Shown here piece by piece: positions 1 through 64,000 of a stretch of 64,000 nt of DNA. Position numbers and translations under genes: made by a program. The notes under the pieces were generated by a model, which was not told where the DNA came from, did no database searches, and was given only the letters and a program-made list of their open reading frames with translations. Every line of letters starts with the position of its first letter. Position 1 is the stretch's first letter. The DNA is from Amphibalanus amphitrite (taxonomy: Eukaryota; Arthropoda; Thecostraca; Balanomorpha; Balanidae): positions 186,001 to 250,000 of the forward strand of contig NW_024881678.1 in assembly GCF_019059575.1 (NCBI RefSeq). Reading direction: 5' to 3'.

Positions 1-141
1 AAACTGCAAGTTTGAAATTCCATATCTCCGAATTAAAGCATTTGTCGATGTTGTGAGTGCCCAAACCGGTATTTGCAGGCCATGGCCACCAATTTGGCTA
101 TCTCAACTCAAAACTAATGTTAAGGTGGGAGTGTCCCTTTA
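1..141 (+). repeat. Right end of a TTAA-flanked TIR element, family (i)
   Basis: The segment ends in GGTGGGAGTGTCCCT followed by TTAA. It matches, over its whole length, the right end of the large element ending at 59952 (compare 59817-59952). The rest of the element lies outside the window. TTAA target sites are typical of piggyBac-type transposons, but no transposase is visible, so the superfamily is inference. Confidence 0.6.
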
Positions 142-385
142 AGGGGCGGCACTCTGACTTCAGGGAGAGAAGCGACATACTCTGAGGGTTAAATATAAAT
201 TCAGATAGTTACTACCAGAGATTATTATGAAATGAGCTTCAAAGAAATGCGGGTCATTTCCGTAAAATGCGCTTCATCACGTATGGAAAAAAGCCGCCCT
301 CCGCCGCCTTCGGCGGCGGAGGGGCGGCATTTTTCGATAGGCTAGGGGCATCGGCCCCCAGATGCCCCCTCCTGGATCCGCGCCT

Positions 386-886
386 GGACTATCCCACCTT
401 CTAAAATGTTGTTAAAACCAGTTAAATTGTGCCCGACTTTATAGATTGGATGACCAGGAACACGGTTCTGGCATTTATTTTTCATTAAACATCTTAGGCT
501 TCCCATATTCCAAACACAAACTTTCAAATATGTGACGTCACAGCCCAAAATTACCTCCTTCCCCAGGCCACATTACTGTCATAAAGCTGATTCTTTTTAC
601 TCTGTAGGCACCACAACAAAGTTCAGACCAAGTTAAAGTTTTAAGCGATTTTTCAACGAACAAGCCCATTTAAATCAGAATGACTAAACGAGGTGACGTC
701 ACACTAACGGTCGCTCCATGTTGAAGATAGGGCCTTGTACAAGGCCCATTTTCAAATGAAGGGAACGAATTTCTTCAACACCAAGAGGCCGCGGGGGTTG
801 CAACCTAGATAGATAGTGGTTTCTGAACCTCGCCGCAAACTTGGCTATCTCAACTCAAACCCCATGTTAAAGGTGGGATAGTCCCT
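386..886 (-). mobile_element. TTAA-flanked MITE, family (i), 5'-truncated copy
   Basis: About 500 bp, nearly identical in inverted orientation to the complete copy at 49426-49922. The right end is intact (GGTGGGATAGTCCCT then TTAA at 887-890). The other end starts inside the terminal repeat at GGACTATCCCACC and abuts GC-rich unrelated sequence at 300-385, so TTAA and the first bases are lost. The 68-codon open frame shared by both copies is part of the repeat and is not supported as a gene. Confidence 0.7.
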
Positions 887-890
887 TTAA

Positions 891-3099
891 AGGTGGATGC
901 CTTGAATTGAAGATGACATCAATTATAAAGCTTCCGGCTCGAATCAAATGCCAGGTATCACAGATTTCGGCTGTCTATATAGTTCTCTCGAACGTTCCAA
1001 ACTCTAATAAATCGGACGGAAGCGTTACGGTTGGCTCAGCCCTCCTTCCCTCGGCCGAGGAGAGCTTACGTGTGTATCCGTAATGCAGTATGCCAAGCAA
1101 TCCTTTGAACGGTCTCGCAAAACAAATGAGTCAACACTTATTATCCTCGATTGGCATTTGAAAGTCATGTTCTGCAGGAAACTAGGACTCTTCATAACAA
1201 TGACGCACTATATATAAGCCGAATGGTTGTGCCAAAAATATCGATAAGGTGCACGTCTTGTGTTTATTCTCTATAAGCTACTAATATTTTAGGTGGTTGA
1301 CCCTTAAGCCGATAGGCGTCACCAGGGATTTTGGGTTTGGGGGGTCGTTGATTGACCTTCCAGGTTAGGTCAATGACCCATAGTCGGGTAAATCGGGACC
1401 TGCTAGAACATCGTAAAGTGAGGTTGTTAAGGGCTTTTTCCGGGGTGTTGATCACGAATTTCATGTTAGTTTTGATCTTCATGCATGTAGGCCAGGTCGG
1501 GTTAGGTCAAGTCAGGTCAACCAATGGGCGTCCTGCCGGGTATTCATAGTAGGTGTCAACCGCCACTGACAGATTCGTAACATGTTACGAAGGATCCAAA
1601 ACTGCTTCGTAAATGTTCAAATGGTTGCTACATTCGAAATCAGGTCCACAAACTACCATAGAAACATGTAAAACTCGAAAAAGTGAACCGAGCTCATCAA
1701 AGGTCAATCACCTGGCCTGACCTTCACGTGACCTTGACACCCACCATAATACATTGGACCAACATCATTTCACATGTTTGAGCGTTTAAAACCACAAAAG
1801 ACTGCAAACACGCGGATAATATGAGCCGACATAGCCAAATCACGGTATTGTACAAACATAGTCTCGAGAAATAAGTCACAGGTCAAACTTCATTTGACAC
1901 AGTGTCATGAAATTTTTAGAATATGTGTAAAATTGATAAACTCGAGGGCACTGAAATTTTCGTTGTGATCGGCCGCTTTTTACGATATTTATTCGCAAAA
2001 AAACGAGGGGGTCCGTTCGATCCCCCCCCCCCTCATTCAGGCGAGGGCTAAGACAGCCACTGATTATAGCGAAGTAGGCATTCCGCGGAGAGTGAATGTC
2101 GGAAGTGTGAATCGGAAGTAAGGTATTTACTATTTATCTTTGCTCCAGTGAGAGAAAGTGTTTTGTTACAATCTCCCGATATTCGTGCGTGGGGAAGCGC
2201 TGCAAAACGTGAACAAATACGGAACCAAAAATTTCGCACGGCATAGCGGCAAGGGATCCGTTAGAGGTGGGCTTGGGATTCTCAGACCATTGTGGGTCAC
2301 TCAGGGTCAGGGTGGTCTTTCAGAAGCCTGATCCCAAAGATCTAACATATATGTGGCTTTCCGAGCTCCAGGTGGGTCCCTTAGAAGCCAGTGTGGGCGG
2401 CGTGCGCTAAGAGACCAGGGTGAGCCCTCAAATAACAGCGTGAACCCTCGGGGTCTGTGTCGAATCCAAAGGACCCTACGTTGGGACATCAGAAACATTA
2501 TTTGGGACTTGGGATCCTCAAAGGCACCCGTGAGTCGTGATCACTAAGACGCCGGCTTGGGGTCAGCTAGATCTGTCGTCTCAAGAGCTCGGCTAGCTGA
2601 GCTATCAGAGGCTGCAGTAAAGGTTATCCAGAAATTTTCGAAGGCATCCTCAAAGATCCGTGTGTCCCTTAATGATAGATCTACGCATAAGGTCCTCAAA
2701 GATCCCCACATGGGCACTCAGAGAATATGGGCACCAGTGGGGCTCTCAGAGGCCGGTTTGGAGTTCCTTAGGAGCCTGCGTGAAAAATTCATTAGCATTA
2801 GCCCTGCGGCACTTGAACGGCATTTAAACCTGTCGCAGAAATTTAACCAGAGTTGGGAAAGACCCGAACTTCGAAAGAAATCTTCGGGTGGCCCCGAAGA
2901 TTTCGCGTCACGCCCCAAAGATTTCGCGTCACGCTATGAACGAAAATTTTGTGTCAGCACTTTCACAACTACATAGTAAGAATCGGCTGTAGGTGAAATG
3001 TGATTGAGAATCACTACTAGGAACATGGATTGAAATAAAGCATTGACATCTGCGAGTCTAGAGTCGGAGTCGAAGATTTTGGTGACTTCGACTCTGTCT
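891..3099. other. Intergenic DNA with decayed repeats, no gene seen
   Basis: 1340-1750 is rich in AGGTCA/TGACCT hexamers like those in the 153-bp satellite and the 13-kb and 23-kb elements, and is probably a decayed relative. 2277-2800 is a degenerate series of phrases such as GTGGGTCCCTTAGAAGCC and CTCAGAGGCCGG with no clean period. A C-tract lies at 2022-2034. Open frames here are short and lack family features. Confidence 0.4.
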
Positions 3100-3490
3100 C
3101 TTGGCAGTAGCGGCGAAACACCTTCAATTAAGGGGGGGGGGGGGCACTGCCGACTTTTGGTCCCATTCTTTCCATGCAACGCCCATAGGCCCTATGGGCG
3201 TTGCATGGAAAGAATGGCATAGGCATAGGGCTAACGTTAAAATGCCAAAATCAAGGGGGGCACGGTGCCCCGGTGCCCTCCCCGTTCCGCCGCCTATGTC
3301 TCTGGGTAGAATCGCAGGCTCCGACCGGGTTCGACCTCACGGCATCGTCAGAAAACTAACCACATTTTCCCCGACCCCTAAATCTTATCAGATCTGTATC
3401 CATCTCAAGGGGTATCCAATCGGAGGTGGGGGCAAGCTGCCCCGCTTGCCCCCCCCCCCCCCCGCCCCCGTGGCGACGCTAATGGGTTGA
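3100..3490. repeat. Dispersed repeat with a perfect 27-bp hairpin
   Basis: This segment resembles, in inverted orientation, 20985-21390; both share the CGCCGCCTATGTC region and the CCCTATGGGCGTTGCATGG core. In this copy, 3163-3189 and 3191-3217 are perfect inverted repeats with a 1-base spacer, whereas the 21-kb copy has only one arm. G-run at 3132-3144 and C-run at 3450-3463. Probably a non-autonomous transposon. Confidence 0.5.
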
Positions 3491-4866
3491 GCACGATAGT
3501 AGGTTTGTAGTCATGCGTGGCCAGTAAGTAAACGAAGCGAAACAGTGGTCGTTTTTACGACGGCCATCTGATACACATTTGGTGCACATTTGGTGTAGAT
3601 ATGATGCAGATTTGGTACAGGTTTGTCGCAAATTTTGTCAAATTAGGTTAACTGTGTTTCTTAGAAGCTTGGTTACACAGATGCTTATATGCCAGATTTT
3701 TTTTTAAGTCATTAGACATTATCAGCCATAAATTGGGTTAATCATGTTTCTTAAAGTTATTAGCTTGGGTTGCGCAGTTGCTTATATGCCTGATTTTTCT
3801 TCTTAATTATCGGGCATTATTTTCTATTAAAGCACTGTCATGCCCTGAAGATGTTTGTTGAAAAAGAGATTTGGTATAGCTTTCGTCAAGTTTGGTGCAT
3901 TGGCCAGATAACCCGTCGTGAAAACGGCTATTAACTTATCAAGACATTGAGCCCGCGGACAGGTGTGCTCTAGTCCTGACATACCTAAAATGCATTAGCG
4001 AATACTGAAAAAATTATAGTTTGTTAGTTATTTGTTTCAGTTTCCTAAAGAAAAAGCCGGCTTTAACGTCTTCGAAGAACGCATGCATGCACTATGCAGA
4101 GACTTTATCTTGCCCACATTGCCCAATAAAAGAGAAAGTTATATCAGTGCTATAGCCCAATTAAGCAGCAGAAAATCCTGTAATCCGTATCCGGCTGGGA
4201 ACGTTTTCCACGCTCCGGGGATAGCAACTCCGCCCACTAGGTTCCAAGGCCACTTAGCAACAAACGGCAGACGTAACAATAATTTTGAACGTACCGTGGA
4301 ATTTTTGAGGCCACAAGGAAAGGGTTACTTCACTTACCATTTATCAATGTTCAACCGAGGTCAGATTATCTTGGTTTGCCTTTTTATTAGCAACAGCCAA
4401 GATTCTTACAGATATGTAGCAACAGCAGACTTAGCAGGCAGCTCGACAGAAGTGGGACAGATCTCTATTAATCGCTTTTTTCGCTTAAATATGCCTCCTA
4501 AACAAAATTACACCTGAGTGATTAGAAATGTTCTGGAATGCGTATTATTAAGATCTTTGCTTAAATCAAATAGTAAAAAACACTTAAAACGGACATTATG
4601 CTAAATAAACGGTAAACAATATTGCAGCTACCTTGGTTTATATAGCCTTGACTTTTGCGCACCAAATATATGTATCATTCCAGTACCCTGATGCCTCGCG
4701 GTACCACTCGACCAGAAAAGGAATCCGCTCGGTAGTGACGCATGCCAATTAGTTTCGTGCAGAAATGTGCGATTTTTTATCGGTTGGCTGCAAATGTCTC
4801 ACTTTTTCTGCAGTCATATTCTCCCAGCCATCCGCTGTTAAGAATTGCGAATAAAAACGCATCATT
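3491..4866. other. Intergenic DNA upstream of the NompA-like gene
   Basis: No supported gene. A 22-bp stretch around 3912-3933 (CCCGTCGTGAAAACGGC core) recurs inverted at 20290-20311, marking another dispersed repeat. A 161-codon open frame at 4032-4517 follows a TTTGTTTCAG acceptor-like site but has no recognisable domain or partner exon. The promoter of the NompA-like gene could lie here; no TATA/Inr arrangement could be assigned. Confidence 0.35.
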
Positions 4867-4948
4867 ATGTCCATTAGGTTGCAAACAGCTTACCTAATCT
4901 TATCTTCACTAATTATCATCAATGACCAGCTAATGGGTAGCTATGCAG
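4867..4948 (+). CDS. nompA: Candidate signal-peptide first exon of the NompA-like gene
   Basis: ATG at 4867 opens 27 codons with a hydrophobic core (AYLILSSLIII) and a small-residue cleavage context (GSYA), then one base and GTATGC. The next exon at 5817 needs exactly one incoming base; joining them gives Ala and then AAPEMSNC, the start of the first PAN module. Position, phase and content fit, but no transcript supports it, and the donor is only moderate. Confidence 0.45.
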
Positions 4949-7900
4949 GTATGCGCTATGTCGGCTGGCCTTGGCACGGCTACCGACGGGCGGTTGAGTC
5001 AGCTTGGCGGCCGGAACTCAGCTCTTAATTACCCGATCATTAGCAAATCATCTGTCAGGACCAAACGTCATGACCAAGTCACTACCTCGGATCCTCCCTT
5101 GAATCCTATGCTTTTACTCGCCACCGTACGGCGCCTGGTGACGCGGTTTCGATCAGATTCTCTCATCACACCGTCGGGCCGGGCTGGGATTACTGTCAGT
5201 GACCTGGTCCGCGGTGCGGCGGGCGGGGCGGCGCCGGCGGCCGACCGCTCCCCCAGGGCGTGTCCCGCGCCGGCCGGAAGTGACCGGCGGCACATCCGGC
5301 CGGCGGCCGGCTAACGGGGCCGCTCCCGCCGCTCCCGCCGCCCCGCCCCGGCCCGGCCGGCCCTGCGCTCCCACCCCATAATCGGACACAGACACCGCAG
5401 TGACAACCGGACAAAGAGCCGCGCTGAAACGGTCCCCAGCGGCATCAGAAGCTAACACGTGGCTCGGAATTTACATAAATTCGCTGAATTCCGAGCAATG
5501 AAGAGAAATGGTGACTCCAATGGATAAAACCACTTTAGGTTCAAATGAATATTCATAATCACTGCCCGCTTACTAGGAATATTTGCAAACCACAGCCCCA
5601 TTGAAATTTAAACGGCTTTAGCTCTCGCTCCGATTGAATGTTCCGGCTCAGACTCTGCAGATAATTATATCATTATAAGCAGTCCGCCTTCGGGAAAAAT
5701 TGCAGCAGTAGCCGGATCCGTGCGGGAAATGTGCCAGGTGCGGCAACACACCCGTGCTGCTCACACGACAGTCATGCCCTATCTCCCTTTTACTAACGAC
5801 TTCCTCCTTTTTTCAGCTGCGGCGCCTGAGATGAGCAACTGTAACAACGGCAATGGACAGCTGGTGTTTGAACGTGTGCCCGGATATCACCTGGAAGGAT
5901 ATGACCGAGACTATGTGAGTAACGTGTCCGGATACCGACAGGAAGGGAAGACGCCGCTCATATGATCAACTTCTCACTCAGGTGGTTTTGTCCCTATACA
6001 TAAAACGACATGGCCTCAGGTCTCATATCATCCCACCCTATTACTTTGTAGATATGCGAAAGGATGGTTATGTAATGAGCATTTTATCATTTTGAACTAT
6101 CGCAATATAGAAATCGCCGCATAACTCGAAGTGCGTGACTCCCGACGTTATAATGTCGGTAAAGTCCGAAAATTGACGTCCGCTGACTTCATTTTCTGTC
6201 CGGCAGCTCACAAAGGAAGAACAGCCCCTCACCCTGCTGGAGCAGTGTCAGACGTCGTGCATCGCCGGAAAGAGCGTCAAAGACAACCTGATCCGACCAT
6301 GCGGCTCCATCGACTACAGCCCAGGTCAGCCGGCAGCCCTTCTCTGCAGATGTTGGGAAATGGAACGACTTGTTCAGCAATGTCAAACTTTCTTCGTTCA
6401 ATCAGAACAATACCATAAATGATCGTTATCTTACATTTATCTCTAAAATTCAAATGTTTGCTCTCGCAGGTGCACCATACGGAGACGGCAAGTACGACCC
6501 GTCGGCATGCTATCTCACCGAGGAAAAGGCCAAGCCGGACGGCATTGGTAACCTCCTGCAAAAGACTGGCAACATCCATCTCAACAAGATCTGCATGCCA
6601 GGTGAGTGCTTACTGCAGTAGCCAGCAGAATCACGGGTGGCTAGGAGGTTGCAATCTGGAGCCGTTTACCTCAAAACAGCCGTAAATACCGCACGGTGAC
6701 GGTGGGAGTGGGAGCGGACGGGCTGATCTCTCGGGTTTCGAGTTCTTCTGGTGCTCGTCCACACGCCGACTGAACTGACCACCACTGACCGGGCGCCGTT
6801 GTCCACAGCGGAAGCGGTACAGCAACACTGTCCGGGAAGGATGTACGTCTTCGAGCGGCTCATCAACAAGAGCTTTAGGCCGAAGAACAATAACTGCATC
6901 GAGAGCCAAGTCGAAAATCGGTTGGAGTGTGAGCGGAGGTAAGCAGTGGAGAACGAATAACGCTTACATGATACAAATTATATTTGACTTAACTCGATCA
7001 GGTTATATAAAAAAGATACCCTTTTATCCAAGAAATGATAGGCACTCCGCCTACTCTCCGAAGTCCCTTGGACAGAAAGTAGCTATGAATGCCTTTATAA
7101 AAGTGAGACTTTCCCGGTGACTCACTACGTCGCTCGGCTGCCGTCCAGGTGCCTCGAGTCCAGCGAGGTGTGTCGCTCGGCCTCTTACAACTCCAAGAAC
7201 CGCACGTGCTACATGTGCCCCATCACCTGGCGCTCGGCTCCGAACCTGTTTGTCGAACAGCGCGACGAGGAGTACATCGAGAACCTCTGTCTCGAGAGTG
7301 AGTACATGCAGCGAGAAACTTTGTCTCGAGAGTGAGTATAGTCGACTACAGAATGATGTTCCACTTTTCACAGACCATTATTTGCCTGGCGTGGTAGGCT
7401 GTGCCGCATCACACGAGCTGAGTTCACAAATTATAGCTTTGTCCCAATGCTCACAATCGACACGCTTAATTGCGTGATAAACGGCACAACTTAGCGCTCC
7501 GGTCAACTGATAGCTTCTGAGGAGTGGAACATCATTCTGTAGTCGACAATAGATGCATCGAGAGTCTTTGTCTCGATAGTGAGAATATGCATCGATAAAC
7601 TGTGTCTCCAGTGAACATTCACGTCACATAACCCATTTCAGTCGCTGGACGTCATAACTTCATGCAATCGGAAAAGGAAAAGATATCCTCTTTCGATACG
7701 TTGTTGGAAAGTCCTTTCTGGGAGAAACCGAACTGTAAATATCTCTCTTCACCAATTATCCAAGCAATACGCCGCTAAACGTCTACACGTCTGAGGGCAG
7801 CTCTGTCCGTTTCAGAGAGCCGCCGGTGTCAGCAGCCTGATCACCTCGTCTTCGTCGAGGAGGCCAGACGCTCCCTGTACACCTCCAACAAACCTTACAG

Positions 7901-10900
7901 GAAGCGGGAGGTCACCCGCAGCGAGTGCAAGAGCATGTGCGCCGAGCACGCACAGTAAGTGGCTCAGAACGTGATTCTGCAGTGTTCGATAGTGTGATCG
8001 GCATTCGGCCACGAGCATGATCATTTGGTATATTGTTTTCTCTGTTTGCAAAGACGGTCATGTAGGATACCTGATCATCAAATTAGACGACAATAATTTC
8101 AATACATTTGTTTCTCAATGTTGTGCCATATTTGAACGGTTAAGTCGTTAGTTATGGTTGACATGGTAGTCATTAGCAAAGACTGCATCGCCACTGACCC
8201 GATGCCGCTGACCCTCAGGATCTTCTGCCGGGCCGCGGAGTTCAAGCTGACCAACAACGCCACTGGCACTGGCGACTGCTACCTGCTGGAGGACGACAGC
8301 CTCAGCGTGTCACCGGAGCTGCGAGGCAACGACGGACGCGACGACACCGACCTCATGGAGCTCATGTGCCTCGATCACGGTCAGTCATGACTAAAACATG
8401 CAGTCATACATTACAGACATCATGCATTCAAGTGCACGTAAGAAGATATAATCGTGAGCCTTTACTTTCAAGTCTAGACAGATACGTGCAATATAATGTA
8501 TATGCGTCTTTAGACGACGCGATTTACGTCCAAAACAGTGAAAAAAACGCGAGAAAAACTAGCTATGCTAGACTTTGGGAACATACGATGCGTGCTTTGA
8601 GCTTTAATTCGTCTATTCTCTGTTCCTATTCAGCCCGCCGGATGATTGATGACGAAGGTAATGTCTGATTTTCATTCGTTGACTAGCTTTTGCATGTGGA
8701 ACTCGGCAGTGTCCTGAATCTGATGAAGGAGCCAGGAGCCGTCTGACCGTATGTCTAGCAATTATTCCCCTGGCCGATGTTTTCATGCTGCAGTGTCCAG
8801 TGAAAGGACCGAAGACGTCTCGGTCTGACTGCATACGTCTTTTATCAGTGAATGACCGGTGTTTTATTCCGGACTTATCGGGCAATAGTGGTTTGACCGT
8901 GTTTATCCACTTATTAGCCAATGACCAGTATTTTCCCCTGCAATGACCGGACAGGAGCAGTCTGAATATAACAAAAAAACTGGTGGTATTCACTCTGCAG
9001 TTATAGGTCAAAAGCACTCTAACCGTTTGTGTTCAATAACCGGTGTTTTCACTCTCCAGTGATCGGTCTGGAGCAGTCGGACCGCTTATCAGCCACTGAC
9101 CTGTATTTTTTTCTTTCCTCAGTGATCGGTCAGGAGCAGTCGGACCGCACCGGAGCCGGACGGAACGAGGGCGGTCCTCTGTCCCCCGGCGGTCAACAGC
9201 CGTCCTCCGGACAGGACATGTTCACAAGGTGCGACACGACAAGTTACCAGATACGTCATAGCGGCATTTAAATACTTCGGGCCTAATGGACTAGTCTTAC
9301 AGGCTCCAAAAGAGGAGACATTTATCTAATTATCGTTCCGTCGGTTGAAGCAGGAGTTGACGCCTATTTATTTCACTCTGTTTTATTATTATTTCTTCCG
9401 GCTAGGGCATGTTGAATTTCTCATTCTCCATCAAAGACCCCGATGTACATCTTTCCACGTTCGGCCGATTCTGGCTTGTGACTCGGGTATGCCCGCCGCT
9501 CCTCCGCTCTCAGGGAGGGTCTCTACCGCGAGTCGGACCGCGAGTACGTCACTGCTTTCCGGCGCTATAGCCGTAACCGGCTGGAGGGACCCAATCCAAT
9601 CTACAGCTACCAGCAGTACTCTGCCCGGCTCTGCATGCTGGCGTGTCTCCAGACACCCGGGTAAGTGGCCCACACGCACTGGTGTGGAATAGCGAGTCAC
9701 AGTTTTAATCTGTTGTGGGAGTGGATACTAAGAAAATAATAGGAAAAGTAATCAGGCAAATAGGGTCTTCAGCATAAGTAAAGGCGATCAGATACGGAAT
9801 GTCGATGCCGATGACTTTTTAGACGGCTGGACTGTCGTTTCTGACCGAGTTGCGTGCTGTGGTGCCGCAGATGTCAGTCGATGGTCTTCAGCAAGCGGTT
9901 CGGTCTGTGCGAGATGTACAACACCAAGGACGGTGGCGGCAACGGCCGTGCCAGGCTCGTCTTCCACGAGGACTACGACTACTACGATAACCTGCTCGGA
10001 GGTAGGTTGGACAGCTCGCACTCTGATCGGTTATTTGCTCTAATCTAGCGAAGGGAATGGCTGCTGATCGTAGCGTATGTCAATCTCATTGTACGTAAAT
10101 ACGCAGACCATTTTGTGAACGCACCACTTGTAGCACTTTCACGATTTTGTCTCTCTTTCGCAGATACCCCCTTCAACGGCCGTGGAGGTCGGTTTGGCGG
10201 CGGCGGCGGTGGCGGATTTGGCTTCTTTGCCGACGGCCGCGGCCGCGGGGACGATTTCCGTGGCGGCGGAGGCCGCGACCAATTCCTCGGCGGCGGCGGC
10301 GGCGGTCGCGACCAGTTCCTGGGCGGCGGACGGGGCGGCCCCGGCCGCGACCGGTTCATCGGAGGCGGCTCATTTGAGAGCAACTACCGCGGCGGCGGCG
10401 GCGGCTTTTACGAGTCCAGAGGTACCTTTAGCGGGGGCGGAGGCCCCTTCTCGGGCGGCTCTGGCCAGTCGGGGCGCGGTGGCGGGTGGCGCGGTGGAGG
10501 CGGCGGCGGTGCCCCTCCCGCCGGCGCCGGTGGCGGGCCGCTGGGAAGCAACACCGTTCCGATTGAGGCACCGCCACCCAAGCCGACTGTCGTGTTGGTC
10601 AATGAGGGCGGCGAGGACCCCAGGGCTGACGACCTGCCGCCGGTCGGCGGCGGCGGCGGCGGCTCCTGGAGCGATGATGGCGGCTCGCGGGGCGGTGGCG
10701 GTGGATCGTGGAGCGGTGGCGGTGGATCGTGGAGCGGTGGCGGCGGATCCTGGAGCAGCGGAGACAGCTCACGCCCCGGTGGGCCGACAGGCGGCTGGGC
10801 AGCCGGCGGCGGCGGCGGCGGCGGCGTCTTCCGACCGGACGGCTCTCGGCGCTCGAACGTGATCCGCGAGGGCGGCGGCTGGGACGACTCTTGGAGCGAC

Positions 10901-13900
10901 GGCCGGCGCGGCGGCCGCCCAGGTGCGCACCGATTCTCTGTTTCTCGGGCAGGTGACGGCGGTGGCTCGGAGACGGCCGACGCTGCCGCCTTGGAGTCGG
11001 ACGGGGCAGCACTGCAGCGCAACGACAGCGACACGCACCGGCCGCCGGCCGACCGACAGCTAGGTACACGCTGGATGCGGGCTGCGCATGCCGAGGGCGC
11101 CACAGAGCAGAGCCCTCAACTGGTAGTCGGCAGCACGCGAGACGAGCCGGTGGCTGGCGCCAACGACGGACGGTAGCTCGAACAGACTGCTCCAACCCCC
11201 GGCCGGACGAATCCGAGCATGCCCGGCTGATGGCCCTCCTCTGCAACAAACTGCGGCAGTTTGGTCGCCCGAAAGACGATGTTTTTACTTATCTAACGTG
11301 CTCTTCATACGAGGATAAAAAACATTGACCTGATGGAAATTAAAGTGCCAATTGGCTTGAGACGTTTCCTCGTTCGTGTAATCTTAAGATGAATATGTGA
11401 CGTTCACAACATATTGAATTACTCATGGCCTCATTTTCACCCTGAAACAATTACAATGAGCTTTTTAAAGCGTTTCAATATTTGTTTAGTCTTTTTTTTT
11501 GCTGCAAGTCATTCGAAATTTAAGTACTTCTTATGTTGAAATTATATCACTTTATTTTTCGGTACGTAACATATATAGCATCTAGATGACTTAGTAATAA
11601 TTTGCCACCTTCATTGCTGAAAGTTACCGAACAGCTCATCGCAAAATTGATTAGAAATAAATTGCCTTGCATAGAATGAATTTTCCATTTAAGGATTATT
11701 CATCATTTGGATATCTACGAGTATACATATTTTGTCCAAAAAAAAAAAACTGACGACGTAGCATGAGATCTGAGTAGTGTTGGACTCTAATGAATGCCAC
11801 CTGATCGACTTTTGCATGTTCCGCTTGTAGGAAATAGTTCACTTTTAACATTGAATTGGGGATTTTAACGACTTAAAATCATGTACCTATGTAGATTAAA
11901 TTAAAAACAGGTGGTCGGTAACTCGAAGGAGTACATAACTATCCCGCAGTTCGGACCCAACCATAACTTAATCAGGGAATATGCCTATTAGTCTTTTAGA
12001 TTAAAAATTGAGTAAAGATATCATATTTGCATGACTCCATACTACGTAACTAAAGCCATGGACCAGTGCACTTGAAAAAGCAGTCTAAACGTCAATCTCG
12101 GAAAGCTTTGCAACCTCGTGTATTTTAAATGGGCAGTCGTATTCCTCTTATTGCAATTGATTGATAACTCTCTTCTTAGTAAGTTGAGCCGTTCTCCTTG
12201 CGATCAATTGTCCAGCAGTTATGGCATGTAACAGACAACTGGAAATATCAACTAATCGCACGTAGATATCTCAGACCACAGAAACACAACGTAAGCTACC
12301 CAACATCTGTCACTACTTCAGGTCTTCACGTATTTGATCTTTTATTATCTAAAAAATGTCAAACTTTTATTCATGATGTTGTACTGAACACTATAATATT
12401 TCCCATTGAATCTTGGTTCGATTCCCATCTCCGTGGACATGTTTAAAGTGAACTATTTCCTGCAGAACTAATTTTGAGTCTTATTGATTCAAAACGTCTT
12501 CTGTCTTCTTGGTTATAGTTTGTGCATGTGGGCTTCTTGCAACGCTTTCTTACACACATGCATTTTTAAAACTTTCGTGTAAGCTCGTATACAATGTTCT
12601 ACATTTCTAACTTGATTACTAACATTCACTTATCATCATCATGCGCCTCATAGTTTTTTAACCCGCGCGGGGCTGGGGGGGGGGTAAATTTTACCCCCCC
12701 TCGCGAATTTTTGCGATATCTCAAAAACGGCGGCGCGCAGCGCCGCCAAACTTTCAGTACCTTTTCTTACATCAATTTGACACGTTCCCTGAAAATTTGA
12801 GCGAAATCTGTCGGAAAATTTTTGAGAAATTGACGTTTTAGTGACGTCATGTTCGCCATTTTCGCCTCAAAAACGGCAAAAGTTCAAACGCCGCTAACAT
12901 CTTCATTTTTAAAGGAATCAAGACGTAACAAAAAAGGTTATACGTTATTTTACTTTGTCTATCAAATGGCTATCTCGGTTTTTTGAAAATTTTGGATTTT
13001 GGCCTAAATTTTTTCAAAAAACTGACTTTTTTGGGAAAATCATTATAAAATCCAAAATTTTGAGTCTATCGAAAAAAACCGGAATATATGTCAGAGAAGT
13101 GGTCTATGTGCACCTACATACCAAATTTTAGAAGAATCGGTTCAAAAATGTGGGAGTTATTCAAAATTTTATGACGTCACGACACACAAAATTTTTGAAA
13201 AATGACTTTTTTGGAAGTTCTAGACCTCGTACGGAAATAAAAGTAGCACCATTCGATTCGCCGTGAAAAACTGCATCAGATAGACACCTTTTTAGGCCTT
13301 AACAACCAACTTCAAAATTTGACCTCACTTGACCTGACCTTGACCTGACCTCGACCTGAAATTCATCCAGAGGTGGTCCATATCACTTATTGAGTGTGCC
13401 TATTGAATTCTATGAGTAAAATGACCCATAAAACATGTGTCGCACATGCCCTTTTCTATATTTTGTTTTTTGGTGACCTGACCTGACCTGACCTGACCTT
13501 GACCTTGACCTCTGAATGATATTGTATGCAACAAATATTGTCTTGGTAGCCTAAGAACACGTTTTGGGCGATCAGTCTCAGTCCATGACTCCATTCTTCG
13601 GCAACTACGGTGCAAGGCCGATACTGTAGAAACTTGCAATTTGTACCCTTGACCTGACCTTGACCTTGACCTCAAACTTTAAATTAAGTACATGTTTTTA
13701 GTAGTTCGTGATGAGAGCTTTCGATTGGCGTTTGAATTTTCCAAATCGGACCATTAGTTCGGGAGATAACAGGGGGGGTAAAATTTACCCCCCCCCCCCA
13801 GCCCCGCGCGTTCGGCTGGAGACCCCAGCCCCGCGCGGGTTAAACATCGCAAACAGACTGAGAAAGTGGGAAAATACGGTCCTACTACGCCGGGTGCACT

Positions 13901-16900
13901 TTGTATCCCGTCGCAGTCACCGTTCATTCAATTGTCTTCCCTCCGAATGTCTTATTCACGCTCTTCGCTCATTGTCGAATCATCCAGTTGCAACTGGATG
14001 ATTATCATATCACAAGACGACGATTATCATACACAAATAATAGATTCATTAAATTAAATACATAAATAATAGATTCAACACAGACGATTATCATATCACA
14101 AAACGACGCATATCACAAGACAACTAGTCGTCTTGTGATATGCGTCGTTTTGTTGTGCTATCTTTATTCCCTCGCTTACCTAACCAGATGTAAATAATGA
14201 ATTTCTTACAAACGTTATTTGATGACCGGTGTCTCCCGTCCGTTGTTATTTTCGTTGGGGTGACGCATTCCCAAAATTTCTATCAGTTGACTCTGGGCAC
14301 TGGACAGCCTAGTTAACGTAGTTATTCTTGATATCTTCAAATACCTATACATGTGAAACTACATAATAACTATTTCACCGTCTTATTTGAAATGAGCATG
14401 AATCATATTGCTACGACGCACATCGCACAACGCACGATTTTCGATGTTTATGACCGTATTCCATGATTCCGTTCAAATAAGTGATTCATTTATTTCATAT
14501 CGACTTATGGTTAATCATGTGTCATGAACTTTTTATAATCAACGTTATTTGAATCGATGTGAACTGTTTCTGATTGCACCGTGTCATTTATTTCGTCGTT
14601 TCCGCAACCTGCGTGAGTTTTGATAACTAATGTTTGTGCATTTGATTTGTACGTCCCAATGAATTGTTGTTTTACAAAAAAAATGCAGCAGCATCGCTTT
14701 CACGCAGCTTTTCCTCGGCAAACAATTTCAGCTTTACGCATGTTGCTTTACGAACACTTTTACCTTCTTTAATGTCTGACCGGGTACCGCTGTGTTCCGG
14801 CCGTGCTTCAGGTGGTCCCGGCGGACGGGACCAGTTCATCGGCGGGGACAACCGTGACGGGCCTTACGACGACCGACGGGGCAGCTTCGGAGGCAGCGGC
14901 CGCTTCGGCGGCGGCGGCGGCGGCTGGAGCGACGGCGGCAGATGGGGCGGCAGCGGCGGCAGCTGGAGCAGCGGAGGCAGCAGCTGGAGCAGCGGCAGTG
15001 GCCGCTGGGGCGGCGGCGGCAGCTGGAGCAGCGGCGGCCGCCGCTGGGGAGACGACGGCCCGGGCGGCGGCAGCGGCGGCCGCGCGCGAAACTGCTACGA
15101 AGACCGTTTTACGCTGAAGGAGACAGGCCGCAGGATGCGCTCCAGCTTTGTCGACAAGACTCTGCCGGTGTCGTCTCTGAGCGACTGTGAACGAGCGTGC
15201 ACGGACAACCTGGGCTTCATCTGCAAGGCCTTCTCCTACCGGTACAGGTGAGAACGGATACGGCTTTCCCCAGTCTTTCATCGACTCGAACTCGGCAAAT
15301 AGCGGCACATGTTGCTGTTTTTACGTGTAAGTTGTCTCTGCATGCGTGGGCAGCCTGCTGACAGTTTTCTGTCCGACAGCACCTCCAGTCTGGCGTCCGG
15401 CAGCGCGTCTAACGACAACTGTGAGCTCTCCGCCGGCGACATGAGCCGCTCCAGCTCCGCTGACATCTACGAGCTCGACCGCGACTACGACTACTACGAA
15501 CGTGTCCGCGTGGAGGACTGCGAGGAGCTGCCGGCCGGTCCCGACCGCCCCCGGCCGGGCTTCGGCGGCGGCAGCGGCGGAGGCGCTGGGTTCGGAGGCC
15601 CCGATGGAGGGTTCGGAGGAGGCGGCGGATTCGGAAGCGGTGGTGGATTTGGATCGGGAGGCGGCTTCGGAAGTGACGGTGGCTTTGTCGGCGGAGGCGG
15701 AGGCTTCTCCGAGCAGGGCTTCGTTAGCACCGAGGGAGGAGACGGTGAGTGCTGGAGAGGTGCTCGGGTATAAAATGGCGGAGAACAATTATTTGTTTAT
15801 CTTGATATAAAATGATTATTAACTATTAAGATTAATAAAGCACAGCCTGATTCAGTACCGTCCTATTGACTTCCGACATTGAGAGTGACGCTGACAGGAC
15901 CGGTGTGTCGAAGACGGTGACGGTAACTGTGACTGACGACCTCTGCACTGTGACAGTGACGCTAACTGTGTGTCTGTCTCTCTACAGTGACGGCCACCTG
16001 TAACGAGCGCGGTATGCGGCTGCAGCTGCTCTCCCGCCGGCCGTTCTACGGACGGATGTACACGTACCGCCACTACGACTCGTGCAGCGTGCTGGGCCGC
16101 GGCAGCCGCGACCTCTCGCTCTTCATCCCGGCGCACGGCTGTGGCACACAAATGGTGAGTGGAAATCGGAAAATTATCGAAACGAAATTAGGCCCGATAG
16201 CGTAAAAGAATGTCACATAAAACCTGATAAGCTGACGAAGAAATATCCCGTACGTGGAAAATATGTTTCCATACACGGTGAAAAGTTCGGTATTATTCGC
16301 ATTACACACATTTCAGTACCCACTCATTTCACGGCGACCTAGATACTCAATGCACTGTTTATCGTCTGTTGAATATTTCCTAGTTAGTTATATGCCATTA
16401 TCCCATCCTCTGCGCACGCTGACCACTCCGTGTGGACGTTTCTCCAGTTCCGGGACGGCGATACCATGCAGAACATCGTGGTCGTGCAGTTCAGCGATAT
16501 CGTGCAGACCAACTTCGACAAGCGCTACAACCTGACCTGCTACTTCCAAGGACCCGGCGAGGCCGTGGTCACTTCTGGCTACGTGTCAGCTAGGTGAGTG
16601 AGTTGAAGAGTGAGAGTGAGTGGGTGAATGAATGAATGAATGAATGAATGAATGAATGAATGAATAAGTGAGTGAGTGAATGAATGAATGAATGAATGAA
16701 TGAATGAATGAATGAATGAATAATCGAATGAATGAATAAATAAATGAATGAATGAATAAATAAATAAATAAATGAATGAATGAATGAATGAATGAATGAA
16801 TGAATGAATGAATGAATGAATGAATGAATGAATGAATGAATGAATGAATGAATGAGTCATGGGTGAGTTAGCCATGAGTGAGTGGGTGAGCCGTCCAATA

Positions 16901-18991
16901 TTCATACCTAAGCGCAAAGTAGCCCGAACCGCATCTGGGCCTGCTGACCGTTGCTAGACCCGTCTGAGACCCGTTGCTACCCCTGTCACCTGCAGCCCCG
17001 GCCAGGTGACGCCCATTATCGACCTGCCGGCTCGTGAGGTGGTCGACTCGCGGGTTCGTCTCTCGATTCTGTACCAGGGCCGGCCGACCACCACCATTGC
17101 TGTCGGTGATCCGCTCACCTTCCGCCTGGAGACGCAGTCCGGAGCGAACCTACGCACCGACATCTACGCCACCAACGTGATCGCGCGCGACCCCTACTCG
17201 GGCCGCGCCGTGGAGCTCATCGACAGCTACGGGTGGGTACAGCAAGAAGAGCAGCGTATGCATGCATGCACACTCTGCAGTAAAACGGTTGAATGTGTCG
17301 GTTTTGCACATGAGATGCATTGTCCGTTTGCGTATGCTACTGCTTGAGTCGGTTTTTGAGTCGAGTGTATTCATCGCTGAACGTTTTTATCGACAGATGC
17401 CCGACCGACCCGCTGCTCTTCCCGTCTCTGGGCCTGGCGCGAGACGGAAACGGACTGGAAGCCCGCTTCAGCGCCTTCAAGATCCCTGAGTCCAACTACC
17501 TGATGTTCTACGCCACCGTGCGCACGTGCCGCCGGCCCGGCTGTCAGCCGGTAGGTAGTGCGTAGGTTGAACGGTTCGAACTTGTAGGCTGTGACAAATC
17601 ATACCCTGCCGACAGAGTTGTGACAGTGACTCCTGACAATGGCACAGGCAATACAACTATGTGGTATGAACTGTGTTGCTGACATTAGCAATATCTGACC
17701 GGCAGTGACTGTGTCTTGCCTGTGACTGCTCCAGTGAGTGAGGTATGTATACTGACGTATATGTATCCATCGCAGGCCACCTGCGCGGTGAACGGTCGCG
17801 AGGAGCCGTCGTTCGGCCGCCGCCGGCGCCGCTCGGTGCCAGAGGAGGCCGCTGAGCCCACCCCGGAGCCCGTGCTGCCCGACCCCAACCAGCTACCCGT
17901 GGAGCCGCAGGACGAGGACCTCGGCGACCCGGAGGATGAGGGAGAGAACGTCAAGCAGCTGCTCAGCGTAAGTGCCGTCGGCTTTTTATCTACCGGATCG
18001 AATCTTTAGGCACGATACTGACGTTCTTGAGCTCAGATATGAACTACTTGCTTTTGCCTTTTTAATCACATTCTCACCGCATTCTGGGCTTGTGACAATC
18101 GCCCTAGCTGCCACTGGGCTGTTTAACAGTTCCTGTCTAACCACGGGCGCCTGCTGCTCCCCACAGGTGTACTACAGTCGTGACGAGGTCGAGGCCGAGG
18201 AGGCCAAGGCCATCGAGAGCGTGTGCATCTCGTCGGCCGAGTACCACGGCCTGCTGGCCACCCTGGTGGTGCTGATGGTGGTGATGGTGCTGGCCGCCCT
18301 GCTGGCCGGACTCTGGTGCCGCCGCAGCCGGCTCATCGCCTACAAGAACCACGAGGCCGACATGGCGTCACCACTGCCGCGCGGCTTCTCCGCCGCAGGG
18401 GTGGCCAAGAATACCTTCTCGTTCCTGCATGGAAAATCGTAAGTGAGCCTACGCCCGTTTCATCGGCTACTTATTCTAGAGCAGGTACCGAGCGAGTGTT
18501 TGTGGCCCGGGAAACAGTTATTTATATCTATCAACAACGCTCCATCACTGAAGTAAAAATATCAGGTCTAATAGTCGATGCTTTTGGGGGTGAACTAGAA
18601 GGTTTCCACTGGATTGACTACAGCAATGGGAACAGATGCCTAAATGGAAAATTAAGTTAACTATCCATGGTCTGACGTCTCTAATATTTGATCGATGCCT
18701 GCAGGCTGAATTTACCTACTCTTATTTACCTAGCTTGAATAAAAGCCTAGCTACAAAAATGTTTTTTTTTTCGTAATTAATAATTTGCGTTCCCCTTTAT
18801 GCAGGTCGTCGGCGATGGGTCGCAGCTTCCCGGCCCAGGGCAGCGCCAACCCAGCCTATGAGGTAGACTGTCCGCCGGCGCCGCGTGCTCGTCGCTTCGA
18901 CGACCCCAGCGAGCCCATCTACACGGATCCGTCGCTGTTCGAGCACGCGCACACCGCGCCGACCGCCGAGCCGTCCTCGAGCCGGCAGTAG
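4867..18991 (+). CDS. nompA: NompA-like PAN/ZP-domain transmembrane protein
   Basis: Exons: 4867-4948 (tentative), 5817-5914, 6207-6324, 6470-6601, 6809-6938, 7149-7297, 7816-7954, 8219-8379, 9123-9228, 9514-9660, 9871-10001, 10164-10922, 14812-15247, 15380-15744, 15988-16154, 16448-16593, 16996-17232, 17397-17550, 17776-17967, 18167-18438, 18805-18991; all GT-AG, phases close, 1435 aa. Order: signal peptide (1-27), PAN modules around 30-143, 144-236, 237-336, 372-464 and 810-910, Gly/Ser-rich blocks at 465-805 and 920-984, a ZP domain about 986-1220, a furin-type RRRRR site near 1235, a membrane helix near 1312-1333 and a ~100-residue cytoplasmic tail ending before TAG. In Drosophila NompA, five PAN modules plus a ZP domain form extracellular matrix linking mechanosensory dendrites to cuticle; that role here is inference. 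The related PAN/ZP proteins Trynity, Neo and Nyobe are alternatives. The Gly-rich insert between PAN4 and PAN5 is unusual. Exon 14 could instead start at 15389. Confidence 0.8.
4949..5816 (+). other. Intron 1 of the NompA-like gene with a CpG-rich patch
   Basis: 5195-5385 is an abrupt island of CpG and GCCGGC motifs with much internal self-complementarity, set in otherwise AT-balanced sequence. It could be a CpG-rich regulatory patch or an alternative transcription start. The several overlapping open frames on both strands are a by-product of the GC content. Confidence 0.35.
8380..9122 (+). repeat. Intron 8 with degenerate repeats of the exon 9 start
   Basis: The sequence around the exon 9 acceptor (CAGTGATCGGTCAGGAGCAG from 9120) is echoed upstream at 9057 (CAGTGATCGGTCTGGAGCAG) and more weakly at 8939-8965 and 8849-8870. 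These are direct, decaying copies of the exon border inside the preceding intron. Confidence 0.55.
11829..12461. mobile_element. TIR element, family (ii)
   Basis: The ends are inverted repeats: AGGAAATAGTTCACTTT at the left and AAAGTGAACTATTTCCT at the right. The same termini bound 46327-46851. Unlike that copy, this one is not flanked by TTAA on either side. Internal sequence shows no transposase. Confidence 0.65.
12662..13839. mobile_element. TTAA-flanked element, family (iii), copy 1
   Basis: Bounded by TTAA at 12658-12661 and 13840-13843. The first and last 17 bases are perfect inverted repeats (CCCGCGCGGGGCTGGGG). The right end carries a duplicated terminus. Inner parts hold runs of GACCTTGACC-type hexamers at 13320-13380, 13475-13512 and 13645-13675. 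TTAA target plus CCC-starting ends suit a non-autonomous piggyBac-type element; no transposase is visible. Confidence 0.75.
14097..14154. repeat. Near-perfect hairpin in intron 12
   Basis: Arms at 14097-14121 and 14130-14154 (core AACGACGCATATCACAAGAC) are inverted repeats with an 8-base loop. No flanking target duplication was identified. Confidence 0.7.
16617..16855. repeat. (GAAT)n microsatellite in a ZP-domain intron
   Basis: About 240 bp of GAAT repeats, with interruptions by GAAA and GAGT, lying just 24 bp after the donor at 16594. A short run of the same motif in complement lies at 37556-37578. Confidence 0.95.
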
Positions 18992-19470
18992 TAGCGCCCG
19001 GCCGGCCGGACCGGGCCGGGCGCGCGGCGGCACGGGCCGTAACCGTTCTCCGGTGACCGAGTGAAACCGGAGACGGCCGCCGCCGCAGACTGCGCCGCAG
19101 TTTTGTACTTTTGCTATTTAGAGATGCCGTGTGCTTATTTCACCGGGAGAGCTGCGTCAGTGCCGTCGGACGCGGCAGCTCCCTGTGATCGTGATTGGAT
19201 GGCGGACCTCGGCGTGATGTGACGCCCCCGCCGTCCTCATTGACGCCGTGAATGATGTGCTGATGGAGGAGTGCGCTCGCGCGTCCTAACGGCGCTGGAC
19301 GCGGTGTCCTGGCCTGTATGTTCCCCCACTGGCCAGACCACCGGCTGGCAGGATGCCGCGCTCACCGCCGTTACCTGCGCTACTGCTTTGTAAGTGACGT
19401 GTATCGCCCTAGGTTATTGAGGAAATGACGCCTGCTTCATCTAAAAATAAACACCTCACTCCACATCAAT
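18992..19470 (+). other. 3'UTR of the NompA-like gene with poly(A) signal
   Basis: GC-rich sequence follows the TAG TAG double stop. The first good AATAAA is at 19446-19451, followed by a CA-rich and then T/G-rich stretch, so cleavage near 19465-19480 is likely. Confidence 0.6.
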
Positions 19471-20640
19471 GGGTATTTCGCCTGGTTACTGCTTGGTACA
19501 CGTATAAGAAATGATGACTTTAGAAAAAAAAGAGTGGGTGTTCGTGGGCACCGCCGTGTCAGCTTAGCACCAAGCAGGCGTCTGGTGCTGCCAATGATAT
19601 ACCATGCGACCCATCGCCTGGCGTTGCCAGTGCCTACCCGTCGTTGTTTTTAAAAGGCAGTGTCGAGAAAAATTAACTGACTGCTCTTAAACGTACCTAC
19701 TCCCTTTTCCTAATATAATAGGACTTCTTATTCGAAATTCCGATAAGAACACCGGAATCTTAAAAAGTAGTTTTATATCGTTGCATAGATAACATGAGTC
19801 ATGTTGCTTTTATGAGCGTTGGTATCGCCAATTTTACGATCAAAAGAAAATAGTATGATGTAATCGTATTTGGAATTACCTATGACACAATTTCCCACTA
19901 GCTTCCATAGCACAATAGTGAACTACAAAAAAAAAAAAAAAAATCCTATGGGCAAACGGAACGATCGATTAGCTACACGGGTATGAACTGTGGAAGTACC
20001 GACTTAACACTACCGAGTCATCCGTATACCTATTTGCGGTCCTTGCATACAGTGGGGATAGGAGACATCACTGGGCCACTATAGTCACCACGGGGTCAAC
20101 ACTAGGGCAGAAGGCCTTCCACTGGGTCCAGTGGGTCACTAATGCTTTGCCTTAGGTCAGCTGTCAGATGACACTACGATGAATTAGACGGGACACCACA
20201 CTGTATCCCGGATCACCAATAAGTAAGTTTTTTAGACCCTTCTGTCTAATGAGACGATTTTAGGGACTCGGGATATCTACATAGGTAGGTAATAGCCGTT
20301 TTCACGACGGGCTTTTTGGCAAGATTATCCGGCCCGAAACAGAGACCTCAGGTTTGAGGAAAAGGATTTGTGTATCATGGGCACAGCTAATGGCTAAGAG
20401 GGAACGGGGAGGGTCACAGCTGGCCTAACTTTGGGCTAAGGGGAGCACCGTGTCGCTAGACAGGCGAGTGGTTGCCAGGATCATCTTACTCTAAGGTCTA
20501 AGTCCGTATTCGTGGTCGCCAAGGGCCGGACTCGAAGACGCTGTCGTTCTCGCCAAACCTGTCGCTGAACGCTGAAACCCGATTGCGGTCTGGTCGGCCA
20601 AGCCGATCGAAGTCTTCCTGGCGACATTGCGGGAAGTTTA
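19471..20640. other. Intergenic DNA, no gene seen
   Basis: It contains an A-tract at 19926-19943 and scattered phrases resembling the 2.3-2.8-kb degenerate repeat (for example GGTCCAGTGGGTCACTAA near 20122). The inverted partner of the 3.9-kb dispersed repeat is at 20290-20311. No supported open frame. Confidence 0.35.
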
Positions 20641-20644
20641 ACGG

Positions 20645-20734
20645 TTCATGTCGCCGGCGGAGAGCTCAAATTATTGTCTGCAGACGCGCTGCCGACGCCA
20701 GACTGGAGGTGCTGTCGGGCAGAACGGCAGACAG
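20645..20734 (-). pseudogene. Inverted copy of a NompA-like exon border (PAN5 exon)
   Basis: Read on the minus strand, this matches about 15360-15446: intron pyrimidine tract, acceptor CCGACAG, then CACCTCCAGTCTGGCG and GAGCTCTCCGCCGGCGACAT. One base is missing relative to the gene and the frame soon meets TGA. Because intronic sequence is included, it is a DNA-level duplication rather than a retrocopy. Flanking exons are absent. Confidence 0.75.
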
Positions 20735-20984
20735 TAGACGCACCACAGTAGATTTCTACGCGTGCGGAAATACTTAATTCATGCTATTTTCATTTTCATT
20801 TCATTTCATTTCATCTGTTTCATGCCAATGGAGGCACATGCCATGGTTGAACAAAAGCTAAAAATAGTATACACATTACACACACTTATGTTACTTATAC
20901 GACGGATCATAACCGTGCTTTATACGATGATGCAATAAAATGTGTCGGTACCTACTTGCCTAGATTGAATTCTTGACAACCTGG

Positions 20985-21390
20985 GATCTAGCTAGGTACC
21001 GTGGATGCTGTGTCCGGGGACTCACCGGTACCGGTGGGAGAATGCCTTGCAGATGAATCGCAGGATGTCTGTGCACGCCCGCATATTCGTCTCGATCCGG
21101 ATCGGGAGGTGATTTGGGGGCGGGGCCTTGGGCCGGTGGTTTGGGTTGCTACTTGCTGAGTAATAACTAATAACTCGCCGTAAGCGAAAACGCCTGACCC
21201 CTCGAGGTCACCGACATAGGCGGCGGAACGAGGGGGCACCGGGGCACCGTGCCCCCTTTGATTTTGGCAGTTTAACATAAGCCCTATGGGCGTTGCATGG
21301 AAAGAATGGGACAGAAAGTCGGCAGTGCCCACCCCCAGTGAAGGTGTTCCGCCGCCACTGGTCACCGAGGTCACCAATCACCATATTCAA
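20985..21390. repeat. Dispersed repeat related to 3100-3490
   Basis: It shares GTGCCCCGGTGCCC-type blocks and the CCCTATGGGCGTTGCATGG arm with the 3.1-kb repeat, in opposite orientation. Both ends carry AGGTCACC-like hexamers. Confidence 0.5.
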
Positions 21391-22971
21391 AAATGTGGCC
21401 AAATCGCCAATATAATTAAAACAGTGCGATTTTAGACTTTAGTCCTGATGAGCCAGATGGTTCATATAGGATGGCTGCACGGATGGCGGTTGAATAGTGT
21501 TCGCATCTAAATTTGGCTGTATTTTAGTTCTTTTTCAATTCTGCCGCGTATCATACATATTTGGCGCGTCATGATGTGTCGCGCGTCGCGCAGTCCCAAC
21601 GCGTGTGTTGAAAACGAAAAGCAAATTAATTTATTTTCTAAGAGTGACTGGTCAAGAGTTTGGTGAAGATGTATATCGATTTCAACGTTTTCTTGTGCTC
21701 ATTTCATTTGAATGAATAATAAGCCCTTTGGTCATAATGAAGGAAGCCAAAAATAAGTCCATGGATTTTTGTTTTTGGCTCCTTCTGCTCCTTCCTTCCT
21801 AAATCCTAAGTTATGAGCAAAAGCCAACAAACAGGTCATTATTAATTTTTCTACAATTATAATAAAAGTCATGCTAAAAAACGATTCAAACCATTCAATC
21901 ACTATCAGATTTGTAATGGAGGAGTCAATAGCAGTGGAGTGTTGTCATTGGGATAAGATTGGGTGCCGACTGCCAAATGGGGATCTAGCAATAAGTGCTG
22001 GGTCATACTGTAGGTATGTATTTACCTACAGAACTTACATAAGCCATTTTGATTTATTTAGCCTAGGCTTGGTGATTTTGGCTAAATTGTTAAATACCAC
22101 AACCTCTTCCATGCTTTTTATAACATCAACATTGAAAAATGAAATGTGTGCCCCTGCCCATAGTTTACACCAGATAGCTCCGGTCTGTGGATTACAAAAT
22201 ATGCAAAATGCACAATGATCCTACATAAATAAGGCAGTGGCACTGCTCACAAACCTCACATATGATTGATGGTTTAATTGTTCATATTTAAAAGGAAATG
22301 TACCACTTTCCTCAGTTTAGTTTTTTGCTACAGTTTAATAGTTCTTATGCCTAAAATGATCAGAAAAGAAATAATAAATATTTTCAAAAGGAGTTTTTTA
22401 AACCATTTTTGTATAGGAAGAACTATACTCCATCTTTGATAGAGGCTAAATTGAAATAGTGGTGGCACGGAAGCTTATAACATGTTCATAAATCATATTG
22501 CGTACTTCAAAAGCAACTGCATGCTGATTGGCTGAGCTTAGCCTCTGTGACAGGTGGCTCAGGCTGCGTTCTTGGCATTCCTCTACATGTGACACATTCC
22601 TCTACACTCTATAGGCACTTTTTTTTTTTACAAAGAATTGAATATATTTGCAATTTGCATAGGATGATTATTGAGGCACACATGACACAAGCTCCTGATT
22701 TGTGCTAGTCTTAGCTAGGGAGGTACTTTGAGGCTAACCAAGATCTCTCTCCTGATTTCTTGGAATTGTGAATAGTTAAGTTTATGTTAAGTTATTTCAA
22801 AAGCTTTAGGTGTGGTCATTTTTGGCAATTCTGAAACCTGGAATATCTCCCTCTTCATGTAATATCCGTGATCGATCTGAATGTGAAATTGTAATGGAAA
22901 GATAGGTGGCCTTGCTATATCACTAAGACAGAAATACTGCATTTTGTTTGCAAGGTCAAATGCTAGTTTAA
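21391..22971. other. AT-rich intergenic DNA with a decayed family (ii) relative
   Basis: From about 22300 to 22750 the sequence parallels 46327-46851: a start like AAAGGAAATG, AAAATGATCAG, ATAGGAAGAACT and AGCTCCTGATTTGTGCT occur in the same order. The 115-codon frame at 21871-22218 has no recognisable features. Upstream exons of DIS3 could lie here but none is identifiable. Confidence 0.4.
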
Positions 22972-24165
22972 CCCGCGCCCTGCTGGGGGGGTGTTTGAAC
23001 ACCCCCCCCCCTTGTGGTTTTTCGCGAATATCTCAAAAACGGCGGCGCTCCGCGCCGCCGTTTTTGGTACACCTTATCATACATCAATTCTACACATGTT
23101 GTGAAACTTTCAGACCAAGGTCATTCAAGATCAGGTCACCAGGTCACTTGAAGCGACCTCACCTCATAAAAAGTTTCAATGTCTGTCATAGCTACACCGA
23201 GTGACCGATCGCTTTGAAACTTTCAGCGATTGCTAAGAGCAACAGCGTGTACAAAATGTATATCTCAGAATTTTGATATCGATGACCTAAGGTCAGGTCA
23301 ATTTTGCGACCTCCCCATTATAAGTCAATGGGAGAAAATTGAAATGCGCCTCTTTTGGCCGAAAGACATTATAAACACTCCCAAACACCGAATTACAAGT
23401 GGTTTAGACACACTGAACATGAAAATGGTGTCCGTGACCCTTGTTTATGCCCTGAGGTCATCTTAGGTCACAAATGGTATCTAACAGTTTTTCGCAAATA
23501 ACTTTTGATAGAGGCATGCTAGAGCGATGAAAACGCCTTAGATGTGTTCAGCTCGACGATACGGATCGACTGATATGCAACATGACCCTTTCTGGTCAGG
23601 TCATGACCTTGACCTGAGGTCAAATTTTCAAGTTGACCTTTCAAGGTCAAGTTATAGTTCATTCGATGCGTCTTGACGAGAGGAACACGATGCCGGTAAA
23701 AGTAAGCTCGTACAAGGCTTGGGTCAAAAGTTATTGCCGAAAAACTGTTTCCGAAAAAATCGGCTATTTTTGCAGTTTTTGCCCCCTGCAGGCAAAACCG
23801 TTGACGTTAGGTCAAATCTGAGAGGATTACTCAGAAAGGGCGTTAATAGGGCTATCGAATGCGCTTTTCCGCGGCGCTGTAGCTCTATTGGTTCCCGAGT
23901 TATGCGTTGGCTTCTTGGAAATTTTCGATATTCGACCTGGAAATCGGCGAAATTTTGCCTTCAATGACCTCTGGTGACCTGACCTTTGACCTGACCAAAA
24001 AATTGACCGAAGTGATTTCGTCATTAGCTTTGACGCTCTTTCGAACGCCGCCTTCCGCGTATCGCTACGTGGCCCAGGAGCCGAGTTACAGGGGGGGGGG
24101 GGTGTTCAAACACCCCCCCCCCCCCAGCAGGGCGTGGAAATCCAGGACCCCCAGCCGGGCGCGGG
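22972..24165. mobile_element. TTAA-flanked element, family (iii), copy 2
   Basis: Bounded by TTAA at 22968-22971 and 24166-24169, with termini CCCGCGCCCTGCTGGGGG and its near-perfect inverse. It shares TCTCAAAAACGGCGGCG and many TGACCT hexamers with copy 1 at 12662-13839. No transposase frame. Confidence 0.75.
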
Positions 24166-24261
24166 TTAATGAGAAGTACTTACTCCTTTTAGCAAGACAA
24201 GCATGATTTTTGATAAGTTATCTATGTTTATTGCACCTTTCATGGAGTGATGGTCTCTTTT

Positions 24262-24307
24262 GTGTTTCAGACTTTTGGGGTGTAACTGATCACCTACCTA
24301 GCAGACA
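24262..24307 (+). promoter_or_regulatory. Likely 5' leader of DIS3
   Basis: A TTTGTGTTTCAG acceptor at 24259-24270 precedes the start codon by 37 bases, suggesting a spliced 5'UTR whose first exon is not identified. Confidence 0.3.
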
Positions 24308-27300
24308 ATGCTGAAGCAAAAAGTTTTTTTGAAGAAGAACAGAAGAGGAAATGTTCTTAAGGTATGACTTCACTTTAGCCCAGGCATTTAGGCTTAAATA
24401 GGTATGACATAGGAATAGGATACTGTTGCAAGAATCACAAATAAGAATTGGCAGTCACATATTTTGCTGCCTTTGTCATAGTAGGTCTTCATTAAAATGC
24501 ACGATATATTTAATTGAGAAGTTTTGAAAAGGGTAAGTCTTATAAGGATTAACATTTATTGTTGGATATGAAAATATTTCATTACACTACCTGAATAACT
24601 GTCATATTGCAGACCCATGTGTTTTCCAAGTTTCATTGTGTCAGTTATACAAAAGCATGGGCACCGGGCAGGTGAATAAATGAAAGTCGCCCATGTGTGT
24701 ATTTTTCAGATCCATCAGGAGGTCTAAATTGTCCTTATATGCCATTTGATCGACAAAAGGGGCTCAGGCAGCCAGCAAAAACGACAATGAGCGTACTTCA
24801 ACAAGCCTCACAACTTATCAGCCAGATGAGCACATGACACAGATTAATAGCCGGCACTCCTGTCCCACATCGCGTCCATCCGTGCTGACGCCCGGCTGAC
24901 CCGGCAGATTGTCCGCGAGCACTACCTGCGCGATGACCTGTGGTGCGGCGTCGACGGCTGCTCCAAGTGCGAGCTTCAGACGTCGGGCCAAACGCCCCTG
25001 TCGCGCTCCCTGGAGTCGCCCAGCACCGCCGTGCCTGAGCCGCACGTCCTGATACCGGACACCAATGTTATCCTGCATCAGGTGGGTGAGAAACTTGGCA
25101 CACAGTGTGCAGGCCTCATCTCTGCATCTTGATCCGCACGACGAACATTTGCAGGGGATGTACTGGGTGGTGGAAAGGTACCTGATCTTACCTGAAAGTG
25201 GGCTCGCATTTTTCACTGATGCGACACATTTTGGTGTTGGTGTCTTACAGCATTGATAACATGCTAATGCCCGTTTTTTCCTTATGGCAGCTGGAGATCC
25301 TGTCCAGTGATGCCATCAAGAACGTGGTCCTGCTGAAGACTGTGCTGGATGAGGCGCGGAAGCGCAGTCCTCCACTGTTTAAGAAGCTCACGGATCTGAT
25401 GTCTGCTACAGACAAACGCTGCTACGTCTTCATCAACGAACACCACAAGTACGATATTTCGTAGCTGAATTGAATTTTGTCTCTAGGATTACTAGCTCAC
25501 TTAGTTGAACAATGATAAAGTTCACAATAGAGACTGCCGGCAGACAGAGGCCATTTTCTCCATTCAGTAATGCAAGCTGGCGAACTGCTGTTTTTAACTC
25601 TCTGCGATCTATCCGCCTGTCCACTGACCGCCCGTTCAGTTCACTAACCGCCGATCTTCCATCCAGGGACACATTCGTGGAGCGGGTGGCCGGCGAGACG
25701 TCCAACGACTACAGTGACCGCCTGATCCGGCGGGCGGCGCACTGGTACAGTGAGCACCTGGAGGGCTCCGGCCTGAGGGCCCTGCTGCTCACCGACGACC
25801 GGGACAACCTCCGCAGGGCCAAAAAGGAGGGCGTGCCCTGCATGAGAGGTACGAGACCGCTCATATCCACCGGAGATAGCTGGGGCTATGAACGGGGTGG
25901 TAGACTGGGAACCAGGCAGAGAAGTTTGAGGATCGAATCCGTATTTCATCGTTGGAATTTGACATTAGAGGCGTGGTTTGAAATATGTCAGTGGTTAGGT
26001 TTTGTTAGCTAAGAGCGACCTCTTAATATTACTTGACTTTGGCTCGCGCTTCTAACTATTAGCTGGTGCTGTCGGCAACGCTGTTATTTTCCACTGTTAC
26101 CTGGCCGCTGCAGATGCTATACCCTCTCCGTCTTTAGTTTCTGCCTACGTGTGGTCGCTGAGCGCCCACCCGGAGCTGGTGGACCAGCTGGCCGCCCTGG
26201 ACTGCGCCGGCGCCGGAGACCACGCCGTCACCTACCCGGAGCACCTCAGCCTGGCCGCGCTGCAGAGCGGCGTGCGCACCGGACGGCTGCGCCAGGGGAA
26301 GTTCTTCGCGAGAGACGACAACTACCTGGAGGCGACGGTCATGGTGGAGGGACTCGACCAGCCGGTGCGTGAGGGTCGGGCAGCAAAGGGGGCTGTTCGC
26401 ATGTTCGACCTTATTGACTGTTTTCATTTGCTTTATACAGTAGCTCTGAGTGGCACTTACGCTAATGATACTGCTGTTGAAATAAAGTCACTCCAGCGCC
26501 AAATGTGCGTTGTGTTTTTTGGTCCGTGCGGTGTTTAGATCCCTGACTGATTTTCCGGCCACTGCAGCTTTGCTGTTCATCTCTGTGTGTGCTTATTTGA
26601 TAATCTGACCATCACTTGTGTGTCCATCTCTCAGGTGCTGCTCCAGGGCCGGTACGACCTGAACCGCGCCGTCCAGGACGATATCGTGGCCGTGGAACTG
26701 TACCCCAAGGACCGGTGGTCCGTGCCCTCCAACATGGCCCTGCTCGACACCGGCTTTGAGAACGGTCAGTACGCAGGACGCTCGACGCTCGGCCGGTTAC
26801 GGAGCAGTATGGTTTACCCGCTGTACTGCCTGGTTTATTATGTTTATTTATGTTTGAATTTGCTTTTTACGATGCCAATGAGGAACGAGGATTGCTAAGG
26901 GGTTTATCCGTTTATGAAACGAGGCCGCTCCGCTAACAAAGTCTCAATCGTGTTTTGTTCAGATTACTCCTGTGAGCGGGACTTTCCGCCTGCTTCGTGT
27001 CTGGGCCAGCCGGGCGCCCAGCCCACCGGCCGCGTGGTTGGCATCATTAAACGCAAGTGGCGACAGTACTGCGGCATGGTCGAACTCAACCCCATCGCTG
27101 AGGTAAGTCATCGGCCACTTCCCTGTGGGTTTTATGGTTGGTATTTTGTTTGTTTTATGATAAAAACATGAACACAAGCAATTCGTTGACTTTGTCGGGC
27201 AATTGCTAAGTTACTTTGCATTATCGATTGTTCCTTGTTTTCTAACTTTCTGTCTAATTACACCCCAAAGCTGTTAGTGTTTACCTCCGTGACTAGACTA

Positions 27301-30300
27301 TGCGCGTTACTTCCGCAGGAGATGTCTCACCAATTTGTTCCGGCCAACGACCGAATACCGCGGGTGGTGATCCAGACTGCCCGGGGCCGCCAGCTAGCCG
27401 GGCAGCGGGTGGTGGTGTCCATCGACAGCTGGCCGCGCAACTCCCGCTACCCACAGGTAAGGCCCCGAGACGTCAGCTGGCCGGGCAGCGGGTGGTGGTG
27501 TCCATCGACAGCTGGCCGCGCAACTCCCGCTATCCGCAGGTAAGGACGTCAGCTGGCCGGACAGCGGGTGGTGGTGTCCATCGACAGCTGGCCGCGCAAC
27601 TCCCGCTATCCGCAGGTAAGGACGTCAGCTGGCCGGACAGCGGGTGGTGGTGTCCATCGACAGCTGGCCACGCAACTCCCGCTATCCGCAGGTAAGGACG
27701 TCAGCTGGCCGGACAGAGGGTGGTGGTGTCCATCGACAGCTGGCCGCGCAACTCCCGCTATCCGCAGGTAAGGACGTCAGCTGGCCGGACAGCGGGTGGT
27801 GGTGTCCATCGACAGCTGGCCACGCAACTCCCGCTATCCGCAGGTAAGACAACTCCTGGTACTCAGAGTTAAGTAAGACTCTGGATCTCATGCCCTCAGG
27901 TGAGACCAATCCCGGTATCTGCCCGTGATATCCGCCCAGCAACTCCCGGTACCCAGGTGATAGTAACTTCCGTTACCCACTGGTCAGGCAGGAGTCAGGA
28001 AACGCGACAAGTCCCGATACCCGTCAGGTGACACACGGCAACCCCGATAGTAGACAGGTGGTACAGTGGATAGTAGCGTTCGGTACCCACTGGTCAGACA
28101 GGGAAGCTTACAATATCAACAGCTAGAGCGATCTTGGCAGGAAGTCTCCCAAAGCCAAGGGGTCTGGTCGATGTGACGTAGGTCATAACATCGCAGATGC
28201 TTTGTAAGCTGGCAATTTACCTGCCCGGTGAGACTGCATCTCAGAGGCTTGCGAGTCAGCTAGTGGTTGGAGTGCCTTGATTTCGTTGCTTGTTGGGAGT
28301 GTGCGTTGAGCATTGTGTGTTGTGTCGTCTGAGCCCGCCCATCTGACTCTGATAACGGTTCTGTCTCCAGGGCCACTTCTGCCGCGACCTCGGCAAGATC
28401 GGCACCAAATCTGCCGAGAACGAAGTACTGCTGCTGGAGCACGACGTGCCGCACAGTCACTTCTCTGAACCGGTGCTGGCGTGTCTGCCGCAGCTGCCCT
28501 GGGTCATCACCCCGCAGGTGAGCAGCGCCCGCTTACTGTTCGGACTCGAACCACGATACTCGTCCTGTGCTTACCTCCCGAGTCTCAGTGCTGGCCTGTG
28601 TACCGCAGCTTCCCTGGGTCATCACCCCGCAGGTGCGCAGCGCCCGACCACCGCCGAAACCACGGCACTCGCCCGTTTCACAGTGCTTACCGGCTACCGT
28701 TCAAATTCTGGTGCTGGCCTGCCCGCTGACTTGAATTAATTACTCGAGTGAACGGTATGCATTTATTTCCCAGCTGCAACTCATTTCGTCCCTAAATATA
28801 TTAATTTCAGTGAAACACAAAACAATAGCGCTGTGGGAAGGGAAGCATTGACATTTACTTGGCGATTTTCTGTTATTCTGACGTGACGATTTTTTTTTTT
28901 ACTTTTTTGGCCAGAGACGGCTAAAAAACCTTTGCTAACGCATTGACGTGACGTTACACTTATTAACCACTTATAATTATTGATCGGTAGGTATGTGTTT
29001 GGTAGTTGTACTGGCCTACGGCTACCACTTTCGGTCAATCGTCGTTCATAACTCAGCGGAAGTTGATGGCGTTGGCCATGGCTCTGGCCGCCTCGGCCGG
29101 CTCCAGGCCGTCAAACAGGGCCGGTCCGAACTGCAGAGGGAACGCGGCGGCCAGCAGGGCCTCCTCCCCGTCAAACGGTGCGTTCTCCTCCTCGGCACTG
29201 GTGCTCGTCTCGTCGGCGCCACTATCGTCGATATCGTCCTCGTCGATGTTCCGCGGCGCCGGTGCCGGCGGCGGTGGGGGAGGCGGCGGCGGAGGGGGAG
29301 GAGGCGGCCCCGCCATGGCGCTGGTGGTGGCCGTGGTGGCCATGCCGCTGCTCGCGCCGGCCATGGAGTTCACGGTGCCGGTGAAGACGGAGACGGTGGC
29401 GGGCGGGCCGTGGCCCAGCGTCGGCACTGAGCCCGCCTGGGTGGCCACGGCGCTGGGCGCGCCCGCTCCGCGCTGGCCGCCGCCGCCGGTCCGTCGCTCG
29501 TGCCGCGCCTCCTCAGCCAGTCGCCGTTTGCCGGTGCTGCGGCCGGCGCCGACCCGTCGTCCGGCCGGCGGTGGGGGCGGCGGCACGCGCTGTGGCGAGA
29601 CTGACCAGCTTACGTCAGTAAAGGACCTGTGCGACCGATATGAGTGGATTACGCTACAGACCCGGACGGAGCCCCAAACTTTGTGCCCTAACTACTGACC
29701 TTTGCCAGCGGTGCCTGTGGAGCGCTCCATGACCCCCGCGTCAGACTGTTGCATCTGTACCAGCCGCCGCACTACCAGAGTCTGCAGCCCGGCCAGCGCT
29801 CGCTGCTTCTCCTGCCGGTGGTGTCGGCATTAAGACATGCAAACAAACTCCCCCTCTACACACTTAACGTCCTCTTCTCCTCCCCATTGATCTCTACTTT
29901 TTATACAGTGCCTATGCTGCGAGCGGAGTCCGCGGTGGGGCAAGGAAGCGATCTAGCTCACCGTCAACTCGGTGCGCAGTTTTTCCAGTGCCTCGACATC
30001 AGCCGATGTGCCCTTCAGCGACTGCCATTTGGAGTAAGCTTCCTTCTCGTGCGCGGCTGCCAGCTTACCGACCTCAGCTTGTTCTGCACAAACAAAAGAA
30101 AGATATTTACTCGGTCCGTTACGATAAGGCACAGTACCTGCTCTAACTCATGTATCATGTGCCTCGTCCGTCATCGAAGGGGAAATAATGGGCATCCGTG
30201 GGTTGCCCGTGGGTTTGCCAAGAATTTTGGATTTGTGGTGCTTAATGCATGACGCTGATTTATAAGTGGGTTATTCTAGGCGCACTTTTGCTTTTTGGCA

Positions 30301-33300
30301 GAACTTAAGCTCATAATATCCATTGGAACCAATGAATCAAATACAATAAACATGCACCACATATATTACATTTATGCGTCTCACTCAGTGCGACATGACA
30401 GAGGTATAAAGCACATCGAAGGGACACACCGTAGCCTGTCTTTTCATTTGATTCATGGTTCCTATGGACATTATGAGCAGTCACGGAAAAAATGATATTC
30501 TTTCAATGAGCCACATCACTTTGTGCTAAATCTGGGTTTTACACCTTTCCCAGATGTTTCATTCCTAACCCTTTGCTGTGGCATTGGTGACGGCTTTCTT
30601 CATGACAGCGATGTCCTTTTTGACGGCCTTGTGGCAGCTGGTGGTCCTCTGTAGACTGGCCAGCGCCTCAGCGAGCTCTCCGTAGAGCTGCTCCAGCTCT
30701 TTGACATCCCTGCTGAGCCGCTCTGTCGACTGACTGCAAAATAGAAAGGAGAGAGTTTGATAATGGTTTAGTTGCGATGCGAACGTTTATGACACTGGCT
30801 ATGAATTAGGTCCATCGCCTCCTCCCCCACCGATAACTTTTGTAGGAGCGCTTATTTAACATGCGTATGCGAGCACTCTATACCAAGATCACTTGCCTCT
30901 GATTCTGCTAGCTGACATCAAACCGCATTAAGGGGTCAATAATCGATTGTTAACTTACGATTGTTTAACATTGAGGGTTTACGGTACTTACTTGGTGGCG
31001 TCGGTACATTCGCGGATAACTTGCATCAGTACGTCCTTCTTTTCCAGTGCGTCTCCCCACAAATCCAAAAGTTTTTTACCTTCCACCTTCAGCTCGCTTA
31101 TCCTCTTTTTCTCCTTTGCTTGGTGTTCGAAGCTTTTGACACTCTGTATGGCAGCGTTGGCCTCTCCGATTTGTGCTATGACTTTATCCGCCTCAGTATT
31201 TTGCTGTTCCAACGGAGACTGCTCCTGTTCGTCTTTATCAGTGTCCTCTGCGCTCGCTAAGGCCTCATTTTCTGACTCTTGCGCTAGGATTACCCTGTTG
31301 ACTTTCTCGAACTCCCCGAGAACTGTGCTGTCAGGTTTGTCCGGCGGAGTCTGATACTCCGGCCGCTGCCTCTTCACCTTAGGTAGGTCTTCCTCCTCAG
31401 TCTCATCAGAAGAAACCAAGTCACTTTCACGGAATCCAACTCGAGTCGGTCTGGCAGTGGTCGGTCTGTTCGCACTCGATTCAGGAGAGGCTGAGGTGGT
31501 AGCGATGGGCTCGCTGGATCCTGATACACCGAGGTCACCGTTTTGGTCCTGGCCTTGGCTCTCCGTGGACGATGCGAGCTGGATCACGATCGCGGGGCAG
31601 CTGGCGGCTGGTGGTGTGCGGTCCGGCTGTGCCGTTTTCGTGGTCGGTTGACCGCCAGAGGTCGCTGCCTGACCACTGGAAGTCGCCGGCTGGCCGCTGG
31701 AAGTCGCCGGCGTTGAACTCCTTCGAACCTGCCGGGCCTGAGTCGATTGCCGACTCTGTGGCCGAGACGGTCGGGAGGGCGACTGCTTCTTGAACCACCT
31801 GTCCCACCAACTAGTGGAGGGCGCCGACGCGGGCATTTCATAAGCGAAGCTGTAGCGGTGCTAGACTTTGCAGTATGTGGACATCAATATCAGGGAATTT
31901 ATGTTCTGGATATAAATTATTTTTTGATACATTTGCAAAGTTGTTCAGTCCCGCAAGAAAAAGTCAGATAGGCATTATAATTGTCACCACGAAATTTAGT
32001 TATGTCGCTTTATTACAAACGGACAGATGTCTGCAATTTGCGATTTGCGCGTCTTTCTGAAGAATGCGTTTTGCAAAAGTATTTTCCACGTGCGTTAGTA
32101 ATGTGCTAGACGCTAGTGAAAGGAGTTGCCACCTTTTCAGCTCACGTGCTCACACATTGTCATTTCTCAGCTCTAGCGTGCTATATTCCCATTGGGAAGT
32201 TATTGAAAGCTGTGTGACAGTGTTTTGGACAGTGCCCTGCTTATTTACGCCCCTGCTGTCCACTAGGCTAACCCATACCTACGCTGGTGCTCAGTGTGCG
32301 CTGACCTATGAGATGAGCATCGAGCTGGGAAATATGAATATCAAAGCCTCTGCCACAGTGAGTTACCACGCTCTCCCCTTGTTTCAGGATGAAGCGAATC
32401 GTGTGGACCTGCGCCATGTGGATGTGTGCTCGGTAAGTGTCTCATCATCAAAATATTCAGTCGAGACATAACTCACTCCGCAGTCCACATATCCGGCTCA
32501 GGCGGCTGGCTTAGACTCAGAGTGCTATTTGCATTTGATTTTTGACGCAGGCTTCTTGTTTTGTTGAGAGTATATTTTTCCGCTCTGCAGTAAACTGATG
32601 CATTTGTAACCCCTTCTGACGAAACTTGCTTTCAAATCGGCCCTCATTCGGTCCTCCGGTTAAGTCCACTCCACCCATCCATGGAGTGTGCTTCTCCAAT
32701 GACCCAAACACCAAGCAGGGTCAGTATTTTCCATTGATCGGCTGATGTGTTTTTTTTCTGCCTCAGGTCGACCCGCCGGGCTGCACAGACATCGATGACG
32801 CCCTGCACTGCATACCGCTGAAGAACGGGAACTATGAGGTACATGGTGATCATTTGGAACTGAAGTAAAGTAAGACGGACATATGTCAACACACCGTTCC
32901 GTGCTTCTATCCTCAGGATACAGAAATCCTTCTCCTCCACGCCGCAACCCCCTCCGGACTGGACAGGCAACTTTATCTCATGCGGGCTGCTCCCTTGGAG
33001 CGGCACCGCTGCTCCCGAGGGAGCGCACCCCGTAGCCGGGTGCAGTGAGTACCTTGGGGCAGGGTGGCCTGTCCTCTGGACGGGCTCAGCCCCGGTGACT
33101 CACTAGGGTGCCTGCCCAGACCAATGTCTCCCCCTACATCCTATCATCCTCCCGGCTCTGAAATGGTCTCATTGGACCGAAAGGGCCTAACCCAACAAAA
33201 CAAACAAACAAAATATGTCAACATTCAGCGTAGCGAAGTGACACATAATTGAGAAACCAATTGTTGGACATTTGACGTAAAACCAAAAGGGAAATCCGAT

Positions 33301-36300
33301 CCCTTCATCCTACGCTCAGGGCAGGCGCTCGAAATGGCCGCCCTGTTTTGGGCAGCGCTGCTCGGCTTGGCGCTGAGAGCGGTATGCCATTTGCCGCAAC
33401 TGGTCCTTACTGATGTTGTGCGCAAATTAATCCATCATATTCTTGTTACCTCAAGGATTAGGGCCTGATGTTTGTCCAGGCATTTTTTTAGGGCATAGTG
33501 AAATTATTTGCCCGCAACATCAGCGAGGAGCAGCTGCGGCGAATGGCATACCGGTCCCAGTGCCGGGCCGAGCAGCGCTGCCCGAAACAGAGCGGTCATT
33601 TCGAGCGCCTGCTCTGAGCGTAGTAAGAAGGGATCGCATTTTTGATTGGTCGTACATCAAATGTCCAGCAATTGCCTTTCCAATGACGTGTCACTTCGCT
33701 ATGCTGAATGTTGACAGTGACTGACACTGTCCTTAATCACGTCTTACTTTATTTCAGTTCCAAATGACCATTCTGTATGTGTCAGATTTCTTCACTAGTC
33801 TGAACTAAGGTACAGTGGCTTAAATGTTGCATGGTGCAAATGGTACTACAGGCAGGGATCACTTTGTCAATGAAGACTTTTCTTATAAATATACCTACGT
33901 ACGAGTTTTAACAAGCCCGATTTTCGGTGACCGTTGTGTGTAGCGCTCTGCTGTGTGCTTGGGCACTGTCTGACCGTGTCTGGCGGCAGGTGGGCGTCCA
34001 CATTGCGGACGTGTCGCACTTCATCCGGCCGGGCACCGCCATCGACAAGGAGGCGGCCAACCGGGGTACCACCGTCTACCTGATCGACAAACGCATCGAC
34101 ATGGTGCCAGGTGCGGCATGCCCTGGCCAAGCCTGCTCAGCCTCTCATGCTGTACTGGCCTTCGCCCATCCCATACCCTCGATGACCTCTGTCCCCGTTC
34201 ACTCCACTTCTGTCCAGTCATCTACTCATCTTTTATCTGCCATCTACCACATTTCCCTCCGAAGTCGCGGAGAGAGGCTCATTTTGTATATCTTTTTAAG
34301 TATTTACATCCCGCACAGGTTACTCGCAGTCGCTATGAAGCAGCATGCTTTGATAATAATCATTCGAAATCAGTAACCCTATTTGTCTTTATAACTCAAA
34401 CGATGTTTGGTGCCATTTCAGATCTGCTCAGCTCGAACCTGTGCTCGCTGCGCGGCGGGGAGACCCGGTTCGCCTTCTCCTGCATCTGGGAGATTACTCC
34501 CAAGGCGGAGATCGTCAACACAAAGTTCCACAAGTCCATCATCAGGTGGGCAAACTGTTTTCTTCTTGTGTGCCGGTTTAGTTGGTGACTCTTTGATCAT
34601 TTTTTTAATTCCTATCGAACATTTGCAATGACAGGATTTGTTAACGTATTTGAAACGGAACATGATAAGATGTGTCGCTTGCTTATCACTTTTCACTTTA
34701 GGACTGTTTACAAGTACTCCACAACAGTCATATTTTTATGTTTCTAATAATGGTGTCAAGGTGACAATAGATGGGTAGTGGGCTGGGATGGAGTTTATTC
34801 TACACTTTCCGGAGAATGTCCCGTCACTGTTCCCGATCTCCTCAGGTCCCGCGCAGCGCTGACGTACGCAGAGGCTCAGCTGAAGATTGACGATGTCACC
34901 CAGCAGGACGCCGTGTCGATATCGCTGCGCGGCCTCAACATGCTGGCCAAGCAGCTCAAACAGCGCCGCCTTGACGACGGGTGCGTACCGCCGACCGACT
35001 TAGGCATTTAGCTTGGTTTCACCGGTCGATTTCAGTGTCGATTTGTTATATTACATCATTAACGGGTAATCAGCCGATGACAGGTTCAGTCAGTGAGGGC
35101 ATTGTATGTCAACATCGCTGTATGCTCTCCTATGTAGATCATGGGCGCTGGTCATTCTCATAAGCTATGAAATAATATTGTATGATGCGTTGCTAAGTCT
35201 GGCGCTCACCTGGTAGCTGGCTTCCCGCTTCCCTTTGGCATTGAACTATGACACGTTCTGTCTGCTCCGACAGCGCGCTGCTGCTGGCCTCTCCGGAGAT
35301 CCGGTTCCACATCGACTCGGAGACGCACGACCCGATCGACGTCCAGTCCAAGCAGCTGCTGGAGACCAACTCGATGGTGGAGGAGTTCATGTTGCTGGCC
35401 AACGTGTCGGTGGCCGAGCAGATCCTGCACGAGTTCCCAGAGTGCGCGCTGCTGCGGCGGCACCCCGAACCGCCGCCCAGCAACTTCCTGCCGCTCATCA
35501 AGGCCGCCAGACTGCAGGTACTGCATCGTGCGGGGCCGCTCACAGCCTTCAGACGAGCGGTAGTATTATTAGATTACTCAGATTACACTTGCCGTGTTTG
35601 CACCTCACATTGAAGTTTGGCTACATTTTTGCATTTGTTACGCTGCTGTGCTTGCTTGCACCAGTGGAGAGAAAGTGCGACTTGCGAGCCAAGTGTATCG
35701 TTAGTGAACATGTGGCGTCGTCTTTATCCGACAGGGTTTCGAGCTGGACGTCAGCTCCAACAAGCGTCTGCAGGAGTCTCTGAACTCCGCCGTGAAGCCG
35801 GCCACGCCCTACTTCAACACGATGCTGCGCATCATGGCCACACGCTGTATGATGCAGGCGGTGTACTTTTGTACGGGAACCGTCAGCAGGGAGCTGTACC
35901 AGCACTACGGACTGGCGGCACCCATCTATACGCACTTCACGTCACCCATCCGAAGGTAAGAACTAAGGGCACGCATCTACAATTCTACACCCACTTCGTC
36001 ACCCACCCGGCGGTAAAGACACATCAGCTCATGAGGTGAGGAGTACGACTATGGACAGGGAGGCGTCCATCAGACTTCATTATATCAGGCTGCTACCCCG
36101 AGTGAGACAGTGTCCAACTGCATCACACACGTGAACTGCCCGAGGTGGCATTATCTGAGGCATCGTCGCAGCAGCTGCGGTGTGCCGCCCTTGTAACACC
36201 GTACCCTGCTTCCTATTCGCAGGTACGCCGATATCATCGTGCACCGTCTGCTGGCCGTGGTCACCGGCCAGGACTCCACCTACAAGGAGTTGCTCGACAA

Positions 36301-37918
36301 GCGGCGAACGCAGAACACCTGCAACCACATCAACTACCGGCACCGGATGGCCCAGTATTCGCAGCGCGCCTCAGTCGGACTGCACACACACGTGAGTAGC
36401 GCAGCAATGGCTGGGAGCCAGCACCTGTTTACTGAACGTGATAGGGGCTTTGTTCTCGTTGTCCAGGAGCTTGCTGTCGCGATGTCGACAGGGTGGCAAT
36501 GAACGCTCATAGTGTCCGCGTTCGGCAGCAATAACGTAGCTTGGGGTGGTTTTGGTGTCACGCTCATCTATTGCCTGTTGATCGTAACGTTCTATCTGGA
36601 CACGGTCGTGTGTTGGGTGTGGCCGACCTGTCCGATACGCCACACATCACAAAATAATGACTTCATTTTTGCAATTTTGTTGAGTTGCGGGAAGACCAAA
36701 GTGTATGTGAAAAATTATTCTTTTCCGTTACGCGTTCTGTCGAAACCATATCAGTTTACGGTCTCTACCGTCCGTTTTCTCGGCTGACTATTTGCTCTGT
36801 CCGCGCGCAGTTATTTTTCAGAGAGCGTGTGCGGGAGGAGGAGGGTTACGTGCTGCAGGTGAAGCAGAACGCCGTCTCCGTGCTGGTACCCAAGTACGGC
36901 CTGGAGAGCACCATCCTGCTGCCCGGCTCCGAGCGACAAAACGCCACAGTGCAGTTCGTCTACGACGAACAGGTGAGTCTGTTCGACGAGTATGCCGACG
37001 AGTGAGGGCGTTTCGACGAGATGAATAGAGAGAAGGGAGAGGAACAGTGCTCAAAGACGCTTGTGTCAGTGAGCGGCCGCGGCTAGATGAATGCATAGAC
37101 CTCTGTAGACCTCGGCATACAAAGGTCTATGATCAGGATGGGACTGCCAGTCACATTAAGTAATGGGCGGTCCGAAAAGGAGTTAAGTCGTCCACGTGGA
37201 ACGGCCAGTTTGATGTTTGACGAGCTGACGAGGTGCGGTGTGTGGTTGGGATAGTCCGGGGTGTGGTACTATTTTATATCGGTCGATGTTCTGATGCGCG
37301 ACTGTGGCCCTCATTGTGACTCGCTGTCCGTTATTCACCAGGTGCCCTGTCAGTCTGCGGCCGGGGTGACGCTGCGTACCTTCGACAAGGTCATAGTCCA
37401 GCTGTCGGTTGAGTCGCGGAACATCCAGCAGCAGAAGCTCGTCATGAAACTCGTCAAACCAGAGGTAAGGCCACACCGAACTGCACTGCGGCTACAACAG
37501 CGCTGGCATCTCGATCTGCTCCGTGGTTGTTGGCCTTATTCTTTCGTTAATTATGCATTCATTCATTCATTCATTCATTAGTTGATTCATGCACACACTG
37601 TACAACAAAATAAATATCCAGTCGACGAGTATTGCATCCCTGACTCCGCCGATATGTCGTGCCTCCGCAGTACTGTCTTTAACGAATTAGCCCGGGGTCA
37701 ACTGGGTCCATGTGCCGTGAGCTGCGCCCTTCGCTCACCGTCTAATCGGACGCCGCTACTGCCGACAGATCCCTGGTTTCACGGTGGAACCGCTGGAGCC
37801 GCCGCCGGAACCACTGCCCGAACCCAGTGCTGCTCCCGAGCCGACCAAACCCAGCTCCAAGGCGTCGAAACGGCAGCGCGCAGATGCCGCCAGGCCCACC
37901 AAGAAGAAAACCAAGTAG
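24308..37918 (+). CDS. DIS3: DIS3/RRP44 exosome exo- and endoribonuclease
   Basis: Exons: 24308-24361, 24908-25081, 25291-25448, 25667-25848, 26138-26364, 26635-26764, 26963-27102, 27319-27456, 28371-28517, 32388-32432, 32767-32838, 33990-34110, 34422-34545, 34846-34980, 35274-35517, 35735-35955, 36223-36391, 36811-36972, 37342-37464, 37769-37918; 971 aa (human about 958). DIS3 is the catalytic subunit of the RNA exosome, degrading RNA 3'-5' and cutting internally. Order: CR3 cysteines (CGVDGCSKC), PIN nuclease ([16 protein letters not shown]), cold-shock domains ([23 protein letters not shown]), RNB catalytic core ([35 protein letters not shown] segment near 35935-36240), S1 domain (exon 18) and a Lys-rich tail suited to nuclear import. 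Acidic catalytic residues of both active sites are present. Start chosen because [10 protein letters not shown] matches the family N terminus. The donor of exon 8 is embedded in a 76-bp tandem array. Confidence 0.95.
27457..27849 (+). repeat. Tandem array of DIS3 exon 8 tail plus splice donor
   Basis: After the exon 8 donor at 27457, the exon's last ~65 bases and GTAAGG recur five times, with donors at 27540, 27616, 27692, 27768 and 27844. Steps are 83 bp and then four of exactly 76 bp. Copies differ at only a few positions (for example GCGCAAC/ACGCAAC). Because 76 is not a multiple of 3, retaining a copy shifts the frame. Confidence 0.95.
28518..32387 (+). other. DIS3 intron 9, host of an antisense gene
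   Basis: It begins with a second exon-tail duplication (28588-28640, weaker at 28706) and then spans the nested minus-strand gene at 29053-31836. 31837-32387 lies upstream of that gene and probably holds its promoter; no motif could be fixed. Confidence 0.75.
29053..31836 (-). CDS. Nested antisense gene: coiled-coil, proline-rich protein of unknown function
   Basis: Exons in transcript order: 31836-30992, 30733-30570, 30083-29962, 29811-29700, 29600-29053; phases close to give 596 aa. Residues 1-170 are Ser/Thr/Gln/Pro-rich and disordered with an early WWDRWFKK and acidic patch ([17 protein letters not shown]). About 180-425 is a heptad-rich coiled coil continuing smoothly through four exons, which argues the joins are right. 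430-530 is basic then Gly/Ala-rich with a 14-proline run, and the tail is acidic, ending [12 protein letters not shown] and about 16 further residues. The donor after exon 2 (GTTAGG) is weak; without it the frame stops two codons later. I do not recognise the family. Coiled coil plus polyproline suggests a scaffold or cytoskeletal/nuclear adaptor, as inference only. Confidence 0.65.
32843..33775. repeat. Long inverted repeat in DIS3 intron 11
   Basis: Left arm 32843-32880 plus 33224-33435 and right arm about 33500-33775 are roughly 85% identical inverted copies (for example ATTTGGAACTGAAGTAAAG against CTTTATTTCAGTTCCAAAT; CAGCGCTGCTCGG in both). The left arm is split by a SINE-like insertion. 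The left arm starts only 4 bases after the exon 11 donor. A short frame ending in TGA at about 33616 lies in the right arm but is not supported as a gene. Confidence 0.75.
32892..33212 (+). mobile_element. SINE-like retroposon with target-site duplication
   Basis: About 320 bp ending in (CAAA)n and flanked by an 11-bp direct repeat ATATGTCAACA (32881-32891 and 33213-33223). The flanking duplication and simple 3' tail are hallmarks of retroposition. It interrupts the left arm of the intron 11 palindrome, whose other arm shows the uninterrupted sequence. Shared blocks (TATCATCC, GGACCGAAAGGG-like) link it to 62100-62262. Confidence 0.75.
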
Positions 37919-38449
37919 GGCAACGCGTTCGGGGGTGAGCGTGTGGGGAGTATGCTGTGATCGGCCTCAATATGTCATCAATACACACATGACTTCGTAT
38001 AGCTTCTAGTTTCCAACTGTCTTGAGATTCCCAACGTTGAATCTTTGGGAAATATAGTCGAAAGTCAAACATGTTGCATAATTATAATATCATATATTGA
38101 GTATTATCATAACAAGCGTTTCGTTTACCCTTAGAACGAACCCGCACTCAGAAATAATATGCTAGCACCAAGTCTTGACCAAGGCAGTTTACCGAACTAT
38201 CGATCTTCCTCGATAGAAGCACATAAGCTAGTGTTAGTAGCTACTATGTAAGCTTTATCATGATATTAATACTATAAAGGCATATATCAAATCTCTTGGT
38301 CCCCTTTATTGGCCGCTGCTGGCGCTCGTCGCTACCATCATGCTTACTCATCTACCCCGCGTCATGCCACCGGTGGGTATACGGCAAGTCCGTGGCGATA
38401 TTGTGTCTCTCTGAACGGCAAGATCCTCTTTTTTGTTGCCTCTTCTTGC
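37919..38449. other. Intergenic gap between convergent DIS3 and DPYD
   Basis: 531 bp tail-to-tail. It must contain both 3'UTRs. No canonical AATAAA is visible close to the DIS3 stop; ACTATAAA at 38272 is a possible variant signal. No other feature seen. Confidence 0.5.
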
Positions 38450-41400
38450 TTAGGCCGGTAGGGGCAGGCCGCGCTTGGGTACGTAGGGCGTGGTCCGTGG
38501 CACCATCCTGTTGGTAAAAACATACGTCAGTGACCATGCCTGAGCATACAACTTACCGCACGGCCTGTGATTTCGTGGCTGACTCATGTTAGACATGTGA
38601 ATGGATACAGGGTGATAATTGCACAGCATTAAACAAGATCACTCAATGTCATTTCTAGGTCATACTTTTGGCCGCAATGAGCAGCGCACGCCCTTACCAT
38701 ACCAAGGGATGAAATTTGATTTGAATATTTGAAAAGAAAGAAAGAAAGAAAGAGGGGAAATTCGACTAGAATGCCTAACGGCGGTTGCCGCCAATTAAGT
38801 GAGTTCCCCTCATGCGACTGACATCGCCCAATCATGGCCGCATGACTACCATCGCGCGTCTTACTTGATGCAGTCGATGATGGGGCAGACGGAGACACAG
38901 AGCGTGCAGCCGGTGCAGTCGGTGGTCACCCTCGGAAGGTGGGTGCGCCGGTCAAACTCGATCGCCTGGTACCCGGAGTCGTTACACACCATGTAACACT
39001 TGCCGCAGTTGATGCACATGTCCTGAGGAGCGAGTGGGCGAGGCTGAATCAGTGAAATGATTGGCGGTTATGGTATGTGGATTAGGATGGCCAGGGAGCG
39101 AACCGACAATGTCGCCTGAGAGCGAGCTGACACTGTCTAGCCTGGCAGCGCCGGCAACGTCGCATGAGCACTGGGTGCGATTGGACATGCGGATGGATAC
39201 TGATGGTCGACGAATCATGACCGACCAAGAATGATCTACTTCATTTAACCGGCGGTCAACTAATCTGTTGTTCCTTCCGACGACTACCCTCCATTTAGAA
39301 CATCCATTTTCCCGCCACCGCCCAGCTCTCAGCACTCACCTCGTCCACCAGTGCCACCTTGTGCTGCTGGTTGTCCAGGTCGTTGTAGGCGCCGATCATG
39401 GGCAGCGCCTTGCCAATGAGCTCTCCAATTGTGGGTACGGGCGCGGCGGGCTTCACTGCCGGCCGCTGCGGCTCCGCCTTCCCGTCCAGCAGGTCGGCCG
39501 AGCGGTGCTTCTCCGCCAGTACCCGGTCCCGCTCAGCGCGGTACGGGCCGAAATTGGCCAGACCCTGCGGCGGTACATGATGTAGGCTACTCAGGCGGTG
39601 TAACTGATCGGCTCTGTGGTGGAAACGTTCGTGTTCTAAATAGGGGGCGGTGATACGCGGAGGGGACAGTAACTGTATCAATTTCTACTCAAAGTGCATC
39701 GCTCCGGCGTTAGCTGGTCTGTCTGCAATATAACATCGATGCTGGTGCGCCCTGTCAAGACAAATCATCCTCATAGCTCGTCTATCCGGTACAAACTGTT
39801 TGGTAACTTAACTAGCAGACCGCTTCGTGGATATTGCATGGGCTGATGAGCACTCTGTAGCAATAGAGTAGCGCTTCGTACGTACCTTTCCGATGATCTC
39901 GCTGATGGCCGGCACCGGTTTTCCGAGCTGATGTTTGGGCGTGGGCGCGCTCTGACCGTCCCAGTCGGCAGTACTCGGCAGCGTGGACAGGTAGAGCAGC
40001 GCCCGCAGGCCGGTGCAGAAGTCATCAATCAGAGTAAAGTCCTGGTTCTGCACTGCGCTGCATACCTGAAACGAACCCGGGAGTCAGAAGCCTGGTCGAT
40101 TGACTGCCCGAAGCCTTCGCCATAGTCTCGCATTTGTAAATATAACGTGGGCCCTGAATGGCCAGCATTGAGGGAACGAATGAATGAGTACAGAACAGCT
40201 GAATGAATGCGGCCGAGCAGGCCATTGATATGTAGGACATGGAACGGCATGAGACGGAGGCAGTATTCCACAAGACGTTTACCGACCTGCAGTGCCGACG
40301 CTCCGGCGTGCAAGAACTGCAGTCCGGCCTCGGCCGAGTCGATACCTCCCGTAGCCAGGATGGGGAAGCCGGGCAGGGCGCGCGCGATGGCCGACACGGC
40401 CCGCAGCGCGATCGGCCGGATGGCGTTGCCACTGACGCCGCCGTAGGTGGTCTTCAGGTCACTGCCGACGGCCGGCCACGCCACCGCGTTCGACTTGAGC
40501 ATCATCAGGCCGGAGACGGTGTTGGTAGCAGTGACGCCGTCCGCGTTACCTGTCGACACGCAGTCAGTCATCAATTCGAGTTCCAACGCATCGAGGTTAT
40601 TTCCTAGTGGTCACAGACGCATCTGTCTCCGCTCCTCAGTCCCTACAAACTGTACGAAATCGACTGAAGGTTCAGACATGCACGTTATACCGCTTCGGCA
40701 TAGAATCTGCGAACGTGGCTCGTCACATTCAACCCAGGACATAACATAAAGGACATGTAGAGTCTACGTTACAGCGCCGTACTCAACGCGATCGGTCCTA
40801 CCTTCCTTGGCGGCCTTGGCAATGTCGACGATGTGCGTGACGTTTGGTGTCAGCTTGGCGAAGAAGGGGATCTTGACGGCGGCTCTCACCCACTTACAGA
40901 TGTTACGCACCAGCTCGGGGTCCTGGCCGGAGGAAGGCGATGTCAGATGAACTTTAGGGTGACTGCAGGTAGATTGAGGCGAGCAGACTGCATCATAAAT
41001 GAACCTAGATCACAAGAGATGCCTGGATAAAGGTGTCGCAGCCCCGACCAGCTCTGGGTCTTCCCAACGTGGCCCCAGTCGGCCTTACGCTTTCCTAGCT
41101 GTCTCGACCATCGTGACGCGAAGTCTCGAACTCAAAGCCGTGTCCTGTCCGCCCTCACCTGACCGCAGGCGAGTCCCATGCCGCGCTCTCCCATGCCGTG
41201 CGGACACGAGAGGTTGAGCTCTAGGGCGTCGGCACCGGCCGCCTCGGCCTTCTGCGCCAGCTCCGTCCAGTCCTCCTCGTTGTAGCTGCACATGATGCTG
41301 GCAATCAGGACCTGCCGAATAGCAGGATCTGGGTCAGGCACTCGTCCTCATGACTACCGGCGAGCTTACATCACGTGCCCGTGCCCACGTCCGCATCATT

Positions 41401-44400
41401 GTGCCAATTACAAAGTATTTTGTTTTGAAACAAGATATGAGGAAGTCTTTCACCTTGGTATGAAAACTAACGTAGATACCAATTACCTCGGAGGCGAGCC
41501 TACTTAAACATACACTATACAGCCTACTTAAACATAGAGTGGTTACATCTCTGAAGTACTCTCGAGGGGTAATCTCGCCTCACAGTCTCACCTGTTCCTT
41601 GAAGTCCCGTTTGAGTTCGGTGATGCTGCGGCACCAGTATTCGCACGTTTTCTCGGAGATGAGCTCGATGTTGAGGAAGGAGCCCTGGCCGGGTCCGTAG
41701 GTGTGTCCAGAGGTGGTGCCGCGCACGATCCGAGGCGACACGTTGGTCACCAGATCCTGTTGAGCACACACGATTTAACGAGCAAATATGGACGGTAACT
41801 GCCACAGTGCCGGCACATCGGAACGTCTCCCCAAACCGCCGGAAACCTGCGTATCCCTTGATTGTACCGCGACTTTGAAGGACTGAAACGAAGTACTGTA
41901 AAAAAAAACGAGAGCTTGAACACTCACTACGCCGTCGTCAGTGACCTTTCGGGAAGGAGTCCGTCAGAAAATCGGGTTCCCGCCGCCTACCTTGTTGAGT
42001 GAGAACGTCTTGGTGACGTTGAATCCCCAGCCGGCCTCAAAGGAGCGGCGCAGCATGGGCGCCGAGGTGGTGGGCGGCGCCGAGGCCAGGCCGAACGGGT
42101 TCGGGAAGCGCAGGCCGCAGATGTCCACGCTCAGGTCGACGGCGTCCACGGCCGTGTAGAACTTGGGCAGCCGCGGCTGGGCCGGGATCGGGATGCCGTG
42201 CAGCGACTGAGAACGACGGATATGACACACCGAATTTAACAACTGAATCATCATAGGCGCATCACAGTTCGATTCTGGCTATTTAAGTGCATCGTCTGAT
42301 CTGCGTTATATCTAGTGAGAATCGAATGTCCTCTTATCAATCTTTCTTATCAATCTGATCCATCCGATACATTTTTTTGCCTGCTTTATCCATCATCCTT
42401 ACACTTCATCCCTGCATTCCTACCCACCTGCAAGTACTGGTGGATGCTCCAGGCGGCCGTTTTTCCGTCGTTGACCGACTCCACGGTGGTTTCGGCCACG
42501 CCCGCCAGGTCTCCGCCGGCAAACACCCCCTCCTCGCTGGTGGCCATGGTGTCCGGGTTGACCTCAGGTAGACCCCAGCGGTCCAGACGCACCGGCGCCA
42601 TAGCTACCTGAACTGCAGGGTCGGTCACAGGGAACGGTCAGGCCTCCAAGACCGTGGGCAGGCCCCAAAGGACTAGACGTACTGAGTAGCACAACTTCCA
42701 AGTAAATTAAGCATGCCCCGAAGTCCATGGTCTCGTCAGTCGTCACACTTCCCTTTCCACCAGTTGATTACCTGCTACCTGTTGATACCTGCTCACCTCC
42801 GGTGCTGCTTCAACTTACCGCCACTCTCAGCTCACCTTCCCTACCCTTCCGCTCACCCGCTCACAATGACTCACCACCGGGGTCGCTGAGGCCGCTGCCG
42901 AAGGCCGAGATGACAAAGTCGGCTCGGATCCGGTTGGTCTGCTCGTTGTCTGTGACCCAGCGGCCCGAGTCGTCCTGTTCGGTGCGGCAGAACTCTACAG
43001 CGGTGATACGGTTGTCACGCACTATCACCTTGCTGGGCTCCATGAACGGCACGAACTCACATTGTTCTTCGCGCGCCAGCTCCATCTGCAAATGGAGTCA
43101 GTGAACCAATCAGTTTCGCGGGTCAGGGTATGGTATGTACCATAGACCTAAAAAAGTATCAGCGGCCCGATCATATGAGGGAACACAGGCTACTAACAAG
43201 CGTCAGCAGACCGGTTATTTTAGAAGCGTCATTGGTTGGAGTCTCGAATAATCATTTCACTGCATGCTTCGTCAGCGGAAAAACGTATCTTTACATAGCT
43301 GATGTGACAGGAAGCAACATTAGATCCTTTTTTGCCCACAGTCCAAATACCATATGAATTATGAAAAGCGCTCTACCAAACAGATTCGCTCTAAACCCAC
43401 CTCCTCGGGCACGGCCCTGATGTTGGTGAAGCCCTTGCGGAAGACGACGTAGACGCGCCGCGCACCGCAGCGGAGCGCCGACGTGGCGCAGTCGAACGCC
43501 GTGTCGCCGGCGCCGAGCACAATCACGTTACCGGAGAGCTGCGGCAGCTGGGACTTGCAGCTGCACATACCTGGGAACGGAGGATGTCCGGCTCAGGCGA
43601 GCTGCTTGAATTGTTGCATTTTGTCCTCACCGCACCGTACAGAGGCATTGAGCCCCGTAACGAACCGGTTCTGTCATCGATTGACAAGTCAGCGATGTAG
43701 GTTAACACTTGAGCGATATTTCCAGGCCGGCTCGTCTAGCGCTGAACCATCTGAGGTAGGGATTCTCTTATAAAAAAATCCTTGGATGTAAGCAAAAAGG
43801 AAGGCTTTGTACCTCAGCAGCTGCATCCACTTACAAACCTGCTTTGCTGCCGGCTGCCACTTTCGGCAGAAAATCTTTGGAGGTGAAGAAGCCCATGCTT
43901 TCCGTCAGATTTTCAAATATCGGGATCTTTTTGGGCTGAGGCAGACCTATACCCAGAAAGATGGCCTCGTATCCCTCCGCTTGAAGCCCCTGTAAAGACA
44001 CCGTTCATCAGGAAAGTTATGTAAGGCACTTATATGTTGAAGGCGACAAGGAATAACGAAAGCATCGATTTCTCTTGAATTCCAGTAAACAACTTCCTAG
44101 TTAAGCAATGATGGAGCTAAGGGACCCGGTAAGATGGAGCTAACTGATTCTCTAAATGACCCGTCTAGGAAATGCACAGCATTTAGCGGGACTGGCGTCT
44201 GGATGACCGGGCGCTGACCTTGACGGTGAGGTCGTTCTCGGCGAGTGCCTTGCCGGTCACCACCTTGACACCCAGGTCCTTCATTAGCTCCACCTCAAAG
44301 TCGACCACGTCGTACGGCAGTCGGTACTGCGGAATCTCCGACGAACTGCGGCGAAAGAAACAGTTATTGGTGCTTTATTGTCTCAGAAATCCAACCGCAA

Positions 44401-47400
44401 AAATGGACAGAATGGAAAAAGTCTGACTCTCATCGGCCCTCAAGATGAACTTTCATGGCATCTCTCTTACATTCCGAGAGTCGTGAGTCTATCTGAGGCC
44501 GACTATATGATAGATACATTAATGCACCTGAGAGCGTTATAAGACAGGCATGAAGACATAATTTCTGCGGCCGACTAGCGTATACGAGGCATGATCACCT
44601 ACCTGAGTCCTCCAATATACTCGTTCTTCTCGAAGATGGTGACGTCCGTGTAGCCAAGCCGTCCGAGGAAAGTGGCGCAGCTGATAGAGGCGGGGCCGCA
44701 GCCGAGCAGGGCCACGCGCGCCGAGTAGCTGGGGGGACGCTGGTCGGCGGCGGTGGCCACCTCGGGAGGCAGCACCTGGCTCAGACGCATCTTCTTGAAC
44801 ACCTGAGTGCAGAGTGGTAGGGGTTGTATGATGGTGGACCCGCTGCTGATCGGCTTTAGAATCAGCTTTGCTCATTATAAGTGGGCTCATCCATCCCAGA
44901 AGCCAGTTACATTGCGGCTATAATGACGGCTTCAAGCTACATATGCTGCAGCCTACAATACACTACATTTTAGTACATACATTGAGTGAAGAAACTCGTA
45001 CTTTAGTCCAAGTTTCGGCGGGAGCCAGAGCCGCGTACAATACAGTTATACAGTACGGATGCACCAGCGGATGTAGTCCGTTCCTTCCTGTGGGGAATTG
45101 GGCCGCCGAGCCGCGTCCCTGCATTCGAGGGTGTCCTTGATGCGGTGCGGCGGGACGGGCGGCCGCCGACTGAACACTCGACTAGTAGATAGTAACGGTC
45201 TTATGAAAAAATAACTGACTGGCCCGGCTCACCAGCGCACGGACTGACAGAACCACGAACTCACAGTACATGAACTTACAAGTTTACGAATTCACATGCT
45301 CAAAACCTTACGGGCTCACGTGCTTACGTTACGTGCAAAGTTACGAGCTCACGAACTTTCGGCCTCAGGGCTCACAGACTCACGGCCCCATAACCACAGT
45401 CTCTCGGTCTATAACGGACTCACCTCCACGGCGAACTGCTGCAGGCCGCCGATGTTGATCGGCCCCTCCTCTGAGGCGTGAAGGTTGCAGCCGCCGACAC
45501 ACAGGTCCGACGTGGGGCACACCATGCCACATGTGAGGCCCAGCGGGTTGTCAGACAGAATCTGACGCGCCGAGCCGTAAAAGTTCTGTAGGGAGAGACA
45601 ATGCAGGCAGTAGGTTATAAGACTGGGACGAAGACAAAAAGCAAGAGACGGCGCAGCGGCCGTCTCTTGCGGTCCTACACATAAAGGAAGAATGTCTGCC
45701 GCATCCCCGATACTGAGAGTCATCAGTATCCCACCGCAACAGCCCGGGGTCCACTTCGGTGAACGGAGGGGCGGCTATGATGGCACCAATCACGGCCTGT
45801 TGTGCCAATTGGAGTCCGCCGACGCAGATCCGCCCGCTGAACCCAAACTGGCCCGGCAGTGGTACTCTTGAGCCGCTCTCGCGCGCTGCAACGCATTTCA
45901 AGGCCGTATGGCAAATAATCTTCGTCGCCTGCGCCGCGAACACAGCCCACCTTTCAACGAGAGAGAACGTTGCAGGCCAAGAACTCAGCTCAAGGTCGTA
46001 GTCGAGGACCATAGATCAAGTTGGGCCTTTTGTCCAAGAGGCTGTGAGCCTAAAATACCATGAATACAAATGAAATAAAAACGACGTTTATGCATGGTAG
46101 TAGTTTAACAACACAGGCAGCTGACCCACCTTGTTTGCAATGCTGGTGATGAACGCCTTGACATCCAGCTGGGTGGGGCACGACTTTTGGCAGGGCGCGT
46201 CGGCGCACTTCAGACATCGGCTGGCCTCTTTGAGCGCGGCTCGTTCGCTCAGCGTGGTGTGCTTGATGTCGTCGAAATTCTTTGTCAGGTCTGGTCCACA
46301 TGTCTGCAAATATCGATAGGACTTAAAGGAAATAGTTCACTTTCACGAAATTATTTTTTTTGCAATGGATTTATGATTTTTTATGTTCAAAATGATCAGC
46401 GAAGAAAATAAAACCTATTTATAACAAAAGATTATTTTCTATATTTTGATATAGGAAGAACTTTTCAGTTTCTGTAAGGCACAGGCGATCCAGTATGAAA
46501 AGAGCATGGGTCCCGAAAATTCTTCAGAAACTAGAGAAATTATCGCGGCCACCGGCATTTGGGCGATCTGCTGCTGCTGAATGTCCTTATTGATCAGTAC
46601 GAGAATTTCTCTAGAGTTCTCGTAGATAATTTCTCTAGTTTCTGAAGAATTTTCGGTACCCATGCTCTTTTCATACTGGATGCGAATATATGCAAGGCAC
46701 ACATCGACACCTTTTTCGGGACGAGAAATAGAATATCTTTGCCTAGGGTGATCGTTGGGCTGTAAAAGCTCCTGATTTATGCTCGTCTCAGCCCAGGCTA
46801 CGGAACTGCTATTCCAGTTCAAAACCCATGTTAAAAAGTGAACTATTTCCTTTAAAGGGACCCTCCCACCTTCAAAAAAGTTTATGAATTGGCATGAAAG
46901 TGATGTCGCTCGGTTCAGAAAGAGCGAAAACGAATATCTATCAAATTTCACCGAAAAATGTTCACCGGTTTTCAAGATATTAGACTTTTACTTTTGTTTA
47001 CTTTTGGGATCTCCGCTGTTCCTAGCGACTTTATTTGGGCCCTGTACACATTCAGCTGTTGTGCTGTTGTCAGCCGAAATAGGCTCCACCCACCGTTTCT
47101 GGCTGACGGAGTTGTACACATTCGGCTGATGAGAAATGTCAGCAGTGGCTGACTGTCTACAAATGTGGCTTTGTAAACAAATATATTGTCTCATATTCAT
47201 GTTTTTTATTAATACAATGTTTTGATAGCTAGGTATATTATCAGCATATTTACATATAAGATGCAATAGAAATATTTACTCTTCTTACACTGATAAATAA
47301 TTATGAAAAGAAAATTACGTGAAAAGCGTCAATACAGTGTCGAATTTTCATTTATCTGCAGTACTCAGTAAAAATGTGGCACGTGATTTGTTTACATGCG

Positions 47401-50400
47401 CCACTACCAGTGTCTAAATGCGTCATATATGGCTTCTGATGACGGCTCGGCATCTCTGCACTTGCTTTCTCCTAGCAGCACAGCTCATCAGCCCATGCTG
47501 CCGTCAGCAGAGAGGTGACGTCATGTTGCAAGTGCAACATGACGTCATCAATTTTTTAGCCAATAGAGTGAGCGTTTCTCGGCTGACAACAGAGTGCTGT
47601 TCGGCTCCGCGCAAAATATTTTGCAGCGTGTGACGGCACACTTGGATGACGTCAGCCACTGGCTCCGCCCACTCTCCGCCGGGCCGCCAGAGCCGAGGGC
47701 CGCGGCGGCCGCGGCAGCCATTATTCGACGCGTGACGAACCGTGGCGCCGATGGACTGGTGGTTTTCGTTCAAAAACTGAATAAAATGCGTTCAAATGTG
47801 GTCATTAGCAATGTGCCACTGAAAAAAGTGATAATGATACCCAAAATACGGCATTCAAACCACTTACAATAAGAAATATAGGACGGTAAACTTTAATTCG
47901 CGCCACTTTCGCCTCCTGCAGCTACTATTTTCTTGTTGCGCAAAACTGAAAGATTTTGCGCTTGCCGACGTCACATATGTGACGTCATAGGCCGAAGGGT
48001 GAAGCCTGGCACCCGAGAGACCCCTACTGCGCATGCGTGGTGCAAAATTTTGCAGTAGGATGCGCTGCCCGAACAGGGCTCAGCACAGCAGCTGCGTTAG
48101 GGTCCAAGAGCAATGCAAGCGGGGACATTGGGGTTCTGTCGGCAAAGAAGAAATATTCAAGTTCATTTTAAAAGTCTACCGCGCAATGTAGCATTCTTTT
48201 ATTCCGTTCCAAGTGGCGCTACTCTGGCGGCGAATCTGGGAACTACTAACTGTACTCGGGCCATGTGACCTTGACCGGGTCCTGAGATTGGGGTCACGTG
48301 ACGCTCGGCCTGCCGGCGGCCGGTCCCATGAGAAAATTCAAGTTTGCAGTGCAATTTTGCATTGACAGAAACCATTGACATATGATTCTAGACTAGCATT
48401 CGATACAGCGTTTAATTCTGCACAGAATGACACTAAATTCAAGAGATTATCTGCCATCACTTCATCGCACTTTTTGTGTAACAGAGGGAATGTCCAGCCG
48501 ACATTGCATTGCATGTTACGGCATGTTATAGCAATGGGAGCGTGCACTATGGCCTATGATGTGTGCAGACTTATTGCTTTTGCCAAGAAGCAGAGCAATA
48601 ACAATTTGAATCTGGAATCTTGTCCGAACGGGTCATTCACTGGCACCTACTAAGTACTAATTAGGTATTCGAAACATCAAAATAACATCTCGTCACAGAT
48701 TTCAATTTCCTTACTCGTTCATAGTTCAGTGTTCACGGCTCATTCTGCATTGCTGGGCCTGATAACAATAAACTTCGAGTTATGTCAAGTTTCATGTTGA
48801 CACGCACAATGCAATCGACCGATTCTAGGTCAAGAAGGTGTCCGATAAAGTGCTCAATTCTTCACAGTATGGCGCTATTAAAAGGGAACTCTGCTATCAC
48901 TTCACGGCACTAGTTGTGGAACAAAGCCACGCTGCATATTTCCCCGATGAGAGCAGGGCGTGGCCGTGAACGATGAACCCCATGTTTGATTGTATTTGGC
49001 CAACAACCAACGGAAGAATATATTGGTTTTAAAATCACATCCGGGAAAATATTTTACGGGCTATTCAATGACAATAATTATTCGAAGAATGAGGATACCT
49101 CGTCGCAGATTTCATTTTCCCTACGTATCTTTATTTGGAGGCCCATGGAGCATTGCTAGCCAGACCTACGTTTCTATTGATTTTGTTATCGACATGCACG
49201 ATAAAATGTCGATTTTTGACAAGCTTTTGATAAAGCGTTCAATTCTGCACAAAATGACACTAAAAATAAGGGACAATCCCACATAGTTTAACCCTCGCCG
49301 GCACAGGGTCGTACAGGGTCGTACCTCCCCCCCCCCCTTGTGCTGTCGAAGGACTCAAAATGGCCTGTGCCGGCGAGGGTTAATCGCATGTTTTGTGGAA
49401 CAGAAGGGCCGTCATTGCATATTAAAGGGACTATCCCACCTTTAACATGGGGTTTGAGTTGAGATAGCCAAGTTTGCGGCGAGGTTCAGAAATCACTATC
49501 TATCTAGGTTGCAACCCCCGCGGCCTCTTGGTGTTGAAGAAATTCGTTCCCTTCATTTGAAAATGGGCCTTGTACAAGGCCCTATCTTCAACATGGAGCG
49601 ACCGTTAGTGTGACGTCACCTCGTTTAGTCATTCTGATTTAAATGGGGTTGTTCGTTGAAAAATCGCTTAAAACTTGGTCTGAACTTTGTTGTGGTGCCT
49701 ACAGAGTAAAAAGAATCAGCTTTATGACAGTAATGTGGCCTGGGGAAGGAGGTAATTTTGGGCTGTGACGTCACATACTTGAAAGTTTGTGTTTGGAATA
49801 TGGGAAGCCTAAGATGTTTAATGAAAAATAAATGCCAGAACCGTGTTCCTGGTCAACCAATCTATAAAGTCGGGCACAATTTAACTGGTTTTAACAACAT
49901 TTTAGAAGGTGGGATAATCCCTTTAACGCAATGGGAGCCTATCAGAGCGGCGTGTACTGTGTGCAGATTTGTTGCTTTTGCCAAGAAGAAAGGGAGCGAT
50001 AAATTGAATCAAGATCATGCATGATACTAAGTTTCATGAACTATCTAATGCTATTTATTATTCGAAGAACAAGAACGCTGTTTTGTTGCAGCCTTTCAAC
50101 TTTCTTGTTCATAGTTCGCGGCTCATTCGGCATTCCGCATTGCTGGGCCTGACAACAATAAACTTTGAGTTTCAGTATCAAGTTTTCCTATTGACGTGCA
50201 AAATAAAATGTCGATTCTAGATAGCTGGTCGATAAAGCACTAATTTCTACGCAGTACAATGTTATTAAAAAGGAAAAAATATGATGGAACTCCTTCGCAC
50301 ATTTGTGAAACAAAACGATGTCGCATATTTTCGTGACGGGAGCGTGGCGAGTCCCGCGTGCGAATATATGCCGACTGATGTTTCTTGCCAACAAACGTAA

Positions 50401-53400
50401 CAATAATTAGTTTGTAGAATTTCGTCCTGGAATAAATTTTGCTAGCTATTCAATGATACTAATTATTACAAGAATGAGACTGGTATCTGGCCGCAGACGT
50501 CATTTTCTTTTTGTCTTCATTTGGAGATTCATGGTGCTTTGTTGGCCAGACTTTGTATTTGCAGGTCTGGCAAGTAATGCTCTATGAGCGTTCGAATTCC
50601 GATAGGTACCTAGGTATATAGGGGAAAATAAAATATTCAACGATATACCATTTTTGTTCTTCGAACTAATATCATTTGATAGCCCGTAGAATATATATTC
50701 TAGGAAGTGATTCTATATGAAGAACTAGGGTACTTTTCCCTTGTTTATTAGCAGCAAACAAACGAACGGCATACATCGTTCGTGGCGGGGCCCCACTCCC
50801 CTCGCGAAACTATATAACATCCTTTTGTTCCACAAATAGTGCGGTGAAGTGATAGCCGATTTATCCTTTTCAACGGTGCCATACTGTGTAGAATTGAATG
50901 CTTTATTGCACAACCATCTAGAATCGACATTTCATTTTCCGCATCGATATGAAAACTTGGTGCGAACTCGAAGATTATTGTTGTCAGGCCAGCAATGCCG
51001 AATAGGTAACCTGGGAAATATTAACGAATAAGCAAATTGAAATCTGCGACGAGATGTTGTTTTAATTCTTCGAATAATTAGTAGCATTTAATAGCCCGTT
51101 AAATTTTGTACTAAATATGATTCTAGATTTAATTTACTTTTGCCTTGCTTGTTGGCAAAAGCAAAAAATATGCACACATTGCACGCCGCCCTGGACGCAC
51201 CCATTGCATTAAAATACAATGTCGGCTCGACACTCCTTCTGTTCAACAAAAGTGCGATGAAGTGATGGCGCATAATTCCTCGAATTTGGTGTCATTCTAT
51301 GTAGAATTGAACGCTGTATCGAATGCTTGTCTAGAATCGACATTTTATCGTGCACGCCAATAAAACTTGATAAAAGCTTATAGGTATGGCTAGCAGTGCT
51401 CATGGTCCTCCAAATAAAGACAAGTAGGAAACTTGAAATCTGCGACGAGAATTCATGATCATTCTTCGAATAATCAGTTTTATTGAATAGCCCTTAAAAT
51501 GTATTCCCAGTTGGGATTCTAGAACCAATGTACTATTCCCTTATTTATTGGCAACAAACAATCAATTAGCATGCATCGTTCCCGGCGGCGCCCCGCTCCC
51601 ATCGCAAAAACATGCAAATTCCTTTTGTTCCACAAATAGTGCGGTGAAGTGATAGCCGATTTATCCTTTTCAACAGTGCCATATTGTGTAGAGTTGAGTA
51701 CTTTATCGAACAGCCATCTAGAATCGACATTTCATTGTGCACATTCATATGAAAACTTGTTGCCAACTCGAAGATTATTGTTGTCAGGCCAGCAATGCCG
51801 AATAAGCCGGGAAACATTAACGAGTAAGGAAATTGAAATCTGCGACGAGATGTTATTTTAATTTTTCGATCGATTAGTAGTATTAAATAGCCCGTCAAAT
51901 TTAGTACCAAACATGATTCTAGATTGAATTTATTATTGCCTTGCCTGTTGGCAAAAGGCCAATTATTCACCCATCGCACGCCGCCCTGGACGCACCCATT
52001 GCATTAAAATGCAACGTCGGCTCGACACTCCTTCTGTTCCACAAAAAGTGCGATGACGTGATGGCGGATAATCCCTCGAATTTGGTGTCATTCTGTGTAG
52101 AATTGAACGCTGTATCGAATGCTTATCTAAAATCGACATTTTATCGTGCACGCAAATAAAAATTGATAAAAGCTTATGTATGGCCAGTAGTGCTCATGGT
52201 CCTCCAAATAAAGACAAGTAGGAAAAATAAAATCTGCGACGAGTTATCATTCTCATTCCTCGAATAGCCGGTATCAATAAAAAGCCCGTAAAATGTATTC
52301 CCGGACACGATTTTAGAACCAACGTATTATTCCTTTGTTTATTGGCAACAAACAATCGAGTAGCATACCTACATCGTTCGTCGCGGGGCCCCACTCCTCT
52401 CGCGAAACGATGTAACATCCTTCTATTTCACAAACAGTGCGGTGAAGTGATAGCAGAATTATCCTTTTCAGCAGTGTCATATTGTGTAGAATTGATTGCT
52501 CTATTAAACAGCTATCTAGAATCTACACATCATTTTGCTCATCGATATCAAAACTTGGTACGAACCTCGAAGGTTATGGTTGTTGGGCGAGCAATGCCGA
52601 ATAGGGAAGCCGGGAAATATTAACGAGTAGGGAAATTGAAATGTGCGACGAGATGTTATTTTGATTCTTCGAATGATTAGTACCATTGAATAGCCCGTTA
52701 AATTTAGTACCAAACATGATTCTAGATCGAATTTACTATTGCCTTGCTTGTTGGCAAAAGGCCAATAAATATTCACCCATCGCACGCCGCCCTGGACGCA
52801 CCCATTGCATTAAAATGCAACGTTGGCTCGACACTCCTTCTGTTCCATTAAAAGTGCGATGAAGTGATGGCGGATAAATCCTCGAATTTGGTGTCATTCT
52901 GTGTAGAATTGAACGCTGTATCTAATGCTTGTCTAGAATCGACATTTTATCTTGCAGGTCCATAAGAAATTGATAGAAGCTATATGCCAGAATTGAAGAA
53001 TGTATAGCCAGCAGTGCCCGATAGGCCTCTCAATAAAAACAAATAGGCAACATGAAATCTGCGACGAGATATAATGCTCATTCTTTGAATAATCAGTATT
53101 ATTTAATAGCCCGTAAAATGTGTTCCAAGATGCGATTCTAGAACCAATGTACTATTCCCTTATTTATTGGCAACAAACAATCAATTAGTATGCATCGTTC
53201 CTGGCGGCGCCCCGCTCCCATCGCAAATATATGCAATATCCTTTTGTTGCACAAATAGTGCGGAGAAGTGATGGCCGATTTATCCTTTTCAGTAGTGCCA
53301 TGTTGTGTAGAATTGAGCACTTTATTGAACAGCCATCTAGAATCTACATTTCATTGTGCGCATCAACATGAAAACTTGGTGCGAACTCGAAGATTATTGT

Positions 53401-56400
53401 TGCCAGCCCAGCAATGCCGAATAGGAAGCCTGGAAAATATTAACGAATAAGCAAATTGAAATTTGCGACGAGATGGTATTTTAATTTTTCGATTGATTAG
53501 TGGTATTGAATAGCCCGTTAAATTTAGTACCAAACATGATTCTATATTGAATTCACCATTGCCTTGCTTGTTGGCAAAAGCAATAAATATGCACACATCG
53601 CACGCCGCCCTGAACGCACCCATTGCATTAAAATGCAACGTCGGCTCGACACTACTGTTCCACATAAAGTGCGATGAAGTGATGGCGGATAATCCCTCGA
53701 ATTTGGTGTCATTCTGTGTAGAATTGAACGCTGTACCGAATGCTTGTCTAGAATCGACATTTTATAGTGCACGCCAATAAAAACTGATAAAAGCTTATGT
53801 ATGGCCAGCAGTGCTCATGATCCTCCAAATAAAGACAAGTAGGAAAAATAAAATCTGCGACGAGTTATCATTCTCATTCCTCGAATAGCCGGTATCATTA
53901 AAAAGCCCGTAAGATGTATTCCCGGACACGATTATAGAACCAACGTATTATTCCTTTGTTTATGGCAACAAACAATCGAGTAGCATACCTATATCGTTCG
54001 TCGCGGGGCCCCACTCCTCTCGCGAAACGATGTAACATCCTTCTATTTCACAAATAGTGCGGTGAAGTGATAGCAGAATTATCCTTTTCAGCAGTGTCAC
54101 ATTGTGTAGAATTGATTGCTTTATTAAACAGCTATCTAGAATCTACACATCATTTTGCTCATCGATATCAAAACTTGGTACGAACCTCGAAGGTTATGGT
54201 TGTTGGGCAAGCAATGCCGAATAGGGAAGCCGGGAAATATTAACGAGTAGGGAAATTGAAATGTGCGACGAGATGTTATTTTAATTCTTCGAATGATTAG
54301 TACCATTGAATAGCCCGTTAAATTTAGTACCAAACATGATTCTACATAGATTCCAAACATGATTCTGTAGATTGAATTTATTATTGCCTTGCTTGTTGGC
54401 AAAAGGCCAATAAATATTCACCCATCGCACGCCGCCCTGAACGCACCCATTGCATTAAAATGCAACGTCAGCTCGACACTCCTTCTGTTCCACAAAAAGT
54501 GCGATGAAGTGATGGCGGATAATCCCTCGAATTTGGTGTCATTCTGTGTAGAATTGAACGCTGTATCGAATGCTTGTCTAGAATCGACATTTTATCGTGC
54601 ACGCCAATAAAACTTGATAAAAGCTTATATATGGCCAGCAGTGCTCCATTGGTCTCCAAATAAAGACAAGCAGGAAAAATAAAATCTGCGACGAGATATC
54701 ATTCTCATTCCTCAAATAGCCGGTATCATTAAAAAGCCCGTAGAATGTGTTCCCGGACAAGATTCTGGAACCAACGTATTATTCCTTTTGTTTATTGGCA
54801 ACAATCAATTAGCATACATTGTTCGCGGCGGTACCCCGCTCCCATCGCAAATAGGTAGGTATGCAATATCCTTTTGTTCCACTAATAGTGCGGTGAAGGG
54901 ATTGCAGAGTTATCCTTTTCAATAGTGCCATATTGTGTAGAATTGAGCACTTAATTGAACAGCCATCTAGAATTATATTTCATTGTGCGCATCAACATGA
55001 AAACTTGATGCAAACTCGAAGGTTAATGTTGTCAGACGAGCAATGCCGAATAGGTATCAATACCTAACCTGGGAAATATAAACGAATAAGCAAATTGAAA
55101 TCTGCGACGAGATGCTATTTTAATTCTTCGAATAATTAGTAGCATTTAATAGCCCGTTAAATTTAGTACCAAACGTGATTCTAGATTCAATTTACTATTG
55201 CCTTGCTTGTTGGCAAAAGCAATAAATCTGTACATATCGCACGCCGCCCTGCTACGCTCCCATTGCGTTAACATGCAACGTCGCCTCGACATTCTTTCTG
55301 TTCCACAAAAAGTGCGACGAAGTGATGGCAGATAATCTCTTAAATTTAGTGTCATTCTGTGTAGAATTAAACGCTGTATCGAATGCTAATCTAGAATCAT
55401 ATGTCATTGGTGTCCGTCTATGCAAAGTTCCACTGCAAACTTGAATTTTCGCTTCGAAGCGGTCGCCGACGGGCCGAGCGTCACGTGACCCTAATCTCAG
55501 GAGCCGGTCAAGGTCACATGACCGGAGATCGGTCAGTAGTTCTCAGATTTACCGCTAGAGTAGCGCCACTTGTATCGATGTCCGCCCTTGGACCGTAACG
55601 GAATGTGTACAGGCCTTTGGAAGGGACAACACTATTCGACCGCCACCATTGCAGCCATTCTATAACTCAGGAACTACTGGACCGATCGGAACGAACGAAA
55701 CACCATTCGAATCAAGGGGTACGATTTTATCAGCCGTTTCGAAGCTCGTGACCCCAGGTGACCTCGGTGACCTCAAGAGGTCAACTCGGCATTGACGCCT
55801 ATTGCAGCCATTCTATAACTCAGGAACTACTGGGCCGATCGCGACGAAAACACCACCAGTCGAATCAGCGTATGCGATTTCATCAGCCGTTTCTAATATG
55901 GTGACCTCAGGTGACCTCGGTGACCTCAAAAGGTCAACTTAACGTTTTCGCCTATTGCAGCCATTCTATAACTCAGGAACTACTGGGCCGATCGTGACGA
56001 AAACACCACCAGTCGATTCAGCGTATGCGATTTCATCAGCCGTTTCGAATATGGTGACCTCAGGTGACCTCGGTGACCTTGGGCGGTCACATGACCAATG
56101 TGGCCTATGGCAGCCATTCTATAACTCAGGAACTACTGGGCCGATCGTGACGAAAACACCATCAGTCGATTCAGCGTATGCGATTTCATCAGCCGTTTCG
56201 AATATGGTGACCTCAGGTGACCTCGGTGACCTTGGGAGGTCACGTGACCGTTGTGGCCTATGGCAGCCATTCTATAACTCAGGAACTACTGGGCCGATCG
56301 TGACGAAAACACCACCAGTCGATTCAGCGTATGCGATTTCATCAGCCGTTTCGAATATGGTGACCTCAGGTGACCTCGGTGACCTTGGGAGGTCACATGA

Positions 56401-59400
56401 CCAATGTGGCCTATGGCAGCCATTCTATAACTCAGGAACTACTGGGCCGATCGTGACGAAAACACCACCAGTCGATTCAGCGTATGCGATTTCATCAGCC
56501 GTTTCGAATATGGTGACCTCAGGTGACCTCGGTGACCTTGGGAGGTCACATGACCAATGTGGCCTATTGCAGCCATTCTATAACTCAGGAACTACTGGGC
56601 CGATCGTGACGAAAACACCACCAGTCGATTCAGCGTATGCGATTTCATCAGCCGTTTCGAATATGGTGACCTCAGGTGACCTCGGTGACCTTCGGAGGTC
56701 ACATGACCAATGTGGCCTATTGCAGCCATTCTATAACTCAGGAACTACTGGGCCGATCGTGACGAAAACAGCATCAGTCGAATCAGCGTATGCGATTTCA
56801 TCAGCCGTTTCGAATATGGTGACCTCAAGTGACCTCGGTGACCTTGGGAGGTCACATGACCGTTGTGGCCTATGGCAGCCATTCTATAACTCAGGAGCTA
56901 CTGGGCCGATCGTGACAAAAACACCACCAGTCGATTCAGCGTATGCAATTTTATCAGCCGTTTCGAATATGGTGACCTCAGGTGACCTCGGTGACCTTGG
57001 AAGGCCACATGACCAATGTGGCCTATTGCAGCCATTCTATAACTCAGGAACTACTGAGCCGATCGTGACGAAAACACCACCAGTCGAATCAGCGTATGCG
57101 ATTTCATCAGCCGTTTCGAATATTGTGACCTCAGGTGACCTCAGTGACCTTGGGAGGTCACATGACCGTTGTGGCCTATGGCAGCCATTCTATAACTCAG
57201 GAACTACTGGGCCGATCGTGACGAAAACACCATCAGTCGATTCAGCGTATGCGATTTCATCAGCCGTTTCGAATATGGTGACCTCAGGTGACCTCGGTGA
57301 CCTTGGGAGGTCACATGACCGTTGTGGCCTATGGCAGCCATTCTATAACTCAGGAACTACTAGGCCGATCGTGACGAAAACACCACCAGTCGATTCAGCG
57401 TATGCGATTTCATCAGCCGTTTCGAATATGGTGACCTCAGGTGACCTCGGTGACCTTGGGAGGTCACATGACCAATATGGCCTATTGCAGCCATTCTATA
57501 ACTCAGGAACTACTGGGCCGATCGTGACGAAAACACCACCAGTCGAATCAGCATATGCGATTTCATCAGCCGTTTCGAATATGGTGACCACAGGTGACCT
57601 CGGTGACCTTGGGAGGTCACATGACCAATGTGGCCTATGGCAGCCATTCTATAACTCAGGAACTACTGGGCCGATCGTGACGAAAACACCACCAGTCGAT
57701 TCAGCGTATGCGATTTCATCAGCCGTTTCGAATATGGTGACCTCAGGTGACCTCGGTGACCTTGGGAGGTCATATGACCGTTGTGGCCCATGGCAGCCAT
57801 TCTTCCCAAGGTCACCGAGGTCACCTGAGGTCACCATATTCGAAACGGCTGATGTAATCGCATACGCTGAATCGACTGGTGGTGTTTTCGTCACGATCGG
57901 CCCAGTAGTTCCTGAGTTATAGAATGGCTGCCATAGGCCACATTGGTCATGTGGCCTCCCAAGGTCACCGAGGTCACCTGAGGTCACCATATTCGAAACG
58001 GCTGATGAAATCGCATACGCTGAATCGACTGGTGGTGTTTTAGTCACGATCGGCCCAGTAGTTCCTGAGTTATAGAATGGCTGCCATAGGCCACAGCGGT
58101 CATGTGACCTCCCAAGGTCACCGAGGTCACCTGATGTCACCATATTCGAAATGGCTGATGAAATCGCATACGCTGATTCGACTGGTGGTGTTTTCGTCAC
58201 GATCGGCCCAGTAGTTCCTGAGTTATAGAATGGCTGCAATAGGCGAAAACGTAAAGTTGACCTTTTGAGGTCACCGAGGTCACTTGAGGTCACCATATTC
58301 GAAACGGCTGATGAAATTGCATACGCTGATTCGACTGGTGGTGTTTTCGTCGCGATCAGCCCAGTAGTTCCTGAGTTATAGAATGGCTGCCATAGGCCAC
58401 ATTGGTCATGTGACCGCCCAAGGTCACCGAGGTCACCTGAGGTCACCATATTCGAAACGGCTGATGAAACCGCATACGCTGAATCGACTGGTGGTGTTTT
58501 CGTCACGATCAGCCCAGTAGTTCCTGAGTTATAGAATGGCTGCCATAGGCCACATTGGTCATGTGGCCTCCCAAGGTCACCGAGGTCACCTGAGGTCACC
58601 ATATTCGAAACGGCTGATGAAATCGCATACGCTGAATCGACTGGTGGTGTTTTCGTCACGATCGGCCCAGTAGTTCCTGAGTTATAGAATGGCTGCCATA
58701 GGCCACATTGGTCATGTGGCCTCCCAAGGTCACCGAGGTCACCTGAGGTCACCATATTCGAAACGGCTGATGAAATCGCATACGCTGAATCGACTGGTGG
58801 TGTTTTAGTCACGATCGGCCCAGTAGTTCCTGAGTTATAGAATGGCTGCAATAGGCCACATTGGTCATGTGACCGCCCAAGGTCACCGAGGTCACCTGAG
58901 GTCACCATATTCGAAACGGCTGATGAAACCGCATACGCTGAATCGACTGGTGGTGTTTTCGTCACGATCAGCCCAGTAGTTCCTGAGTTATAGAATGGCT
59001 GCCATAGGCCACATTGGTCATGTGGCCTCCCAAGGTCACCGAGGTCACCTGAGGTCACCATATTCGAAACGGCTGATGAAATCGCATACGCTGAATCGAC
59101 TGGTGGTGTTTTCGTCACGATCGGCCCAGTAGTTCCTGAGTTATAGAATGGCTGCCATAGGCCACAGCGGTCATGTGACCTCCCAAGGTCACCGAGGTCT
59201 CCTGATTTCACCATATTCGAAACGGCTGATGAAATCGCATACGCTGATTCGACTGGTGGTGTTTTCGTCACGATCGGCCCAGTAGTTCCTGAGTTATAGA
59301 ATGGCTGCAATAGGCGAAAACGTAAAGTTGACCTTTTGAGGTCACCGAGGTCACTTGAGGTCGCCATATTCGAAACGGCTGATGAAATTGCATACGCTGA

Positions 59401-62400
59401 TTCGACTGGTGGTGTTTTCGTCGCGATCGGCCCAGTAGTTCCTGAGTTATAGAATGGCTGCAATAGGCGTCAATGCCGAGTTGACCTCTTGAGGTCACCG
59501 AGGTCACCTGGTGTCACGAGCTTCGAAACGGCTGATAAAATCGTACCTCCTGATTCGAATGGTGTTTCGTTCGTTCCGATCGGTCCAGTAGTTCCTGAGT
59601 TATAGAATGGCTGCAAGGGTGGCGGTCGAATAGTGTTGTCCCTTTGGAAGCAATAGTTTGGCAGCTGAAAGTGCGGCACTTGTTGCGCGCAAAGCAGCAT
59701 ATACCACCGCGTGCTACAAAACGTTTTAGTCAAACATTTCAAAATCGTTAGATATCTGCGCTGACGTCACACATTCAGAGGGGTATTCCTATGCATTAGC
59801 CCCTCTGAATCAAAACGCTGCAATTTTGAAATTCAATATTTCCGATTTAAGGCATTTCTCGATGTTGTGAGTGCCGAAACCGGTAATTGTGAGCCAGGGA
59901 CCCCATTTTGGCTATCTCAACTCAAATCTAATGTTAAGGTGGGAGGGTCCCTTTAACGTTAACCAGTCTTCTATGTGGGTAGGCAATAGGCATAGATGCA
60001 CTGAGCGCAACGGCGTGATTCAAAACTGGGCTATATGGGTTGATATTTTGTGGTGAAATGCAAGATCAGTTAACCTTCGTACAAAATATTTTAAGATATA
60101 ATTATATACTACTTGTGCTTAGTGGTGTTATTGATAGATAAGAAGTCTAAATCTTGTAGGGTTAATTTTTAAGACTGTGTAACGGTAAATGAGGAATCGG
60201 TTATAAGCACATGGAATAAGGTCGATCTATTTCAGTCTTAGAACCGCCCCAATTCCGTTCCAACACACGCCAAGCATGCATTTGTGGAAAGGTCAGAACA
60301 GAGTATCTGGATGATAGCGATATAATGTTATATTACTCACCCCGCATTTCTTGTCGGCGTTGCGTTTCCAGTGTTTCTTGTTCTTCTTAGTCTGTGCAGA
60401 CGGTACGATGCTCGCATACGGTTTTATCTGCGGGTTCAGCGTCAGGATGGCCTGCAAATGGAATAGCACTGATCATTGGTCTATTCACGTCTTCCTATAG
60501 CATGCGGGAAATATAATGCTACTGTATTTACTAGGAAACATTGCTACGGGATTGTTTTATTCACTTTACCCCCCCCCCCCCCCCCCATTTTCATGCGGCA
60601 CCATCTTTATAGTGGCAGTATCATCATCACTATGATCAGCGGACAGCTTTTCCTGTCCTCTAGTTAGTACCCACAGAGCCTCGACATCGCCCTTCGGACA
60701 GCGGAAACCGGCAAGTGTCCTGCCTTTGGAGCAGTTGAGGCAGTGTCGAACGGCAGACAGCATCAGACAGCGGAAACCGGCAATATGTGTTTGGAGCAGT
60801 TGAGGCAGTGTCGAACGGCAGACAGCATCGGACAGCTCGGACCCCGGACAGTGTTTACGCCGCTATAGTCTCCGGAGACGCCCGGATATAGCCGAGCACC
60901 ACCGCGCCGAACGCAGGGGGTGTGTCTGGATACGGTCGTTCCTGGTATCCCAGAGTCAGCGACAGCTCGATGGCTGAATAAACAAACCTAGGCGACCTGT
61001 CTTATCTGACACAAGTGGAGCATAGGGTAAACGGAACAGAAACGTGATTCCTCTAATATGGTGGATGTTTCTGAATACAATAGGTTCACTCGGTATCACA
61101 TTTGGGTGCCTGATGACCGAGGCAGATGCTTGCACAGTAACTTTATCTACAAGTATGCCTAGGCTAGACGTGAGTTAATGATCGTAGCTTATAATTATTT
61201 TATGCGGTGATGCGACCTGCAGACGCATAGGTATTCTAAATATTTATGAATGCCTCATAAGAAAACGAGAAAAAGCCGAATATGTTGTGAATAATGATTG
61301 CCATAACTTGTACGGTGATCATCGATGGCGAACCCGTTGGTTTATTGCTTCGTCTCCGATGACATTCGGGCTCCAGTCCGGGCACTAACTCCGAGAAAAG
61401 TCTACCGGTTCTGGTGGTCCTCGCTGAATCCTCATTTACCAAAAGCAACCAGTGCCTTTTTGGGAACATGAATCACGCGGTGAGACAAGGCGGCTGTATA
61501 ATGCGGTCGTTACGAATCGGAAACTGATCCCTGCAATTTGACTCTAGCGCGTTGTGTCGCCTCGCATACAGGCCGACGCAATAAAAACCGGAGGACGGAG
61601 ACGCGGATAAAATATAACTTACATCATCCCGTGATCCGTCAAAGGAATGATCTTTTACGGACGTAACAAATCAATAAAACAAACTTAACGATTTAGAGAA
61701 ATTATTGAACGTTTCCGACTCCATCTCCGGGCAAAAAGTGCCGCCTTGCCTTCAGCTCCACATCACTGGTGTTTGTAGAAACATCCTGAGTCCTGACCTG
61801 TACCGCAGTTGTTACGCTGACTAAAGCGATTGCTGGCCGCCGCGTTACATAATGATACGAGTGCGACTGCGGACGGTCCGGCTCCGCACAGCCGGTCAGT
61901 GTCGGAACATAACATTGGACGAGGGGCCGGATCCGGGATGTGGACTGCACAGTCGCTCACCAGCCTGTATTCACAGCGTGTGCGTATGGAAACCAGAGGA
62001 CCGCCCGGCTGGCGGTCATCAGTAGGTATAACCAGTGGTTGGAGGAACCAAATAAACAGTTCCGACGGGGTAGTCGCTAGCGCGGCTTGGTGACTTTTCT
62101 TTAGTGGCTGGTCACTTGGGATTGCCGAGCTTCAGGGTCGCGCTTGACTGCCTTACCAGTCCATAACCCTTATCTATCCTATCATCCAACGGTCCGAAAG
62201 GGGTTTTATCAGTACGAAAGAGTCAATTTCAGCAAAACCAAATCAAAACAAATATGACATGACCTAGGGTCATTCGGGTCATGGCCCTGGCATGCTGCTG
62301 CGAGTGATCTGGATCGTTGACACTTGACATTATCTGACAGTCTCGGCTGTGACCTTATCAGCAGACTAACACAGTCGTTAGTATCTGGATCCGGAGGGCG

Positions 62401-63520
62401 GCCCGGTGTGCCTGCATGTGCGCTCGAGTGAGCGAGTGACCACGAGCACGACGCTCACTGGCGGCTGGCCGCAATTGTGGACTGTGGTCGCCAAGAGACG
62501 TCTTATTTCAGATTTAAAAAAAAAAAATAAACTATAGAGTTATCAAAGGGACTCACAAAACACAATATATGCTTAGGTACTTTTGATATTTTGTAGCTGC
62601 CTTGTACCCGCAGGATGCGTCTCCCCGCCTCAGATTTTAATGCCGACATCAAAGGTTTTATAATGAACAAATGGCAGCATTCGTGGAATAGCACGAATGA
62701 TAACAAATTGAAGCATATGAAACCACTCGTTGGGACACTGGAAATCATGCTACCAGAAAAAGAGAAAAGACGAGGTAATACTGAGCAGGTTACGTATTGG
62801 TCACACGTACGCCACGCACCGATACCTGTTATGCGGGGCAAGGCGGCCGCTCTGCTCGCGGTGCGACCTTCCACTAACTATCCGTCACGTTCTCATTGAC
62901 TGCCGCGATCTTGACGACTACCGAGCTCGTATATTCGGATCCAGAACCGTATCTTTACGGGGTCTTATAGGTGACGACTCGACTCTGATCCCTAATGTTT
63001 TTGAATTTCTCAACTACGTTCGTTTTTCGGTCATCTTCTCGACGAACTCATAGGGCTGGTAGTCCGCAGTTTTATCTCATTGTTTCCGCGACCTTTTATC
63101 TTCTACATGTTTACGATATGATTGATGTGTCGACATCCTCAATAACAGCGATGTAAACCAGTCGTTATGGGCGCCATATAACCTCCCGAGTTGAGGCGCC
63201 CCTAAACCCCAACACACACGATATTTTGTTGAGAAATGGTACAAAGTGGGACGTGGTTCCTTCACGCTAAACTAACAGCAATGTCAAATGTGATATGTCC
63301 CCGAAGACGTGAGAGCCCGAGGGACGAGGTCGGCGCCGCAGAAGGTACGCAACACTGTGCCCCCTCCCCCCCCACCCCCCATGTCCTGTCAGGCCTCCGG
63401 GAGCCGGACGGACCAAGGTCCTCGGACCGCCGGCACACACCGTTTGCAGACCGCGGTATGCGAACTAAGAGCAGTCCTCACCTCAATATCGGGCGGGTCC
63501 ACGCTCAGACACGAGGTCAT
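38450..63520 (-). CDS. DPYD: Dihydropyrimidine dehydrogenase [NADP+]
   Basis: Exons in transcript order: 63520-63482, 60451-60341, 46303-46130, 45585-45424, 44802-44603, 44345-44219, 43989-43839, 43570-43401, 43085-42875, 42612-42428, 42206-41991, 41756-41592, 41311-41159, 40922-40802, 40549-40287, 40065-39886, 39564-39340, 39022-38865, 38507-38450; 1022 aa (human 1025). It performs the NADPH-dependent first step of uracil/thymine breakdown in the cytosol. N-terminal Fe-S ligands ([24 protein letters not shown]), FAD site ([14 protein letters not shown]), NADPH site ([19 protein letters not shown]), FMN/pyrimidine barrel with the active-site Cys ([14 protein letters not shown]), and C-terminal 4Fe-4S motifs ([23 protein letters not shown]) are all intact. 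Exon 1 encodes [13 protein letters not shown], 13 codons as in the human gene, and splices in phase to AILTLNPQ. No break seen; likely functional. Confidence 0.96.
46327..46851. mobile_element. TTAA-flanked TIR element, family (ii)
   Basis: Termini AGGAAATAGTTCACTTT and its inverse, flanked by TTAA at 46323-46326 and 46852-46855. An internal hairpin has arms 46490-46544 and 46625-46679. The long open frame across the hairpin is a by-product. Its right TTAA is shared with the next element. Confidence 0.75.
49292..49379. mobile_element. 88-bp TTAA-flanked MITE, family (iv)
   Basis: Perfect 16-bp inverted termini (CCCTCGCCGGCACAGG) flanked by TTAA at 49288-49291 and 49380-49383, with a C-run in the middle. 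It interrupts a repeat of array A. Confidence 0.85.
49426..49922 (+). mobile_element. 497-bp TTAA-flanked MITE, family (i), complete copy
   Basis: Termini AGGGACTATCCCACCTT and AAGGTGGGATAATCCCT lie between TTAA at 49422-49425 and 49923-49926. Nearly identical in inverted orientation to 386-886. It sits inside an array A repeat; the corresponding uninterrupted site elsewhere (minus strand of 55263-55276) reads GCATGTTAACGCAATG, showing a clean TTAA target. Confidence 0.9.
55621..59637. mobile_element. Foldback-like element B: palindromic array of 153-bp repeats
   Basis: Begins AGGGACAACACTATTCGACC and ends with its inverse; flanks share TTGGA, a possible 5-bp target duplication. About 14 direct units (55650-57797) meet about 12 inverted units (57803-59620) at a junction near 57800. 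The outermost units on each side share the same divergent variant, so the two halves mirror each other. Each unit carries TGACCT/AGGTCA hexamers. The unit length is 51 codons without stops in one frame, which explains the 655-codon (55955-57922, plus) and 604-codon (57649-59463, minus) open frames. Confidence 0.85.
59957..60340. other. Remainder of DPYD intron 2
   Basis: AT-rich sequence between the large TTAA element and exon 2; no repeat or gene seen. Confidence 0.4.
60569..60591. repeat. C-homopolymer tract
   Basis: About 20 consecutive C residues in DPYD intron 1, followed by ATTTTC. Confidence 0.9.
60697..60830. repeat. Tandem duplication of 65-69 bp
   Basis: Two copies begin GACAGCGGAAACCGGCAA at 60697 and 60766 and share TTGGAGCAGTTGAGGCAGTG; the second has a small deletion. 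Located in DPYD intron 1. Confidence 0.9.
60831..62099. other. DPYD intron 1, unannotated part
   Basis: No gene or clear repeat. Several short open frames on both strands lack features. Confidence 0.35.
62100..62262 (+). mobile_element. SINE-like fragment
   Basis: Shares ordered blocks with the retroposon at 32892-33212 (TGGTCAC-like start, CTATCATCC, GGTCCGAAAGGGG) and ends in an A/C-rich CAAAACCAAATCAAAACAAA tail. No clear target duplication. Confidence 0.45.
62610..63056 (+). pseudogene. 3' fragment of a non-LTR retrotransposon (LINE) ORF2
   Basis: Two overlapping frames, joined by a frameshift near 62730-62770, encode WQHSWNS, then NKLKHMKP, then [21 protein letters not shown] and [10 protein letters not shown]. 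This order (W..W, NKL, RLRIGHT..TH.YLL, C..C, LT..H.L..C) is the conserved C-terminal end of Jockey/I-type LINE polyproteins. The reverse transcriptase is absent. Plus strand, opposite to the host gene. Confidence 0.75.
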
Positions 63521-64000
63521 GGTCTCCGCTGGACGGCTCGGCGGCTCGACTCAGCTATAAGATTCCGTCTCTGGTGGCGCGGCTACGCCTATAAGATAGA
63601 GAAAACAGGTTACAAGAATAACTCAGCATCGATTGGAAGTTTCCACGGAGGCAAAGTGTCATGCTTCGACACATGTGAATGCCACATAGATGAAGTTTGG
63701 ATATAATTCCCGCAATTGATTTTACAGAACATTCGGTGAAGGCACTTGCCGCTCGTAATTCTGCTTTCCGGTTGGTCTGTAATAAACGTTGGTGTACTTT
63801 GGAATAGTGTTTTGCTTCCATCGGCTGCGAATGTGAGACGGTAACCGAAACAACTAAACGGACAGTGACTTAAACAACTTGACCATTTTCACCCGTTGGG
63901 CCGCTTTATCCCTCTTTCCGGGACGCAAAATAAGACGGCATCTACTGAACAAAATGATTCGCATTGCAAGGTTTCCTTACAGCCTAAGACTTGTGCTGCA
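63521..64000. other. DPYD upstream region
   Basis: Expected to hold the DPYD 5'UTR and promoter on the minus strand. No clear core promoter element is recognised. Confidence 0.35.

Follow-up and report, generated by a model that had tools for sequence, protein, structure and literature searches.

The window, by which we mean the whole stretch of 64,000 nucleotides analysed here, lies on contig C181 of an assembly of 807.55 Mb and carries two conserved genes, both modelled in frame. DIS3, on the plus strand, has 18 modelled exons at 24889-37917 and, in addition, a small exon near 32400 which divides the modelled intron 8 into two introns; the exon numbering is that of a model that may miss a 5' exon. 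The other gene, on the minus strand, is modelled with 14 exons, in frame throughout, and is presumably DPYD. The long DIS3 intron at 28800-31900 has open frames on the minus strand, proline-rich ones and others (29053-29691, 30988-31860), perhaps of a nested gene. At 55651-59614 lies a 153-bp satellite in two large arrays of opposite orientation, each with about 600 codons open in one frame. The subject of this study is one DIS3 exon and the intron behind it. As the original prediction had it, this exon belongs to DIS3, since its best match in PDB is human RRP44 (E 1e-33). The features of this region are as follows.

27319..27456, plus strand: DIS3 exon, number 7 in the model; ends CCACAG/GTAAGG; RRP44 match; in-frame model; length and junctions equal in the second genomic version on contig C83 (see below)
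27391..27456, plus strand: unit 1, formed by the exon's final 66 nt (22 codons), with its donor GT at 27457
27474..27539, plus strand: unit 2, after 17 intronic bases behind unit 1; donor at 27540
27550..27615, plus strand: unit 3, with intronic spacers of 10 bases from here on; donor at 27616
27626..27691, plus strand: unit 4; donor at 27692
27702..27767, plus strand: unit 5; donor at 27768
27778..27843, plus strand: unit 6; donor at 27844 (GTAAGA)
27850..28098, plus strand: decayed, older copies of the exon end and donor; seven matches scoring at least 9
28099..28370, plus strand: remainder of the intron, of no recognisable repeat origin, with its own acceptor at the end (28370)
28371..28517, plus strand: following DIS3 exon, whose tail and donor are duplicated too

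All six donors that had been predicted are present, with GTAAG after each of the six 66-nt units, the exon's own tail being one of them. TRF places 5.0 copies of 76 bp at 27469-27848 (98% matches, score 732), and the array includes the exon's canonical donor, at which unit 1 ends (27457). Two details of the original prediction hold in part: the steps of 76 bp are right for the later units, whereas the first step is 83, owing to the 17 intronic bases between units 1 and 2 in place of 10; and CCGCAG, said to occur in every copy, stands at the ends of units 2-6, unit 1 having CCACAG instead. In the exon's frame, the six sites at which units 2-6 differ from the exon are all synonymous. Downstream of the array, seven matches to decayed copies were counted, whereas 100 mononucleotide shuffles gave 0.31 on average and never more than 2. 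With array and relics taken together, about 640 nt of the 914-nt intron resemble copies of the adjoining exon's tail and donor.

The splice potential of the units was scored against the window's own gene models (30 model donors, from which a donor weight matrix was built, and 29 model acceptors). The prediction that the six donors look equally usable was borne out: five score 10.8 and the last 11.1, with 8 and 6 of the 30 model donors, respectively, scoring higher. In the acceptor role, the end of unit 1 scores 7.65 and those of units 2-6 score 9.2, which exceeds 17 and 22, respectively, of the 29 model acceptors; among 384 decoy AGs the 99th percentile lies at 9.1. The AG/GT junctions of the units are therefore splice-like in both roles by score, although their tracts are T-poor, with 2-3 T per 18 bases, whereas at least four are present in 27 of the 29 model acceptors. 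In addition, every internal AG is followed by GTAAG, so that a donor would be rebuilt after a first step. These properties raise the explanation that the array is normally spliced out stepwise, by recursive or dual-site splicing, with each AG/GT serving first as acceptor and then as donor. It agrees with AG/GTAAG at all unit junctions and with the acceptor scores set beside the decoys, and jumps that restore the same donor would carry no cost. However, a one-unit step of 76 or 83 nt falls far under 198 nt, the shortest of the 29 introns measured in the window's two genes, so that only jumps over at least three units fit the range, and the poverty in T of the tracts speaks against it as well; we consider this explanation unlikely.

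The reading frame bears on the other form of alternative splicing. Retaining one, two, four or five extra units had been predicted to shift the frame; this was mistaken, for the lengths added by one to five units (83, 159, 235, 311 and 387) equal 2, 0, 1, 2 and 0 modulo 3, and two or five extra units are neutral by length. Nevertheless, one extra unit gives a frameshift, and with at least two a TAA inside a GTAAG is reached at codon 74 from the exon start. Because every donor past the first thus leads to a frameshift or a stop, a productive form of the alternative-splicing cassette once proposed for this array is unlikely, and we infer that DIS3 protein requires either use of the first donor or a removal of the array that restores the first junction. 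The latter would be harmless: splicing from donor 1 to one of the internal AGs, whichever it is, should leave the final mRNA unchanged, because GTAAG stands behind each AG. A regulated cassette of another kind, in which later donors yield poison transcripts and the level of DIS3 is tuned, draws on the same frameshifts and stops, on the strength of donors 2-6 and on the human ABCA7 array, where retention of one unit occurs and is out of frame (PMC5954066). Against it stand two results described below, namely that the unit number differs between two versions of the gene, and that similar arrays occur at unrelated genes, which suggests a mutational rather than a gene-specific cause. We rate it somewhat lower than recursive splicing, that is, as improbable.

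The DNA of the array matched one other place in the assembly, on contig C83, where DIS3 and DPYD lie in synteny with the window, in blocks about 79-96% identical. GT and AG are retained there at all modelled junctions, and the intron with the array has the same layout with its acceptor conserved. The two versions are about 3% apart, by 90 nt in 945 codons of DIS3 and 83 nt in 863 of DPYD; over 944 codons, DIS3 has 87 synonymous differences and two non-synonymous codons. For comparison, the divergence of alleles in one barnacle has a median of 5.3% with a range of 2-11% over 66 coding genes (PMC8270832). Because the assembly also contains other genes in duplicate, at equal scores on different contigs (AAA domains, chaperonins), C83 is most probably the other haplotype retained in the assembly; it could be a paralogue rather than an allele. 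A large structural difference was also observed upstream, where about 30 kb extra in C83 separates sequences that adjoin each other in the window (21452-21470).

The two versions differ in the array itself. The unit number differs, with six in C181 against five in C83, and the filler of 17 nt lies between units 4 and 5 in C83 and between units 1 and 2 in the window; moreover, one unit of the window is identical to two units of C83. The moved filler is explained by putative unequal exchange or gene conversion extending to the exon copy, and not by loss of a single unit. These differences also bear on the doubt, raised together with the original prediction, that the array is an assembly artefact of one true copy. 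It is true that short tandem repeats are prone to error and that many loci are kept twice in this assembly; however, the units have private differences, C83 has an array of its own that is differently and independently arranged, and diverged single duplications occur at two other DIS3 donors, so that inflation or collapse of the copy number is extremely improbable. The conserved acceptor bears on another idea, that tandem duplication of AG/GT is giving birth to an intron, in the sense of Rogers, and has been caught in progress. The family of ideas is right, in that the duplicated segment ends in CAG/GTAAG and neighbouring copies could provide a donor and an acceptor. However, the duplication crosses an existing junction, and the intron does not lie between copies, as a newborn one would: it extends past the array to its own unrelated acceptor (28370) in the window and in C83 alike, which makes intron birth very improbable.

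The unit sequences also suggest how copies in exon and intron are related. Among the 11 units of both versions there are 10 variable sites, nine of them synonymous, and the exception, a non-synonymous change, belongs to the final unit of C83, which is intronic. Three variants occur both in an exon copy and in a minority of the intronic ones. Between the versions, synonymous differences number 7 in the 22 codons of the exon tail and 80 in the 922 codons of the rest of DIS3 (P 0.0035 by a post hoc test), and seven differences are reached in 4 of 923 sliding windows. As support for exchange this excess is weakened by the post hoc nature of the count; moreover, five of the 10 variable sites are accounted for by variants confined to one exon copy, for which no exchange is needed. 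The high proportion of synonymous sites (9/10) prompted the idea of coding selection on the intronic copies, and intronic variants are synonymous in 4/5 cases both in DIS3 and in a second out-of-frame array, that of a HAP1_N-like gene on contig C109 (pooled, 8/10; P 0.0004 at an expected 0.25). Once these ten variants were separated, those shared with an exon copy were synonymous in 5/5 cases and those never found in one in 3/5 (P 0.10), and the idea was given up. Passage through the exon position would suffice to produce the synonymous bias, with no need of selection on introns.

Other splice junctions of the window were surveyed with a tail test, in which every exon tail, extended by 8 intronic nt, was aligned with the intron that follows it and compared with 300 dinucleotide shuffles, at 30 donors. 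Three of these are outliers, all in DIS3: intron 7, which bears the array (score 62, null mean 10.0), intron 8 (43 and 8.6) and intron 14 (19 and 8.7). Strong duplications of the tail thus occur at 3 of 17 model donors in DIS3 and 0 of 13 in DPYD. The acceptor sides of the 30 junctions in DIS3 and DPYD gave scores of 13 at most, though 3/30 had p below 0.02. The duplicated junctions besides the array are listed below, one of them in a PAN-domain gene.

28588..28646, plus strand: copy of 28473-28531 (45 nt of exon tail and 14 nt from the donor on), 59 nt, 92%, 115 nt downstream, in DIS3 intron 8; in C83 too
35984..36016, plus strand: diverged copy of tail and donor of the exon ending at 35955 (TSPIRR), 57 nt downstream, in DIS3 intron 14; the C83 copy is without GT
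7309..7336, plus strand: copy of tail and donor of a PAN-domain exon (PF00024, E 4.1e-6) that ends near 7297

Counting the copy just listed, which adjoins the original, the exon tail of the PAN-domain gene (7262-7611) recurs three times; the two others are near 7544-7584 and 7590-7611, about 250 nt downstream, and GTGAG is present in two of the three. At 9046-9148, an acceptor-like sequence with its following bases occurs twice, 63 nt apart, with degenerate copies upstream at about 8840-9000, a possible array on the acceptor side; Pfam gave no match for the frame downstream of the duplicate. On the minus strand at 42770-42875, the DPYD intron that follows the exon with its end at 42875 opens with a cluster of GTGAG- and GTAAG-like words, and the tail test at this exon was non-significant (score 10, p 0.12).

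For the rest of the genome, we searched for the pattern CAGGTAAG N40-70 CAGGTAAG, which is splice-like by design, with the reversed pattern as control. The raw counts give no excess genome-wide: 137 + 118 = 255 places for the pattern against 133 + 252 = 385 for the control, whose places, among the matches listed, are largely interspersed repeats and microsatellites. Of 14 loci examined, a sample biased in that the pattern picks splice-like words, eight are apparent splice-junction arrays, classified by an open frame next to the array.

Donor-side arrays, by adjoining open frame: C109, C172, C182, C14, C9
Acceptor-side arrays, by adjoining open frame: C16, C314, C17
Not, or not clearly, junction arrays (6/14): C115, C21, C27, C35, C11, C23

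Seven donors in steps of 65 nt are found in the HAP1_N-like C109, for which a search gave no second place in the assembly, and 19 donors in steps of 31 nt, with two alternating types of unit, behind an exon of the TTL (tubulin-tyrosine-ligase) family at C172:335600-339100 (L043). On the minus strand of C182:900-4400 (L044), six units of 72 nt are open in frame as a protein repeat of 24 residues, with AG/GT at most unit ends. As the unit is open through all copies, C182 was rejected as a further intronic array and omitted from the pooled count above, and its synonymous excess (11/13 variants in the first five units, 12/19 with the sixth) is uninformative on introns for the same reason. Pfam matched five of eight peptides, with TTL, Tcp10_C and Carboxyl_trans above the curated cut-off and HAP1_N and MFS_1 below it; there was no match for those of C182, C14 and C35 in this set, which includes C35 and leaves out C9.

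A search for AAA domains, which is not based on splice words, led to an exon whose tail and donor recur in C1594, with five occurrences, and in C448, with four, as read by eye from the sequence; from a TPGFSG motif we take the gene to be AFG3L2/paraplegin-like. In two chaperonin genes, on the other hand, none of 11 introns has a donor-tail duplication (one boundary having a doubtful donor), and none of 11 acceptor sides scored above its own shuffles; a tail score of 17 in these genes, higher than in the corresponding shuffles, turned out to reflect a missed exon. Tandem repeats are common across this genome, and the junction arrays may be part of its overall richness in minisatellites.

Taking these results together, we think it quite probable that the DIS3 array is a minisatellite of variable number whose unit spans the exon-intron boundary, with 66 nt of coding sequence, the 5' splice site and a short piece of intron, and which is concealed by splicing. 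We base this on the difference of six against five units, the shifted 17-nt filler, the relics and the variants shared between exon and intron; on the intron and acceptor conserved in C83 together with the stop or frameshift at later donors; on the excess of differences in the exon tail, with the reservation made above; on the two further duplicated donors of DIS3 and the comparable donor-side arrays in other genes; and on the ABCA7 array of like layout, which is spliced mainly from its first GT in the account of PMC5954066. Such an array would have originated in a tandem duplication across the DIS3 donor, and unequal exchange, gene conversion or slippage, at times taking in the exon tail, would have changed its length. 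It would be tolerated because splicing hides it. Donor 1, the closest to the exon's acceptor, is predicted to serve most transcripts; a jump to an internal AG would rebuild the donor with the GTAAG that comes next and leave the mRNA unaltered, while a later donor used alone would cause a frameshift or stop, and the transcript would probably be degraded. The net outcome would be a longer intron with spare donors and no new form of the protein. One point against this reading is that the later donors score as high as the first, so that nothing in the donor itself accounts for the preference for the first one, whose use in the DIS3 array we infer. Another is that C83 may be a paralogue, in which case the two unit numbers would not be those of two alleles.

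More tentatively, and with rather less than even confidence, we suggest that splice junctions in this genome are recurrent seeds of polymorphic minisatellites, in which exon tails or heads are copied with their splice signal into the adjoining intron, exchange sequence with the exon, itself held under coding constraint, and later decay to ordinary intron. If this is true, introns grow outward from their own exons, and the single duplicates, the arrays of 5-19 donors, the relics and the in-frame coding repeat are natural experiments within one diploid assembly, whose stages bear on the choice of donors, on recursive splicing and on the growth of introns. The lengthening of introns and the spliceosome's selection of one among identical donors are old problems, for which minigenes are the usual tool; a series of near-identical donors, with copy number differing between two versions of a conserved gene, would make donor choice, recursive splicing and tolerance measurable. 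Moreover, with the exon's coding tail as one unit of the minisatellite, coding and intronic copies could exchange sequence.

Several known systems are comparable. The human ABCA7 VNTR in intron 18 is the closest in layout, since its array starts at the donor of the exon, has a GT donor in each unit and varies in length (PMC5954066). Its 25-bp unit, of which there are up to hundreds, is described as intronic from the GT on, the first GT is canonical and retention of one unit is out of frame (PMC5954066), whereas in DIS3 the coding exon contributes 66 nt to the 76-nt unit and supplies unit 1 with its own tail. The human CBS 844ins68 is likewise a polymorphic duplication over an intron-exon junction that is concealed by splicing, but it is a single duplication of 68 bp at intron 7/exon 8 on the acceptor side, while that of DIS3 is on the donor side with many units (PMC2630376). 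UBC and other repeats, with the polymorphism of VCX3A, share with DIS3 the units bounded by AG/GT, possible dual sites and polymorphic copy number, and the expansion of repeats with AG/GT dual sites was proposed as a route to new introns (PMC10809524). The units of UBC, however, are coding, in frame and supported by reads (PMC10809524), and the extra units of DIS3 are intronic, out of frame and known from sequence; C182, open in frame throughout, is closer to UBC than the DIS3 array is. Intron gain by tandem duplication of an AGGT segment is similar in what is duplicated, and the potato duplication also spans an exon-intron boundary, but there a new intron arises while in DIS3 an existing one is lengthened. 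Boundary minisatellites also alter intron structure in human segmental duplicates, with 27 intron modifications, in recently duplicated paralogues as opposed to the conserved genes studied here (PMC2812944). In the literature searched, which covers few subscription journals, we recognised no report of donor-spanning minisatellites as a genome-wide feature, nor, within the same scope, one with the exon's coding tail as the exchanging unit at several loci of one genome. What is new here, as far as can be told from the DNA, is the coding sequence within the unit, its apparent exchange with the exon and the presence of such arrays at several loci in one genome.
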